Part shown: positions 1 to 64,000 of the stretch, one piece after another
Layout: each line of letters opens with the position of its first letter
Position numbering within the stretch: position 1 is the stretch's first letter
Assembly (NCBI RefSeq): GCF_900108505.1
Contig: NZ_FNWU01000001.1
Coordinates: 884,725-948,724, forward strand
Reading direction: 5' to 3'
Length of the DNA: 64,000 bases
Source of the DNA: Halopenitus malekzadehii
Lineage (GTDB): Archaea; Halobacteriota; Halobacteria; Halobacteriales; Haloferacaceae
Program-made: the position numbers and the translations under genes
Notes under the pieces: generated by a model
Seen by the model: only the letters and a program-made list of their open reading frames with translations
Database searches by the model: none
What the model was told of the DNA's origin: nothing

Positions 1-799
1 CGTACTCGTAGGTCTCCGTGATGTCGGCGTTGATCGCGACGAAGTGGGTGATCTTCCCGTCCGCGTTCTCGACCGGCGCGATGGTCTGGTCCGCGATGTA
101 CCGCTCGCCGTCCTTCGTTTCGTTGACGATCTCGCTTCGCCACGTCTCCCCCGCCAGAATGGTGTCCCACAACTCCGCGTAGAACGCGGTCGTGTGTTCG
201 CCCGACTTGAGGATCCGCGGAGTCATTCCGACCGCATCGGCGGCCGTATAGCCGCTTATGTCCTCGAAGGCTGGGTTGACGTACTCGATGACGCCGTTGC
301 TGTCGGTGAAGTAGATCGAATGGCCGGACGCCTCGACCGCGCGGCGAAAGAGTTGGTGTGGCGGGTGCTCCTGGCTCCGGGACGACTGCGGGAGCCCGGT
401 CTCGACGGCTGATCCGTCGCCGTCGACGGCGTTCGTGATCCGGTGGGCAAGCAGCCGGTGATCGTCGGTATCGCTCTCCCGCGTGAGGTAGTCGGTCGCG
501 CCAGCAGCGAGGGCGGCATCGACGAGCGCGTCCGTCCCCGTCTCCGGGTAGACGATGATCGGAAGGGTGTGCCAGGTGCGGTGCACCTGCTCGAGGAAGG
601 CCAGTCCGTTACGGTCCGGCAGCTCGAGAGCGGTCACAAGACAGTCGATCGTGGCCTCCGAGAGGACGTCGATCCCGGTCGCAGCGGAACCCGCGGTCCG
701 AACCGTAAGCCGGTCCGACCCCCGTTCGAGCGACGTCGCGACGCCCTCGGCGACGTCCGGATCGGGGTCGACGTACAGGACACACACCTCGCCAGTCAT
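1..799 (-). CDS. Receiver-like/PAS signalling protein, C-terminus outside window
   Basis: The start codon is at 799 and the gene reads out of the left edge, so only about 266 N-terminal residues are visible. Residues 1-125 have the CheY-like receiver pattern (acidic D11/D13, LP-D-NGL after the third strand, AGATDYLT before the last helix). The usual phosphoacceptor Asp is replaced by Ala57 in the LVTALELP stretch. Residues 145-265 form a PAS domain (IYFTDSNG, YVNPAFE, GYTAADAIG). In haloarchaea this architecture usually continues into a kinase or an HTH output domain, which cannot be seen here. It probably senses an internal signal through PAS rather than by phosphorylation of the receiver. 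Confidence 0.85.
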   Translation of the reverse strand, partial: MTGEVCVLYVDPDPDVAEGVATSLERGSDRLTVRTAGSAATGIDVLSEATIDCLVTALELPDRNGLAFLEQVHRTWHTLPIIVYPETGTDALVDAALAAGATDYLTRESDTDDHRLLAHRITNAVDGDGSAVETGLPQSSRSQEHPPHQLFRRAVEASGHSIYFTDSNGVIEYVNPAFEDISGYTAADAVGMTPRILKSGEHTTAFYAELWDTILAGETWRSEIVNETKDGERYIADQTIAPVENADGKITHFVAINADITETYEY

Positions 800-932
800 A
801 CGATGGGTGTGCATACCATTCAAGTAAAGCGTTGTGTTGTTCGTCTGTCGGGATTCAACACCGTGCACGTCGGGTCGTGGTACCGCGACCCTCGCAACCC
901 TTATCCGGCAACGGGGTGTATGTTTGGTTGCA

Positions 933-1142
933 ATGGCAAACGGTAAGGTTGACTTCTTCAACGACACTGGCGGCTACGGTTTCATTTCGACTGACGCGGA
1001 CGACGTGGACGACGACGAGGACGTCTTCTTCCACATGGAGGACGTCGGCGGTCCCGACCTCGAAGAGGGTCAGGAAGTCGAGTTCGACATCGAATCATCC
1101 CCCAAGGGACCCCGCGCGACGAACCTCGTCCGAACCGAGTAA
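933..1142 (+). CDS. cspA: Cold-shock domain protein
   Basis: This 69-residue protein is a single cold-shock (OB-fold) domain. It has the KVDFFNDTGGYGFIS strand with the RNP1-like GYGFI motif and the RNP2-like VFFHM motif. It binds single-stranded nucleic acid and is expected to act as an RNA chaperone. The acidic insert DDVDDDEDVFF is typical of haloarchaeal CspA. An AT-rich element (about 897-905, AACCCTTAT) lies some 30 bp upstream of the ATG, consistent with a leaderless transcript. It is a stand-alone gene. Confidence 0.95.
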   Translation: MANGKVDFFNDTGGYGFISTDADDVDDDEDVFFHMEDVGGPDLEEGQEVEFDIESSPKGPRATNLVRTE

Positions 1143-1181
1143 CTCCGCGCAGCCGCGTCAGCGGCGCTGATGCGTTTTTCA

Positions 1182-1373
1182 CTATTCATTCCGACGAGTC
1201 GCGACGATCCGCCTTGATCGGCCATCTTCGACGTCGACGCTCCAGCCGTCGTCGTCAGTCGTACCGTCGATCGCCTCCGCACGATCGGTGACGTCCGTCT
1301 CGAGAGTAGCGTTCGCGTAACCGGCGTGATCCGCGAGGTGTGCCGTCAGGACTCGCGCCACTTGTGGCCGCAT
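1182..1373 (-). CDS. Small conserved-looking hypothetical protein
   Basis: A 63-residue ORF with acidic haloarchaeal composition lies just downstream of the TFS gene on the same strand. The ATG at 1373 overlaps the TFS end by 28 nt; an in-frame GTG at 1361 would shorten the overlap. The sequence (RPQVARVLTAHLADHAGYANATLE) looks like a small alpha/beta protein with no recognised motif. Tight linkage suggests co-transcription with TFS. I do not recognise the family, and chance opening in GC-rich DNA cannot be excluded. Confidence 0.5.
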   Translation of the reverse strand: MRPQVARVLTAHLADHAGYANATLETDVTDRAEAIDGTTDDDGWSVDVEDGRSRRIVATRRNE

Positions 1374-1663
1374 GCGACACAGGTGAACAGCCGAACCTCG
1401 TAGGACCCGCCCGGTTTCGGCATCATCTCGGAGTAGGCCCGGTCGCTGTCGCAGTCGTCCGCCGGACAGGGCTCCTGCATCGTCTCGGTGGTGCCCTGGG
1501 TCGCGTCGGCGATGTCGGGTGCCCCGTCGTCCCGCTGTCCATCCTGGGTCGCCATCGCCGCCTCCGCTTGCGGGTCCCGCGGCTCCTCGTTCTCACAGGA
1601 TCGACACACCCACGTGTCGCCCTCCGTGTGCATCATCGTACCACACTCGTCACAGAACTGCAT
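1346..1663 (-). CDS. TFS/RPA12-family transcription factor paralogue
   Basis: This 105-residue protein has two zinc ribbons like archaeal TFS (TFIIS/RPB9/RPA12 family), which enters the RNA polymerase secondary channel. The N-terminal ribbon uses C4, C7, C20 and C23. The C-terminal ribbon has CPADDC and CVACGHKWRE. The loop that in canonical TFS carries the acidic Asp-Glu pair for transcript cleavage reads MMPKPGGSYEVRLF here and lacks that pair. It is therefore probably a non-cleaving paralogue rather than the housekeeping TFS. The ATG at 1663 places C4 at the usual distance from the N-terminus, and longer in-frame starts add unrelated sequence. Confidence 0.85.
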   Translation of the reverse strand: MQFCDECGTMMHTEGDTWVCRSCENEEPRDPQAEAAMATQDGQRDDGAPDIADATQGTTETMQEPCPADDCDSDRAYSEMMPKPGGSYEVRLFTCVACGHKWRES

Positions 1664-1719
1664 ATGACGTCGGAAGACACGAGTGTCGGATATATGTGTC
1701 AATTTCCGATCCGTCGTGG

Positions 1720-1931
1720 ATTCAAGCAACCGCGTACGTTGAAACGAGCGTGACGACCCAGGGGAACTCACGCGATGCCGCGTTGGCGACCCTCGACGAA
1801 GCGGTGCCATTCCACGACGAGTGCGGATCGGAACGCTTCGCGAGATTGCGGATGAAGCCGGTGCACGAGAGTTCGACGCCTTCTGCGACTGGATCGACGG
1901 AAACGCGCCGGTAGTAAAGACGGTCTCATAG
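1720..1931 (+). pseudogene. HicB-like antitoxin relic
   Basis: In one frame the region encodes VETSVTTQGNSRDAALATLDEAV, the typical HicB core (a strand followed by TTQG, then an amphipathic helix). No proper start precedes it. After about 1838 the continuing homology-like sequence (REIADEAGAREFDAFCDWID, ending NAPVVKTVS and a TAG at 1931) is in a different frame. This looks like a decayed antitoxin, or a fusion of two antitoxin fragments, with a frameshift. No HicA toxin is visible nearby. Confidence 0.5.
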
Positions 1932-2115
1932 CGCTCGTCTCACGGTTTCGTTTCGATGGGAAAGACACGAATCACCGCTTTCTAGATCTGCGTATGGGAC
2001 GCCAATATTCAAACAATGTCCGGAGTATCGTGCAAAGAGGAACACGCAAATCGTTCACCGGCTGCGCCCCCCTCACGACGGTAGCGATTTACCATTTCGC
2101 GAGCATACGGTCGAT

Positions 2116-2400
2116 ATGGACGTCAACCCACGCATCCTGAAAGCGTATCTGGACCACTTCCTGCCACGTGATGTCGTCGGCCCGGTTATCATCGTCTTTT
2201 CATTGGAGGGCGTGATCGACGGGATCTTCAGCCTGTACGTCCCCGACGCGTACGAAACAGTTGGATGGGGGATCATATTCATCCTCGCGATCATCACTGT
2301 CGCTTACTGGGGACGGGTTGACGAACCAGCACTCGAAGAGTTACAGGAACGGATCGACGACATCCAAGAGCAACAAGCAACCGACGAGGAACCGTCCTAA
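2116..2400 (+). CDS. Small membrane protein, unknown function
   Basis: The product has 94 residues. It has an amphipathic N-terminus (MDVNPRILKAYLDHFL), one hydrophobic stretch around residues 21-40 and a stronger transmembrane helix around 48-64 (GWGIIFILAIITVAYWG). A charged coiled-coil-like C-terminal tail follows (EPALEELQERIDDIQEQQ). It stands alone between the antitoxin relic and a convergent lipoprotein gene. No family is recognised. Codon use looks less extreme in GC than in neighbouring genes. Confidence 0.75.
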   Translation: MDVNPRILKAYLDHFLPRDVVGPVIIVFSLEGVIDGIFSLYVPDAYETVGWGIIFILAIITVAYWGRVDEPALEELQERIDDIQEQQATDEEPS

Positions 2401-2509
2401 CTGTCTCCGCTCACATCCCTGTATGAAGGATACACCCAGTATACTGAAAATGACCGGTGTGTTTGCGATCGAGGCTATGTCGACGTAATCTGCATCGATC
2501 AAAGGCAGT

Positions 2510-3106
2510 TCATTCCTCGGCTTCGCTCTCGATCGAGAACTCGAATTCGAGTTGGCCATCGAGAACGTGCGTCTGGTCGGTCAGCCCCGGCTTGACGAGT
2601 TCCACAGTGCTCTCGACGACGAGTCGGCGGGCCGACTCCGGCCATTGAGTGACCGGCAGCTGCATAAAGACGGTTTCGTTGGCGAGTTCGCCGAACCGGT
2701 GGACGTCGATGACCGCAGCCCTTCCGTCCCGGAACAGTGACACGGATGGATGCGGTTTGTCGTCCCCCATAAACGGGCCTTGGAGCGAGATTTGTGGCGG
2801 AGTACCGTCACCGTCAAGTGCCACGAACCGCTGTGTGAGTGACTGTAGTTCAGTATCCTCAGTGTGTGAGATCCACGTGTGAAGATTGTCCGGTAAGGGA
2901 GAAAACGTCGGGTCCACGCCTACAGTGGCAATCTCAGTACCGTCGTGCTGGAATTCGAGATACTTTTCGTCATCCCGAGGATCGTCGCTGGTGTGTACAG
3001 TTGGATTCGTGTGTTCGGTTCGCGATTCGATGGCACTACACCCCGCAGCGACGGGGGAGACGGCAGTTAAGGCGGATGCGAGGAGGGCGCGGCGGCGCAT
3101 ACGCAT
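2510..3106 (-). CDS. Tat-exported lipoprotein, unknown function
   Basis: This 198-residue protein begins MRMRRRALLASALTAVSPVAAGCS. That is an arginine-rich signal followed by a lipobox (VAAGC, Cys22), so the mature protein should be lipid-anchored on the outer face of the membrane. The mature part is beta-rich and acidic (YLEFQHDGTEIATVGVDPTF, HTWISHTEDTELQSLTQRF), with no catalytic motif that I recognise. It faces the small membrane protein gene convergently. Confidence 0.8.
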   Translation of the reverse strand: MRMRRRALLASALTAVSPVAAGCSAIESRTEHTNPTVHTSDDPRDDEKYLEFQHDGTEIATVGVDPTFSPLPDNLHTWISHTEDTELQSLTQRFVALDGDGTPPQISLQGPFMGDDKPHPSVSLFRDGRAAVIDVHRFGELANETVFMQLPVTQWPESARRLVVESTVELVKPGLTDQTHVLDGQLEFEFSIESEAEE

Positions 3107-3236
3107 CGGTTCGTTGGTATCATCAAGAAGCTTCAGGATTCGTACCGTACCCTGAACCCGGGGTTCTCCGTTACGAAATCAGCGCGAAAGTGTTGGCTCC
3201 GCTCCCCGTACTGACCGGAGGGAGATAGCATACCGA

Positions 3237-3470
3237 CTACTGAGGAATCCTGATAGACCCCTTTTTCCAGAGAGTAGTTGTCAACTCTGAAACCAAACGT
3301 GCTCGCATCGCTCGCTGCGCGCGACTGATAGGGTTCACACCACGCGTTCGCGTAGCGAACGCTCCGCTCGCCATTTCTTCACTTCGTTCAGAAATGGACT
3401 CGCGGGGGTCCCGTGAGCGACCGTCGGGAGCGAACGGGACCACGCGAGGGAACGAGGCGACTGCAAGGAG
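3237..3470. other. Non-coding region with hairpins and tRNA-end duplication
   Basis: I see no gene between the lipoprotein and tRNA-Ala. The region contains a palindrome around 3343-3360 (CGTTCGCGTAGCGAACG) and an inverted repeat around 3371-3395 (CATTTCTTCACTTCGTTCAGAAATG). A 13-bp copy (3395-3407) of the tRNA-Ala 3' end is also present. Palindromes of this kind are common between haloarchaeal genes; the duplicated tRNA end is the only hint of a past integration. Confidence 0.5.
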
Positions 3471-3475
3471 CCGAG

Positions 3476-3547
3476 TGGACTCGCGGGGATTTGAACCCCG
3501 GGCCTTCCCCGTGCCAGGGGGATGATCTACCACTGATCTACGAGCCC
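3476..3547 (-). tRNA. tRNA-Ala (GGC anticodon)
   Basis: A complete 72-nt cloverleaf is visible. The acceptor stem is GGGCTCG/CGAGTCC with the G3-U70 wobble that identifies alanine tRNA. The D-arm is GATCAGTGGTAGATC. The anticodon stem is TCCCC/GGGGA around the loop CTGGCAC (anticodon GGC), and the T-arm is CGGGGTTCAAATCCCCG. There is no intron and CCA is not encoded. A TATA-like CTTATGG lies about 35-40 bp upstream (around 3585-3592). Confidence 0.97.
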
Positions 3548-3683
3548 GCGCTGCGACTTACGGTATCCCCGTTTCAACCATAAGGGCTTCGAAACGACGC
3601 CCACTCGGCAGGGACTCACACACGACGCGTCGCTTTGACGATCGACTCGCGCGTATCGGTCCACGCAACCCGACCGACGTCGC

Positions 3684-4400
3684 TCACAACCGCTCGGAGT
3701 CCACGGTGACCTCCAGATCGACGGGTCGCTGCAGCCCCTCGAGATCGGCGACGGCGCGCTCGACGACGCTGACGGCCTCCTCCTTGATGAGCGGGATCGC
3801 GCGCTCGAGAACCCACCCGAAGGAGACGAGGCGCGGGAGGTCCACGGCGTCCGCGCTCGCGGTGTCCGGATCGAACCGGATCTCCAGGGCCACCTCGCAG
3901 GCGTTGATCGTGACCGGCTCCTCGGAGACGTCCGGCTCCGACTCGGTGTGTGGCCCCTCCACGGTCTCGGTCTCCGCCTCAGTCCTCGACTGCTCCGCCG
4001 GCTGTGACCCGGACTCCCGATCCGTGACCGCACCGCCGGCGCCCCCGGGGCGCTTGATCCTGGCGTCCGCAGTTTCGGGGGTGACCGTCGTGGGCTCGAT
4101 CCGCCAGCAGCCGTGTGCGTCGATGTCCTTCGTGAGCCGCCAGTCGATCCGGGTCGGGGGATCGACGTCGATCACCGCTGACCGGGCGGTGTACCCGAGT
4201 TTCCACCACGAGAACCGCAGGGCGTATTCGCTCCCGACGCCGCCGTCGCCCGCCAGCCGGTCGACGCGATCGAGGTAGTCGGTGTACTGCGCGTACCGCG
4301 GAAACTCCAGCAGGAACGCGTAAACGTCCGCGGGATCGGCGTACACCGTCGTCCGAACGACGAGTTCGTCCACGCCGGTCGGTGGGGACGGCGCCGACAT
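3684..4400 (-). CDS. SRPBCC (START-like) family protein
   Basis: This 238-residue protein has the SRPBCC/polyketide-cyclase pattern: VRTTVYADPADVYAFLLEFPRYAQYTDYLDRV at residues 14-45, a central beta-sheet, and a C-terminal helix (ERAVADLEGLQ). A long acidic low-complexity insertion lies at about residues 118-158 (ESEPDVSEEP). Proteins of this fold bind hydrophobic ligands; the ligand is unknown. I chose the ATG at 4400 because the family core starts soon after it. An upstream ATG at 4427 adds nine unrelated residues. It is divergent from the iron-box-controlled ABC operon, so it may share that promoter region. Confidence 0.8.
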   Translation of the reverse strand: MSAPSPPTGVDELVVRTTVYADPADVYAFLLEFPRYAQYTDYLDRVDRLAGDGGVGSEYALRFSWWKLGYTARSAVIDVDPPTRIDWRLTKDIDAHGCWRIEPTTVTPETADARIKRPGGAGGAVTDRESGSQPAEQSRTEAETETVEGPHTESEPDVSEEPVTINACEVALEIRFDPDTASADAVDLPRLVSFGWVLERAIPLIKEEAVSVVERAVADLEGLQRPVDLEVTVDSERL

Positions 4401-4492
4401 AAACCCTCGCCGGGGTTCGTGGCACACAGACCAGTCGGAACGCGGCTCACAGGTCTTTCGGCGTGCCTAAAAACCGAAGCCCCTTTATTCGT

Positions 4493-4506
4493 TTAGGGTA
4501 GCCTAA
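4493..4506. promoter_or_regulatory. Iron box (DtxR/IdeR-type operator)
   Basis: TTAGGGTAGCCTAA lies 6 bp before the first binding-protein ATG. It is a near-perfect dyad and matches the core of the classical DtxR-family consensus TTAGGTTAGCCTAA at all but one position. A half-site (GCCTAAAAACC) is present about 30 bp upstream. A DtxR-type repressor bound here would cover the transcription start. This supports iron as the transported metal or the regulatory signal. Confidence 0.75.
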
Positions 4507-4511
4507 AGAGT

Positions 4512-5726
4512 ATGTCGAGGGATCGTTCCACCAGACGGACCGTCCTCCGAACCGGCGCCGGCGCGCTGCTTGCGGGCCTTGCCGGCTGTACCGGCGGCGA
4601 CGCCGATTCGACGTCGACGAGCGACCCCGGTGCGGGCTCGCCGGGCGCGATCGACTCGGACGAAACCGACACCGACGCAACCGAGACCGACTCCGGGGCG
4701 ACCGACACCAAGGAGGAGGCCGACGGCGACGGCTCCTACACGGTCACGATGGCCCCGGTCGGTGAGGTCTCCTTCGAGTCCGTCCCCGAAACCTGGGTCG
4801 CGAACAACGGCAGCTGGGCGGATATGGGCGTCGCGCTCGGCCTCGAGCCTCCGGAGGGCGTCTGGCTCACGAGCCGGTACCATACGCGCTACTACGACGG
4901 GATCGACGGCGTATCGGCCGACACGAGCGGGATGGTCGACCTCTACCAGGGCGGCGTCGACACGGAGCTGTTCTACGAGCTCGACGCCGACGTCCACGTC
5001 ATCGACCCCAACTTCCTGCTGAACCGCTTCGACGGCTGGGAGGAGGACGACGTCGCCGACGTCGCGACCGGCGTCGGCCCGTTCGTCGGCAACTCGATCT
5101 TCTCGCGCGGCTACGGCTGGCACGAGAACTACCGCTATTACACCCTCTATGAGGCCTTCGAGAAGCTCGCCGCGGTGTTTGACCGGCGGGACCGGTACGA
5201 GGCGTTCACGTCGCTGCACGAGGACTTCCAGGCGCGCGTTGCCGACGTCGTTCCGCCGGCGGACGAGCGCCCGAAGGTAGCCATCCTCTGGCCCGACCCG
5301 GTCGACGCGCCGGAGTCCTTCTCCCCGTACCTGATCGACGAGGGGACGAGCTTCAAACAGTGGCGCGACCTCGGCGTCGTCGATGCGCTCGCGGAGACCG
5401 ACGTGACGGACTTCCACAGTAACCGCGGCGCGATCGACTACGAGACCCTCCTGCAGGTCGATCCGGACGTGATCCTCCTTCGCGGCGAGGAGGCCAAGAC
5501 CGCGAGCGAGTTCGAGGACACCGTCCTGGCGCATATGCGAGATCACGACGTCGCGAGCGAGCTGACGGCCGTCGAGAACGGCGACGTCTACCGCGGCGGC
5601 CCGCTGTATCAGGGACCCATCACGAACCTCGTACTCACCGAGCGAGCCGCCCGACAGGTGTACGGCGTCGAGGAGAAGCTGTTCGACCGCGACCGCGTGA
5701 GCGCGATCGTCGCGGGGCAGTCGTGA
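4512..5726 (+). CDS. Iron/siderophore ABC transporter binding lipoprotein (1st)
   Basis: The 404-residue lipoprotein has a twin-arginine-like signal (TRRTVLRTGAGALLAG) and a lipobox (LAGC). A Thr/Asp/Glu-rich linker follows, then a class III periplasmic-binding fold (TroA/BtuF/FhuD type), with YQGGVDTELFYELDADVHVIDPN and VDPDVILLRGEE as domain landmarks. It should capture an iron chelate outside the cell and deliver it to the downstream permease. The iron box overlaps its promoter. It overlaps the next, paralogous gene by 4 nt. The exact ligand cannot be told from the sequence. Confidence 0.88.
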   Translation: MSRDRSTRRTVLRTGAGALLAGLAGCTGGDADSTSTSDPGAGSPGAIDSDETDTDATETDSGATDTKEEADGDGSYTVTMAPVGEVSFESVPETWVANNGSWADMGVALGLEPPEGVWLTSRYHTRYYDGIDGVSADTSGMVDLYQGGVDTELFYELDADVHVIDPNFLLNRFDGWEEDDVADVATGVGPFVGNSIFSRGYGWHENYRYYTLYEAFEKLAAVFDRRDRYEAFTSLHEDFQARVADVVPPADERPKVAILWPDPVDAPESFSPYLIDEGTSFKQWRDLGVVDALAETDVTDFHSNRGAIDYETLLQVDPDVILLRGEEAKTASEFEDTVLAHMRDHDVASELTAVENGDVYRGGPLYQGPITNLVLTERAARQVYGVEEKLFDRDRVSAIVAGQS

Positions 5727-6946
5727 CCGTCGACGGTCGAGCCCCTGCTGGGAATACCCGTCGAGAGTGGCTCCGACGCGGCGCCGCGGCGGTCGCAGGC
5801 GTGAGCCTGCTCGCGGGCTGTGCCGCGACCGGGGAGGACGCCGACTCCGAAGGATTGTCGAGCGACGGGGCCGAGCCGACCTCCACCGGCGGCTGGACCG
5901 CCTCGCTCGCGCCCGCCGGCGAGGTGCGTGGCGAGTCGGTCCCCCGATCGATCGCGGTCTACGACCTGCTGCACGCCGATATGGCGGTCGCATACGGTGC
6001 GGCGGACGCGGTGAACTCGCTCGGATTCGACGCCGCCGTCGACGGCGCCACGCTTGCGGCCTACTACGAGCGTCTCGATGGCGTCGACGTCGACTGGGAC
6101 GGCCTCACGCAGTTGAACGACGGAACCGACGGGGTGCAGGTCGACGCGGAACTGCTCTACGAGCTCGACTCGGACCTCCACCTGATCGACCCCGCGCTCG
6201 TCACCTCCTTCGAGGGTTGGGAACGGACGGACGTCGAGACGATCGAAACGGACGTCGCGCCGTGGATCGGCAATTACTACGGTCGCACGCGTGGCGACCC
6301 GCCAGGATCGTGGGCGGACGACTACGAGTACTACACCCTCTGGGAGGTCGCCGAGCGCGTCGCACCGGTCTTCGACGCCGAGGACCGCTTCGGGGCGCTC
6401 GCGTCCGTCAGGCACGAATTGGTGTCCACGATCGAGGCCGAGCTTCCGCCCCCGGCGGAGCGACCGACGGTCGCGATGGCCTTTCTTATGGACGGGACGT
6501 TCTACCCGACCGCGATCGACGCGCCGGGGTACGCGAGTGCCCACGTCCGGCCGTTCGGCGTCACGGACGCGCTTGCGGACGATGCGGGTGACATCGGGTC
6601 GGGATACGGCTACGAGGCGATGCTCGAGTTCGATCCCGACGTGCTCCTCGTCCCGTACGGCCTGGCCTCCTACTACTCGGTCCCGGAGATCCGCGAGACG
6701 CTCGCTGCTCACCCGGTCGGCCGCGAGATCACGGCCGTCGACGAGGGACGCGTCTACCCCTCGGGCGTCCCGATGCAGGGGCCGATCGTGACCCTGTTCC
6801 AGACCGAGATGACCGCGAAGCAGCTGTTCCCCGACCGGTTCGGCACCTGGCCCGACTACGACGGGGGTCCGTATCCGGAGATCCCCGAGGGGGAATGGCT
6901 CTTCGACCGCGATCGCGTCGCGGAGGTGGTTCGAACCGATGGCTGA
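5723..6946 (+). CDS. Iron/siderophore ABC transporter binding lipoprotein (2nd)
   Basis: This 407-residue paralogue of the preceding gene starts at a GTG that overlaps the previous stop by 4 nt. It has a Tat-like signal (RREWLRRGAAAVAG) and a lipobox (LLAGC). The same landmarks recur (LAPAGEVRGESVP; ELLYELDSDLHLIDP; YEYYTLWEVAERVAPVFDAEDRF). The shared pattern implies tandem duplication followed by divergence. Two binding proteins feeding one permease would broaden the ligand range. It overlaps the permease gene by 8 nt. Confidence 0.88.
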   Translation: MTVDGRAPAGNTRREWLRRGAAAVAGVSLLAGCAATGEDADSEGLSSDGAEPTSTGGWTASLAPAGEVRGESVPRSIAVYDLLHADMAVAYGAADAVNSLGFDAAVDGATLAAYYERLDGVDVDWDGLTQLNDGTDGVQVDAELLYELDSDLHLIDPALVTSFEGWERTDVETIETDVAPWIGNYYGRTRGDPPGSWADDYEYYTLWEVAERVAPVFDAEDRFGALASVRHELVSTIEAELPPPAERPTVAMAFLMDGTFYPTAIDAPGYASAHVRPFGVTDALADDAGDIGSGYGYEAMLEFDPDVLLVPYGLASYYSVPEIRETLAAHPVGREITAVDEGRVYPSGVPMQGPIVTLFQTEMTAKQLFPDRFGTWPDYDGGPYPEIPEGEWLFDRDRVAEVVRTDG

Positions 6947-16037: not shown

Positions 16038-16089
16038 CATTTTGTCCGGGAACGGATATAAGGGTTCGGTTCGTACAGCAGGTTACACG

Positions 16090-16548
16090 ATGTTACCAGA
16101 AATCGCGACGCTACCGGTACAGTCCGCCGCACCGTTCGACGCCCCGTTCGCGGGTGAACTGTTCCTGATCGCCCGCCTCGTCTTCGGCGGCGTGTTGGCG
16201 TTCACGGGGATCAACCACTTCCTCGACGTCGAGGGGATGGCCGGCTACGCCGAGGTGAAGGGCGTTCCGCTGCCGACGTTCTCCGTGATCGCCTCCGGCG
16301 TGCTGCTCGTATTCGGCGGTCTCGGGATCGCCGCCGGCGCCCTGCCCGCACTCGCCGCGGGCGCGCTCGCCGTCTTCCTACTCGTGGCGACGCCGATGAT
16401 GCACGACTTCTGGGCGGTCCCGGAGGACCAGCAGGAGTCCGAAATGACGAGCTTCCTCAAGAACGCCGGCCTGTTCGCGGCCGCGCTCGGCTTCCTCGCG
16501 CTGGCCTCGATCGAGTGGCCCTACGCGATCGGCGTCGGCCTCTTCTAG
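16090..16548 (+). CDS. DoxX-family membrane protein (CatD-like)
   Basis: This 152-residue protein has four hydrophobic helices and DoxX features (LIARLVFGGVLAFTGINHFLD; GVPLPTFSVIASGVLLVFGG; FLKNAGLFAAALGFLA). DoxX proteins sit in the membrane and, in Bacillus CatD and MhqP, act in quinone detoxification. The ATG at 16090 was chosen because the TATA element at 16052-16061 lies about 30 bp upstream; the longer reading from 16042 would start upstream of the promoter. It is probably the target of the divergent HxlR regulator. Confidence 0.88.
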   Translation: MLPEIATLPVQSAAPFDAPFAGELFLIARLVFGGVLAFTGINHFLDVEGMAGYAEVKGVPLPTFSVIASGVLLVFGGLGIAAGALPALAAGALAVFLLVATPMMHDFWAVPEDQQESEMTSFLKNAGLFAAALGFLALASIEWPYAIGVGLF

Positions 16549-16555
16549 TCCCGGC

Positions 16556-16599
16556 CGGACCGCACTCGGACCGCACCCGGACCGCACTCGGACCGCACC
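16556..16599. repeat. 11-bp tandem repeat, four copies
   Basis: CGGACCGCACY is repeated four times without spacers, directly after the doxX stop and before the VOC gene promoter (TATA-like CACTTATTACC at 16605-16615). It is non-coding and resembles other short satellites in this window. Confidence 0.8.
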
Positions 16600-16637
16600 A
16601 CGATCACTTATTACCGTTCCCCGACCACCACCATCCA

Positions 16638-17120
16638 ATGACCGACACACCGCCGACCACCGGCCTCCATCACGTGACGAACATCTGTACGGACATTGAC
16701 GAAACCGTCGCGTTCTACGAGGACGTCCTCGGGTGGCATACCGTCAAACGGACCCAGAACTACGACGATCCCGGGACCAAACACTACTACTTCTCCCCGA
16801 CGCCAGCCGGGGAGCCCGGCGCGGTCGTCACCTACTTCGAGTATCCGAACTCGCGTGGCGCGCCCGGCCCGGGCGCGAGCCACCACTTCGCGTTCGGCGT
16901 CGACGACGAGGCGACCCTCCGGGAGTGGCAGGAACACCTCCGCGATCAGGGGGTTCGCGTCTCGGCGGTCAAGGACCGAACGTACTTCAAGAGCATCTAC
17001 TTCAGCGACCCCGACGGGCTCGTCTTCGAGTTCGCGACCGCGGAACCGGGCTTCACGGTCGACGAGGACACCCCCGGCGAGACCGAGATCGATCCGTTCG
17101 AGGAAGGGTACGAGGACTGA
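16638..17120 (+). CDS. VOC-family protein (CatE/MhqO-like dioxygenase)
   Basis: This 160-residue protein has two vicinal-oxygen-chelate repeats: GLHHVTNICTDIDETVAFYEDVLGW at residues 8-32 and HHFAFGVDDEATLREWQEHL in the second half, ending KSIYFSDPDGLVFEFATAEPGF. The metal ligands are His11, a His in the second repeat and Glu in VFEFAT. The pattern fits ring-cleaving extradiol dioxygenase or glyoxalase members such as CatE and MhqO. Its stop overlaps the next ATG (TGATG). It likely removes quinone- or catechol-type electrophiles together with DoxX. Confidence 0.88.
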   Translation: MTDTPPTTGLHHVTNICTDIDETVAFYEDVLGWHTVKRTQNYDDPGTKHYYFSPTPAGEPGAVVTYFEYPNSRGAPGPGASHHFAFGVDDEATLREWQEHLRDQGVRVSAVKDRTYFKSIYFSDPDGLVFEFATAEPGFTVDEDTPGETEIDPFEEGYED

Positions 17121-17818
17121 TGGCGGACGGCGACGCATCCGGCAGGATCGACGCCGACACGGACGGTACGGACGAAACCGACGGCACGGATGGGACGGAT
17201 GACGCCGAAACGGACGCCGACACGACTCGTCGCGTCCGCGGCGGGGACCCCGACGCGTTCGGCTCGCCGTACCGGCTCCTCTCCGGATCGGTCGGTCCGC
17301 GGCCGATCGCGTGGGTCTCCTCGCGCGGGTCGGCCGGCGAGAACCTCGCGCCGTACAGCTTCTTCACGGTTGCGGCGGTCGATCCGCCGGTGCTGCTGTT
17401 CGCGCCGGTCGCCACCCGGGCGGCGCCGAAGGACTCGCTCGCGAACGCGCTCGAGACCGAGGCGTTCGCGATCAACGTCGTCACCCACGATCTCGTGACG
17501 GCGATGAACGAGACCGCCGCGACGCTCCCCCGCGGGGAGAGCGAGTTCGACCGCGCCGGCGTCACCCCCGTCGAGTGCGACCGGATCGACGCGCCGCGGG
17601 TCGCGGAGGTGGCCGTGAGCTTCGAGTGCACGCTGTACGACACCGTCGACGTCGGCGGCTCCACGCTCGTCCTCGGCGAGGTCGTCTACGCCCACGTCGA
17701 CGAGGCGGTCACGACCGACGGGAAACTCGACGTCCGAAAGCTCGACGTCGTCGGCCGGCTCGCCGGAAACTGGTACGCCGAGACCGGCGACCGGTTCGAG
17801 ATCGAGCGACCACCGTGA
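17120..17818 (+). CDS. Flavin reductase-like FMN-binding protein
   Basis: In this 232-residue protein, residues 45-225 match the flavin-reductase-like split-barrel fold (PYRLLSGSVGPRPIAWVSSRG; NLAPYSFFTVAAVDPPVLLF; EVAVSFECTLYDTV; LVLGEVVYAHVD). It should bind FMN and either reduce flavin for a partner oxygenase or reduce quinones itself. The first 40 residues are an acidic Asp/Thr-rich extension. It is translationally coupled to the VOC gene. Its stop codon lies inside the first unit of a 17-bp tandem repeat. Confidence 0.87.
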   Translation: MADGDASGRIDADTDGTDETDGTDGTDDAETDADTTRRVRGGDPDAFGSPYRLLSGSVGPRPIAWVSSRGSAGENLAPYSFFTVAAVDPPVLLFAPVATRAAPKDSLANALETEAFAINVVTHDLVTAMNETAATLPRGESEFDRAGVTPVECDRIDAPRVAEVAVSFECTLYDTVDVGGSTLVLGEVVYAHVDEAVTTDGKLDVRKLDVVGRLAGNWYAETGDRFEIERPP

Positions 17819-17862
17819 TCGAGCGACCACCGTGATCGAGCGACCACCGTGATCGAGCGACC
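17800..17862. repeat. 17-bp tandem repeat, about 3.7 copies
   Basis: GATCGAGCGACCACCGT is repeated at 17800, 17817 and 17834, with a truncated fourth copy from 17851. The first copy contains the final codons of the flavin-reductase gene (IERPP) and ends just before completing the TGA, so the array seems to have grown from the gene's own 3' end. Confidence 0.9.
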
Positions 17863-17900
17863 GTCCTGACCGACGCGGCGGTCGCCGCGAGGGACCTACC

Positions 17901-18686
17901 TCATCCGCCGAACGCGCCGAGACTCGCCTGCAGGTCGCGTTCGGACCGCCGATCAACGACCTCGTGACCGACCAGGTCCCGAAGATCGACCGCATAGGTC
18001 GATCCGGCACGCTCGAGGACGAGCAGCCGCCCCTTCGTCCCGACGACGCGGCCGGTGAGCATCGTTTCCGCCATCGGCCGGTCCGTGAGGTCGAGCCCGT
18101 ACTCGAAGGTGAACCGGTCGAGCACGTCGAACCGGTCGAGCAGGCGCTCCCAGGCGGCCGCATCGACGGTCGCCGCCAGGCCGGCACGCTTGGTCTCCAC
18201 CCGAACGCGGTCGACGAGGCCGTCGACGTCGGCGGCCAGCCCGGCCTCGATCTCCCTGGCTATCCGGCCGTTCTCGACCGTCCGAACGTGGGCAGCCCGG
18301 TCGGCGCCCTGCTCCCGGAGGCGGGTCTCGAGGCGCCACAGGCGGGTCACACCGACCTTGAACCGGGACGGGGCGAAGGCGGCGAGGTAGATCGCGTGCG
18401 GGTCGTGACAGTCCATCTCGTCCTTCAAACACGTGCCGGTACAACGTGCACAGACCCAGACGTCGCGGTGGGCCGCACAGTACGGCGCCGCCGACTCCGA
18501 ACAGGCGATGTGGGCGCCGTCGTGTATCGTTCCAGCACAGTGCCGCTCATCGAGGTCGTAGGTCAGTGTGCGGCCCGGGGACAGGTCGATCCGTTCGATC
18601 CCGCCGTCACGGTCGGCCACGAGCAGTTCCGCCGGTTCCGGATCGCCGTCCGTTCCGACGCCCGTCTCGTAGCCGACGATCTGCAT
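17901..18686 (-). CDS. DUF2797 family protein
   Basis: This 261-residue protein shows the DUF2797 pattern. A Cys-rich centre probably binds zinc (ERHCAGTIHDGAHIACSESAAPYCAAHRDVWVCARC region, residues 47-83, then TCLKDEMDCHDPHAIYLAAF). A GIY-YIG-like segment follows (FAPSRFKVGVTRLWRLETRLREQGA). No function is established for the family. It stands on the minus strand next to the epimerase gene, 80 bp from it. Confidence 0.85.
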   Translation of the reverse strand: MQIVGYETGVGTDGDPEPAELLVADRDGGIERIDLSPGRTLTYDLDERHCAGTIHDGAHIACSESAAPYCAAHRDVWVCARCTGTCLKDEMDCHDPHAIYLAAFAPSRFKVGVTRLWRLETRLREQGADRAAHVRTVENGRIAREIEAGLAADVDGLVDRVRVETKRAGLAATVDAAAWERLLDRFDVLDRFTFEYGLDLTDRPMAETMLTGRVVGTKGRLLVLERAGSTYAVDLRDLVGHEVVDRRSERDLQASLGAFGG

Positions 18687-18766
18687 ACGCCGAAATAGGC
18701 GAAAGAGTGCTTAGAAGGGTTCGGTTCGTGGAGTGGTGGGACCGGTTCCCGACCACCACGAGCCGG

Positions 18767-19714
18767 TCACTTGGCGTGCTCCGGTGCGATCTCCGCGATC
18801 AGCTGGCGGGTCGCCCGGCGGACCGCCTCGTGGCTCGACCGGTCGGGCTCCCAGCCGAGCGCCGAGAGCTTCTCGATGGAGAGGCGCATCTTCGGGACGT
18901 CGCCGGTCCAGCCACGGTCGCCGCCGGTGTACTCGTAGTCGGGACCCAGCCCGAGTTCCTCGCTCACGATGTCGGCGATCTCGGTCACCGAGGTCGTCGT
19001 CCGCGTGCCGAGGTTGTAGGTGGCGAAGTCCCCGTCGGCGTGCTCGAGCACGTGCCGGATCGCGTCGACGCAGTCGGTCACGTGAAGGTAGGACTTCTCC
19101 TGGCGGCCGTCGCCGAGGATGGTCAGGGTTTCGGGGTCCGCCTGCAGCTTCTGGATGAAGTCCGGGATCACGTTGCCGCGCTGATGGGGCCCGACGATGT
19201 TGGCGAACCGCACGTTCCGGACGGTCAGCCCGTAGGAGTGAGCGTACGTCGACAGCAGGGCCTCGTCGGCAAGCTTCGCGGACCCGTAGATCGAGATCGG
19301 CTCAAGCGGCGCGTAGTCCTCCGGCGTCGGGCGGGGCGCCTCGCCGTAGACCGTCGAGGAGGAGGTAAACACGAGCGTCTCGACGCCCGCCTCGATCATC
19401 CGCTCGGCGACGTTGTAGGTCATTTCGGTGTTCTCCTCGAAGAGCTCACGGTCGTCGTCGTAGTTGGTGTCAGTGTAGGCCGCAAAGTGAAAGACGGCGT
19501 CCAGATCCGGCGTCAACGCCTCGGCGACGTCGTCGGGGTCGGTGAGGTCCCCCCGAACGAACTCGGCACCGTCGGGGACGCGGTCGCGGTCGCCCTTCGA
19601 GAGGTCGTCGATCACCCGGACGAGCTCGGCGTCGTCGACGAGGTCGCTCGCGAGATGGCTCCCCACGAGCCCCGCGCCGCCCGTGATCAGCACGCGTGCG
19701 CCTGTAAGGTTCAT
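18767..19714 (-). CDS. NAD-dependent sugar-nucleotide epimerase (extended SDR)
   Basis: This 315-residue extended short-chain dehydrogenase has GGAGLVGSHLASDLV for NAD binding (residues 12-26), FTSSSTVYG, and the catalytic pair YGSAK (Tyr-x-x-x-Lys). The C-terminal half (NVRFANIVGPHQRGNVIPDF; GDGRQEKSYLHVTDCVDA) is typical of UDP-glucose 4-epimerase-like enzymes. It probably makes a nucleotide sugar for surface glycans. I chose the ATG at 19714 because it immediately precedes the Rossmann motif; the longer reading to 19855 has no family support. Confidence 0.9.
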   Translation of the reverse strand: MNLTGARVLITGGAGLVGSHLASDLVDDAELVRVIDDLSKGDRDRVPDGAEFVRGDLTDPDDVAEALTPDLDAVFHFAAYTDTNYDDDRELFEENTEMTYNVAERMIEAGVETLVFTSSSTVYGEAPRPTPEDYAPLEPISIYGSAKLADEALLSTYAHSYGLTVRNVRFANIVGPHQRGNVIPDFIQKLQADPETLTILGDGRQEKSYLHVTDCVDAIRHVLEHADGDFATYNLGTRTTTSVTEIADIVSEELGLGPDYEYTGGDRGWTGDVPKMRLSIEKLSALGWEPDRSSHEAVRRATRQLIAEIAPEHAK

Positions 19715-19842
19715 ACGCCTCGTCGGCGGGCGCGCCGCAAGTGCGTTGCGTTCCGCCCCGGCCGCGGGGATGAACCGCGGCGTTCGCGTCGGCCACGATC
19801 GAATGGCGAAAGCCACTACCCGCAGCCCGTCGAAACGTGGCC

Positions 19843-20424
19843 ATGCAGGACGCACACGAGGTCGTCGTCCTCCGGTACGGTCACCGACCGGGACGCGACG
19901 ACCGGATGACGACCCACGTCGGGCTCACCGCCCGGGCGCTGGGTGCCGACCGGGTGATCTTCCCGGACAACGCCGGCCAGTCGGCCGAGACGGTCCGGGA
20001 CATCACCGATCGGTTCGGGGGCCCGTTCGGCGTCGAACTCCGCGAGGACCAGCGGTCGGTCGTCCGGAGCTGGGACGGACCGATCGCCCACCTGACGATG
20101 TACGGCGAACCGGTCCAGTCCGTCGAGGAGGACGTCCGGGGGGCCCACGCCGACGGCCCGCTGCTCGTGGTCGTCGGCGGCGAGAAGGTGCCCTGGGAGC
20201 TGTACGAACACGCCACCTTCAACGTCGGCGTGACGAACCAGCCCCACTCCGAGGTCGCCGGGCTGGCGGTCTTCCTCGACCGACTGTTCGCGGGCGCCGA
20301 GCTCGACCGCGAGTGGGCTGACGCCAAGCAGGTCGTCGTGCCGCAGGCCGAGGGAAAGCAGGTCGTCGATCCGACGGATGCTCCCGGGGCGGGGACTGTC
20401 AAAGACCCTCAAACGGACGAGTGA
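19843..20424 (+). CDS. trm56: tRNA (cytidine(56)-2'-O)-methyltransferase
   Basis: A 193-residue archaeal aTrm56 of the SPOUT class. Features are VVVLRYGHRPGRDDRMTTHVGLTARALGA at the start and the SAM-binding knot region LLVVVGGEKVPWELYEHATFNVGVTNQPHSEVAGLAVFLDRL (residues 104-146). It methylates the ribose of C56 in the T-loop of tRNAs. The ATG at 19843 is preferred over the GTG six bases upstream. Confidence 0.95.
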   Translation: MQDAHEVVVLRYGHRPGRDDRMTTHVGLTARALGADRVIFPDNAGQSAETVRDITDRFGGPFGVELREDQRSVVRSWDGPIAHLTMYGEPVQSVEEDVRGAHADGPLLVVVGGEKVPWELYEHATFNVGVTNQPHSEVAGLAVFLDRLFAGAELDREWADAKQVVVPQAEGKQVVDPTDAPGAGTVKDPQTDE

Positions 20425-20442
20425 GAACACCCGATCCAACGA

Positions 20443-21585
20443 CTACCGCGACCGCTTCGAGCGAAGGCGTGCGATCCGGAGACGGATCTCCTGCCGGCTC
20501 GTCCCGCGGACGCGGCGCGTGACGAGATCGCCCATCGGGACGACCGAGAGTCGGTCGAGCGAGGGCGGCCAGTCCCGGTTGCCGCTGGCGTCGCGGGCGT
20601 CCTGGAGCGCGTCCGCGATCGACGCCGCGTCGATCGATCCGGTTCCGTGGATCCCCGAGGCACCGACCCGGGCCGTGGCGGCGTCGGTGCCGGAGCGCCC
20701 CCGACCGATCAGGAGCCGGTCGCCGAGCGCGAAGGGCACCCACAGCGGAGCGATCGCCACGAGCAGGAGCCCGCCGGCGAGCGCGTACGCGACCCAGGGA
20801 ACCGACCGGTCGCTGCGGTCGCCGGCCCCCAGCATTCGTGGCCGCTCGGACTCAGCGCTCCGGTCGACGCCGCCCGAGACGTCACGCCGCGAGAGGAGCT
20901 CAGCCCCCAGCAGCGTCAGCACCTCGACGACCAGCGCGGGCGCCAACAGCGCGGTCACGAGCCGCGCACGGCGGGAGCTCCCGCGGAGCAGCGCGTGCGT
21001 GACCAATGCGTCGAAATCGGGGTCATCGAGCTCGGCCAGTCGCGTTGGAACGACGAGCGTCGTCCCGGTGTGGGTCGCGACGACGCCGACGTTCATCGCG
21101 CGCCGGTCCACGACGCGGACGTTCGGCCGGTCGATCCGGGCGGCGTCGGCCACGTCCGCGACGCGTTCGACCAGCGCGTCGACCGTGGGATCCCCGGTGG
21201 AGGTGGAATCGCTGGCGGATGCGGAGCTGCCGGATGACGGCGCGTCGCCACGGGATGCCGACCGCGCGTCGATCGCACGATCGACGATGATCGGGCCGAG
21301 CGCGTAGGATCCACCCAGACCCACGGCCGCCGCGATCGCGACGGCCAGGCCCCGTCCGATCGGACCGTCCGTCACGATCGTCGCGACGAGGACTGCCGGG
21401 CCACCGAGGAGGGCGACCGGCACGAGCGCGAGCAGCGCCGCACCCAACAGTTCGGCTCGCGAGGGCGACTCCGTGGCGATCGCGGCCGCCCCGGATCGAT
21501 CCCCTCCGGATCGATCCTCTCCGGCCCGATCCGCTCGGGACTGATCGACCCCGGACCGACCGCCGGCCGCATCGACGTCGGACAT
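20443..21585 (-). CDS. M48-like membrane protein, degenerate active site
   Basis: This 380-residue protein has HtpX/M48-type topology: two N-terminal helices (residues 47-100), a soluble region with RPNVRVVDRRAMNVGVVATHTGTTLVVPTRLAELDDPDFDALVTHALLRGSS (about 155-205), two more helices, and a C-terminal soluble part. In active M48 peptidases the segment after the LDDDELEAVL-like helix is HELAH; here it is HALLR. The catalytic Glu and second zinc His are gone. It is likely a pseudoprotease with a binding or regulatory role. The start at 21585 (MSDVDAAGG) follows a long open reading with no family support. Confidence 0.7.
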   Translation of the reverse strand: MSDVDAAGGRSGVDQSRADRAGEDRSGGDRSGAAAIATESPSRAELLGAALLALVPVALLGGPAVLVATIVTDGPIGRGLAVAIAAAVGLGGSYALGPIIVDRAIDARSASRGDAPSSGSSASASDSTSTGDPTVDALVERVADVADAARIDRPNVRVVDRRAMNVGVVATHTGTTLVVPTRLAELDDPDFDALVTHALLRGSSRRARLVTALLAPALVVEVLTLLGAELLSRRDVSGGVDRSAESERPRMLGAGDRSDRSVPWVAYALAGGLLLVAIAPLWVPFALGDRLLIGRGRSGTDAATARVGASGIHGTGSIDAASIADALQDARDASGNRDWPPSLDRLSVVPMGDLVTRRVRGTSRQEIRLRIARLRSKRSR

Positions 21586-21721
21586 ATCCACCGGGTCGAG
21601 CCGTCGCCACAAGAGTCTGCCGACGTCGCTTGGGGGTAGCGTGGGACGCTTCCGCCCGCGCCGGCAGCCCCGCTCGATCGCTTCGATCCTTTTAAACGAC
21701 TGCCGGGCGGAATACACCGCA

Positions 21722-22246
21722 ATGGCTTTTGAGGATCTGTTGAACGACCCCGTCATCCAGAAGTACCTCCACGAGCTGGTGGGACCGACGGGAATGCCGG
21801 TGGCGGCTGCACCCCCCGAAGGGGAGGTGACGGACGAGGAGTTGGCCGAGGAGTTGGGCCTGGAACTCAACGACGTCCGTCGCGCGCTGTTCATCCTGTA
21901 CGAGAACGACCTGGCGACCTACCGTCGCGTGCGCGATGAGGACTCCGGGTGGCTCACGTACCTGTGGACCTTCCATTACGACAACATCCCGGAGAACCTC
22001 AAAGAGGAGATGGAACGCCTCCTCGAGGCGCTCGAGAACCGCGAGGAGTACGAACGCACCCACGAGTTCTACCTCTGTGACGTGTGTTCGATCCGCTTCG
22101 AGTTCGGCGAGGCGATGGACTTTGGCTTCGAGTGTCCCGAGTGCGGATCGCCGATCGAGGCGATGGAGAACGACCGGCTCGTCGAGGCGATGGAGTGGCG
22201 GCTCGACCAGCTGAAGACGGAGCTCAACGCGGACGTGGGCAACTGA
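21722..22246 (+). CDS. tfe: Transcription initiation factor TFE (alpha subunit)
   Basis: This 174-residue protein has an N-terminal winged helix (TDEELAEELGLELNDVRRALFILYENDLATYRRVRDEDSGWLTYLW region, residues 38-82) and a C-terminal zinc ribbon (CDVCSIRFEF and CPECGSPI). TFE stabilises the open promoter complex by binding the RNA polymerase clamp. A TATA-like CTTTTAAACG lies about 28 bp before the ATG. Its stop overlaps the DUF2110 start by one base, a linkage often seen in haloarchaea. Confidence 0.96.
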   Translation: MAFEDLLNDPVIQKYLHELVGPTGMPVAAAPPEGEVTDEELAEELGLELNDVRRALFILYENDLATYRRVRDEDSGWLTYLWTFHYDNIPENLKEEMERLLEALENREEYERTHEFYLCDVCSIRFEFGEAMDFGFECPECGSPIEAMENDRLVEAMEWRLDQLKTELNADVGN

Positions 22247-23025
22247 TGGTCGTCCTCGCAACCAAGTGCTACGTCTCCGGTGACGCCCGTGACCGTGCGC
22301 TCGACGGAATGGACGCGCTCGTCGACAACACGATCGGCGACCTTCGCGTCGAGTGGCAGGTCGGCGTCCGCGGCGACGACTTCGTCCAGGTTGACGTGAC
22401 CGGCGAGGACGCCACGGTCGCCCGGAACGCGCTCGCCGAGGAGTGGGGCGAGATCGTGACCCACGACGAGGGGCTCCAACCCGGCGAGGAGTACGTCGGC
22501 ACCCTCGAGTCCTGGGACGACGACGGATTCGTCCTCGACGCCGGCTCGGACGTCGACGTCCGGATCCCCGCCGACCGGATCGGCCTCGGTCGCGGGTCGC
22601 CCGCGCAGGTCGTCGAGCGGTTCGGCCTCGTCCAGCACCTCCCGATGCGATTCGTCTACGCGGACGCGGAGGACGGTTCGGATGCCGACTCGGACGCCGG
22701 TTCGAACGGCGACGGCGATCCCGGAGTGGACGGCGCGGACGACGTAACCGATGACTCCACGACGGCAACCTCCCGGATCGCTGACGCCGAACGCGACCGG
22801 CTCTACGAGTGGCAGCGCGGTTCCGGCCGCGTGACCGTCAACTCCGTGACCCGCGGGGAGGCCCGAGCGACGGTCAACCGCGCCGGCCACGCCCGAGACA
22901 TCGTCACCGTTGAGCGGCTGGGTCTGCTCGAACAGAGCATCGTCTGCGGGGAGGGAACCGACCCGCCGGGGCTGCTTGCCGCGATCGGCTCGTACCTCCC
23001 GGCGGAACTCCGGTGTGTCGTCTGA
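22246..23025 (+). CDS. DUF2110 family protein
   Basis: A 259-residue protein of the archaeal DUF2110 family: N-terminal domain VVLATKCYVSGDARDRALDGM, a central S1/OB-like strand region (EEYVGTLESWDDDGFVLDAGSDVDVRIP), an acidic Asp/Gly linker at about residues 143-170, and a C-terminal domain. It is translationally coupled to tfe (TGATG), which suggests a role in transcription or RNA metabolism. None is experimentally known to me. Confidence 0.85.
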   Translation: MVVLATKCYVSGDARDRALDGMDALVDNTIGDLRVEWQVGVRGDDFVQVDVTGEDATVARNALAEEWGEIVTHDEGLQPGEEYVGTLESWDDDGFVLDAGSDVDVRIPADRIGLGRGSPAQVVERFGLVQHLPMRFVYADAEDGSDADSDAGSNGDGDPGVDGADDVTDDSTTATSRIADAERDRLYEWQRGSGRVTVNSVTRGEARATVNRAGHARDIVTVERLGLLEQSIVCGEGTDPPGLLAAIGSYLPAELRCVV

Positions 23026-23050
23026 CCGATCGCCGTCTCCATCCACATCC

Positions 23051-23857
23051 GTGAATCGACGATTCATCCTGGCGCTCGCGACGGTCGCGCTGCTTGCCGC
23101 CAGCGCCGGCTGTCTCGGCTACGTGACCGGCGGCGGCGAGATCGCGAACGAGACGCTCGACGCCGAGCCGCCGGGGGAGTACCCCTGGAGCGCATCGACC
23201 GACGTCCGGATCGACGTCCGGAACGACGGGACGTATCTGGCGGTCTACAACACCACCGGACACGAGGAGGTCCGTCTGTTCGAGGAGACCGGGTACGGGA
23301 CCGAGGACCCGCTCCAGCCGCGCGCGTTCCGATATCGCTACGCGAACGGGACCGTGATCAACGGCTCCCAGTTCCGGGCTCGCGGCGGCGAGATCGAACA
23401 GACCACTGACGAGGTGTGGGTCCGCTTCGACGACGGGATGACGAACGGGTCCATCGCCTACGCCGGCGACGGGTCCCCCCGCCGCTTCATCACGCGGACG
23501 TACATCACCGGATCCTACACGGTACAGCTACCGGAGGGGTTCACGACCGGGATCCGGCCGTTCGGCCACGCCTCCCCGAGCGGGTACGAGGCCACCTCCG
23601 TCGACGGCCGGGAGCGACTCGTCTGGGAGGAGGTCACGACGTCGGTGGTCGTGGTCCAGGCGTACCGGCGCGGCGACCTCCCGGTCTTCGGCGCGATCGC
23701 GGTGGTCGCGATCGTGATCGGAACCGCCGGCTATCTCTACTTCCGGCGCCAACTCACGGCGCTCCGTGACCGTCGCCGGGAGATGGGTCTCGAGGACGTC
23801 GAGTCCGATCTCGAGGACCTCGATGACGACGACGGGCCGCCGCCCGGAATGCGGTAG
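23051..23857 (+). CDS. Membrane-anchored lipoprotein (DUF5803-like)
   Basis: A 268-residue protein that starts at GTG 23051. It has a signal with lipobox (ALATVALLAASAGC), a beta-rich extracellular part (residues 35-205), one C-terminal transmembrane helix (FGAIAVVAIVIGTAGYLYF) and an acidic cytosolic tail. The position directly after tfe and DUF2110 matches a haloarchaeal neighbour family called DUF5803 (from memory). Being both lipid-anchored and membrane-spanning is unusual but characteristic of this group. Confidence 0.8.
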   Translation: MNRRFILALATVALLAASAGCLGYVTGGGEIANETLDAEPPGEYPWSASTDVRIDVRNDGTYLAVYNTTGHEEVRLFEETGYGTEDPLQPRAFRYRYANGTVINGSQFRARGGEIEQTTDEVWVRFDDGMTNGSIAYAGDGSPRRFITRTYITGSYTVQLPEGFTTGIRPFGHASPSGYEATSVDGRERLVWEEVTTSVVVVQAYRRGDLPVFGAIAVVAIVIGTAGYLYFRRQLTALRDRRREMGLEDVESDLEDLDDDDGPPPGMR

Positions 23858-23917
23858 GATCGAACGGTGATCCCGGCGACGGGACTGTCGCCGATCGAGG
23901 GGCGTCTTCCGGTCGGT

Positions 23918-24077
23918 GACCACCCGCTCCGGTCGACGACCACCTGCTCCGGTTGATGACCACTCGCTCCGGTCGACGACCACCTGCTCCGGTTGATGAC
24001 CACCTGCTCCGGTCGATGACCACCTGCTCCGGTCGATGACCACCTGCTCCGGTTGATGACCACCTGCTCCGGTCGAC
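23918..24077. repeat. 20-bp tandem array, eight copies
   Basis: Eight perfect-length copies of GACCACCTGCTCCGGTYGAY run head to tail with no spacers. Only a few positions vary: the seventh and eighth bases in copies 1 and 3, and the pyrimidines at positions 17 and 20. The array ends 47 bp upstream of the CinA-domain gene. It is not a CRISPR (no spacers) and is probably non-coding. Confidence 0.95.
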
Positions 24078-24124
24078 GACCCCCAGCCGACGGTGTTTTT
24101 GAGGAACGGGTCCTATCCGGTCGT

Positions 24125-24814
24125 ATGCGAGTCGGGATCGTCACCATCGGCGACGAGCTGTTGTCCGGAGACACCGAGAACACGAACGCCACGTGGCTGT
24201 GTGACCGGCTCGACGACCGGGGCGTCGAGGTGCGTCGCATCACGACGATCCCGGACGACGTCGCCGAGATCGCACGAACGGTCAACGAATACTACGCCGA
24301 GTACGACGCGGTGATCGTCACCGGCGGGCTCGGGCCGACCCACGACGACGTCACGATGGAGGGCGTCGCGGCCGCGTTCGGCCGGGACCTGATCGACCAC
24401 CCGGATGCGGTCGCGTGGTTCGAAAAGCGGGACGGCTACAGTGCCTCGGACCTCACGGACGGGACAACCCACCTGCCGCAGGGAGCACGGCTCCTCGAGA
24501 ACCATTCCGGAGTCGCCCCTGGTGCGGTCGTCGAGACCGTCTACGTGTTCCCCGGCGTTCCGTCGGAGATGCACGCGATGTTCGACCGGGTCGCCGAGGA
24601 GTTCACCGGATCGACCCGATACGCCGCCACGGTCGAGGCCGACGAGCCCGAAAGCGCCCTCATCGACCGACTCGGCGAGCTCCGCGATCGGTTCGACGTC
24701 ACGGTCGGATCCTACCCCGGCGAGACGGTTCGGATCAAGATCACCGCCGACGCCGACTCGACCGCCGAGGAGGCGGCCACCTGGCTCCGCGATCGGGTTC
24801 AGTCGCCGGAGTGA
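24125..24814 (+). CDS. CinA/MoaB-type molybdopterin-binding domain protein
   Basis: This 229-residue protein starts MRVGIVTIGDELLSGDTENTNATWL and carries the MoCF-binding motif VIVTGGLGPTHDDVTMEGVA and the CinA-typical VYVFPGVPSEMHAMF. It lacks the C-terminal nicotinamide-nucleotide amidohydrolase domain of bacterial CinA, as is usual for archaeal versions. The role is probably in nucleotide-damage repair (ADP-ribose or NAD-related pyrophosphatase) or molybdopterin chemistry. A TATA-like GGTGTTTTTGAGG lies 30 bp upstream, after the 20-bp array. Confidence 0.88.
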   Translation: MRVGIVTIGDELLSGDTENTNATWLCDRLDDRGVEVRRITTIPDDVAEIARTVNEYYAEYDAVIVTGGLGPTHDDVTMEGVAAAFGRDLIDHPDAVAWFEKRDGYSASDLTDGTTHLPQGARLLENHSGVAPGAVVETVYVFPGVPSEMHAMFDRVAEEFTGSTRYAATVEADEPESALIDRLGELRDRFDVTVGSYPGETVRIKITADADSTAEEAATWLRDRVQSPE

Positions 24815-24815
24815 C

Positions 24816-25748
24816 TCACGGGTCACTCCCCACGACGTCGGTCACGAGACCCGCGGCAAACCGCGCGGCATCCGCCGCGTCGGCACCCAGCACGTACGTG
24901 ATCGGTTCGATGCCGAACGCGCCACGATGGAACACCACCCGTGGGACCGCCCCTCGATCGGCGAATCGGTCACGGAGTCGCCGTCCGCGGTCGTCGTACT
25001 CGGCGTCGAACGCCAGCGGGTCGACGCCACGGTCCCGGGCCGCTGCGAGGAGCGCCTCGTCGGTCGTGAGGTTGACCGCGCCGCGAACGCCGGGGTCGAC
25101 GTCGGCGGCCGCGAGGACGATCGTCGCGACGTGGTTCGAGGCTCCGAACTCGGGGTTGGCCGGCACCTCGACGCGATCGTCGACGGTATAGATACGCCCC
25201 GGGATCGCCGCCACGTCGGTCGGCTCCGCGGCGTCCGGCAGGGCCGTTCCGACGTTTGACCCGACGTTCGGAACGAACTGTGCCACGCCGATGGTCGTCG
25301 AGAGGACGCGAGCGGCCTTCCGGACGCTCGCCAAAGCCGCCTGCTCCGTGCTGACCGCCTCGTCTCGCCCCCGGATACAGAGATCACAGCTCAACCCCTG
25401 TAACGCCGGCATCTCCGTTTCGTGGATCTCACAGACCGGCCCGCGATCCTCGAGCGTCTGAACCAGATCGAGCACGGCGGCGAGCGCATCGTATCCGTTC
25501 ATCTCCCCCGTCGCGAGCCCCTCGGCCACCCGTTCGACGGTCGACCTCGTCCGGGGATGAGCGGCGATCGACTCCGTCGTCGATGCGTCTCCGCTCAGGT
25601 ACGTCGAGACCGCCGCCTGCGTGACGCCCAGTTCGTCGGCGATCTCCCGCTGTGTGAGCCCGTAGTCGGCGAGTTCGGTCGCGAGTTCGACGCGGAGCGT
25701 CGGGAGGACGTGGTCGACGACGATCTCGCCGGGGAGTCGGAGCGACAT
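24816..25748 (-). CDS. thiR: ThiR-type HTH-ThiN thiamine-phosphate-sensing regulator
   Basis: This 310-residue protein has an N-terminal HTH (LTQREIADELGVTQAAVSTYLSG, residues 30-52), a middle part with CEIHE and CDLCIRG that may bind a metal, and a C-terminal ThiN domain (GRIYTVDDRVEVPANPEFGASNHVATIVLAAADVD onward). ThiR proteins of this architecture are known to repress archaeal thiamine genes, sensing thiamine phosphate through a catalytically inactive ThiN domain. It is encoded 4 bp after thiDN in one operon, so it probably autoregulates through the palindrome at 27108. Confidence 0.88.
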   Translation of the reverse strand: MSLRLPGEIVVDHVLPTLRVELATELADYGLTQREIADELGVTQAAVSTYLSGDASTTESIAAHPRTRSTVERVAEGLATGEMNGYDALAAVLDLVQTLEDRGPVCEIHETEMPALQGLSCDLCIRGRDEAVSTEQAALASVRKAARVLSTTIGVAQFVPNVGSNVGTALPDAAEPTDVAAIPGRIYTVDDRVEVPANPEFGASNHVATIVLAAADVDPGVRGAVNLTTDEALLAAARDRGVDPLAFDAEYDDRGRRLRDRFADRGAVPRVVFHRGAFGIEPITYVLGADAADAARFAAGLVTDVVGSDP

Positions 25749-25752
25749 CCGT

Positions 25753-27105
25753 TCACTCCGCCCGATTCGCGAGCGTGTGCACGCGCGAGACCGCGGTCTC
25801 GGCGTCCGGGGCCAGGACTCGGGTGATGGCCTCTTTGCCGACGTCGCCGCGGTCGTACACGACGGCGGGCGTCCCCGAGACGCGATCGAACGCCCGGCGG
25901 GCCACCCACCCCATCGTCGAGCCCTCCTCGTCCGGGGCCGGCTCCTCGCGGCGGTCGACCTCGACGACCGGCGCGTCGATCGCGGTGAAGGCGGCCTCGA
26001 TGCCCTCGTCGAACCGACAGTTGACCGCGAACCGGAGCGTGGGGTCGTGTTCGCGCGCCGTGAGCAGGAGGCGGGCGACGTGGCTCGAGGCGCCGAATCG
26101 AACCCCGCGGTTCGGCGCGATCCCCGACGGCGTGCGACTGATCCGTCCCTCGACGGCGGCCGTCTCTCCGGGCGTCTCGGCGTACGGCGTCGCGCCGACG
26201 ACGTTCATCCCGACTTCGGGGACGACTCGCCCGACGTCCGCCGAGACGAACTCGTGTACGACCTCCTCGACGGCCTCGCGGGTAGGGGTACGTGCTGCAC
26301 GCTCTCGGAGGGCGGCGAGGTGGTGGACCGTGCCCGGACCCCCGCCGACGTCGTGGTGGTAGCGTACCGCCCGTTCGAGCAGGTCCGTCCCGGCCGAGAC
26401 GGCCTCCGTGAGCGGATCGCCGCGAGCGAGTTGCGTCGCGATCGCGCTCGCGAGCGTGCACCCCGAGCCGTGGGTGGCGTCCGTGTCGACGCGGGGGTGA
26501 GTGAACGTCTCCGTCCCATCGGGCGTCACAAGGACGTCACGGACCACGTCCCCCGGAACGTGTCCCCCCGTGACGAGCACGGCGTCCACGCCGGTGTCGA
26601 GGAGCGCCTGCCCGGCGGTGACCGCCCGTTCGACGTCGGTCACCTCGACGCCGGTCAGCACTTCCGCCTCGGCGGCGTTGGGCGTCGCGAGCGTCGCCGC
26701 CGCGAGCAGGTCCTCGTAGGCGGTTTCGGCCCCGGGATCGAGGAGTCGATCGCCGCTCGCGGCGACCAGTACCGGGTCGACGACTGCGGGGACGTCGAGG
26801 TCCGCAGCGTGCTCGGCGACGCGATCGACGATCGGTTCGGTCGCGAGCATTCCGGTCTTGAGGACGTCGACATCGATGTCCTCACACACGGCATCGATCT
26901 GTGCGGTGACCTCCGTGACGGGCACCACGTGCGTCGACTCCACGCCTCGGGTGTGCTGGGCGGTGATCGCGGTCACGGCGCTCGTCCCGAAGCCGCCACA
27001 GGCTTCGATGGTCTTGAGGTCGGCCTGGACGCCGGCGCCGCCGCCCGAATCGCTTCCCGCCACGGTCAGGACGACCGGCCGCGTCTCTGGTGCTGGATCT
27101 CGCAT
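25753..27105 (-). CDS. thiD: Bifunctional HMP-P kinase / thiamine-phosphate synthase ThiDN
   Basis: This 450-residue fusion has ThiD in residues 1-265 ([55 protein letters not shown]). ThiN follows from about 275 to 450 ([61 protein letters not shown]). It phosphorylates hydroxymethylpyrimidine (phosphate) and joins it to the thiazole phosphate to make thiamine phosphate. The start codon abuts a perfect palindrome, so the gene is probably repressed when thiamine phosphate is plentiful. Confidence 0.95.
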
Positions 27106-27107
27106 TG

Positions 27108-27122
27108 TATAACCCGGTTATA
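27108..27122. promoter_or_regulatory. Palindromic operator of the thiamine divergon
   Basis: TATAACCCGGTTATA is a perfect palindrome around a central C, two bases upstream of the thiDN ATG. It lies within the 63-bp gap between thiDN and tenA and overlaps the AT-rich core promoter on the minus strand. The location and symmetry suit the HTH regulator encoded in the same operon. Confidence 0.7.
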
Positions 27123-27168
27123 TTATCCAATCATAACTCTTTTCCGGTTCTCCGTTGATGCTCTGCCA

Positions 27169-27834
27169 ATGTCGTTCACGGACGAATGTGCACCACAGGC
27201 GGACGCCTACTGGTCATCGATTCTCGATCATCCGATGGTTCGCCAGCTCGGGGAGGGTACCCTCGACGAGGCGCCCTTCCGCTACTGGGTACGGCAGGAC
27301 TACGTCTATCTCCAGGAGTACGCCCGAGTGTTCGCACTCGGTGCGGCGAAGGCACCGGACCTCGATCGGATGGGAACGTTCGCGGAGCTCCTCGAGTCGA
27401 CGGTCACCACCGAGATGGACCTCCACCGGTCGTACGCCGCGGACCTTTCGATCGACGAGGCCGACCTCGAAGAGACCGATCCGTCGCCGACGACGCGGGC
27501 GTACACGGACTTCCTGGTCCGCACCGCCTCACACGGAACCGTCGGCGATCTCGTGGCAGCGCTGCTTCCGTGTATGTGGGGATTCAACGAGACGGCAAAG
27601 CGGCTCGCCGCCGACGGCACGCCCGAACACGATCAGTACGCCGCCTGGATCGAGATGTACGCCGGCGAGGAGTTCACCGAGCTGACCGAGTGGTGCAAGA
27701 CGCTCCTGGACGACGTGGCCGCCGACGCGTCAGCGTCCGACCGGGAGCGGTATCGGAAGCGCTTCGCGACGTCCGCACAGTACGAGTACCTGTTCTGGGA
27801 CGCCGCCTGGAAACGGGAGACGTGGCCGCTATGA
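27169..27834 (+). CDS. tenA: TenA-family aminopyrimidine aminohydrolase
   Basis: A 221-residue TenA with active-site residues at the same numbers as Bacillus TenA: Asp44 (VRQDY), Tyr112 (RAYTDF) and Cys135 (LLPCMWGF), with Glu206 near the expected 205. It hydrolyses aminopyrimidine products of damaged thiamine to HMP for salvage. It is divergent from thiDN across the palindromic operator and overlaps the next small ORF by 4 nt. The complete active site argues for an active salvage enzyme rather than a regulator. Confidence 0.95.
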   Translation: MSFTDECAPQADAYWSSILDHPMVRQLGEGTLDEAPFRYWVRQDYVYLQEYARVFALGAAKAPDLDRMGTFAELLESTVTTEMDLHRSYAADLSIDEADLEETDPSPTTRAYTDFLVRTASHGTVGDLVAALLPCMWGFNETAKRLAADGTPEHDQYAAWIEMYAGEEFTELTEWCKTLLDDVAADASASDRERYRKRFATSAQYEYLFWDAAWKRETWPL

Positions 27835-27911
27835 CCGACGACGTCGCACCGACCGACGTGACGGCCGACGCAACCGTCGCCGAATACGCCGTCGACGGGG
27901 GTGCCGTGTGA
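27831..27911 (+). CDS. 26-residue coupled small ORF between tenA and transporter
   Basis: The ATG at 27831 overlaps the tenA stop (ATGA) and its own TGA overlaps the transporter ATG (TGATG), so the three reading frames are chained without gaps. The product is acidic (MTDDVAPTDVTADATVAEYAVDGG). It may be a real micropeptide partner of the symporter or only a translational bridge. No family is known to me, and a chance ORF of this size is possible, but both junctions being coupled is suggestive. Confidence 0.5.
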   Translation: MTDDVAPTDVTADATVAEYAVDGGAV

Positions 27912-29431
27912 TGGTATCGACGGTCCTGGGGCTCGGGCTGACGGTGGCGACGCTGGCGATCAGTGCCGCCGTCGGTCTGTGGTACGCCCGCGGCCGGGTC
28001 CGCTCCGTCGAGGATCTCATCACGGCTCGCGGATCGGCCGGCGAGCGGCGATTGACCGCGACGCTCGTCGCATCCGTGATGGGCGTGTGGATCCTCTTTT
28101 CGGCTCCCGAGGCCGGCGCCAGCTTCGGGATCGCTGCGGTCGTCGGCTACGCCATCGGCGAGGCGCTGCCGATGCTCGTGTACGCACGGATCGGTCCGCG
28201 CGTGCGCGAGCTCATCCCCGACGGACACTCGCTGACGGAGTACGTCTACGCCCGCTACGGCGGCGCGATGTACGTGTTCGTTCTCCTCGTGAGCGCGCTG
28301 TATATGTTCGTCTTTTTGGCAGCGGAACTCACCGGCATCGCCGGCGCGCTGTCGCTCGTCGCCGGCGTGCCGCAGTGGCAGACCGCCGTGCTCGTCGGCG
28401 GCGGCGTCCTCGTGTACACGGGGTATGGCGGGGTGACCGCCAGCATCGGAACCGACACCCTTCAGGCAGTCGTGGTCGTTCCGCTCTTGGTGGTATGTTT
28501 CGGCGGCATCGTGGCGTCGTTGGGCGGCGTGGATCCGATCCACCAAGGTGTTGTCGCGGCCAACCCAACGCTGCTCGATCCCGGCTTCGCCGCCGGCATC
28601 CGCTTCGGTCTGGCCCTCTCGTTCGCCATCCTCGGGGCGGAACTGATCAACCAGACGTGGTGGCAACGCATCTACGCGGGCGCAAGCGACGACGTCGTTC
28701 GGCGGAGCTTCCGGAACGCGAGCCTCGCCAACGGTGCGATGGTGTTCGTGACCGCACTGTTCGGGATCGTCGCGGTCGGACGTGCCGACGTCGTCACCGA
28801 CGTCACGAGCGCGGCTTATAACGCCGACGTTGCGCTGTTCGTCCTTCTGGAGGGTGCGTTCCCCGCGTGGGTCGTCGCCGGCGTAACGCTGCTGGCGCTG
28901 CTCCTGGTGGTCAGCTCGGTCGACACCCTGTTCAACGCGCTCTCGAGTCTCGTCACAGTCGACCTGTCACGAGCGGTCGGCGCCGACGACCGCCGGCTTC
29001 GCCTCGGCGCCCGCGCGTTCACCGTTCTCGTGGCCGTCGCAGCCATTTACGTCAGCCTCCGGGCTCGGAGCGTGCTCCGGCTGTTCTTCCTCGCGGACCT
29101 GCTGGGTGCGGCCGTGGCGGTCCCGCTCGTCTACGGGCTCTACTCGGAGTCGATAACGGGGCCCGGGGCGCTCGTGAGCAGCGTCGTCGGCTTGGCGGTC
29201 GGGCTGGCGTACTTCCCCGACCTGCGGGGATACATCACGGCAATTCCGGTGGTTGGCGAGGCCTTGCCCGCGGCGGATCCGCTGTACCTGACCTCCTTCG
29301 CCGGGGCCTTCTGCGTCTCGGCGGCACTGACGGTGATCGCGGCGCGGGTCTCCGAGGCCACGTTCGACTTCGATCGCCTCGGGGACGACATCCGCCGCAT
29401 CGATGCTGACGGCGCCGAGGCGAGCGACTGA
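27911..29431 (+). CDS. Sodium:solute symporter (SSS family), thiamine-linked
   Basis: This 506-residue protein has about 13 transmembrane helices. SSS features include RGSAGERRLTATLVASVMGVWILFSAPEAGASFG, GHSLTEYVYARYGG and LALSFAILGAELINQTWWQRIYAG. The position after tenA and under the thiamine operator suggests uptake of thiamine or its pyrimidine precursor driven by sodium. An alternative GTG start at 27908 adds one residue. The C-terminal 25 residues are a charged cytosolic tail. Confidence 0.88.
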   Translation: MVSTVLGLGLTVATLAISAAVGLWYARGRVRSVEDLITARGSAGERRLTATLVASVMGVWILFSAPEAGASFGIAAVVGYAIGEALPMLVYARIGPRVRELIPDGHSLTEYVYARYGGAMYVFVLLVSALYMFVFLAAELTGIAGALSLVAGVPQWQTAVLVGGGVLVYTGYGGVTASIGTDTLQAVVVVPLLVVCFGGIVASLGGVDPIHQGVVAANPTLLDPGFAAGIRFGLALSFAILGAELINQTWWQRIYAGASDDVVRRSFRNASLANGAMVFVTALFGIVAVGRADVVTDVTSAAYNADVALFVLLEGAFPAWVVAGVTLLALLLVVSSVDTLFNALSSLVTVDLSRAVGADDRRLRLGARAFTVLVAVAAIYVSLRARSVLRLFFLADLLGAAVAVPLVYGLYSESITGPGALVSSVVGLAVGLAYFPDLRGYITAIPVVGEALPAADPLYLTSFAGAFCVSAALTVIAARVSEATFDFDRLGDDIRRIDADGAEASD

Positions 29432-29512
29432 GCGTGGGCGCTTGCGGTCGCTCGTCGTCGAGTGGACTCTCCCGTCGAACCACGCCCGTCCCGTCAGCCG
29501 GTCACGGCACGA

Positions 29513-30064
29513 CTACGACGGCTCCACCACCCGATCCGCCCATTCGCGGAGCCGGGACAGCGCGGCGCGCTCGGTGCGTGAGATGCGATCGTCGACCCCG
29601 AGTTCGTTGCTCTCGAAGGCGTTACACACGACGACCGACGCCGACGAACAGTAGTCGAGCAACTCCGTGGTGCGGTTCGTGTCCGCTTGGAGCGGGATCG
29701 TGGCGTCGTTGACGAACACCGCATCCGGATCGTCGGGCGCCGCCGAGATAACTCGCGCGGCACGCGCTGCGTTCGTGCGCGCCAGGGCGATCGCCTCCTC
29801 CTGGGTGTCGCTTTCAGCGCGGGGCGCCCGGGCGTCGATACGACCGTAGTAGATCTCGTCCGGGATGGTCGTGAACCGCGTCAAGCGGCCGCCGAGAACC
29901 CGGCCGTCCCGCTCGAGTTCGGGTGCGAACTCCAGCACGGCCACGTCGGCGGACCCGTGGTCGGCAACCCAGCGATCCAGCGCCGCCGCGGTGTGCCGTG
30001 TCTTCCCGACGTTTGTGGGCCCGACGATCAGCGTCGACCCGCACAGCGGAACTGACGACGCCAT
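29513..30064 (-). CDS. P-loop NTPase-like protein, unknown function
   Basis: This 183-residue protein has a clear Walker A (GPTNVGKTRHTAAAL, residues 15-29) and a possible Walker B (DAVFVNDAT). The middle carries GRLTRFTTIPDEIYYGRID. It is not a recognisable ABC, GTPase or kinase family. It follows the NRAMP-like gene by 3 bp on the same strand, so the two are one operon and may act together. A metallochaperone-like or nucleotide-dependent accessory role is possible but unproven. Confidence 0.75.
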   Translation of the reverse strand: MASSVPLCGSTLIVGPTNVGKTRHTAAALDRWVADHGSADVAVLEFAPELERDGRVLGGRLTRFTTIPDEIYYGRIDARAPRAESDTQEEAIALARTNAARAARVISAAPDDPDAVFVNDATIPLQADTNRTTELLDYCSSASVVVCNAFESNELGVDDRISRTERAALSRLREWADRVVEPS

Positions 30065-30067
30065 CAG

Positions 30068-31399
30068 TCAGTCGGCCGGCTGCCGAGCCGTGCGGTCGCC
30101 GGTCACCAGTTCGCGAACGAACAGCCCGAGAAGCGCGACCGTGGCGATCCCGAGGACGGTCGCGAAGGCGACTACGAACGCGGGAACGAGCGCGAACCCC
30201 TCGCGCAGTCCCATCGCGGTGCTCCGGACCGAGTTGGCCGCCGTTACGCTCGTGACCCCGAGCAGGATCACGCCGGCCGCCGTCAGGAGCCGCGAGGGGA
30301 GTGGCCCGGGCGTCTCGTACAGGAGGAACAGCACCAGCGCAAGCGCGAACGGCGTGCCCGCGAGTCCGAGCGCCAGCGCCTGCACGAGCAGCGGGATGAA
30401 GTTCCCGCCGACGAAGGCGCCCGCCGCCGACACCAACGCGGTCCCGGCAAGCAGCGCTCGGTATCGGTCGTCCGACACGGACAGCTCCCACCCGAGCGTA
30501 TCGGCCACCAGGAACGGCGGGACGATGGTGTTGCCCCCGAGCGTCGACACGGCGGCGCCGAGGATCCCGACGAGGAACAGCGTCTCCGCGGCGGGCCCCG
30601 CGACCGGCGCGAGCGCCTTCGCCGCGGCGGCGGCCTCCGGCGGCACGTTCTGCCCGCCGAGCGCCCCCGCGACGACCAGAAAGATCGCGAGGCTGTACAG
30701 GCCGAACGCGACGAGCATCGACGCCCCGGCGTCAAACCGTGCGAGGTCGTAGTCGTCGGCACTCCAGCCCCGTGCGCGGGTCGTGTAGGTGTGCATCGTG
30801 ATCAGCGTGATGTGGACGGCCCCGCCGAGGACTCCCGCGACGGTGACGGCCGCGCCGGGCGGCGTCGTGGGGACCAGTCCCGCCGCCGCGCCGCCGACGT
30901 CGGGGGGGACGACGACAAGCGTGGCGACGAACACGAGCACGACCCCCGAGACGACCGCTTTCGCGCCGAGTTCCGCGACCCGGTAGCCGCCGCCCGCGAG
31001 GCCGATCGCCAGGACGACGGCCCAGAGAACGCCCCAGAGACGCGCGTCGAAGCCGAACAACGACGCCGAGACGTCGGCGAGACCCTTCATGATGAGCAAC
31101 TGCGCGATGCCGGCGACGACGACCGCGTCGAGGACGAGCAGCCACGTCCACCACCGTCCCAGTCGTTCCTCGACGGTGCGGACGATGCCCTGTTCGGTCA
31201 GCGTCCCGAGCCGCGCGGCCAACAGCACCGAGACGAACCCGGCCGGCGCCGACAGAACGACCACCCACAGGAGGTCGTACCCGTAGCCGACGCCCGCGGC
31301 CACGAGCGCGCTGATCGTCGCCGGACCCGCGGCGATCGCGCCCGCGAGCCACGCCGGCCCCATCTCCGACAGTCGGTGTCGAACGGCTCCCGGAGCCAT
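30068..31399 (-). CDS. NRAMP-family transporter lacking canonical metal motifs
   Basis: This 443-residue polytopic protein has about 11 helices and NRAMP-like organisation (LGRWWTWLLVLDAVVVAGIAQLL; GGNTIVPPFLVADTLGW; AGAFVGGNFIPLLVQALALG). The DPGN motif of helix 1 is replaced by GPAT (AIAAGPATISAL). The MPHN motif of helix 6 reads ITMH (VHITLITMHTYTT). The usual Asp, Asn and Met metal ligands are therefore absent, and the substrate is probably not classical Mn2+/Fe2+. It is co-transcribed with a P-loop protein and a 23-codon ORF, next to thiamine genes. Confidence 0.8.
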   Translation of the reverse strand: MAPGAVRHRLSEMGPAWLAGAIAAGPATISALVAAGVGYGYDLLWVVVLSAPAGFVSVLLAARLGTLTEQGIVRTVEERLGRWWTWLLVLDAVVVAGIAQLLIMKGLADVSASLFGFDARLWGVLWAVVLAIGLAGGGYRVAELGAKAVVSGVVLVFVATLVVVPPDVGGAAAGLVPTTPPGAAVTVAGVLGGAVHITLITMHTYTTRARGWSADDYDLARFDAGASMLVAFGLYSLAIFLVVAGALGGQNVPPEAAAAAKALAPVAGPAAETLFLVGILGAAVSTLGGNTIVPPFLVADTLGWELSVSDDRYRALLAGTALVSAAGAFVGGNFIPLLVQALALGLAGTPFALALVLFLLYETPGPLPSRLLTAAGVILLGVTSVTAANSVRSTAMGLREGFALVPAFVVAFATVLGIATVALLGLFVRELVTGDRTARQPAD

Positions 31400-31400
31400 C

Positions 31401-31472
31401 TCAGACGCACCCCTTGACCACGACGTCCCCGCCTCCCTGGTTCCGCATCGACCGCCGGTCGGTGAGCGACAT
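31401..31472 (-). CDS. 23-residue small ORF preceding NRAMP-like gene
   Basis: ATG at 31472, TGA at 31403-31401, leaving one base before the transporter ATG at 31399. A TTTATTAC element about 26 bp upstream would make this ORF, not the transporter, the leaderless first cistron. The product is MSLTDRRSMRN-QGGG-DVVVKGCV in composition, basic then hydrophobic. It may be a micropeptide or a leader that couples translation. Confidence 0.45.
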   Translation of the reverse strand: MSLTDRRSMRNQGGGDVVVKGCV

Positions 31473-31484
31473 ATGAGTGGGTAT

Positions 31485-31499
31485 TATACTCGAGTAATA
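31485..31499. promoter_or_regulatory. Dyad upstream of NRAMP operon, resembles thiamine operator
   Basis: TATACTCGAGTAATA contains the perfect 8-bp palindrome ACTCGAGT. It matches the thiDN/tenA palindrome TATAACCCGGTTATA at 10 of 15 positions (TATA at the left, GT and ATA at the right). It overlaps the promoter of the micro-ORF/NRAMP/P-loop operon, so shared control by ThiR is possible. Confidence 0.4.
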
Positions 31500-31686
31500 A
31501 AGGACTGCGATCACTGCAGAACGGGCTTGATGGAGTGTCGAGACGTTCACGGCGAATCCGTCGTCACCGACTCCGCCTTCCGTCACTTGATCCCGTGGCT
31601 CGCTCATCCAGTTCGCTCACGGGAGCGCAGCCGCTTGGCGTGACGCTGGAGCGGTCGTTGCACATCGGTGGCCCGGACTCGACGGG

Positions 31687-31800
31687 CTACCGGTAGAGGG
31701 AGGCCAGCCAGACGACGGTGAGCAGGAGACTCACGACCAGCACGACGATCGATGTTTCGGGGATCGGAAGCGATGCGGATTCGGTGGCGAGCGGTATCAT
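31687..31800 (-). CDS. 37-residue single-helix membrane protein
   Basis: Small ORF from ATG 31800 to TAG 31687. After about 16 polar residues (MIPLATESASLPIPE) there is one strong transmembrane helix (SIVVLVVSLLLTVVWLASL) ending in YR. The hydrophobic pattern and clean stop support a genuine small protein. It lies alone in a gap of about 450 bp between the NRAMP operon and the PRC-barrel gene. Function unknown. Confidence 0.6.
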   Translation of the reverse strand: MIPLATESASLPIPETSIVVLVVSLLLTVVWLASLYR

Positions 31801-31921
31801 ACCCGCAGTTGACCCGCGGGGGTTGTAAGCGTTCAGGCTTCGCCCCGGCGGGACGATCGATGACTTCGACCGCAGTTTGTGCCTACGGCATATCTTTTAT
31901 ACCCGATGCCGTTGCTCCGCT

Positions 31922-32191
31922 ATGGGCGAGATACTCGGATCGAGCATCGCCGGGTACAGCGTGATGACCGTCGACGGCGAGGAAATCGGCACGTTGGTGA
32001 ACGTCACGATGGACTCGACCACCGGTGATCTCCGACAGTTCGTCATCGATCCGGCGGACCGAACGCCGGACTTCGAGAGGAACAACGAGGGGCACGTGGA
32101 GATCCCGGCTCGAACGTTCCGATCGCGGGGTGACTACGTCCTCGTCGATCCGACCCCAACCGACGATCCGATTGCGCGAGGGCGGGACTGA
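31922..32191 (+). CDS. PRC-barrel domain protein
   Basis: This 89-residue protein is one PRC-barrel: GEILGSSIAGYSVMTVDGEEIGTLVNVTMDSTTGDLRQFVID at residues 2-43, then HVEIPARTFRSRGDYVLVD. Haloarchaea often use such stand-alone domains as RNA- or protein-binding adaptors, including homologues of CdpA/CdpB-type division factors. A TATA element CTTTTATACCC (31893-31903) lies 25 bp before the ATG, typical of a leaderless, well-expressed gene. Confidence 0.9.
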   Translation: MGEILGSSIAGYSVMTVDGEEIGTLVNVTMDSTTGDLRQFVIDPADRTPDFERNNEGHVEIPARTFRSRGDYVLVDPTPTDDPIARGRD

Positions 32192-32207
32192 TCCCGACAC
32201 CGACACT

Positions 32208-32735
32208 ATGAACGTGCTCCCCGCTTTGCTCCCTCCCGTTCGCGATCCCGTCACGCCTCAAGCAACGTTCGGCCCGGCGGTCGAGTGGGCAACCTTCGCC
32301 GGCTTCCTGCTCGTTCCCGGACTCATCGCGACCCTCCTCTGGTCGCCGTTCCTCACCGTCGACCGGATCCGATCGCTGCTTGCGGCGCTCCCGCCGACCG
32401 GGTCGGTCATTCCGACGTACCTGCTCGCCGGCGTCGGCGGCTCGATCCCGTACATCGTCGGCGCGACCCTCGTCGTCACGACGGTTGACACGGCCGGCGT
32501 CGCCTGGAGCAATGCGTTCATCACCGTCGCCGTGCTGCTGTTCGTCGGCTACGCGGCCGGCGTGCCGGTCATCACGAACGTGGTTCTGCCCCGGCTTGAC
32601 GTGGACTGGGACCCCACCGGATACGGCCGATCGACGTGGGTGCTGTTGGCCGCCGGCGGCGCGAGTTACGCGCTGTTGTTCGCCATCCCGTTCGTCGTGG
32701 TGAGCTTCCTGCTGGCGCTGCCCGGGGGATACTGA
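32208..32735 (+). CDS. Four-helix membrane protein, unknown function
   Basis: This 175-residue protein has four hydrophobic segments, at about residues 28-48, 70-92, 100-122 and 146-172. The loop after the third contains VITNVVLPRLDVDWDPTGYGRSTW. No family is recognised beyond haloarchaeal membrane proteins of this type. It lies 16 bp after the PRC-barrel gene, and its stop overlaps the next gene's ATG by one base, so the three are probably one operon. Confidence 0.75.
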   Translation: MNVLPALLPPVRDPVTPQATFGPAVEWATFAGFLLVPGLIATLLWSPFLTVDRIRSLLAALPPTGSVIPTYLLAGVGGSIPYIVGATLVVTTVDTAGVAWSNAFITVAVLLFVGYAAGVPVITNVVLPRLDVDWDPTGYGRSTWVLLAAGGASYALLFAIPFVVVSFLLALPGGY

Positions 32736-33796
32736 TGCGGGGACGTTCGACTTCATCACGCCGTGCGTTCCTGGCGTCGGGAGCCGCCGCAGCCGCCGCA
32801 ACGGCACTCCCGGCCGTCGCCGGCTGTCTGGGTCGATCGGCGGAGATCCTTCGTTTGAGTGCCTACGAACGTGAATCGCTCCCTGATTCGGTGCTGTTGG
32901 CGGACCCGACGGCGCCGACTGCACGGTTCGCGATCGACTATCCCGACCGGTACAAACGCGACCGCTACCGGACGCTGATCCGGACCGGGTCGATGACGGT
33001 GCTGAATTACCAGTTGACGTATACCTACGAGTTCGGGTCCGAAACCCGCGAGGCGGCGCGGTTCGTCGTCGACGTCGAGGGATCGGGTGAAGACGTCGAA
33101 AACGCCGCGGAGTCCGACGCCACCTACTACCGCGTCCACATCGACGACCAACGAACCGTCGAGCGCGAGTGGTGGGAGTTCTATCTCGACCTCGTGGACG
33201 ATCCGCCCGCGGACGCCGAGGGCGTAACGCCGCCGATCGAATCGCTCTCGGAACCCGATCGGCGGATCGTCGACGCCGCGCTCGGGGCCGTCTACGCGGA
33301 CCGAAACCCGCCGATCGACGTCGGCGGGGACGCGTTCGGCACGCGCGGTCCGCTGTATCACGAGTTCCTTGATGCGGACGACAGCACCCTCGTGCCCGAC
33401 CCGCCGTTCGAACACGTCCGCTCGAACGACCGGTGGTTCGCCGCGCGTGCCGAGCAGGGGACGGCGACGCCGACGGAGACGACCTACTCGGTCGAGCCGG
33501 TCGCGAACACGCGCGCGGGCTTCGAGGACCACGTCCGGTCGACGCTGGTTCGGACGGACCTGTCGCCGGAGTCGCTTTCCGACGGGGAGCGGGACGTGGT
33601 CCGGACCGCGGTCCGAACGCCGTTCTACGAGGAGGACCTGCCGATGTCGGCATCCCTCCGGTCCGTGATGGAGCGGCTCGGGGCGGGCGAGCACCTTCCG
33701 GCGGACGACGCGTTCGAACTCGGGGTCGAGTTCGACCACCTCTTCGCCACCGTCGACGGGACGGCCTACGCGTTCGACCTGAGCGTACAGCCGTGA
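32735..33796 (+). CDS. Large Tat lipoprotein, unknown function
   Basis: This 353-residue lipoprotein has an SRRAFLASG twin-arginine signal and a lipobox (AVAGC). The mature region appears to contain two similar halves. The first has ATYYRVHIDDQ and LSEPDRRIVDAALGAVYADRNPP; the second has TTYSVEPV and LSDGERDVVRTAVRTPFYEEDLP, so an internal duplication is likely. It is translationally coupled to the upstream membrane protein. Probable extracellular ligand-binding or structural protein; family not recognised. Confidence 0.8.
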   Translation: MRGRSTSSRRAFLASGAAAAAATALPAVAGCLGRSAEILRLSAYERESLPDSVLLADPTAPTARFAIDYPDRYKRDRYRTLIRTGSMTVLNYQLTYTYEFGSETREAARFVVDVEGSGEDVENAAESDATYYRVHIDDQRTVEREWWEFYLDLVDDPPADAEGVTPPIESLSEPDRRIVDAALGAVYADRNPPIDVGGDAFGTRGPLYHEFLDADDSTLVPDPPFEHVRSNDRWFAARAEQGTATPTETTYSVEPVANTRAGFEDHVRSTLVRTDLSPESLSDGERDVVRTAVRTPFYEEDLPMSASLRSVMERLGAGEHLPADDAFELGVEFDHLFATVDGTAYAFDLSVQP

Positions 33797-33898
33797 CCGG
33801 GGCGTCGGAGTGGCCGTCTCGCCGCACCACGTGACTGTCTCGCCGCATCCGAGGCGTCGAGTCGATCGGTTCTTCCACCTGGCCGGCGGAGGATCGAT

Positions 33899-34921
33899 AT
33901 GCAGCTCTCCGCCGTCGATCTCTCGCCAGTCCCCGATTCCGGAACCGCCGCCGACGCGTACGAGAACACCGTCGAGGCCGCCCAGCAGGCGGAACGGCTG
34001 GGGTTCGAGCGGTTCTGGGTCGCCGAACATCACGCGATGACCGACACGCTCGCGGGCACGACGCCCGAGGTCCTGCTCGGGCACCTGGCCGCGGAGACGG
34101 AGACGATCCGGCTCGGCTCCGGGGCCGTGTTGCTCAACCACTACAGCCCGTTCAAGGTCGCCGAGGTCTTCGGCGCGCTTGACGGGCTCGCACCCGGCCG
34201 GATCGATGCGGGGCTCGGGCGCGCGAACGGATCGCCGGCGGCCGACCGCGCACTCGGGACCGACCGCCACGCGACGGACCCTGACGGCGACCACCGCGAG
34301 AAGATCGAGGCGGTCGTGGCCCATCTGGCGGACGAGTTTCCGGACGACCACGCCTACAGCGACCTCGACGTCGCGCGGTCGGGGGCCGAGCCGCCCGTGC
34401 CCTGGGTGCTCGGGTCCAGCCCCTCGAGCGCCGCGATCGCGGGCGAGCTGGGGCTGCGGTACTGTTTCGCCGCCTTCATCCGTCCCGGGTTCGCGGAGCG
34501 CGCCGTCGAGACGTATCGGGACCGGTTCGATCCCACCGAGAGGCCCGGTGCACCCGACTCCCCGCACGCGATCGTGGCGGTCAACGCCGTCTGCGCGCCG
34601 ACGGATGCGGAGGCGGCTCGCCGCCGAGCCGTCGCGGAGGCGTCCTTTGCCCGGATGCGCCGAGGGGTCGTGGGTACCCGCCCGTCGATCGAGGAGGCGA
34701 TCGACGAGCTCGGCGGCGTGCCCGATCCGACGCCGTCGACGCTCGCCCCCGACGAGTGGCCGAGAGCGATCTCCGGCGATCCCGACACGATCGCCGGCCT
34801 GCTCGAACAGCTCGCGGACCGAGTCGGCGTCGACGAGGTGATGATCCAACACGTCCAGGCCGACCACGCGGACGCGTTGGAGTCACACCGATTGATCGCC
34901 GAGGGGATCGGATCGGACTGA
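33899..34921 (+). CDS. LLM-class flavin-dependent oxidoreductase
   Basis: This 340-residue luciferase-like (bacterial LLM) protein has AERLGFERFWVAEHHAMTDTLAGTTPEVLLGHLAAET at residues 31-67, IRLGSGAVLLNHYSPFKVAEVFGALDGLAPGRIDAGLGRA, and PPVPWVLGSSPSSAAIAGELGLRY. It should bind FMN or F420 and oxidise an organic substrate. The closest pattern is the MsnO8/LuxA-like subgroup with unknown substrate. It is a single gene with its own start after a 100-bp gap. Confidence 0.88.
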   Translation: MQLSAVDLSPVPDSGTAADAYENTVEAAQQAERLGFERFWVAEHHAMTDTLAGTTPEVLLGHLAAETETIRLGSGAVLLNHYSPFKVAEVFGALDGLAPGRIDAGLGRANGSPAADRALGTDRHATDPDGDHREKIEAVVAHLADEFPDDHAYSDLDVARSGAEPPVPWVLGSSPSSAAIAGELGLRYCFAAFIRPGFAERAVETYRDRFDPTERPGAPDSPHAIVAVNAVCAPTDAEAARRRAVAEASFARMRRGVVGTRPSIEEAIDELGGVPDPTPSTLAPDEWPRAISGDPDTIAGLLEQLADRVGVDEVMIQHVQADHADALESHRLIAEGIGSD

Positions 34922-35161
34922 GCATCTTCGATAGCGACGATCCACTGGCTCCGCGGAAATGTCAGAAATAAATATAGTATATGTATCCTATATAAATGGC
35001 GTGTGGGTCGATGTTGGTGAATCGGTTGCTGGGACACGTCCTTGCGATTACGGCGTGTCCGATCGATTCGACCTCACAGTGTTTGATCCGCGACCGTGGA
35101 GGCAGGAGACACCGTGCCGAACTGTGTGTGGATTTATCACAGCTCACGTGAACCATCCAGT
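34922..35161. other. AT-rich intergenic region
   Basis: These 240 bases have no gene. An AT-rich stretch at 34967-34997 (AATAAATATAGTATATGTATCCTATATAAA overlapping dyad TATAG/CTATA) stands out. A TATA-like GGATTTATCACAG (about 35130) is suitably placed for the downstream ATG at 35162. Confidence 0.4.
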
Positions 35162-35737
35162 ATGTCGGAACGGACGCCGGAGGACGTCTCGGATTCGATC
35201 CGCTATCAGGGCAAAGCGATCGACGATTCGGAGTGGATCCCACGGTTCCTCGCTGACCAGGAAACGGGCGTGCTCGGACTCGTTGCTGATGACGATCCGC
35301 ACCTCGTGACGCAGCTGTTCGTTTATGATGCAGCGGCGGGCGCGATCTTTCTTCACGGCGCACAAGCTGGACGCGCGCACGATCTCGTGACGACCAGCAC
35401 GCAACCGCGGGCGAGTTTCACGACGAGCGAGCAGGGACGGTACGTTCCGGCCGATCAGCCGGTAAATTTCACGGTCGAATACTCGAGCGTCGTCGCCAAC
35501 GGGTCCATCGACGTGCTTTCGGATCGAGAGGAAAAACGACGCGTTCTCGAACTGTTTATGGAAAAATTCGCTCCGCATCTGACAAGCGGCGAGGAGTACG
35601 ACCCGATCGCCGCGGAGTCGATCGATCGAACCGCCGTCTACCGACTCGACGTCGAAACCTGGAGCGGCAAATCCGGCTGGGCGGACGCCGACCGATCGGA
35701 TACATACGATCTGGACGCCGTTAGCGACGATCAGTGA
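35162..35737 (+). CDS. PNPOx-like FMN-binding split-barrel protein
   Basis: This 191-residue protein matches pyridoxamine 5'-phosphate oxidase-related flavoproteins of the NimA-like type: TGVLGLVADDDPHLVTQLFVYDAAAGAIFLHGAQAGRAHDLV at residues 36-77, then VNFTVEYSSVVANGSIDVLSDREEKRRVLELFMEKFAPHL. NimA-like proteins bind FMN or heme and may reduce small aromatic compounds; the substrate is unknown. Many of its codons are AT-ending, unlike the neighbours, which hints at transfer or lower expression. Confidence 0.85.
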   Translation: MSERTPEDVSDSIRYQGKAIDDSEWIPRFLADQETGVLGLVADDDPHLVTQLFVYDAAAGAIFLHGAQAGRAHDLVTTSTQPRASFTTSEQGRYVPADQPVNFTVEYSSVVANGSIDVLSDREEKRRVLELFMEKFAPHLTSGEEYDPIAAESIDRTAVYRLDVETWSGKSGWADADRSDTYDLDAVSDDQ

Positions 35738-35958
35738 CGGAACGAGACCGCCGTACTGCCGGCAAGCAGCCGTCACGTAGCCGACCGGATCGGGACCACC
35801 TCACCGCCGAACCACTTCGGCCTGCGCCGCCAGGAGGTCGGTTTGAACCCCTCCCCGAAACACGTGTTTAATATCGTATGATTTGGGAGATATATCAAAT
35901 ATAAATATAAATTCGGACGTCCTTAACAAAGCGCACTTTTCGTTCGGAGGAACCGCCC
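35738..35958. other. Intergenic region with AT-rich island
   Basis: The gap between two convergent genes contains no ORF. From 35868 to 35925 the sequence turns AT-rich and includes TATATCAAATAT (35891-35902), a 12-mer repeated exactly at 58277-58288. It may hold terminators or a protein-binding site. Confidence 0.45.
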
Positions 35959-36831
35959 CTACCCGTCCTTGTTCACGTTGACGTCGTCGAAGGTCACGTC
36001 GCGTTCGGTGACGTCGACGGTCATCGAGCCGATCTCCTCGATGGTGGCCTCGATCGTGTCGCCGTCGGCGAGCGCGCCGACGCCCTCGGGCGTGCCCGTG
36101 GTGATCACGTCGCCGGCCTCGACGGTGGCGCCGATGGAGGCGTACTGGACGACGTTGCCGCAGGTGTAGACCATGTCCGAGGTGTTGTCCGACTGCCGAA
36201 CCTCGCCGTTGAGTTCGAGCTCGAGGTCGAGGTTCTGGGGGTCGTCGATCTCGTCGGCGGTGACGACCGCCGGGCCGATCACGGTGAAGGTGTCGTAGGA
36301 CTTGCGGTTCGATCGGTCCTGGTCGCCGCGGACGGAGATGTCGAGCAGGATGGTGTAGCCGAAGATGCTGTCCCAGGCCTCCTCGGTGGAGACGTCCTTG
36401 ACGTCCTCGCCCATCACGAACGCGAGCTCGACCTCGTGGTCACACCGCCGGTCCGAGAAGGGGAGCTCGATCCCGTCGTCGGGGCCCACGACGCTCGAGG
36501 GGGCCTTCAGGAAGTAGCCCTTGTCCTCGATCGAGAACCACTCGTCGGTGGTGATGTCGCGGTCGGCGATCGCCTCCTCGATGTGGTTCTCGTAGTTCAG
36601 CGGCGCGGCGATCACCTTGCCGGGCCGGCGGATCGGCGAACCGAGGTGGGCGTCCTCGACCGCGACGTCCGCCTCGGCGTCGGCGTACTCGCTCGCGTCG
36701 TGGTCTCCCTCGATGTACTCCGCGAGCGGATCGTCGGACTCGAGCCCGAGTCGGTCCGTGAGGTCGATGATGCCGGTTCCGTCGTCGGTGAGCAATCCGA
36801 GGCGACCCTCGTCGTACTGGACGAATTGCAT
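35959..36831 (-). CDS. Fumarylacetoacetate hydrolase family protein (maleyl/fumarylpyruvate hydrolase)
   Basis: This 290-residue FAH-family hydrolase has metal ligands Glu-x-Glu in DHEVELAFVMGEDV and an Asp in LDISVRGDQD, plus the family C-terminus VITTGTPEGVGALADGDTIEATIE. It cleaves a C-C bond in a beta-diketo acid. With gentisate dioxygenase nearby, its likely substrate is maleylpyruvate or fumarylpyruvate, giving pyruvate and maleate or fumarate. The start at 36831 (MQFVQYDEG) follows a TATA-like ATTATGTATG by about 26 bp, so the longer reading to 36864 is unlikely. Confidence 0.9.
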   Translation of the reverse strand: MQFVQYDEGRLGLLTDDGTGIIDLTDRLGLESDDPLAEYIEGDHDASEYADAEADVAVEDAHLGSPIRRPGKVIAAPLNYENHIEEAIADRDITTDEWFSIEDKGYFLKAPSSVVGPDDGIELPFSDRRCDHEVELAFVMGEDVKDVSTEEAWDSIFGYTILLDISVRGDQDRSNRKSYDTFTVIGPAVVTADEIDDPQNLDLELELNGEVRQSDNTSDMVYTCGNVVQYASIGATVEAGDVITTGTPEGVGALADGDTIEATIEEIGSMTVDVTERDVTFDDVNVNKDG

Positions 36832-37056
36832 ACCCGTGTGACTCGTGGGCGCATACATAATCATGACGAAGTCGGATCCCGCGAATCGGGAATGGCGTCC
36901 ACGAAGGAGGCGATCGATGGCCGGAAACGGGCCGATCGATGCTCGATCCGTCGACGATGGCTGACCCGGACGGCGGTACGGTGCCGGCGACGACCGCGAG
37001 GAGCGGTTCTGGACGCGGGTGCTCGTGGCGGTCGCGTGAGCGACAGGATGCGAAAT

Positions 37057-37134
37057 CGACCGTGAACGAGCCCGGAACCGACGGTGAACGAGCCCGGAAC
37101 CGACCGTGGACGGAACCCGGAATCGACCGCGGAG
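37057..37134. repeat. About 22-bp tandem repeat in divergent promoter region
   Basis: CGACCGTGAACGAGCCCGGAAC is followed by a copy with one change (CGACGGTGAAC..., 37079-37100), a third, more divergent copy (CGACCGTGGACGGAACCCGGAAT) and a truncated fourth copy. The array lies between the FAH-family gene and the aryl-CoA ligase promoter. Confidence 0.7.
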
Positions 37135-37184
37135 GACAACAATTATTGGGACCGGTCACCGTTCGATACGTACTCACGTCCCAT

Positions 37185-38729
37185 ATGAACTACCTCGACG
37201 CATTCGACCGGTCGGTCCGGTGTCATCCCGAGCGGGACGCGGTCCGGACCGACGACGGTCGATCACTGACGTACGCCGACCTGGACGATCGAACCGACCG
37301 CCTGGCGACCGCCCTCGAGACGCTCGCGCCGGGCGAGCGCGTCGCCACGCTCGCGTACAATGGCAGCGAGGTGGTCGAGGTCCTCCTCGCGAGCCACAAG
37401 CGCGGGCTCGGCAACGTCCAGCTCCCCTTCCGCGAGAGCGCCGGCGCCCTGGCGGAGATGCTCGCGCCGACGAACCCGGCGGTGCTCGTCTTCGACGGCC
37501 GAACCGCCGAGCGCGCTTTCGACGTCCTCGACCGGACCGCGATCGAAACCGGGGTCAGCATCGACGGTGACGGGACCGACCGCGAGGACGTTCACGAGTA
37601 CGAGTCGATCGTCGCCGACGTCGACCCCGACGGCGGCCGGCCGCAGTCATACGGAAACGAACACGGAATGTTGTTCACGAGCGGGACCACCGGCGTCGCC
37701 AAGGCGGTCCCGTTCGATCAGGAGCAGCTGTGGTACGGCAGCACCCAGGACGTCATGGAGATGCAGCTGGACCACCGCGACGTCGGCGTGATCGCGACGC
37801 CGTGGTACCATATGGTCACCACGAACGCGTGGATCATGCCGCACCTCCAGGCCGGGGCCACGCTCGTGATCCAGACCACCTTCGATCCGCCCGAGACGCT
37901 CGAGCTGATCGAGGCGAACGAGGCGACCGGGCTGATCGCGGTTCCGACCCAGCTCCATACGCTCGTCGATGAGCAGCGCGAGGGCGGGTTCGACCTCGAG
38001 TCGCTGTCGTACATCCGCACCGGCGGGTCGGTCGTGACCGAGGAGCTCTCCGAGGCGGTCGCCGAGCACCTCAGCGAGGGACTCTACAACACCTACGGCC
38101 TCACCGAGGGCGGGCCGAACCTGGCGTTCGCCGACCCCGAGACGCAGCGGGCGAACCCCGGCACGATCGGCACTGAATCGTTCACCTGGGAGCTGCGCGT
38201 CGTCGAGTCCACCGGCCCGGAGGTCGAACCGGACCCGACCGCCACGGTCGATCCCGGGGAGACCGGCGAGGTGATCGGGAAAAGCCCCGGGATGGCCACC
38301 GAGTACGTCGGCCGGCCACACGAGAGCGAGCGACTGACCGTCGACGGCTGGCTCCGAACCGGCGACGTCGCTCGGATCGATTCGGACGGACTCCTCTACA
38401 TCGTCGATCGGGTGGACAACATGATCGTCAGCGGCGGCGAGAACGTCTATCCCCAGGAGGTCGAGAACGCCCTGACCGCCCACGAGAACGTCGACGCCGC
38501 CGCGGTCGTCGGTCGCGAGGACGACCGATGGGGCCAACGCATCGCCGCCGTCGTCGCCGTCACCGGGGACGTGACCGAGACGGACCTCGACGAGCACTGC
38601 CGGACCCACGACGGGCTCGCCGACTTCAAGCGCCCCCGCGAGTACGTGATCACCCGGGAGTCGTTCCCGCGGACCGAGACCGGAAAGCTCCGACGCGGCG
38701 ACGTGCGAACGAGGTTCTTCGAGGAGTAG
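37185..38729 (+). CDS. Aryl/acyl-CoA ligase, candidate 4-hydroxybenzoate-CoA ligase
   Basis: This 514-residue class I adenylate-forming enzyme has the AMP-binding loop LFTSGTTGVAKAV (residues 164-176), YGLTEGGPN, the hinge YIVDRVDNMIVSGGENVYPQEVE, and the C-terminal catalytic Lys501 (TETGKLRR). It activates a carboxylic acid to its CoA thioester via an acyl-AMP. Between a gentisate dioxygenase and an FAD monooxygenase, the likely substrate is 4-hydroxybenzoate, as in the haloarchaeal CoA-dependent gentisate route. The ATG at 37185 shares its surrounding 14-mer with the monooxygenase start. The family core begins here, so longer readings were dropped. Confidence 0.85.
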   Translation: MNYLDAFDRSVRCHPERDAVRTDDGRSLTYADLDDRTDRLATALETLAPGERVATLAYNGSEVVEVLLASHKRGLGNVQLPFRESAGALAEMLAPTNPAVLVFDGRTAERAFDVLDRTAIETGVSIDGDGTDREDVHEYESIVADVDPDGGRPQSYGNEHGMLFTSGTTGVAKAVPFDQEQLWYGSTQDVMEMQLDHRDVGVIATPWYHMVTTNAWIMPHLQAGATLVIQTTFDPPETLELIEANEATGLIAVPTQLHTLVDEQREGGFDLESLSYIRTGGSVVTEELSEAVAEHLSEGLYNTYGLTEGGPNLAFADPETQRANPGTIGTESFTWELRVVESTGPEVEPDPTATVDPGETGEVIGKSPGMATEYVGRPHESERLTVDGWLRTGDVARIDSDGLLYIVDRVDNMIVSGGENVYPQEVENALTAHENVDAAAVVGREDDRWGQRIAAVVAVTGDVTETDLDEHCRTHDGLADFKRPREYVITRESFPRTETGKLRRGDVRTRFFEE

Positions 38730-38841
38730 CGCGGCCGCCGCAACGGCGGGACGAGTGGTCGAGACGAACGAACGGACGGAACGGACGAACGGACGAGACG
38801 GGCGGAGGAGACGTGTTTTCGAGACGAGCGATCGACGCCGG

Positions 38842-39927
38842 CTACGAGGACGGCTCGGCCTCGGCGTAGAAGTTGAACGCCTCGAGGACGGGACGGTCGC
38901 TCATTCCGAGCAGGATCGCCTCGTCATCGGGCTCGTGGTGATGGATCTCGTCGGGCGGGACGATGAAGACGTCCCACTGGCTCCACTCCAGGGCCTCGTC
39001 GCCGACGTGGGTCGCGCCCTCGCCCTCGATGACGAAGTACACCTCGGTGGCGTTGTGGAAGTGCGGGTCGGTCGGCCCCTCCTGCAGCAGCTGGGCGCGG
39101 AACGTCATCGTCGGGAACAACGGCGGGCTCCCGGTCGCGGGGTTGACGTACGAGAGGCTGTAGCCGTCGTGGGGATCGGGCTCGTCGTTGTCGGCGCGCT
39201 GGCGGAGCGCCTCGAGCATCTCGTCCCAGCCGAACCGGTACGGCGGCGTCGGCTCGCGGATCCCCTCGAAGGGACCCGGGATCGAGCCGTCGCCGGCGCC
39301 ACCTTCCGGGCGGCCGTTGCCGTACTGGGAGTCCCAGTACCCCGGCGTCTTCGTCACGGGCTGGCGCTCGAGTTCGTGGTTCTCGAAGACGTTGCGGGCG
39401 TTCATCGAGTCGAGCACGAGCGGCAGGTCGAGGACGTCGAGCCAGGCGGCGGTCTCGTCGGAGTCGTTGACGTGGTCGTGCCACTCCCACTGCGGGGTGG
39501 TGATCAGGTCGTTGTCCTGCATCGGGAACTCCTCACCGGCGACGACCGTCTTCATGTCCTCGTGGCCGTCGATCGAGAACCGGAGCGCGTTCGCTCCGTG
39601 GCGGTGTGACGGAGCGGTTTCGCCCGGCGAGACCGTCTGGATCCCGACGTAGATGCTGTTGGAGATCGCGTGAGCGGTGTTGATCGGGACGGCGACGCGG
39701 CGCTGGAACCCCGGCGGCAGGTCGGCGATCGGCACGTCCTCCTCGATGTGGTCGATCGCCTCCCGGATGTCGTCCCACTTCCAGACGCCCGGCTCGGGGT
39801 CGTCCAGGGCGGTTCCCATCTCGTCCTCGACCTCCCACAGCGGACGGAGACTGTGCTCCTCGAGGATCGCCCGGGTTTCGGAACTCAGTTCCAGGAGCTC
39901 CTCGGGATCGGACTCTGTCTGTGCCAT
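38842..39927 (-). CDS. gdoA: Gentisate 1,2-dioxygenase
   Basis: A 361-residue bicupin. The first cupin has the Fe(II)-binding pair His108/His110 (SHRHGANALRFSIDG). The second has HFHNATEVYFVIEGEG and VPPDEIHHH. The length and the N-terminal block (LRPLWEVEDEMG; PINTAHAISNSIYVGIQTVSPGE) match gentisate dioxygenases. It opens the ring of gentisate to maleylpyruvate using O2. A TATA-like ACTTATG lies about 27 bp upstream of ATG 39927, indicating a leaderless message. Confidence 0.93.
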   Translation of the reverse strand: MAQTESDPEELLELSSETRAILEEHSLRPLWEVEDEMGTALDDPEPGVWKWDDIREAIDHIEEDVPIADLPPGFQRRVAVPINTAHAISNSIYVGIQTVSPGETAPSHRHGANALRFSIDGHEDMKTVVAGEEFPMQDNDLITTPQWEWHDHVNDSDETAAWLDVLDLPLVLDSMNARNVFENHELERQPVTKTPGYWDSQYGNGRPEGGAGDGSIPGPFEGIREPTPPYRFGWDEMLEALRQRADNDEPDPHDGYSLSYVNPATGSPPLFPTMTFRAQLLQEGPTDPHFHNATEVYFVIEGEGATHVGDEALEWSQWDVFIVPPDEIHHHEPDDEAILLGMSDRPVLEAFNFYAEAEPSS

Positions 39928-40013
39928 AGTGTCCCGTTCGCACAGGATCGACATAAGTGTATTGGAGGTCGATGCCGGTCGGACTGACTCCGGGACGCCT
40001 CGGATGACGTGCC

Positions 40014-40184
40014 CTATGTTTGCGCCTCGAAGACGTCGCCGGTCGCGAAGACCGCCCGACAATCCTCACAGACCATCCGCCGTTGGACTGCGTACTCCCA
40101 GAGCTTCCCCCCGCAGTCGAGACAGTCGAAGTGTGCCTGCACGAACGGGCTCTCCTCGGCGTAGGGGTTCTCGAACTCGGCCAT
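40014..40184 (-). CDS. Small zinc-ribbon protein
   Basis: A 56-residue protein with one four-Cys zinc ribbon: CLDCGG and CEDCRAVF separated by 13 residues (KLWEYAVQRRMV). Small zinc-finger proteins of this kind are widespread in haloarchaea and often regulatory. It is encoded just upstream of gentisate dioxygenase on the same strand (87 bp gap) and divergent from the MBL hydrolase, so it may serve the cluster. Start at 40184 follows the family-like core; a longer reading to 40211 has no support. Confidence 0.75.
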   Translation of the reverse strand: MAEFENPYAEESPFVQAHFDCLDCGGKLWEYAVQRRMVCEDCRAVFATGDVFEAQT

Positions 40185-40275
40185 ACGCGACGACACGGGT
40201 GGACCGCTCAAAAGGATATCGCCGAGAACCGATCCGGAGAAAGATTGAATCGACGGGCGGTCGAGGTTCGGATCG

Positions 40276-40968
40276 ATGATCGACGAGATCGCCCCTGACG
40301 TCTACGACGTGACCGTTCGCGAGCATGCCGGCGGCCGCTACCGCGTCTTCCTGTTCGACGGCGCGACCCCGACGCTCGTCGACGTCGGCTTCGCGGACAC
40401 GGTCGATCGGGTCACGGCGGCAACCGACGAACTCGGGATCGAGCCGGAACGAGTCGTGATCACCCACGGCGACGGCGACCACGTGGGTGGGCTCCCGGGC
40501 GTCATCGACGCGTTCGATCCGGAGGTGTGGGCCCCCGAGGGGCTCGTGCTCGAGGAGGCGATCGATGCCGACCTCGAGGCGACATCCGATCGACGGACTG
40601 ACGACGGCTCCGGCGCAGGCGGGAACGTGCGATCGATCCGGCGGTACGGCGACGGCGACACGATCGGCGCCTTCGAGGCCGTCGCGACGCCGGGTCACAC
40701 GCCGACCCATCACTCGTTGGTGGACGAGGACGCCGGGATCGCGGTCCTCGGGGACGCCGTCTTCGGCGCCGACGCGCGCGGGCTCCCGGAGGGCTCCGTC
40801 GTCCTCCCGACCGCCCACTACTCGGCGGACCTGAACACGGCCGATGAGAGCCTGGAGAAACTCCTCGCGTTCGAGTTCGACGTCGGGCTCGTCTACCACG
40901 GCTCGAGCGTGCTCGAGGACGCGAGCGAGACGATCGACCGGTTCGTGAACTTTGCCGGGAAGGCCTGA
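40276..40968 (+). CDS. Metallo-beta-lactamase-fold hydrolase, variant motif
   Basis: This 230-residue MBL-fold protein carries THGDGDHVGGLPG at residues 54-66, where most members have HxHxDH; the second His is replaced by Asp. Other ligands look intact: His in GHTPTHHS, Asp in VLGDAVFGAD, and His in VYHGSS. It hydrolyses a small ester, thioester or lactone. Its place between gentisate dioxygenase and acyl-CoA synthetase genes makes an aryl-CoA (gentisyl-CoA) thioesterase an attractive but unproven role. Confidence 0.85.
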   Translation: MIDEIAPDVYDVTVREHAGGRYRVFLFDGATPTLVDVGFADTVDRVTAATDELGIEPERVVITHGDGDHVGGLPGVIDAFDPEVWAPEGLVLEEAIDADLEATSDRRTDDGSGAGGNVRSIRRYGDGDTIGAFEAVATPGHTPTHHSLVDEDAGIAVLGDAVFGADARGLPEGSVVLPTAHYSADLNTADESLEKLLAFEFDVGLVYHGSSVLEDASETIDRFVNFAGKA

Positions 40969-41040
40969 CGCGGCGGCGCCGCCACGGCTCGACCGAGGAG
41001 GTGTCGAAAGGGATATGCCGGCGGTCTCTGTACACGGCGT

Positions 41041-42459
41041 ATGAACGTTGGTAGCCTGTTCCAACCGACGTCGATCGCCGTGGTGGGGGCTTCCCGGTCC
41101 CCGGAGAAGATCGGTCATCAGGTGCTCGTCAACCTCGGGGCGTTCGACGGCACGGTGTACCCGGTCAATCCCTCCGCAGAGGGGGAGATCCTGGGCCGGG
41201 AATTCGTGGGATCGACGGCGGAGATCGACGACGACGTCGATCTCGCGCTCGTGGCGGTGCCGGCACCGGTCGTGCCGGACGTGATCGAGGAGTGTGCAGC
41301 GGCCGGGATCGACGCCGCGGTGATCTACGCCGGCGGCTTCGCCGAGGCGGGTCCGGAGGGCGAGGACCGTCAGAACCAGATCGTCGAGACGGCGACCGAC
41401 CACGAGATGGCGGTGCTCGGGCCGAACACGAGCGGGTTCGTGATTCCCGGCGACGGGTTGTGTGGATCCTTCGCGAGCGGCGTCGAGGAGGTTCCCGCGG
41501 GCGGTACCTGCGTGATCGCCCAAAGCGGCGGCGTCGCCCACTCGCTGGCCTTCCAGACGCTCCGGGAGGGACGCGGGCTCTCGGCGATGGTCGGACTTGG
41601 CAACCGCGCGACGGTCGGGTTTCCGGAGGCAATCGCCCACTTCGACGACCACGAGGGCACCGACGCGATCGTGCTCCACGTCGAGGGGACCGACCGGGGT
41701 CGCGAACTGCTCGAGGCGTCGCGAACGGCGGACACGCCGGTGATCGCCTACAAGGTCGGCGAGTCGGACGTGGGCGCGTTCGCGGAGTCACACACCGGCG
41801 CGTTGACCGGCGACCACGAGCTCTATCTCGCCGGCTTCCAGCAGTACGGGATCCCAACGGTCGAGTCGACGCAGGAACTGCTCGACGGCGCCGCCGTACT
41901 GGGTGACGGACCCCGTCCGTCCGGACCCAACGTCGGCGTCATCACCGCCCAGGCCGGTCCGGGGATCATCATCGCCGACCGGATCCAGCGCTCCGGCGGA
42001 CGGCTTCCCGAACTCGCCGACGCGACGAGCGAGGAGATCGCTGCGATCCTGCCGGGGATCACTTACGCCGAGAACCCGGTCGACACCGGCCGGCCGATGC
42101 CCGAGTTCGGCGACGTCGTCGCCGCGGTTGCGGAGGACGACGCGGTCGACGTCGTCCTCGTGAACGAACTCTACGAGGAGGCCCTCGGGCTGCCCGTCGA
42201 CCGGATGCGGTCGCTCGTCGAGACGGTCGAGAAGCCGATCGTCTTTGCCACGGACGGCCCGCCGGCGGACTTCGAGGCCGACGTCGCCGCGCTCCGCGAT
42301 CTCGGGATCCCCGTGTTCCATTCGCCCGAGCGTGCGGCCGACGTCGTGAGCCTGCTCGCGCGGTACGGCGCGCTCGCGGGCGGTTCCGGCGGAGGGAGAA
42401 GGGGGACGGAGACGAACGACGAAACCGCCGAGTCGACGGGGGTGAGCACCGATGTCTGA
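41041..42459 (+). CDS. acdA: ADP-forming acyl-CoA synthetase, alpha subunit
   Basis: This 472-residue protein has an N-terminal CoA-binding Rossmann domain (FQPTSIAVVGASRSPEKIGHQVLVNL) and succinyl-CoA-synthetase-like domains (LGPNTSGFVIP; IAQSGGVAHSLAFQ). Its candidate phosphohistidine is H251 in SHTGALTG. It interconverts an acyl-CoA plus ADP and Pi with the free acid, CoA and ATP. It overlaps the beta-subunit gene by 8 nt. A separate alpha subunit resembles the Pyrococcus arrangement, whereas many haloarchaeal enzymes are single fused chains. The substrate could be an aryl-CoA given the neighbours. Confidence 0.9.
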   Translation: MNVGSLFQPTSIAVVGASRSPEKIGHQVLVNLGAFDGTVYPVNPSAEGEILGREFVGSTAEIDDDVDLALVAVPAPVVPDVIEECAAAGIDAAVIYAGGFAEAGPEGEDRQNQIVETATDHEMAVLGPNTSGFVIPGDGLCGSFASGVEEVPAGGTCVIAQSGGVAHSLAFQTLREGRGLSAMVGLGNRATVGFPEAIAHFDDHEGTDAIVLHVEGTDRGRELLEASRTADTPVIAYKVGESDVGAFAESHTGALTGDHELYLAGFQQYGIPTVESTQELLDGAAVLGDGPRPSGPNVGVITAQAGPGIIIADRIQRSGGRLPELADATSEEIAAILPGITYAENPVDTGRPMPEFGDVVAAVAEDDAVDVVLVNELYEEALGLPVDRMRSLVETVEKPIVFATDGPPADFEADVAALRDLGIPVFHSPERAADVVSLLARYGALAGGSGGGRRGTETNDETAESTGVSTDV

Positions 42460-43219
42460 TCGGAGCGGCGCCGTCGACGGATCGACCGATCTCGACACCG
42501 CAACCCGGATCGACGGGGACGCCATCGCGTCGATCATCGAGCGTGCTCGTGCCGCGGACCGCACCACGCTGACCGAGGCGGAGTCGAAGTCGCTGCTCGA
42601 TGCGGCCGGGATCGAGACGCCCGACCGCGCCGTCGTTGGCGACCCGGAGGAGGCGATCACGGCCGCGGAGGCGATCGGGTATCCGGTCGTCGCGAAGGTC
42701 TCCTCGGCGGCGGTCACCCACAAAAGCGAGTGGGCGGACGGCGCCGGGGTCGCGCTCGACCTGGCGGACGCGGACGCGGTCGCCGACGCGACTGCCGCGA
42801 TCCGCGAGGCTGCGGCCGCCGAGGGGATCGACGCCGAGGTGCTGATCGAGGATGCCGCCGACCTCGAGGGAGGAACCGAAACCATCGTCGGCGGGATGAA
42901 CACCCCCTCGTTCGGCCCTGTGACGCTCGTTGGGCTCGGGGGCGTCTTCGCGGAGGTCTACGAGGACACCGCCCACCGGATCGCGCCGGTCTCGGAGCCG
43001 GAGGCACGTGCCGCCGTCGAGTCGCTGACTGCCGCGCCACTGCTGTCGGGCTACCGCGGCCGCCCGCCGGGCGACGTCGACGCGCTCGTCGAGACGATCC
43101 GGGCCGTCGGCGACCTCCTCGTCGAGACGCCCGCGATCGACGAGATCGACGTCAATCCCGTGCTCGTCTCGCCGGACGGCGCGGTCGCGCTGGACGCACT
43201 CGTCGTCCTCGAGGGGTGA
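42452..43219 (+). CDS. acdB: ADP-forming acyl-CoA synthetase, beta subunit (ATP-grasp)
   Basis: This 255-residue ATP-grasp domain protein starts the fold at LTEAESKSLLDAAGIETPDR (residues 38-57), with the nucleotide-binding YPVVAKVSSAAVTHKSE and the Gly-rich GGMNTPSFGPVTLVGLGGVFAEVYED. The C-terminus is IDEIDVNPVLVSPDGAVALDA. It provides the ATP/ADP site of the heteromeric enzyme with the upstream alpha subunit. The first 30 residues are an acidic extension. The 8-nt overlap argues for coupled, stoichiometric synthesis. Confidence 0.92.
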   Translation: MSDRSGAVDGSTDLDTATRIDGDAIASIIERARAADRTTLTEAESKSLLDAAGIETPDRAVVGDPEEAITAAEAIGYPVVAKVSSAAVTHKSEWADGAGVALDLADADAVADATAAIREAAAAEGIDAEVLIEDAADLEGGTETIVGGMNTPSFGPVTLVGLGGVFAEVYEDTAHRIAPVSEPEARAAVESLTAAPLLSGYRGRPPGDVDALVETIRAVGDLLVETPAIDEIDVNPVLVSPDGAVALDALVVLEG

Positions 43220-43352
43220 CGCGAATGCGGGGTGAGACGTCGTCCCGAAGCGGACCGGGACGTCGGCACCGGAATTGGAACCGGCACCGAAACCGGGGGC
43301 TGCATCGGAATCCGGGTCGGGATCGCCGTCGACGCGATCCGGAGGTGGAGCC

Positions 43353-44870
43353 GTGACCGGACGGCTCCGCGAACGTCTCGATCGCCCCGCGGTCGCGTTC
43401 CCGATCGCGGCGATCGCTGGCGCGGTCCCCCTCGTGGCCGTCGGCGGCGATCCGGGGTGGATGCTCTCGATCACGGTGTTCTGCATCGGCCTCTGGGTGC
43501 TCGCGCCGATCCGGCCGGGATACACGAGCGTGATCGGGATCGGGCTGCTCGCGGCCGTCTTCTCGCCGGAGATGGCGCTGTCGGGATTCAGCTCGTCGGC
43601 GACGTGGCTGGTCGGCTTCGGCCTGTTGATGGGCGTTGCGACCCGCCGGAGCGGGCTGGCAGGACTCGCCAGCGACCGCGTGATCGCCCGCTGTGTGCCG
43701 GCGTCGGTCCGGTCCGGCGACGGGACGATGGCACCGACGCGGATCTATCGACGTCTCCTCATCGGACTCGGGCTGTCCGCGCACGCGCTCGCGTTGCTCG
43801 TCCCCTCCGCACTCGTTCGAGTGCTGTTGCTCGCGCCGATCCTCTCGGCGATCGGTTCGCGATTCGACGACCGGACGGCCCGGGTCGGGCTCTATCTGGG
43901 CCCCCTGTTTGCCACCTTCTACGGGTCGCCGGGGTTCCTGACGGCCGACCTGCCGAACATCATCATCTCCGGATTGGCGGCGTCGCTGGCCGATCACACG
44001 ATCGCCTGGAGCGAGTGGGCGGTCCACCTGTATCCCGTGATGGGGATCACGCGCGTGATTGCCGTGATCGCGGTCGTCTACGTCCTGTTCCGACCCGACG
44101 CCGACTCGACGGTCACGTTCGCCGGAGCGGACGCCGACGTGGAAAACGTTGGTTCGGAGGACGTCGACGTGGAGGACGTCGACGTGGAGGACGTTGACGC
44201 GGAGGACGTTGGTGCGGGTACGGCCGTCGATCCGGAGGGGACCGACGACGCGGATGGACCCTCCCGACCCGGCCGGATGTTGGCGTTCCTGCTCGTCGGG
44301 ACGGCGATCTGGATGACCGACTTCATCCACGGACTCGATCCGGTCGTCGGCGCGCTCGCGGTCGTCGTGCTCGCGTTCCTGCCGGGGATCGGCGTCGTCT
44401 CCTTCGAGATCGTCGACGCTGAGGCGGACTTCACGATCCTCTTTTTCGTCGCGGTCGTCCTCTCGATCGGCGACGGCCTCGCGTCGACCGGCGTCTCCGA
44501 GACTGCGGCGACGGCGCTTTTGGGGTCGATCCCGGCGGACGTCCCGCTCGCGGTGAGCCTCACGCTCGTCTACCTGAGCACCGCCGTCCTGGCGCTGTTG
44601 ATGGAGGGACTGGCCGTGGCGAGCGTGCTCACCCCGGTGCTCATCCAGTTCGCCGAGGCGTCCGGGCTCCCGCTGACGCCCGTACTGCTCTCGGAGACGC
44701 TCGCGCTCAGCACCTACTTCTTCCCGTACCAGTCGGCGGTGTTGATCGCGATGCTCGCGGAGGGCGACGTCGAGACGGGCGAACTGATCCGGACCACCGC
44801 CGCCTGCTCGCTCGTGACGATGGTCGTCCTCTTCCCGCTTCAACTGCTGTGGTTCGGGGTGCTGTACTGA
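43353..44870 (+). CDS. DASS/SLC13-type membrane transporter
   Basis: This 505-residue permease, starting at GTG 43353, has about 11-12 helices and SLC13/ArsB-superfamily landmarks: SGFSSSATWLVGFGLLMGVATRRSGLA; FATFYGSPGFLTADLPNIIISGLAASLA; LALSTYFFPYQSAVLIAMLAEGD. A hydrophilic linker at about residues 253-305 carries the repeat VEDVD. It probably imports an organic acid, and the aromatic cluster suggests hydroxybenzoate or gentisate. No start in the preceding 130 bp fits the family. Confidence 0.85.
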   Translation: MTGRLRERLDRPAVAFPIAAIAGAVPLVAVGGDPGWMLSITVFCIGLWVLAPIRPGYTSVIGIGLLAAVFSPEMALSGFSSSATWLVGFGLLMGVATRRSGLAGLASDRVIARCVPASVRSGDGTMAPTRIYRRLLIGLGLSAHALALLVPSALVRVLLLAPILSAIGSRFDDRTARVGLYLGPLFATFYGSPGFLTADLPNIIISGLAASLADHTIAWSEWAVHLYPVMGITRVIAVIAVVYVLFRPDADSTVTFAGADADVENVGSEDVDVEDVDVEDVDAEDVGAGTAVDPEGTDDADGPSRPGRMLAFLLVGTAIWMTDFIHGLDPVVGALAVVVLAFLPGIGVVSFEIVDAEADFTILFFVAVVLSIGDGLASTGVSETAATALLGSIPADVPLAVSLTLVYLSTAVLALLMEGLAVASVLTPVLIQFAEASGLPLTPVLLSETLALSTYFFPYQSAVLIAMLAEGDVETGELIRTTAACSLVTMVVLFPLQLLWFGVLY

Positions 44871-44992
44871 GGGGCCGATCGTGTCCGCGACGGGGGACGG
44901 AACGACCACGTCCACGGAGAACGGGACCGGCCGCACTCACGACGGGACCGCAAACGCTTTGATGCTCGTCGCGTAACGCGAACACGTCCCAT

Positions 44993-46222
44993 ATGAGCGA
45001 ACCTACCACGGACGCGCCGGTGTTGATCGCCGGCGCCGGGCCGGTCGGGATGACGACGGCGCTGGCGCTGCACGCCCGCGGCGTCGAGTCGACGATCCTC
45101 GAACGCGACCCCGAAGACCGCGATCGGTCCGGAAGCCGGGCGATCTACGTGCACGGATCGACGCTGCGAACGCTCGAACGGATCCACCCCGGTCTCGGAA
45201 CCGACCTCGTCGATGAGGGGCTCGTCTGGCCGACCCGCCACACGCGCTGGCGCGGCAAGCAGGTGTTCCGGCGGACCTACGACTCCCCGGGCGGGTCCGG
45301 CGACATTCCGCATTTCACCAGCCTCCCGCAGGTCGTGACCGAGGAGTACATGCACGAGGCGGTGGCGGAGGCCGGGATCGACATTCACTGGGAGGCCGAG
45401 GTCGACACGGTCGACTCCTCGAGCGACGGCGTCACCGTCGAGACGACCGACGGCCGCGAGTGGAACGGGGAGTACCTGGTGGGCGCCGACGGCGGCGGCT
45501 CACAGGTCCGCAACGAGATCGGCGCGAACTTCGAGGGCGACCAGTCCGAGAACTCCTTCATCATCGCCGACATCGAGGACCCCGACGAGGACCCCCTGCC
45601 GCTGGAGCGATTGTTCCACTACGACGCCCCCGAGACTGACGGCCGAAACGTCCTGCTGGTCCCGTTCGAGGGCGGTTGGCGGCTCGACATCCAGTGTTTC
45701 GAGGACGACGATCCCGAAGCCCTCACCGAGGACGGACGGATGCGCGAGTTCGTCCGCGACGTGATGGGCGAGGCGTACGTCGACCACATCACCTGGGTGT
45801 CGACCTACAAGTTCCTGCAGGTGATGGCGGACTCCTTCGTGGACGAGCACCGGCGCGTGCTGCTGGCCGGGGAGGCGGCCCACCTGCTTGCCCCCTTCGG
45901 CGCCCGCGGAATGAACTCCGGGATCGCCGACGCCGACGAGGCAGCCTCCGCGATCGCGGTCGCGGTAGACGCTCGGACCGATGCCGTCGCCCGCGACGAG
46001 GTCGAACTCTACGCCGCCCGCCGTGAGAAGGCGGCCGAGTTCAACCTGAACGCGGCCGGGCAGGCGCTCGAGTACCTCCAGGGTGACGATCCGGTCACCG
46101 TCCTCCGCAAGGAGGCCGCCGCGTCGCTGGCGGACCACTTCGAGTCGGCCGGCGAGTGGCTCGATGACGCGCCCTACGGCCCCCACGGCACCCCGCCGAT
46201 CGTCTCGACGGGCAACTACTGA
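44993..46222 (+). CDS. FAD-dependent aromatic monooxygenase, candidate 4-hydroxybenzoyl-CoA 1-hydroxylase
   Basis: This 409-residue group A flavoprotein monooxygenase has the FAD Rossmann motif (IAGAGPVGMTTALALHARG), the DG motif (LVGADGGGSQVRNEIGANFEG) and the second FAD motif (LLAGEAAHLLAPFGARGMNSGIADADE, with Glu in place of the usual Asp). It hydroxylates an aromatic ring with NAD(P)H and O2. With an aryl-CoA ligase and gentisate dioxygenase in the cluster, the NIH-shift hydroxylase acting on 4-hydroxybenzoyl-CoA is the best guess. 3-Hydroxybenzoate 6-hydroxylase or a salicylate hydroxylase are the alternatives. Confidence 0.82.
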   Translation: MSEPTTDAPVLIAGAGPVGMTTALALHARGVESTILERDPEDRDRSGSRAIYVHGSTLRTLERIHPGLGTDLVDEGLVWPTRHTRWRGKQVFRRTYDSPGGSGDIPHFTSLPQVVTEEYMHEAVAEAGIDIHWEAEVDTVDSSSDGVTVETTDGREWNGEYLVGADGGGSQVRNEIGANFEGDQSENSFIIADIEDPDEDPLPLERLFHYDAPETDGRNVLLVPFEGGWRLDIQCFEDDDPEALTEDGRMREFVRDVMGEAYVDHITWVSTYKFLQVMADSFVDEHRRVLLAGEAAHLLAPFGARGMNSGIADADEAASAIAVAVDARTDAVARDEVELYAARREKAAEFNLNAAGQALEYLQGDDPVTVLRKEAAASLADHFESAGEWLDDAPYGPHGTPPIVSTGNY

Positions 46223-46257
46223 TCACGGCACCCGACGGATGGACCGGTCGCGGTCAG

Positions 46258-46587
46258 CTACTCGAGATCGAGTTTCTTTGCGACCCAGTTATCGCGGGCG
46301 GCCATCACGAACGTCTCCTCGTCGGCGAAGTCCGTATGTTCCGCGACGAACGCGTCCCAGGTGCCGCTTGAAACCTCGCCGAGGTCGGCGCCGCTCGTCG
46401 CCTCCGAGGGGCTGGCCGCGACCAGGTCGTCGAACGTCTCGAAGTCGGTGTGTTCCGTGACGAACGCGTCGTCGAACAGCGCCGACAGCGGGATCGATTC
46501 CTCGCGGTCGTACACCTCGTCGGCGTCCGGCAGGTCTGTACGTGATTCGGCGGCGTCCTCGAGGTCGGCTCCGGTGACCATATCCAT
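46258..46587 (-). CDS. Acidic protein with internal repeat, unknown function
   Basis: A 109-residue, very acidic protein. The segments DDAFVTEHTDFETFDDLVAAS (about residues 40-60) and WDAFVAEHTDFADEETFVMAA (about 79-99) are clearly related, so the protein contains two copies of a helical unit. No family is recognised. It lies tail-to-tail with the FAD monooxygenase, 35 bp apart, and could be a small partner of the cluster. Confidence 0.7.
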   Translation of the reverse strand: MDMVTGADLEDAAESRTDLPDADEVYDREESIPLSALFDDAFVTEHTDFETFDDLVAASPSEATSGADLGEVSSGTWDAFVAEHTDFADEETFVMAARDNWVAKKLDLE

Positions 46588-47104
46588 CGATCGATCCCCG
46601 GGTACCTAAATCCCTACGGTGGACGCGAACGCGGCCCGTGGTTCGACGGGGAGCGCCGGAACGAGATCTCGCGGTGCTGTCGACGCCGTGATGGCCGGTA
46701 AGCGTCCGGATCGACGATCGATGGCCCGCGAGACGCTCGCAATACTTATAAAGTTCTCTGAAGGAGAACAGATCTTCCGATGGGTTCGTGTCATATCACG
46801 CGTCGTCCATCATCCGCTCACCCCGGAGACGCGTCCATCCGGGTCCCGCCGATCGTGTTATTCCATTGTAATTACAGTAGTATATTTGTAATAAATATGG
46901 CGGGCGGGACGATTCGATCGGTGAATTTTGTTCTCTTATAGGAAATACATAGAATATATCTCTACCCAGATATTAGCGAAAAATTCCCACGTTTATTTGA
47001 ATAATATTGGAATTGATGTTGCTCATCGTTTTTTAATGAGAATATATACTTTCTATTTTATTTTTGGAGTTATTTAATAGCGAACGATATGGCTGCCGAT
47101 CGAT
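46588..47104. other. AT-rich intergenic island
   Basis: These 517 bases have no supported gene. From about 46855 to 47090 the sequence is strikingly AT-rich (long A/T runs such as TTTTATTTTTGGAG), in contrast to the GC-rich surroundings. It contains TATATTTGTA at 46881-46890, a 10-mer that recurs at 60940-60949. It may be a regulatory region or the scar of transferred DNA. A TATA-like CTTATAAAG at 46744-46752 could serve a plus-strand transcript, but no ORF follows. Confidence 0.5.
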
Positions 47105-47866
47105 TCACCGATAGGTGAGGTTCAACTCGAGGTCGTTGACGGCGGTGAGCAGGCGGTCGGCGTACTCCTCGTGGAGTCGCTCCTCGGTCAGTCGGTTCGC
47201 GGCTCCGGCGATCGACAGCGCGCCGCGAACGCGGTCACGGTGGATGATCGGGACGCCGACGGCGTGGATGCCGGTCATGTCCTCGGCGAGATTGAGCGCA
47301 TAGCCGCGTTCCCGGACGGTTTCGAGCTCGTCGAAGAGGGCATCGGGATCGGTGATCGTGGCCTCGGTGCGTCGCGGGAGTCCGTGTCGATCGACGATGT
47401 CGGCGACGCGGTCCTCGGGAAGCCGCGAGAGGATCGCCTTCCCGCCCGAGTTGAGGTGGAGGTGTCGCCAGGATCCGACCAGTGAGTCGACGTTGACGTC
47501 GAGCGAGCCGCCGTCGCCGAAGAGGTACATCCCCATGCCGTTCTCCTCGGTGATGAGCCAGACCATCTCCCCGGTCTCGTCGGCCAACTCGCGGACCAGC
47601 GGCTTCGCCTTCCGGAACACGTCGTACCGCGTGCGGACGTAGGAGCCGTACCCGAAAAACCCCAGCCCGAGCCGATACTCGTCGCCCTCCTGGACCGCGA
47701 ACCGGTGGTTTCGGAGCGTGCTCAGGTGTTTGTGCACCGCGCTCTTCGAGAGGCCGAGCTCCTCGGCGATCGTCGTCACCCGTGCGCCGTCGCGCTTGCG
47801 GAGCACCTCGATCACCTCGAACATCGTCTCGACCGACTTCACGGTTCCTGTGTTGCCGTCCGTCAT
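47105..47866 (-). CDS. IclR-family transcriptional regulator
   Basis: This 253-residue regulator has an N-terminal winged helix (VTTIAEELGLSKSAVHKHLSTLRNHRFAV, residues 30-58) and the IclR effector domain (VRELADETGEMVWLI; LHLNSGGKAILSRLPEDRV; GIHAVGVPIIHRDRVRGALSIAG). IclR proteins commonly regulate aromatic-acid pathways, binding the substrate or an intermediate. At the edge of the gentisate cluster it is the obvious regulator. It is probably autoregulated through the inverted repeat at 47903-47923. Confidence 0.93.
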   Translation of the reverse strand: MTDGNTGTVKSVETMFEVIEVLRKRDGARVTTIAEELGLSKSAVHKHLSTLRNHRFAVQEGDEYRLGLGFFGYGSYVRTRYDVFRKAKPLVRELADETGEMVWLITEENGMGMYLFGDGGSLDVNVDSLVGSWRHLHLNSGGKAILSRLPEDRVADIVDRHGLPRRTEATITDPDALFDELETVRERGYALNLAEDMTGIHAVGVPIIHRDRVRGALSIAGAANRLTEERLHEEYADRLLTAVNDLELNLTYR

Positions 47867-47902
47867 AGCCGAATCCCCGCGGGCAGCGCCAAAAAGCGTT
47901 GT

Positions 47903-47923
47903 GTTCGCTCGTGAAGAACGAAC
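47903..47923. promoter_or_regulatory. Inverted repeat upstream of iclR, possible operator
   Basis: GTTCGCTC and GAACGAAC form an imperfect dyad (7 of 8 positions) around GTGAA, about 37 bp before the IclR start and between it and the znu-type operon. The adjacent sequence continues AACGTTC. Placement fits autoregulation. Confidence 0.4.
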
Positions 47924-47970
47924 GTTCTCGGCGTGTGGCTGCGACCGCGGCCGGCGGAATCGACCTCCCG

Positions 47971-49017
47971 CTACGACGCCGACCGTGCCGACAGCGAGAT
48001 CTCGTGGTCCGCAAGCACCACCGCGAGGACGTACCAGGCGATCGCGATCAGGACGATGGTGCCGCCGGCGGGAATCCCGTAGGCGTAGCCGATCAGGAGC
48101 CCGGAAATCACCGAGGTTTCGCCGACGAGCACGGCGAGAGCCATCGCCTCCCGGAAGCTCGTGGCGACTTGGGAGGCCGCCGCGGTGGGGACGACGAGCA
48201 TCGCCGCGACGAGGATGACGCCGAGCACCTGCATCGATCCCACGACGACCATCGCCGTGAGCACGATGAGCAGCCGGTTGTATCCGGAGACGTTCAGCCT
48301 CGCGACCCGGGCGGCCTGCTCGTCGAAGGTGACGTACAGCAGCTGTTTGTACCGCGACCCGACCGCCGCGAGGACGACCGCGGAGACGACGACCATCAGC
48401 CAGGCGCCGTCGACCGGGACGAACGAGATGTTGCCGAAGAGGAACGCCTCGATGTTGAGCCCGGAGAACCCGCCGCCCCAGGAGATGATGATGGTCCCGA
48501 GCGCGAACGACCCCGTCAACATGATCGCGATCGGGACGTCGCCGTAGGCGGCGGCGTGCTCGGCGAGCCACTCGACCGCGAGGGCACCGATCACGGCGGC
48601 GACGAGCGCCGAGGCGAGCAGCGGCGCCGACCAGCCGGTCGCGCTCCCGATCAGCAACCCGCCGGCGACGCCCGCGAAGGCGGTGTGTGCAAGCGTCTCG
48701 CCGATCAGCGCCATCTCCCGGTGGACGATGAAGATCCCCACGACCGGGCCGACGATCCCGATCAGCGCGCCGGTGGCGAGCGAGTACCAGACGAACCGAA
48801 AGCTGAACAGCTCGAGGCCCGTGATCGCTCCGAGCGCCCGCCCGACCAGGACGAGGTACGCCGCGAGGCCGCCGCCGGGGAGGCCGAGCGACGCGAGCCC
48901 GTCGCTGACCATAAACGCCAGGAGGAGGACGGTCGTGCCGGCGACGCCGACGATCGCCGCCTGCAACAGCCGACGCCGCGTGATGGATCTGGTCGTCGTC
49001 AGTAGTGATGATGGCAT
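47971..49017 (-). CDS. znuB: Zinc/manganese ABC transporter permease
   Basis: This 348-residue ABC-3 family permease has eight or nine helices. Landmarks are VGIFIVHREMALIGETLAHTAFAGVAGG (residues 80-107), IAIMLTGSFALGTIIISWG, and VGSMQVLGVILVAAMLVVPTAAASQVATSF. It forms the channel for Zn2+ or Mn2+ with the ATPase encoded 2 bp upstream. The N-terminal 40 residues are an extra helix before the core. It is the last gene of the operon. Confidence 0.92.
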   Translation of the reverse strand: MPSSLLTTTRSITRRRLLQAAIVGVAGTTVLLLAFMVSDGLASLGLPGGGLAAYLVLVGRALGAITGLELFSFRFVWYSLATGALIGIVGPVVGIFIVHREMALIGETLAHTAFAGVAGGLLIGSATGWSAPLLASALVAAVIGALAVEWLAEHAAAYGDVPIAIMLTGSFALGTIIISWGGGFSGLNIEAFLFGNISFVPVDGAWLMVVVSAVVLAAVGSRYKQLLYVTFDEQAARVARLNVSGYNRLLIVLTAMVVVGSMQVLGVILVAAMLVVPTAAASQVATSFREAMALAVLVGETSVISGLLIGYAYGIPAGGTIVLIAIAWYVLAVVLADHEISLSARSAS

Positions 49018-49019
49018 CG

Positions 49020-49760
49020 TCAGTGGTGGTGATGGACGACCGTTCCGGTCGCTCCGTAGGCGCGCTCGAGCGCGTCGCTTTCGACGAACGATTCGGTATC
49101 ACCGTGGTGGTACAGCTCCCGGTTGACGCAGGCGATCCGCTCGGCACGGTCGGTGACGACGCCGATGTCGTGTTCGATCAGGATGATCGCGATCCCGTCG
49201 TCGTTGAGCTCGTCGAGGAGCCCGTAAAACCGGTCCCGCGACTCGGCGTCGACGCCGACGGTCGGCTCGTCAAGGGCGAGCAGGTCCGCCTTCGAGGCGA
49301 GCGCGCGGGCGATGTAGGCACGCTGGCGCTGGCCCCCCGAGAGCGCGTTGATCCGTCGGTTCCGGAGGTCGTCGACGTCGACTCGGGCCATCGCGTCACG
49401 GACGATCTCCCGGTCCTCGTCGGTGAGCCGACTGGCACCGCGGTGCGGATAGCGGCCCATCTCGACGACCTCCTCGACGGTGACTGGCATCGTCGACCCC
49501 TGCTGGGTCGCCTGCTGGGCGACGTAGCCGATCCGGCCGCCGTCCTCGAAGTCCGCGACCGGCTCGCCGAACAGCTCGATCGACCCCGAGTCGGGCTCCT
49601 TGAGTCCGAGCAACAGATGCAACAGCGTCGTCTTTCCGGAGCCGTTCGGCCCGATGAGCCCGAGGAACTCGCCCGCCTCGACCTCGAGGGAGACGTCCTC
49701 GATCGCGACGGTGTCGCCGTAGCGGAAGGTGACGTTTCGGGCGGCGGCGACCGCGCTCAT
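49020..49760 (-). CDS. znuC: Zinc/manganese ABC transporter ATPase
   Basis: This 246-residue ABC ATPase has Walker A GPNGSGKTT (residues 38-46), Q-loop YVAQQATQQ, signature LSGGQRQRAYIARAL, Walker B LLALDEPT and H-loop IEHD. It ends in a His-rich tail (GTVVHHHH) that may bind the transported metal. Its ATG overlaps the binding-protein stop by 4 nt, so the three genes are tightly coupled. The ATG at 49760 gives the normal length; upstream extension to 49844 is not supported. Confidence 0.94.
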   Translation of the reverse strand: MSAVAAARNVTFRYGDTVAIEDVSLEVEAGEFLGLIGPNGSGKTTLLHLLLGLKEPDSGSIELFGEPVADFEDGGRIGYVAQQATQQGSTMPVTVEEVVEMGRYPHRGASRLTDEDREIVRDAMARVDVDDLRNRRINALSGGQRQRAYIARALASKADLLALDEPTVGVDAESRDRFYGLLDELNDDGIAIILIEHDIGVVTDRAERIACVNRELYHHGDTESFVESDALERAYGATGTVVHHHH

Positions 49761-50848
49761 CCGTCGACTCCCAACCCGGCTTGCAGGGCCGGCAGGGTGA
49801 TCTCGGTCAGCTGTTCGATGTAGCCCCAGCCGCGGTCGTTCCATTCGGCGGTCGTTCCCTCCGCCGGCGAGACCTCTCGCACCTCCGAGGCGGTCGATTC
49901 GCGGACGATCGTGTTCGCCAGGTCGTTCGATCCGAAGTGGTCGGCGAGGATCACGTCGATCCCCTCGCGGTCGACGAGGTCGATCGTCGCCGAGATCTCA
50001 TCCTGGCTCGGTTCCGCGTGCGGGGAGACTCCCTGCGGGGAATGCACGGTGAAGCCGTACCGGTCCGCGAGATACCGGTAGGAGTTGTGGCCCGCGAGGA
50101 CGACCGTCTCGTGGGTGCGATCGGCGAGCCCCTCCTCGAACGTTCGATCGACGTCCTCGAGCCGGCTCCGGTACGCCTCGGCGTTCTCGGCGTAGGCGTC
50201 GGCGGTGTCCGGATCCGCAGCCTCGAGTCCCGCCCGGACGTTCTCGACGCTCCGTGATGCACGGATCGGGTCGGTCCAGTAATGTGGATCCACGCCCTCC
50301 CGCTCAGCGGCGCCGTGATCGGTGGTTTCGTCGTGGTCGTGATCGGTGGTTTCGTCGTGGTCGTGATCGGTGGTTTCGTCGTGGTCGGTCCCGGATTCAT
50401 CGTGGGTACCGTCGACATCGTGATCCTCGCCGTCACTATGGGCGTGATCCTCGTCGGCCGCGAGCAGGTCGATCCCGTCGAGGGCGTCGACCAGTTCGAC
50501 CTCGGGATAGTCCCGTTCGATCGTGGCGGCGGCATCCAGTGCCCAGTTCTGGAACCCCTCGATGTCGAGGTAGACGAACAGTTCGTGGGAGGCCACCTCG
50601 GTGGCCAGCTCCGGGCCGGCCTCGTAGGCGTGGCCCATCGTCCCCGCCGGGATCGGGTTCTCGATGGGAAACGTCTCACCACCGACGTGACTCGCGAAGT
50701 CGGACAGGGTGAAGAAGGCGGCGTATCCACCCTCCTCAAGCTCGCGCTCGCCGGCGATCTGACGGAGCTGACCGGTACATCCGGCGGTGGCGGACGCCGC
50801 AAGCACGCCCGCAGCCCCCGTCAGGAGGTCGCGTCGTGTGTGTGTCAT
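49757..50848 (-). CDS. znuA: Zinc/manganese-binding lipoprotein (ZnuA type)
   Basis: This 363-residue metal-binding lipoprotein has the signal RRDLLTGAAGVLAASATAGC. Four metal-site regions contain His or Asp: GTMGHAYEAG, DPHYWTDP, LAGHNSYRY and LADHFGSND. A His/Asp-rich loop (residues 134-178) built of the repeat HDHDETTD is typical of zinc rather than manganese transporters. The loop comes from a 24-bp DNA tandem repeat around 50321-50385. An AT-rich dyad lies 30 bp upstream. Confidence 0.92.
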   Translation of the reverse strand: MTHTRRDLLTGAAGVLAASATAGCTGQLRQIAGERELEEGGYAAFFTLSDFASHVGGETFPIENPIPAGTMGHAYEAGPELATEVASHELFVYLDIEGFQNWALDAAATIERDYPEVELVDALDGIDLLAADEDHAHSDGEDHDVDGTHDESGTDHDETTDHDHDETTDHDHDETTDHGAAEREGVDPHYWTDPIRASRSVENVRAGLEAADPDTADAYAENAEAYRSRLEDVDRTFEEGLADRTHETVVLAGHNSYRYLADRYGFTVHSPQGVSPHAEPSQDEISATIDLVDREGIDVILADHFGSNDLANTIVRESTASEVREVSPAEGTTAEWNDRGWGYIEQLTEITLPALQAGLGVDG

Positions 50849-50879
50849 ACCTCCCGGTACGGCGTCTTCGCTTAAGAGA

Positions 50880-50912
50880 GTTATTATTTTCTAGGTTAGA
50901 GTTAATAATAAC
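50880..50912. promoter_or_regulatory. Inverted repeat upstream of znuA
   Basis: GTTATTATT and AATAATAAC are perfect 9-bp inverted arms with a 15-bp spacer (TTCTAGGTTAGAGTT), about 32 bp before the znuA ATG. Size, symmetry and location suit a metal-responsive repressor (Zur or DtxR family) covering the core promoter. Confidence 0.6.
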
Positions 50913-51014
50913 CGATCGCGTCGGTCGACGCGTTCGTCTTCGGCCGGTTGCCATCGTCGGCGTCGACGAAGCACACGCGCGAGGTCAGCATCGACGAAGC
51001 AACGGGGATGGCGA

Positions 51015-52481
51015 TCACGTGAGCGCGTCCGCGACGGTCGCGGTCGCACCCGGAACGGTTCCTGCGAGGGTCCCGATCCACCGGTACTCCGCGTAGACGT
51101 CGGTGATCGGCCGGAGACCGTCCGTGGAGGGATCGGCGTCGACGCGCGTCTCGGTCGCGTCGGCCAGGCGCTCATCCGCCCGATCGAGGCTTCCAACCAG
51201 GCGGCGAGCCAGCCACCGATCCAGCGGTGCTTCGGACGACGCGCTCGACTCGATCGCGTTGATCGCGTCTTCACGTGCCGAGCGTATTTCGGCGCCGTCC
51301 GCCGGCAGGAACGGTTCGCCGGCCGCCAGATGCTCGCCCAGCACGTCGAACGCCTCGAGATGGGCGAGGGTCCGGTGGGTCCGTCGCAGCCGGGTCGCGG
51401 GATGGGTCGTCGAGAAGCCCGGCAACGCGATCGGGTCGAACCGTGCGTCGTCGAAGAACTCGCCCATCCGCCGCGAGAGGAGCCGAACGCTCGGCGCATC
51501 CCGGGGGAGCGATGACTGCTCACGGTAGACGTCCGAATCCGGATAGCGGATCGGATGCTCGAGCTCCTCGGGCGCGTCGGCCCCGTGGAGTTCGAGAAGT
51601 CGGTCCTCGACCCGAGGCGCGAGCGTCTCGAGGGCGTCCACGATGGCCGTTTCGACCGCGTCCGCAGACACGCCGTCGGACGAACCGTCCTCGGCCACGG
51701 CGGGGAGCGCGGCGTACCGATCCCGAAGGTGACGACCGGCGTCGATCCGCGCTTGGACGGTCTCGATGTCGCCGACGATCGACCCGGTTCGGAGCGGGTT
51801 CGCGGCCCCCGCGACCGCATCGGTGCCGGGAACGAGCGTCGATCGCCGCGCCACGTCGAGCCAGCGTTCGATCGCCCCATAGACGGCGACCCCCTCGTGA
51901 ACGGTCCGTGCCGGCCCCGGCAGCGTCCCGCCAAACGTCTCGATCGTCGCGAGGGTCGCGTCCACGGACCGCGTCACATCCCCTGGCGCCCCGCGATCGG
52001 TGACCGCCGCCCACGTGCCGACCGCCTCCGCAGCGTGTCCGCGAGCAGCCACAAGTCGGTCCGTGACCGAGAGCGCTGGCGGCGGCGAGCGACGCTCGCG
52101 CAGTCGCTCGTGGTCGGCCAGCGCCGAGCGAGCCGCGGCCCGTTTCTCACGGATCCGGCCCCTAACCGCGCCGTTCGGCAGCGTGTCGGCGGACAGTGGA
52201 TCGGGGATCGGGGCCAGCAGCGATCGCGTCCGGTCTCGAAACCGGTCGGCGACGTCGGGATCGAAGGGGACCGGCACGAGCGCGGGACGATCGGGGGCCG
52301 ACGCCTCCCGAACCGATCCCAGCCCCGCCGGATCGAACTCCGGCGGGTCGTCCCAGACGGACCGGTTCGATCGCTCGGTACAGCCGGCGATCGAGGTTGA
52401 TCCGGCGGCACAGAGCGCCCCGATCGCTGCGGACCCGATCCCGGAAAGCACGGAGCGGCGCGATCGATCCGGAGCGGTCAC
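51015..52481 (-). CDS. Large Tat lipoprotein, helical, unknown function
   Basis: This 488-residue protein has a twin-arginine-type signal (RRSVLSGIGSAAIGAL) and a lipobox (SIAGC). The mature part is mostly alpha-helical, rich in Arg, Ala and Asp (REKRAAARSALADHERLRERR; VQARIDAGRHLRDRYAALP), with no recognised catalytic motif. It overlaps the upstream lipoprotein gene by 4 nt, so the two are co-translated. Their joint role may be an extracellular complex. Confidence 0.78.
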   Translation of the reverse strand: MTAPDRSRRSVLSGIGSAAIGALCAAGSTSIAGCTERSNRSVWDDPPEFDPAGLGSVREASAPDRPALVPVPFDPDVADRFRDRTRSLLAPIPDPLSADTLPNGAVRGRIREKRAAARSALADHERLRERRSPPPALSVTDRLVAARGHAAEAVGTWAAVTDRGAPGDVTRSVDATLATIETFGGTLPGPARTVHEGVAVYGAIERWLDVARRSTLVPGTDAVAGAANPLRTGSIVGDIETVQARIDAGRHLRDRYAALPAVAEDGSSDGVSADAVETAIVDALETLAPRVEDRLLELHGADAPEELEHPIRYPDSDVYREQSSLPRDAPSVRLLSRRMGEFFDDARFDPIALPGFSTTHPATRLRRTHRTLAHLEAFDVLGEHLAAGEPFLPADGAEIRSAREDAINAIESSASSEAPLDRWLARRLVGSLDRADERLADATETRVDADPSTDGLRPITDVYAEYRWIGTLAGTVPGATATVADALT

Positions 52482-53398
52482 GAGCCGTCACCTCCGTCGG
52501 ATACGCTGGATAGGTTGGGCGCATCGGACGCGCCGGACGTCTCGGACGCGTCAAGCGAATTGGACGCGTCGGGCGTCCCCGTAGTGGTGGACGTTCCCAC
52601 GGTCACGGTCGCGGAGTCGGTCGGGTCGGAGCCAGTCGGACTGCGGTCGGTGGAGTCGGCATCGGAGTCGACGACGACCGGGGATCCCTCGACGGTGGCG
52701 TTCGCGTCGAGGCGATCGTACGTCGTGTCGACGTCACGACACGGGGACCGGCCGCTGGCGCCGGAACCGGACAGTGCCGTGGGCGAGCGAAAGGTGACCG
52801 GGAGCCGGATGAACAGCCCGACCGCATCCCACGTGTCAGCCGTACACGACCGGTCGGGAGGTCGGAGCTCACGGCAGTACTCGAACTCGACGTGGTCCCC
52901 CTCCCAGGAGACCGAGTGGATCCGATACCGCTTGCAGGACTCGATCCCGAGCGTCCTGAAGAACACCGACTGCGTCTCGAAGTCGGTCGCCGTGAGGAAC
53001 GACCGCGCCGACGCGGCGGCCTCGGCGGGTACGCCATCCGCGAACGCGAGCTCGGCGACGCGGTCGGCGTCGACGATGAGTTCCTGTCGGATGGCTCCAG
53101 GGACCGCGCCGGCGGGTGGGCCGGCGGCGGGCCGTGAGGTGCTTCCGGTTCCGGTTTCGGCTGGACTGCCGGTCGACGCGGTTTCGGTGGCGGAAGCCTC
53201 CCGAAGGACGGACTGGCCGCCGGGGTTTCGGGGCGTTCGAACGGGCGGGTCGGTTTCGGTTCCGGTGCTCGGATCCGGGCCGCTTGGAGGATCCGGCGTC
53301 GATCCGGGGTCGGAGGCGTCGAGACAACCCGCGGTTCCGACCCCGAGTGCGATGCCGGAGAGCGCGTGCCGGAGGAGGCGGCGTCGCGACGGGGACAT
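52478..53398 (-). CDS. Ser/Thr-rich Tat lipoprotein, unknown function
   Basis: A 306-residue protein beginning SRRRLLRHALSGIALGVGTAGC (signal plus lipobox). A Pro/Thr/Ser-rich segment to about residue 95 is followed by a folded domain with several Cys (ESCKRYRIHSV; EFEYCRELRPPDRSCTADTW; SPCRDVDTTYD), which could form disulfides outside the cell. The last 60 residues are a Ser/Thr/Asp-rich low-complexity tail. First gene of a two-gene lipoprotein operon. Confidence 0.75.
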   Translation of the reverse strand: MSPSRRRLLRHALSGIALGVGTAGCLDASDPGSTPDPPSGPDPSTGTETDPPVRTPRNPGGQSVLREASATETASTGSPAETGTGSTSRPAAGPPAGAVPGAIRQELIVDADRVAELAFADGVPAEAAASARSFLTATDFETQSVFFRTLGIESCKRYRIHSVSWEGDHVEFEYCRELRPPDRSCTADTWDAVGLFIRLPVTFRSPTALSGSGASGRSPCRDVDTTYDRLDANATVEGSPVVVDSDADSTDRSPTGSDPTDSATVTVGTSTTTGTPDASNSLDASETSGASDAPNLSSVSDGGDGS

Positions 53399-53518
53399 AC
53401 CGGCGGAGTTCGACGGGAGAGCGGCAAAGGGGTTGTGCTTCCGCCCCTGCAGTATGGCCGGCGGACCCGAGCCGTTCCGGCACCGATTTCAACCTGGCAG
53501 ACCGTAGCCTCCGGATCG

Positions 53519-54460
53519 ATGCCGACGCAGCCCTCCCCACCGCGATCGGCGACGGTACCAGCGGCGTCGTCAACGCCATCGACCGGAACAGCGACGAAAG
53601 CGGACGCCGGGACCGTTCTCGTGGACGGCAACCGGCGGATCGCACACGCCGAATACGGCGATCCGGGCGGAACGCCGGTGCTATTCTTCCACGGGACGCC
53701 GGGGTCACGCCTGCTCGCCACGCTCCTCGAGCCGGCAGCCACGGAACACGGGATTCGGCTCATCGCGTTCGACAGACCCGGGTACGGTCGGTCCGACCCG
53801 CAGCCCGACCGGACGGTTCGCGACGCCGGGGCGAACGCGATCGCGGTGCTCGACGCGGTCGGGATCGAGACCGCGGGACTCGTCGGGTTTTCCGGCGGGA
53901 GCGCCCACGCGCTCGCGACCGCGGCCACCCACCCCGATCGGGTCGATCGGGTGGACGTGATCGCCGGGATCGCACCCCCTCGGTTCTCCGATTCGCGGTC
54001 GCGCGCACCCCGGCTGCTCGCGGGACTGGCGCGGCGGGCATCGTCGGTGCTCGGCTCAGTCCTCCAAGCGGACGCGTGGGTCGTCGAGCGACGATCGCCG
54101 GCCGCCGCGACATCGCGATACACATCCGACGCCGTCGACGAGCCGGTTCCCGACGACGTCGCGACGATCGTGAAGGCGGACCTGCTCGAGGCGGTCGATC
54201 GCTCCCGATCCGGGGCCGTGACCGAGTTCCGAACCACCGCGGCCGAGTGGGATCTCCCCCTCGAGCGGCTCGCCGAGGAGGGGATCGACGTGTGGTTCCG
54301 ACACGGGGACACGGACACGAACGCATCGATCGCCGACGTTCGCCGGTTCTCGCAGGCGCTTGCGACCGCCGAGATCCGGGTACTGGAGGGAGCCGACCAT
54401 CTCCGAACCCTCACGCGAGCGGGACCGACCGCCCTCTGCGAGCAGGCGGCGTCCCCGTGA
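53519..54460 (+). CDS. Alpha/beta hydrolase
   Basis: In this 313-residue protein, residues 30-305 have the alpha/beta-hydrolase fold. The oxyanion motif is LFFHGTPGSR, the nucleophile elbow GFSGGS (Ser), the acid probably Asp in HGDTDTN, and the His in EGADHLRTL. It is close to the proline-iminopeptidase/haloalkane-dehalogenase-like group; the substrate is unknown. The ATG at 53519 leaves a 30-residue Ser/Thr-rich N-terminus. It is divergent from the two lipoprotein genes. Confidence 0.85.
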   Translation: MPTQPSPPRSATVPAASSTPSTGTATKADAGTVLVDGNRRIAHAEYGDPGGTPVLFFHGTPGSRLLATLLEPAATEHGIRLIAFDRPGYGRSDPQPDRTVRDAGANAIAVLDAVGIETAGLVGFSGGSAHALATAATHPDRVDRVDVIAGIAPPRFSDSRSRAPRLLAGLARRASSVLGSVLQADAWVVERRSPAAATSRYTSDAVDEPVPDDVATIVKADLLEAVDRSRSGAVTEFRTTAAEWDLPLERLAEEGIDVWFRHGDTDTNASIADVRRFSQALATAEIRVLEGADHLRTLTRAGPTALCEQAASP

Positions 54461-54649
54461 ATGGCGGTCGAGCGCTTGTGAGTGGCAGTCGAACTCGGCA
54501 CAGCCGCCAGTTCGACCGATGATTCGTCTCACTCGTGGGGTCCGCGTCAGCCATCGTTGCTCCCTCGGCACCGAATCGGTGGGCGGACGATATAGAAAAA
54601 CGGTCCCGATCCGAACGATCTCGAACGCGTCGATCCCCGGCGTCCGGAA

Positions 54650-54934
54650 TTAATGCGAGTGGCCGAGCGCGTCCTCGAGCGACTGCCCGAACCGCTCCTC
54701 GAACAGTTCCTCGGCGGTCTCGTTGATCTCGCGGATGTCCTCGGGAACCTCGCCCTCGGCGTGGTGTGCGAACGCGTGGGCCTGCTGGGCCATCACCTGC
54801 ACCAGCACGTCGGTCACGACGCGCGTCGGCTGTTCACCCTGGTCGGCCATCAGGTCGACGAGCCCCGCGGGGAGCTCGACGGTGTCCTCGTCGCCATCCG
54901 GTCCGGTTACCGTGTACGTCTCGGTGGCTGCCAT
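54650..54934 (-). CDS. Small conserved-looking acidic protein
   Basis: A 94-residue protein with a short beta-hairpin start (ETYTVTGPDGDEDTVELPAG) and a helical rest (GLVDLMADQGEQPTRVVTDVLVQVMAQQAHAFAHHAEGE). It ends with His-containing HSH. This looks like one of the small haloarchaeal families of unknown function, and I cannot name it. It stands alone beside the M20 peptidase gene on the same strand, 100 bp downstream of that gene's end. Confidence 0.75.
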   Translation of the reverse strand: MAATETYTVTGPDGDEDTVELPAGLVDLMADQGEQPTRVVTDVLVQVMAQQAHAFAHHAEGEVPEDIREINETAEELFEERFGQSLEDALGHSH

Positions 54935-55034
54935 ACGTGCATCTGGCCGGCAGCACGTAAGGGTCTGTGGATGTTCGGTCGGGGGCACCGTCCCCGACGT
55001 GACGTCTTCCCCCGAGGACCCGACCGCCGCTCGT

Positions 55035-56285
55035 TCAGTGACCCCGCAAGAACCGTTCCACGGCGTCGGCGACGATCGACCGTCCGGTTTGCACGTCGCT
55101 CCAGGCGATCCGCTCGTCGGGCTGATGGGCGGTCGCGAGATCGCCGGGACCGAAGACGACCGCCGGTATCCCCGCGTCGATGAAGTGTCGCGCGTCCGTT
55201 CCGCCGGTGAATCCCGCGACCGGTGCCTCGACCCCGTGGTCGGCTGCGGCCGACCGGACGGCGTCGACGATCGGCTCCTCGGGATCGATTTCCGACCCCT
55301 CAAACTGTACCGAGAACCGCTCGAACTCGGGCGGGTGCTCGCGCAGCCACGCGTCGTCGTCGACGACCGCCTGCAGCCGGTCGCGGAACTCGGCTTCGAC
55401 CGCCGCCACCGTCTCGTGAGGCGCGACGCCGATCCGGATCTCCGCCGTGAGTTCGGCCGGTACGCTCGAGGCCCAGTTGCCGGCTTCCACCGTCCCAAAG
55501 TTGACCGGCCACGGCGTCTCGTAGTCCGCATACAGGGGATGGGTGACCCGGTCACAGCGCTCAGCCTCGAGGTCCAGAAACGCCCGCCGGATGCGCTCGA
55601 AGTGGGGCAACACCGACTCTCCCTCCCAGGTCTGGGCGGCGTGTGCGGACTTGCCGAAGATGTGCAGCTGCATCATCAGGGACCCCTCCGCGGCGACGAC
55701 CGCGTCGAAGCTGCTCGGCTCGGTGACGATCGCGGCGTCACGCTCGAAGGGGTAGGGGTTTCGCCGGGCGGCGACGGCCGCGCCGATGCCGCCCTCCTCC
55801 TCGCCGGCCACGCTCTCGACCACGATCCGGCCGTCCAGGTCCTCGGACTCGACGGCACGGTCCGCGACCGCCCGCGCCGCGAAGACGTTCAGCGCGAGGC
55901 CGCTCTTCATGTCGAGCACCCCGCGGCCGTAGAGCGTGTCCCCGTCGGCCCGAACCGTGAACGGGTCGCTCGTCCAGTCGGACTCGGTGACCGGGACCAC
56001 GTCCGCGTGGCCGTTCAGGACGACCGTCGGGCCGGCGTCCGGATCGCCGAGCTCGAGGACGCCAGCGACGCTCGGACGGTCCGCGAGATCCAGCGTCTCG
56101 ATCGCGGGGAACGACTCGTGGGCCGCCAGGACCTCGGGGTCGGGCTCCCACTCATAGGTCTCGAACCCGAGCGACTCCAGCGTGCCGGCCAGCCACCGCT
56201 GTACCCCTTCCTCCTCACCGGGGACGCTCGGGTACGACACGAGCGTCTCGATCGTCTCGCGCAGGTCATCGTGGCGGTTCCGCAT
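55035..56285 (-). CDS. M20-family metallopeptidase/deacylase (ArgE/DapE-like)
   Basis: A 416-residue M20 peptidase with a complete di-zinc site: His in LNGHADVVPV, Asp in RGVLDMKSGLALN, Glu-Glu in VAGEEEGGIG, and His in GDLATAHQPDERI near the C-terminus. The dimerisation domain lies at about residues 190-305. It hydrolyses an N-acyl amino acid or a short peptide. It is divergent from a class III aminotransferase, which suggests a shared amino-acid pathway, for example deacetylation followed by transamination. Confidence 0.9.
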   Translation of the reverse strand: MRNRHDDLRETIETLVSYPSVPGEEEGVQRWLAGTLESLGFETYEWEPDPEVLAAHESFPAIETLDLADRPSVAGVLELGDPDAGPTVVLNGHADVVPVTESDWTSDPFTVRADGDTLYGRGVLDMKSGLALNVFAARAVADRAVESEDLDGRIVVESVAGEEEGGIGAAVAARRNPYPFERDAAIVTEPSSFDAVVAAEGSLMMQLHIFGKSAHAAQTWEGESVLPHFERIRRAFLDLEAERCDRVTHPLYADYETPWPVNFGTVEAGNWASSVPAELTAEIRIGVAPHETVAAVEAEFRDRLQAVVDDDAWLREHPPEFERFSVQFEGSEIDPEEPIVDAVRSAAADHGVEAPVAGFTGGTDARHFIDAGIPAVVFGPGDLATAHQPDERIAWSDVQTGRSIVADAVERFLRGH

Positions 56286-56423
56286 CGGGTAGCGGTTTCA
56301 AAGCTCGCAGCATAACCGTTTCGACGGGGACTGTGGTGACCGTGGCAGAGACTATGGCAGGGATGGAACGGTCGGACGGTGACGGAGTCCCCTCTTAAAT
56401 ATCGTGACCGAGTAGATCGACGT

Positions 56424-57746
56424 ATGCAACGAGAGACGGCCGAACCGAGCGTGGGGCAGTTCCCGGGCCCGAAGGCGAGCGAGTGGGCCGAGTTCCATCG
56501 GGAGTCCGCGGCGCCGAGCACGTACGTGTACGACTTCGTGTGGGACGTCACCGAGGACGCGGTCGGACCCTTCTGTACCGACCCGGACGGGAACGTCCTC
56601 CTGGATTTCACCAGCCACGTCGCCGCCGCCCCGCTCGGATACAACAACCCGCTGATCATGGACGAGCTCCGCGAGTTCGACCTCGTGGACCCGTTGAAGA
56701 TCGCGGGCCAGGACTTCTACGTGAGTACCGGCGGGTCGCCCGCCGACCCCGACCTTCCGGGTCCCGCACACCTGATGGACCGGCTCGTCGACGTCACCGA
56801 CCACTACGGGATGGACACGGTCTTCCTCTCGAACTCCGGCGCCGAGGCGGTCGAGAACGCGATGAAGATCTGCTACGACCACTGCGCAACCCCGAAATAC
56901 GGGATCACCTTCGAGGGCGCCTTCCACGGGCGAACCCTTGGCGCCCTGTCGCTGAACCGATCGAAGTCCGTCCACCGACGGAAGTTCCCGGAGATTGCCG
57001 GGGTCCACGACGTCCCGCATAGCCTTGCGGGCGTGCGGCACCTGCGCGAGACGCTCGATCCCGAAACCGGGCACATCCCGGCCGACCAGGTCGCGTTCCT
57101 GATCCTGGAGCCGGTGCAGGGTGAGGGGGGATACCGGATCCCGAGCGCGGCGTTTATGCGCGAGGTGAACGATCTGTGTGCCGACCACGACATCCCGATC
57201 ATCGCCGACGAGATCCAGTCGGGGCTCGGCCGGACGGGGAAACTGTGGGCGTCCGACCACTACGCGTTCGAGCCGGACGTCATTACGAGCGCGAAGGGAT
57301 TGCGCGTCGGCGCCACGGTCTCCCGGTCGGAGATCTTCCCCGACGAGACGAGCCGGCTCTCCTCGACGTGGGGCGCCGGCGACGTCATCGCCTCGATCCA
57401 GGGCGCGGTGACCCTCGGCGTGATCCGCGAGCACGACCTGCTCTCACACGCGGAACGGATGGGCGACCGGTTCCTCGATCAACTCACCGAGCTCCGGGCG
57501 GCACATCCCGAAACCGTCGTCGACGCGCGCGGGCTCGGGCTGATGACCGCGATCGAGTTCGACACCAAGCAACGACGCGAGGCCGTGATCGACGCGGCGC
57601 TCCAGCGCGGGCTGCTCACGCTGGGCTGTGGCCACACGACCCTCCGGCTTCTCCCGCCGCTCGACGTCCGCGAGCGCGAACTCGACATCGCGGTCGACCT
57701 GCTCGACGACGCAATCGAGGACGTCGCAGCAGACGCGACCGCCTAG
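56424..57746 (+). CDS. Class III PLP-dependent aminotransferase
   Basis: This 440-residue member of the acetylornithine/GABA aminotransferase superfamily has SNSGAEAVENAMKICYDH, FEGAFHGRTLGALSLNRSK, ILEPVQGEGGYRIPSAAFMREVNDLC, the Asp-Glu of IIADEIQSGLGRTG, and the PLP lysine in ITSAKGLRVGA. It moves an omega- or alpha-amino group to a 2-oxo acid. I chose the start at 56424 because it follows a TATA-like CTTAAATATCG by about 25 bp. The exact substrate is not determined. Confidence 0.9.
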   Translation: MQRETAEPSVGQFPGPKASEWAEFHRESAAPSTYVYDFVWDVTEDAVGPFCTDPDGNVLLDFTSHVAAAPLGYNNPLIMDELREFDLVDPLKIAGQDFYVSTGGSPADPDLPGPAHLMDRLVDVTDHYGMDTVFLSNSGAEAVENAMKICYDHCATPKYGITFEGAFHGRTLGALSLNRSKSVHRRKFPEIAGVHDVPHSLAGVRHLRETLDPETGHIPADQVAFLILEPVQGEGGYRIPSAAFMREVNDLCADHDIPIIADEIQSGLGRTGKLWASDHYAFEPDVITSAKGLRVGATVSRSEIFPDETSRLSSTWGAGDVIASIQGAVTLGVIREHDLLSHAERMGDRFLDQLTELRAAHPETVVDARGLGLMTAIEFDTKQRREAVIDAALQRGLLTLGCGHTTLRLLPPLDVRERELDIAVDLLDDAIEDVAADATA

Positions 57747-57872
57747 TCGATCGGACTGACCGCTACACCCGTTCCCCTTCATCGATCGCCGCGATCGTCT
57801 CGCCTTGCAGACCGCCGCGGTCGTCTCGCCCGGTCGGCCGTCGAGATCGTCCCGCCCAGCCGACCGCCGCAG

Positions 57873-58265
57873 CTACCCCGTCTCGATCGCGTCCGCGACG
57901 ATCGCCTCGAACCGATCGGCCGTGATACCGTAGCGCGTCTCGCCCGCGCGCGTTCGCTCCCGACCCACCGTCGCGACGTCCCGACCGCCGACCCGAACCG
58001 TCCACGGATCGCCGTGGCGAACGCCGACCCCGACGAGCGTGACGTCGACGTCGTACGCCGTCTCGAGACGATCGATCACCGGCTGTACGATCGTTCCGTC
58101 TATGAAGCGTGCCGGCAGGTAGGTCGGGCCGTCGACCGGGCCGTGATCCGGATCGTGATCCGTGATCGCGCTCCGCCACCAGGACGGCAGCTCCTCGACG
58201 TCGACGTCCGCATACGGGTCCTCGTCGGTCGGATCGTACGCCCCGATATATCGATTCTCGATCAT
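57873..58265 (-). CDS. Hypothetical acidic protein
   Basis: The 130-residue product starts MIENRYIGAYDPTDEDPYADVD. The middle has VDGPTYLPARFIDGTIVQPVIDRLETAYDVDVTLVGVGV, then VGRERTRAGETRYGITADRFEAIV. The pattern is compatible with a small alpha/beta domain, and I do not recognise the family. It shares an AT-rich upstream region (TATATCAAATAT, 58277-58288) and sits 40 bp from the Rieske gene end, so it is probably separate from that operon. Confidence 0.7.
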   Translation of the reverse strand: MIENRYIGAYDPTDEDPYADVDVEELPSWWRSAITDHDPDHGPVDGPTYLPARFIDGTIVQPVIDRLETAYDVDVTLVGVGVRHGDPWTVRVGGRDVATVGRERTRAGETRYGITADRFEAIVADAIETG

Positions 58266-58304
58266 ACTATATGATGTATATCAAATATGAATGACCACCC
58301 GCCA

Positions 58305-58715
58305 TCACAGTTCGATATAGACGTCGCCGTCCTCGGCGTAGGCCTCGTAGACCGGGAGCCGGTAGCGATCGCTTGCGGTGTGGTGGCCGTCAGTCACGTC
58401 GAACTCCCAGCCGTGCCAGGGACACGCGACGATCTCGCCGGCGCGATCCCAGACCAGCTCGTCGTCCCCGTCGACCTCGAGCGTTCCGCTCACCAGCCCC
58501 TCACAGGCGGGGCCGCCCTGGTGGGGACAGTAGTTCGAGAGGGCATGGTACTCGCCGTCGACGTTGAACACGGCGACTTCGCGTCCCTCGACGTCGACGA
58601 CGACGCGGTCACCCGGCGGGAGGTCCACCGCGGCCGCCACGCGATGGCGGTCGGTATGCTCATCCGCCTCGATCGGTTCGTCCGTGCCGGTCGAAGTGGG
58701 TGTGTGGTCCGTCAT
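58305..58715 (-). CDS. Rieske [2Fe-2S] ferredoxin-like protein
   Basis: This 136-residue protein has a Rieske cluster site: CPHQGG (Cys-x-His) at about residues 63-68 and CPWHGWEF (Cys-x2-His) at about 98-105. It transfers electrons, probably as the ferredoxin component of an oxygenase or within a small redox system. The first 30 residues are a Thr/Asp/His-rich extension. It is encoded 4 bp downstream of the amidohydrolase gene in the same operon. Confidence 0.92.
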   Translation of the reverse strand: MTDHTPTSTGTDEPIEADEHTDRHRVAAAVDLPPGDRVVVDVEGREVAVFNVDGEYHALSNYCPHQGGPACEGLVSGTLEVDGDDELVWDRAGEIVACPWHGWEFDVTDGHHTASDRYRLPVYEAYAEDGDVYIEL

Positions 58716-58719
58716 CGGT

Positions 58720-59829
58720 TTACAAGTCGTAGACCTCGGTCGCGGTCTCGCCGTAGACGTTCCGGAGCGCCTGCCCGTCGAACTCCGACCGGAGGATGCG
58801 CAACAGCGCGTCGGTGTCGTCGAAGTCGAAGTGGGGGTAATCCGAGGAGAACATGAGGTTCTCGTCCCCGTCGAAGAGCCGCATCACCGCGTTGAGGTAC
58901 TGCGGGTCGTCGGCGCCCTCGACCGGCTGACTCGTGAGGTAGAACTGGTCGTCGAGGTACTCGCTGGGGAGCTTCTCGAGCATCGGGGCATCCCACTTCG
59001 CGCCCATATAGTCGTGGTCCATCCGGCGCATGAAGTAGGGATACCACCCGAGTCCGGACTCCTGCACCACGAACTCGAGGTCGGGGAAGCGCACGGGGAC
59101 GCCCTGGGTCAACATGTCCGCGAGATTCGTCTGGTGCATCATGTTGTGCGAGGTCACGTGCACCGGGAGTGCCCGTGACATCGACTTCCACGTCGACGGG
59201 AACCGGGTCATCATCGTCCCGCCGGCGTTGTGCATCTTGATCGGGAGCCCGGCGCGTTCGCAGGCCTCGTAGAGGGGGTAATACCGCTCGTTCCCGAGCG
59301 TGGGATCGACCGAGCCGCTCGGGATCATCACGGCGGCGATCCCGTCCTCGTCGGCGCGGCGATCGACCTCCTCGGCGGCCTTGACGGGCTTTTGGGGCGC
59401 GACGACTGCCGCCCCATAGATGCCCTCGTCCGTGTCCACGATCTCGTCGAGCAGCCAGTTGTTGTAGGCGGTCGCGAGCCCGGCGGCGAGGTCGTCGTGG
59501 TGGACCGCCCCCAGATAGAGGTTCTGGGTCGGCGTCGCGATCGCCGCATCCCAGCCGATGAACTCCTTGCCGGCGAGGACGTCCTCGCGCGTCCGAACCG
59601 TCTCGGAGTCGGCCTTCCCCATCGTCACCGAGTAGACCATTCCGGTGGCCGGGTAGACCCGGCCGAGGTAGCCGTAATCGTCGCCGCTAGCGGACGTGAG
59701 CATCTCGTCGAACGGGCTCTCGAGGTACGGGAAGATGTCCTCCTGCCGTTCAGTCAGGTGAAAGTCCGTGTCGACGATCGTCCCGAGATCGTCGAGCGAC
59801 CGGACCTGATCGGGTGTTGCCGAAGCCAT
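58720..59829 (-). CDS. ACMSD-type amidohydrolase (metal-dependent decarboxylase/hydrolase)
   Basis: This 369-residue amidohydrolase-superfamily protein of the ACMSD/gamma-resorcylate decarboxylase branch has a TDFHLTE metal motif (D22, H24), LPIKMHNAGG, VHVTSHNMMHQ and the Asp of FSSDYPHFDFDD. These enzymes usually decarboxylate or hydrolyse aromatic ring-cleavage products. The TATA element GTATAAATACG ends about 20-25 bp before the ATG at 59829, suggesting a leaderless start. It is divergent from an IclR regulator and forms an operon with the Rieske gene. Confidence 0.88.
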   Translation of the reverse strand: MASATPDQVRSLDDLGTIVDTDFHLTERQEDIFPYLESPFDEMLTSASGDDYGYLGRVYPATGMVYSVTMGKADSETVRTREDVLAGKEFIGWDAAIATPTQNLYLGAVHHDDLAAGLATAYNNWLLDEIVDTDEGIYGAAVVAPQKPVKAAEEVDRRADEDGIAAVMIPSGSVDPTLGNERYYPLYEACERAGLPIKMHNAGGTMMTRFPSTWKSMSRALPVHVTSHNMMHQTNLADMLTQGVPVRFPDLEFVVQESGLGWYPYFMRRMDHDYMGAKWDAPMLEKLPSEYLDDQFYLTSQPVEGADDPQYLNAVMRLFDGDENLMFSSDYPHFDFDDTDALLRILRSEFDGQALRNVYGETATEVYDL

Positions 59830-60107
59830 CGATCGATCCGTCGTCGGGGACGTATTTATACCCGGATCGGATTAGGGATCGAGAAACGCCGATCGAGGCT
59901 GTGAAACAGCCGAAATCGGGAGCTGATCGAATACTCAACCCCACGAACGGACCCGATGACCGGGCGAAAATCGCGAACGGGATTCCGTCCCGTTCGGCGA
60001 GAATCCATTCCGGCCGCCCTCGATCGTGTGTCCTCTTGAGAAACAGACTTGATTTTCGTTTCTCGATCCGAAATCTTTACTGATCCCGGACGACATACCT
60101 AATATCG
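59830..60107. other. Divergent promoter region of amidohydrolase and IclR genes
   Basis: This 278-bp gap has no ORF. It contains the amidohydrolase TATA box near 59850-59865 and an AT-rich run near 60050-60080 (TTTTCGTTTCTCGATCCGAAATC) upstream of the IclR start. Operator symmetry is not obvious to the eye. Confidence 0.45.
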
Positions 60108-60899
60108 ATGAACGAGTGGAAACCAGGCGGAGTAGGGCCCGAAAGCGATGGATCAACGATCGGGAGCATCGACACCTCGTTCGCCATCGTGACAGCCCTG
60201 CAGGACCTCGACGGCGCCGGCGTCACGGAGCTGGCCGACGCGACCGGGCTTTCGAAGAGCTCGGTCCACAAGCATCTCCGATCGTTGGCCAAACACGACT
60301 TCGTGACCAAGGACGGCGACGAGTACGCGCTCGGGCTTCGCTACCTCGATCTCGGCGCACACGTTCGATCACGAATACCCGGGTCGGCGCAGATCAAACA
60401 CAAACTCCGCGAGCTGGCGGACGAGACCGGCGAGAGCGCACAGTTCGCGGTCGAGGAGCGGGGCCACGCGGTGGTCGTGTACCGCGAGGTGAGCCACGGC
60501 GGCGTCTACTCGCGGGGCCGGGTCGGGCGCCGGTTCCATCCCCACCAGACCGCCGCCGGGAAGGCGATCCTCGCGCGCCGGTCCGACCAGTGGATCGCGG
60601 AGCTGATCGATCGCCGCGGGCTGCCGGCGGCGACGCCCCACACGATCACCGACCGCGAGGAGCTGTTCGAGGAGATCCGCGCGACACGCGAGCGCGGCGT
60701 CGCGCTCAACAGCGAGGAGAGCACCGAGGGCCTCCGCGCGGTCGCGGTTCCGGTGACCGATCCCGACGGCGACGTCCTCGGCGCCTTCGCGGTCGCGGGA
60801 CCGACCCACCGGATCAGCGGCGACCGGTTCGAGACCGACATCCCGGACCTCCTCCGGAGCGTCGTCAACGAGTTCGAGTTGAACCTGGCGCACTCGTGA
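60108..60899 (+). CDS. IclR-family transcriptional regulator (2nd)
   Basis: A 263-residue regulator with the HTH VTELADATGLSKSSVHKHLRSLAKHDFVT (residues 37-65) and the IclR effector domain (LRELADETGESAQFAVEERG; FHPHQTAAGKAILARR; GLRAVAVPVTDPDGDVLGAFAVAG). The HTH recognition part SKS-VHKHL is shared with the IclR at 47105-47866, so the two may bind similar sites. It most likely controls the divergent amidohydrolase-Rieske operon. Confidence 0.93.
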   Translation: MNEWKPGGVGPESDGSTIGSIDTSFAIVTALQDLDGAGVTELADATGLSKSSVHKHLRSLAKHDFVTKDGDEYALGLRYLDLGAHVRSRIPGSAQIKHKLRELADETGESAQFAVEERGHAVVVYREVSHGGVYSRGRVGRRFHPHQTAAGKAILARRSDQWIAELIDRRGLPAATPHTITDREELFEEIRATRERGVALNSEESTEGLRAVAVPVTDPDGDVLGAFAVAGPTHRISGDRFETDIPDLLRSVVNEFELNLAHS

Positions 60900-61218
60900 A
60901 TCCTGGGCATTTATATATTAAATTTTAGATACTTAGTATTATATTTGTATTACTTATGAACGTGGAACGCTCCACGACGTTTATTTTCCTCCTTTTCCAG
61001 CCGGATCATCCGTTTGAACGCCCTGCACATCCACCTTTTTCTTCGTCGGGTGTGCTCGCTTCGCTCGCACACCGCTCCTCGAAAAATCTGGACCAAAAAG
61101 TCCGACGTCGAGGTCAAAGGCCGAGACGTCGGTGAACCACTCACTCCGGTCGTGGATGCGTGGCGTCGATACCTGTCCCACCGATACTGATCGCTAAGTT
61201 GGTGTGTATAGCACCTGG
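60900..61218. other. Intergenic region with AT-rich island and hairpins
   Basis: The first 60 bp are AT-rich and contain TATATTTGTA (60940-60949), a motif also found near 46881. A hairpin-forming GTGTGCTCGCTTCGCTCGCACAC lies at about 61040-61062. The only open frame of any length (60981-61181, minus) has no coding character that I trust. Confidence 0.45.
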
Positions 61219-61686
61219 CTATGATTGATCGAGTCCACTCTGCACTGCTTCGCTTGATGGAAACTCGTCATAACAAGCAAGGTTCAATCGGACGTTAACA
61301 GGCGTCTCGTTCTCGATTTGTACGTAGATGGCGTCACCGGTGTACTCGCCGGAACAATCCAGCGTGTGCTGGCCGGTTGCTTTCAAGCCGTCACCGAACG
61401 ACGCTGTCACGTCGAGAGACGTATTAGTGGGCATCTCACCGAGCGCGATCTTCGTCTCGACTGTCACCCCTGCGTCGGGATCAGTCGCAGCAGCAACCTC
61501 CACATACTGGTGAACTATCTCCGTGCCGTCGGCTTCAATGCGAACATAGCCCTGATGATGTGAGTCAGAATAGTTGTTGACCGCGAGCAGAAGGGGCTGC
61601 TCCGGGTCGGAAAGAGCTGAACACCCGGCAAGCGCGGTGAGTCCGCCTGTACCTGCAAGGAGGAACTGCCGACGAGTGGGAACCAT
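61219..61686 (-). CDS. Tat lipoprotein, unknown function
   Basis: A 155-residue protein beginning VPTRRQFLLAGTGGLTALAGC, a twin-arginine signal with lipobox Cys. The mature part is a beta-sandwich-like domain (LLLAVNNYSDSHHQGYVRIEADG; IVHQYVEV; VTVETKIAL; TGDAIYVQIENETPVNVRLNL). A single domain of this size could be a ligand-binding or structural surface protein. The AT-content of its codons is higher than in neighbours. Confidence 0.8.
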   Translation of the reverse strand: MVPTRRQFLLAGTGGLTALAGCSALSDPEQPLLLAVNNYSDSHHQGYVRIEADGTEIVHQYVEVAAATDPDAGVTVETKIALGEMPTNTSLDVTASFGDGLKATGQHTLDCSGEYTGDAIYVQIENETPVNVRLNLACYDEFPSSEAVQSGLDQS

Positions 61687-61811
61687 ACACTTGTCTTTGC
61701 AGGTCAAGTTGGAATATGTTTCCCGGCACTGACACGTGGACACCCTCTCACCACCGACCCGCCGGTCGAGCGAATTCCTTTAACCGTTGCCGCCGAAACC
61801 GGTGATAACCG

Positions 61812-62600
61812 ATGGAACTGCTCGTCGTCGGCGCCGGGGAAATGGGGCGGTGGATCGCCGATACGGTGGCGTCCGCCGAGGCGATCACGGAGCCCGCCGT
61901 CTCGTTCACCGACCTCGACGTCGAACGCGCGCGTGATGCCGCGGCGGACCGCGACGCACGAGCCCTCGAGGCGTCCGCGGTGACGGCGACGGCGGACGGC
62001 TTCGAGGTGGTCTGTCTGGCCGTACCGATCTCCGCGGTCCCGGACGCCGTGGCGGCCTACGCCGACGTGGCCGAGGGCGCGATGATCGACGTCTCCGGCG
62101 CGATGGCGGAACCGATCGCGGCGATGCGTGACCACCTCGATCCGGACGTCGAACGCGCCAGCCTGCACCCGCTCTTCGCGCCGCCCCGCGTGCCGGGGAA
62201 CGTGGCGGCCGTCGTCGACCGGGACGGACCGCGCGTGACGGCGGTGCTCGAGGCGATCGAGGCGGGCGGAAACGACGTCTTCGAGACCACACCCGCGGAA
62301 CACGACGAGGCGATGGAGACCGTGCAGGCGGGCGCCCACGCCGCCATCCTGGCGTGGCGGCTGGCGGGCGCGGACGTCCGCGAGGAGTTCCACACCCCGG
62401 TCTCGGCCGGCCTCGAGGACCTCGCCGACACCGTCACCGAGGGCGCGCCCGAGGTCTACGCCGAGATCCAGCGCGCCTTTGACGGCGCCGACGACGTCGC
62501 CGATGCGGCGCGGGAGATCGCCGAGGCTGACGCGTCGGCGTTCGCCGAGCTGTACGAGCACGCCCGCGGTGAGGGAACCGAACGGGAGCGACACGAGTGA
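61812..62600 (+). CDS. tyrA: Prephenate dehydrogenase
   Basis: This 262-residue enzyme has an N-terminal NAD-binding fold (LLVVGAGEMGRWIADTV, residues 3-19) and the prephenate dehydrogenase pattern (AVPISAVPDAVAAY; MIDVSGAMAEPIAAM; SLHPLFAPPRVPGN). It oxidatively decarboxylates prephenate to 4-hydroxyphenylpyruvate in tyrosine synthesis. The GxGxxG motif is intact (GAGEMG). A TATA-like CCTTTAACCG lies about 30 bp before the ATG. It is single in this window. Confidence 0.9.
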   Translation: MELLVVGAGEMGRWIADTVASAEAITEPAVSFTDLDVERARDAAADRDARALEASAVTATADGFEVVCLAVPISAVPDAVAAYADVAEGAMIDVSGAMAEPIAAMRDHLDPDVERASLHPLFAPPRVPGNVAAVVDRDGPRVTAVLEAIEAGGNDVFETTPAEHDEAMETVQAGAHAAILAWRLAGADVREEFHTPVSAGLEDLADTVTEGAPEVYAEIQRAFDGADDVADAAREIAEADASAFAELYEHARGEGTERERHE

Positions 62601-62619
62601 TGAGGAGAAACCGATACCG

Positions 62620-64000
62620 ATGATCGACGAGCAGGCCGTCAGGGATAGTGCGAAGTACCTCCGGAACGTGCGCCCGATCGATCCCGGGGAGGTCGCCGAC
62701 TACGTCTCGGGCGGCGCACATCCGGCGGTGGTTCGGCAAACGCTGCGGGAGGCGTCCTACGACCTCGGGCTCCGCGAGCGCGAGGACGGGACGTTCGTCC
62801 CGGTCGATTCGGATCCGGTTCCGGATCCGGAATGGGGTCCCGAGGCGTTTCCGGAGCCGTACGCCCGCGCCCTCGAGGACGAGCTGGTCGGGGAGTACGG
62901 CGCGAACTGGCACGTCGGGGACGCCGGCGACGAGCTCCGGGCGGCGATCCGGCGGCTCAAACGCGACTACTACCACGAGAACCCGGTCGAGTACGACCGG
63001 ACCGCGGCGCTCGGGTACGCGATCTATCACCTCCCGGATTACTACGCCGTGATCGGGTACGTCCTGGCGGACCTGATCGAGAACGGCCTACTCGACCGGC
63101 GTCTGCGCGTCCTCGACGTCGGCGCGGGCGTGGGCGGTCCGGCGCTGGGACTCCACGACGTCCTTCCGGCGGACGCCGTCGTGGAGTACACCGCGATCGA
63201 GCCGAGCCCGGCCGCCGACGTTCTGGAGACGATGCTCGACGAAACGCGTCCGAGCTTCCGGTCGACGATCCGGCGTGAGACCGCCGAGTCATTCCTCGGA
63301 CTCGAGAGTGAGAAGAAGAAGAACGCGAGGGACAGGAACGGAGACGAGGCGGACCGAGCGGACACGGACCAGCACGCGAACGGGGACACCTATGACCTCG
63401 TCCTGTTCGGGAACGTCCTCTCGGAGCTTGCGGACCCGGTTGCCGTCGTGACGGCCGCCCTCGACGTCCTGGCGGACGACGGGTCGATCGTCGCACTCGC
63501 GCCAGCCGACCGGAACACCGCCACCGGGCTTCGGGAGATCGAACGCGCCGTCGTCGGCGAGTCGGCGGGCGATGAGGACGGCGCCGACGCGTCCCCGAAC
63601 CGGGACGTGACTGTCTACAGCCCGACGCTCCGCCTCTGGCCGGACGCGGAGCCGGACGACCGCGGCTGGTCCTTCGACGTTCGGCCCGACCTGGCGGTTC
63701 CGCCGTTCCAGGCCCGCCTCGACGAGGCAGCCGACCGCGGCCCCACGGACGAGCCGGGTGAGTTCGTCAACGTCGACGTCCAGTTCGCCGACGCGATCCT
63801 CCGCACCGACGGCACGCGCCGCGTCGACGTCCGCGCGGATCCCGAGCGACACCTCCGGATGGCCGACAGCGAGACACACGTCACCGACCGGGTCGACCTG
63901 CTGTGTGTCAAGCTGAGCCACGACCTCGCCGACGGCGGCAACCCCCTGTTCAAGGTGAGCGACGGTTCCGAAACCGTCGACCACTACGCGGTGTGTACGC
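62620..64000 (+). CDS. Rsm22-type SAM-dependent methyltransferase, truncated by window
   Basis: At least 460 residues are visible; the C-terminus lies beyond the right edge. The N-terminal half (YLRNVRPIDPGEVADYVSGGAHPAVVRQTLRE; YDRTAALGYAIYHLPDYYAVIGYVLADL) and the SAM site (VLDVGAGVGGPALGLHDVLP; FGNVLSELADP) match the small-subunit ribosome/Rsm22-like methyltransferase family. It has acidic insertions, for example at residues 228-250. It probably methylates ribosomal RNA or another RNP component. A four-Cys metal site usually found at the C-terminus is not visible here. Confidence 0.85.
   Translation, partial: MIDEQAVRDSAKYLRNVRPIDPGEVADYVSGGAHPAVVRQTLREASYDLGLREREDGTFVPVDSDPVPDPEWGPEAFPEPYARALEDELVGEYGANWHVGDAGDELRAAIRRLKRDYYHENPVEYDRTAALGYAIYHLPDYYAVIGYVLADLIENGLLDRRLRVLDVGAGVGGPALGLHDVLPADAVVEYTAIEPSPAADVLETMLDETRPSFRSTIRRETAESFLGLESEKKKNARDRNGDEADRADTDQHANGDTYDLVLFGNVLSELADPVAVVTAALDVLADDGSIVALAPADRNTATGLREIERAVVGESAGDEDGADASPNRDVTVYSPTLRLWPDAEPDDRGWSFDVRPDLAVPPFQARLDEAADRGPTDEPGEFVNVDVQFADAILRTDGTRRVDVRADPERHLRMADSETHVTDRVDLLCVKLSHDLADGGNPLFKVSDGSETVDHYAVCT

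Follow-up and report, generated by a model that had tools for sequence, protein, structure and literature searches.

Which enzyme moves the carboxyl group of 4-hydroxybenzoate in haloarchaea? In 2002, a carboxyl NIH shift of this compound was described in a haloarchaeon, Haloarcula sp. D1, which is reported to convert 4-hydroxybenzoate to gentisate with intramolecular migration of the carboxyl group (Fairley 2002, pmid 12450849). In the literature searched, we found neither an archaeal hydroxylase gene assigned to the carboxyl NIH shift nor a record of the hydroxylase gene of Haloarcula sp. D1. A candidate is suggested by a gene cluster in the DNA analysed here, a 64,000-nucleotide stretch of the Halopenitus malekzadehii genome (the window). 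Judging from its sequence, this cluster probably (about 0.7) encodes an aerobic route that takes 4-hydroxybenzoate via CoA esters to gentisate and on into central metabolism, and which would resemble the pathway of Haloarcula sp. D1 in converting 4-hydroxybenzoate to gentisate by intramolecular migration in a haloarchaeon.

Gene calls and domain searches in the window agree on the grouping that the initial annotation had described, i.e. ligase, FAD monooxygenase (FMO), gentisate 1,2-dioxygenase (GDO), FAH-family hydrolase and permease, and confirm the cluster genes at positions 35959-46222. A small open reading frame and the IclR gene (together 46258-47866) lie just beyond this interval. The features are:

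35959-36864, minus strand: FAH-family hydrolase, probable maleylpyruvate (or fumarylpyruvate) hydrolase (PF01557, E 3e-55)
37185-38729, plus strand: AMP-forming aryl-CoA ligase, candidate 4-hydroxybenzoate-CoA ligase (AMP-binding and C-terminal domains)
38842-39927, minus strand: gentisate 1,2-dioxygenase (GDO), double cupin (TIGR02272, E 6e-62)
40276-40968, plus strand: metallo-beta-lactamase-fold (MBL) hydrolase, possible gentisyl-CoA thioesterase (PF00753)
41041-42459, plus strand: ADP-forming acyl-CoA synthetase (ACD) alpha subunit (TIGR02717, CoA_binding, Succ_CoA_lig)
42452-43219, plus strand: ACD beta subunit, ATP-grasp_5 (PF13549, E 7e-62)
~43353-44870, plus strand: DASS/SLC13-type anion permease, candidate aromatic-acid importer (PF00939, TIGR00785)
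44993-46222, plus strand: group A FAD monooxygenase (FMO), candidate 4-hydroxybenzoyl-CoA 1-hydroxylase with NIH shift (FAD_binding_3, E 1.5e-45)
46258-46587, minus strand: small conserved acidic protein of 109 aa, function not assigned (ortholog group)
47105-47866, minus strand: IclR-family regulator (IclR_C, E 2e-30; HTH_IclR)

The same genes recur as a group across haloarchaea, so this is not a chance grouping. The ligase frame is open from 36939, but codon use and homologues place the start at 37185. Scans for promoters and terminators gave counts close to those of shuffled sequence. In other haloarchaeal clusters the DASS permease is found together with the MBL hydrolase, the AMP-forming ligase and the IclR gene, the last being conserved beside the module formed by the other three. 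The permease would be the entry point of 4-hydroxybenzoate into the cell, and the IclR protein, by its position, probably controls expression. The FAH hydrolase occurs together with the FMO in 20 loci, the window included, and the ortholog group of the 109-aa protein, which has no Pfam match, comprises the window plus 20 FMO loci.

The informative gene of the cluster is that of the FMO. The FAD_binding_3 fold extends over the whole length of this protein (PF01494 covers residues 8-328), and it is the only full-length hydroxylase of this type in the genome. The nearest folds to its AlphaFold model (pLDDT 90) are those of the p-nitrophenol 4-monooxygenase PnpA and the p-hydroxybenzoate 3-hydroxylase PobA (Z ~36); in the comparison with PobA (1pbe) and PnpA (6ain) the fold is the same, while identity reaches only ~18-23% and the flavin motif reads GEA in the FMO clade versus GDA. 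No arginine of the clade aligns with Arg214 of PobA, in a stretch which aligns poorly and where the outgroup also lacks it; the carboxylate-binding residues of PobA, considered as a way to tell a free-acid from a thioester substrate, were therefore left out of the argument. PnpA also attacks a ring carbon bearing a substituent para to the hydroxyl group. In the phylogenetic tree, a single clade of haloarchaeal FMOs (SH-aLRT 100) is nested in a larger clade (SH-aLRT 100) with enzymes from Bacillota and actinobacteria, apart from an outgroup of 30-40% identity. The close bacterial relatives, ~50% identical, are found in Bacillota, e.g. the Geobacillus enzyme (50% identity to the window FMO over 398 residues).

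The neighbourhoods of these relatives are instructive. Geobacillus jurassicus has, closely spaced on one strand, genes for a ligase, the FMO (50% identical), a hotdog thioesterase, an FAH hydrolase and a GDO, and two more Bacillota genomes carry FMO, thioesterase, GDO and FAH genes in this order, plus thiolase, hydratase and ligase genes. Such loci contain the ligase-hydroxylase-thioesterase set known for phgABC of Brevibacillus laterosporus PHB-7a, which is described in outline as CoA-ester formation, hydroxylation with a 1,2-shift and hydrolysis (PMC7862547; original Zhao 2018, pmid 30070064). The window cluster shares with phgABC an aryl-CoA ligase, a single-component hydroxylase and gentisate ring cleavage; unlike phgABC, it has a ligase of another subfamily and an added ACD and MBL hydrolase, and both the window and its genus are devoid of the hotdog thioesterase. 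We infer by analogy that the FMO may be the counterpart of PhgB, the likeness being one of neighbourhood and not of sequence. In Alicyclobacillus and several haloarchaea, genes for thiolase, 3-hydroxyacyl-CoA dehydrogenase/hydratase and ligase occur close to that of the FMO, a setting that would fit side-chain shortening of coumaroyl-CoA to 4-hydroxybenzoyl-CoA. The actinobacterial members adjoin pabB, an ADC lyase gene and the gene of a ligase that hits the models for benzoate-CoA ligase and FadD22, which again fits a para-substituted activated benzoate.

Taken together, the phgABC-like surroundings in Bacillota and the p-aminobenzoate surroundings in actinobacteria point to a para-substituted benzoyl-CoA as the FMO substrate, and hence to 1-hydroxylation of 4-hydroxybenzoyl-CoA with carboxyl migration, rather than to a reaction on free 3-hydroxybenzoate or on salicylate. 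On the evidence of its clade and neighbourhoods, the FMO would hydroxylate C1, the carbon that bears the thioester para to the hydroxyl group, and the C(O)SCoA group would then migrate to C2 to yield gentisyl-CoA. The CoA-dependent route to gentisate and the NIH shift put forward in the initial annotation are thus supported by the well-supported FMO clade (SH-aLRT 100) and its gene contexts.

Two other substrates have to be weighed against these contexts. The FMO might be a 3-hydroxybenzoate 6-hydroxylase acting on the free acid, with the CoA enzymes activating benzoate or cinnamate upstream in the manner of Haloferax D1227, a strain reported to degrade benzoate and other aromatic acids by way of gentisate; moreover, 3-hydroxybenzoate is the best-known bacterial source of gentisate. 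We nevertheless regard this as unlikely, as the FMO clade accompanies hotdog thioesterases and aryl-CoA ligases in Bacillota and p-aminobenzoate activation in actinobacteria, and a free-acid hydroxylase would not need thioesterase or ligase partners. Furthermore, no 3-hydroxybenzoate 6-hydroxylase is among the 60 best-scoring PDB sequences listed for the FMO, and neither such an enzyme nor an SdgC entry is among the family-model and PDB matches listed, which does not in itself prove their absence. Alternatively, the ligase could form salicylyl-CoA and the FMO, as an SdgC-like salicylyl-CoA 5-hydroxylase, could give gentisyl-CoA, which would be hydrolysed to gentisate. This would require the same kinds of enzymes (ligase, FAD hydroxylase, GDO) and lead to the same end product, and a CoA-mediated salicylate pathway through sdgC has already been described; SdgABC of Streptomyces sp. 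WA46 resembles the window cluster in its CoA ester, FAD hydroxylase and gentisate dioxygenase. By description, however, SdgABC handles an ortho-hydroxy substrate without carboxyl migration, whereas the FMO clade neighbourhoods suggest para substituents, with a link to p-aminobenzoate in the actinobacterial branch and, for the Bacillota and haloarchaeal FMOs, to side-chain shortening genes fitting a path from coumarate to 4-hydroxybenzoyl-CoA. A salicylate pathway is therefore, in our opinion, decidedly improbable.

The distribution of the genes is consistent with the 4-hydroxybenzoyl-CoA reading. Among 243 related genomes, 38 have the GDO, and the FMO is present in 37 of these 38 (Fisher p 5e-39); at the genus level the two coincide in 19/19 genera (p 3e-16). 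The exceptions are three genomes with the FMO but no GDO and one with the GDO but no FMO. This co-occurrence makes the FMO the chief partner of gentisate cleavage among these archaea. The AMP-forming ligase is found in 32 of the 243 genomes, 31 of which also have the FMO, and the hotdog thioesterase in 34, all with the GDO and 33 with the FMO; the joint occurrence of ligase and thioesterase fits a route through CoA esters. The ACD beta subunit is present in 29 genomes, each with a GDO.

Family membership and co-occurrence suggest that 4-hydroxybenzoyl-CoA would be made by the AMP-forming ligase, the ACD or both. The top PDB sequence matches of the ligase include feruloyl-CoA synthetase 8wev and 4-chlorobenzoate-CoA ligase 1t5d. 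It belongs to a different AMP-binding subfamily from the PaaK-type ligase of several Bacillota clusters (25% identity to that of Geobacillus, over a short stretch). The extra acyl-CoA enzymes of the initial annotation come down to just one, a two-subunit ADP-forming CoA synthetase, whose architecture was confirmed (CoA-binding and ligase domains in alpha, ATP-grasp in beta); the alpha subunit aligns to solved NDP-forming enzymes and keeps the SHTG phospho-histidine stretch. The acdB gene is a known companion of haloarchaeal gdoA, and a gdoA-acdB-tieA locus was reportedly described in 2006 for Haloferax D1227 and Haloarcula D1. The window is similar in that its GDO is accompanied by an ADP-forming CoA synthetase subunit, and different in that its genus lacks a tieA-like hotdog gene; genomes related to that of the window have the gene order GDO-hotdog-ACDb-ACDa. 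Reportedly, Haloferax D1227 expresses both acdB and tieA when given benzoate, cinnamate or phenylpropionate, and Haloarcula D1 expresses neither on 4-hydroxybenzoate; this pattern would speak for other substrates of the ACD and of the thioesterase.

How, then, would gentisate be released? With the hotdog gene next to the GDO as a query, standing in for tieA, no orthologue was detected in the window, nor in the genome it comes from at E up to 1e-5, nor in two genomes of the same genus, although the same query finds one in 34 of the 243 genomes and 34 of the 38 with GDO. Generic hotdog proteins occur elsewhere in the window's genome. The pathway had been called complete, which is not borne out, since the genus lacks this thioesterase and we recognised no maleylpyruvate isomerase among the cluster genes. 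As for the candidate thioesterase of the initial annotation, a hydrolase is indeed present, but it has the MBL fold and is not a 4HBT/hotdog enzyme. It carries a variant HxDxDH motif, and its GHT, GDA and HGSS stretches are conserved in the cluster-associated orthologues. Either the MBL hydrolase or the ACD, running towards ATP, may release gentisate in place of the usual hotdog enzyme. The case for the MBL hydrolase as the sole replacement is weaker because one other genome of the genus has the cluster without its gene. More tentatively, and with considerable doubt, we suggest that the genus dropped the thioesterase and that the ACD closes the CoA cycle (gentisyl-CoA + ADP + phosphate to gentisate + ATP + CoA); working forward, it might form 4-hydroxybenzoyl-CoA as well. 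A locus in a gammaproteobacterial MAG (L104) has the order FMO-GDO-FAH-ACD, ligase and thioesterase not being found in the sequenced stretch, and would be a second case of such a replacement if this reading holds. We discarded the idea that in three bacterial lineages the thioesterase has given way to the ACD: at locus L193 both the FMO and hotdog genes are frameshifted and the ACD is in another operon, and the remaining cases, L104 and L113, are short contigs without statistical weight.

The ring-cleavage step is well supported by family: the GDO would cleave the ring of gentisate to give maleylpyruvate. Its nearest solved structures are the gentisate dioxygenases 2d40 (E 4e-48) and 3bu7, and alignment to them shows the metal-ligand stretches SHRH and WHDH of the N-domain to be conserved. 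Against TIGR02272 it scores 209 bits, under the 442-bit equivalog cut-off, as does the Geobacillus GDO (310 bits; the two are only 29% identical), therefore the model seems narrow. The window GDO fits NF049978, the model of 5-aminosalicylate 1,2-dioxygenase, nearly as well as it fits the gentisate one. Together with the p-aminobenzoate link of the actinobacterial FMO relatives, this would suit another para-substituted substrate, such as 4-aminobenzoyl-CoA or a methoxylated 4-hydroxybenzoyl-CoA, in which case the GDO would receive 5-aminosalicylate or a substituted gentisate. We consider this very improbable, because no amine-handling genes were recognised in the catabolic loci, plants commonly supply 4-hydroxybenzoate and coumarate as substrates, and haloarchaea have been reported to degrade 4-hydroxybenzoate via gentisate; our search yielded no useful literature on p-aminobenzoyl-CoA NIH shifts. 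In the 4-hydroxybenzoate pathway, the FAH-family protein would hydrolyse maleylpyruvate to pyruvate and maleate, as its best solved relative is the maleylpyruvate hydrolase 6jvv (E 6e-50).

The cluster raises the question of how gentisyl-CoA is opened without the usual thioesterase; if the ACD does close the CoA cycle, the thioester-assisted carboxyl shift would cost little or no ATP. The candidate archaeal hydroxylase is a single FMO family, whose occurrence in haloarchaea follows that of gentisate dioxygenase nearly one for one, and this assignment makes the enzyme of the key step directly testable. The family also links haloarchaea to the phg-like clusters of Bacillota and to an unexplored p-aminobenzoate branch in actinobacteria.

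The cluster lies in a haloarchaeal genome of 3.1 Mb (41 contigs, completeness 99.6%), and its gene boundaries were set by codon-use gene calling and domain searches.

Genes of the cluster (window positions; gene calls and domain searches)
35959-36864, minus strand, FAH-family hydrolase
37185-38729, plus strand, AMP-forming acyl-CoA ligase
38842-39927, minus strand, gentisate dioxygenase-type double cupin (GDO)
40276-40968, plus strand, metallo-beta-lactamase (MBL)-fold hydrolase
41041-42459, plus strand, ADP-forming acyl-CoA synthetase (ACD) alpha
42452-43219, plus strand, ADP-forming acyl-CoA synthetase (ACD) beta
about 43353-44870, plus strand, DASS permease
44993-46222, plus strand, FAD monooxygenase (FMO)
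46258-46587, minus strand, conserved 109-aa ORF
47105-47866, minus strand, IclR regulator

The gene list of the initial annotation was correct; the MBL protein is presumably what it called a 'candidate thioesterase', and a single two-subunit ADP-forming synthetase accounts for its 'extra acyl-CoA enzymes'. The acidic 109-aa protein is without a Pfam match and is well conserved in its C-terminal half; besides the window, its ortholog group is represented close to the FMO at 20 further loci of haloarchaea. A PF12900 flavin-binding-type protein (35162-35737, plus strand) adjoins the FAH gene, and in eight loci from other haloarchaea the FMO has a distant PF12900 protein (26%) beside it. Beyond the IclR gene lie zinc/manganese-type ABC transporter genes (ABC-3 permease, ZnuA-like binding protein; 47971-50848, minus strand).

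The FMO has a single-component group A flavin hydroxylase profile (FAD_binding_3; 157 bits), and the genome has no other full-length member, the next match being partial (48 bits). Nearest to its AlphaFold model (mean pLDDT 90) are p-nitrophenol 4-monooxygenase PnpA and p-hydroxybenzoate hydroxylase. The family profile, run against 84,980 species genomes, picked up relatives among Bacillota, Actinomycetota and a small number of Pseudomonadota. In a quick maximum-likelihood tree of 64 sequences (SH-aLRT values, no bootstrap; inner branching order weak), the haloarchaeal FMOs form one clade (100) inside a larger clade (100) that includes a Bacillota branch (99) and an actinobacterial branch (86), and from which the outgroup, at about 30-40% identity, is clearly separate. 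Members of this clade that were looked at carry GE(A/S)xHLxxPFGARG(M/L)NSG, with GD there in the outgroup and PobA.

Among the 243 genomes of the order, the FMO is present in 40, GDO in 38, the cluster-associated hotdog thioesterase in 34, the AMP ligase in 32 and ACD beta in 29. FMO and GDO occur together in 37 genomes, FMO alone in three and GDO alone in one (Fisher p 5e-39). As these genomes are related to each other, genera were also counted, and the FMO was present in 19/19 GDO genera, out of 78 in all (p 3e-16). Every genome with the hotdog protein, and every one with ACD beta, has GDO. In 20-kb stretches around 40 of the FMO genes, the repeated neighbours were FAH (20 loci, window counted), ACD alpha (16), GDO (14), ACD beta (13) and AMP ligase (11).

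The phgABC route of Brevibacillus laterosporus comprises CoA-ester formation, hydroxylation with a 1,2-shift and thioester hydrolysis (PMC7862547). The FMO of Geobacillus jurassicus, 50% identical, has a PaaK-type aryl-CoA ligase on one side and a hotdog thioesterase on the other, with FAH and GDO beyond the thioesterase; in further Bacillota genomes, ligase, hydratase and thiolase genes accompany a set of FMO, hotdog thioesterase, GDO and FAH. This gene set is the anatomy expected of phgABC, likened by description rather than by PhgB sequence. In one Bacillota locus (L193, 8913-10628) the FMO and thioesterase frames are both broken, a decaying phg-like cluster. A gammaproteobacterial MAG (L104, 1889-7654) has in a row an FMO 55% identical to that of the window, GDO, FAH, a fused ADP-forming CoA synthetase and a GST-type protein; AMP ligase and thioesterase were not found on this 13-kb stretch.

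In Alicyclobacillus and a group of haloarchaea, the FMO lies near ligase, thiolase and hydratase/dehydrogenase genes, which fits the shortening of hydroxycinnamoyl-CoA to hydroxybenzoyl-CoA. The actinobacterial branch adjoins pabB, ADC lyase and two ligases, one matching benzoate-CoA ligase and 4-hydroxybenzoate-AMP ligase models; p-aminobenzoate is itself a para-substituted benzoate. All three settings thus share an activated para-substituted benzoate, which argues for 4-hydroxybenzoyl-CoA as the FMO substrate, and against salicylyl-CoA or free 3-hydroxybenzoate, from gene context rather than from comparison with the PhgB and SdgC (Streptomyces salicylyl-CoA hydroxylase) sequences.

Actinobacterial clusters in which an FMO from this clade accompanies p-aminobenzoate synthesis genes and two AMP ligases were seen in comparison loci L079 (6799-12047), L080, L094-L096, L098, L100-L103, L106, L107, L109-L112, L114, L118, L120, L127 and L146; that of Streptomyces goshikiensis adjoins a fatty acyl-AMP ligase, desaturases and ACP. 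NIH-shift hydroxylation might here turn 4-aminobenzoyl thioesters into 5-aminosalicyl units.

In related genomes a hotdog gene lies between GDO and ACD beta. The query that was positive in 34 genomes did not find it in this genome or in two congeneric ones, each about 99% complete; generic hotdog proteins encoded elsewhere in the genome are distant, the nearest at 24% to the cluster type. Haloarcula and Halorussus, among others, conserve the MBL protein in their clusters of this kind. It has an HxDxDH variant of the metal motif, in which Asp replaces the second His of HxHxDH, kept in all cluster-associated orthologues looked at; in one same-genus genome the protein is not at this place. Three roles are conceivable for the ADP-forming synthetase, which all three genomes of the genus have: activation of 4-hydroxybenzoate, opening of gentisyl-CoA with ATP formation, or action on another substrate. 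A 2006 study reportedly saw no expression of acdB and tieA, of the Haloarcula D1 gdoA locus, on 4-hydroxybenzoate; this favours another substrate.

For the step after ring cleavage, the cluster showed no recognisable maleylpyruvate isomerase. Among solved proteins the best relative of FAH is a maleylpyruvate hydrolase, so direct hydrolysis without an isomerase is plausible from sequence.

Gene context predicts a route like that of phgABC and Haloarcula D1 for this cluster; the outline of that route has been known since 2002, and its bacterial enzymes since 2018. However, the dedicated thioesterase, a defining feature of the bacterial route, was sought here and not found, and the ligase is of a different type; the cluster is therefore a variant of that route, not a member. 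What is new is the thioesterase absence in this genus, the assignment of a candidate archaeal hydroxylase family, with strong co-occurrence behind it, and the link of this FMO family to Bacillota clusters.
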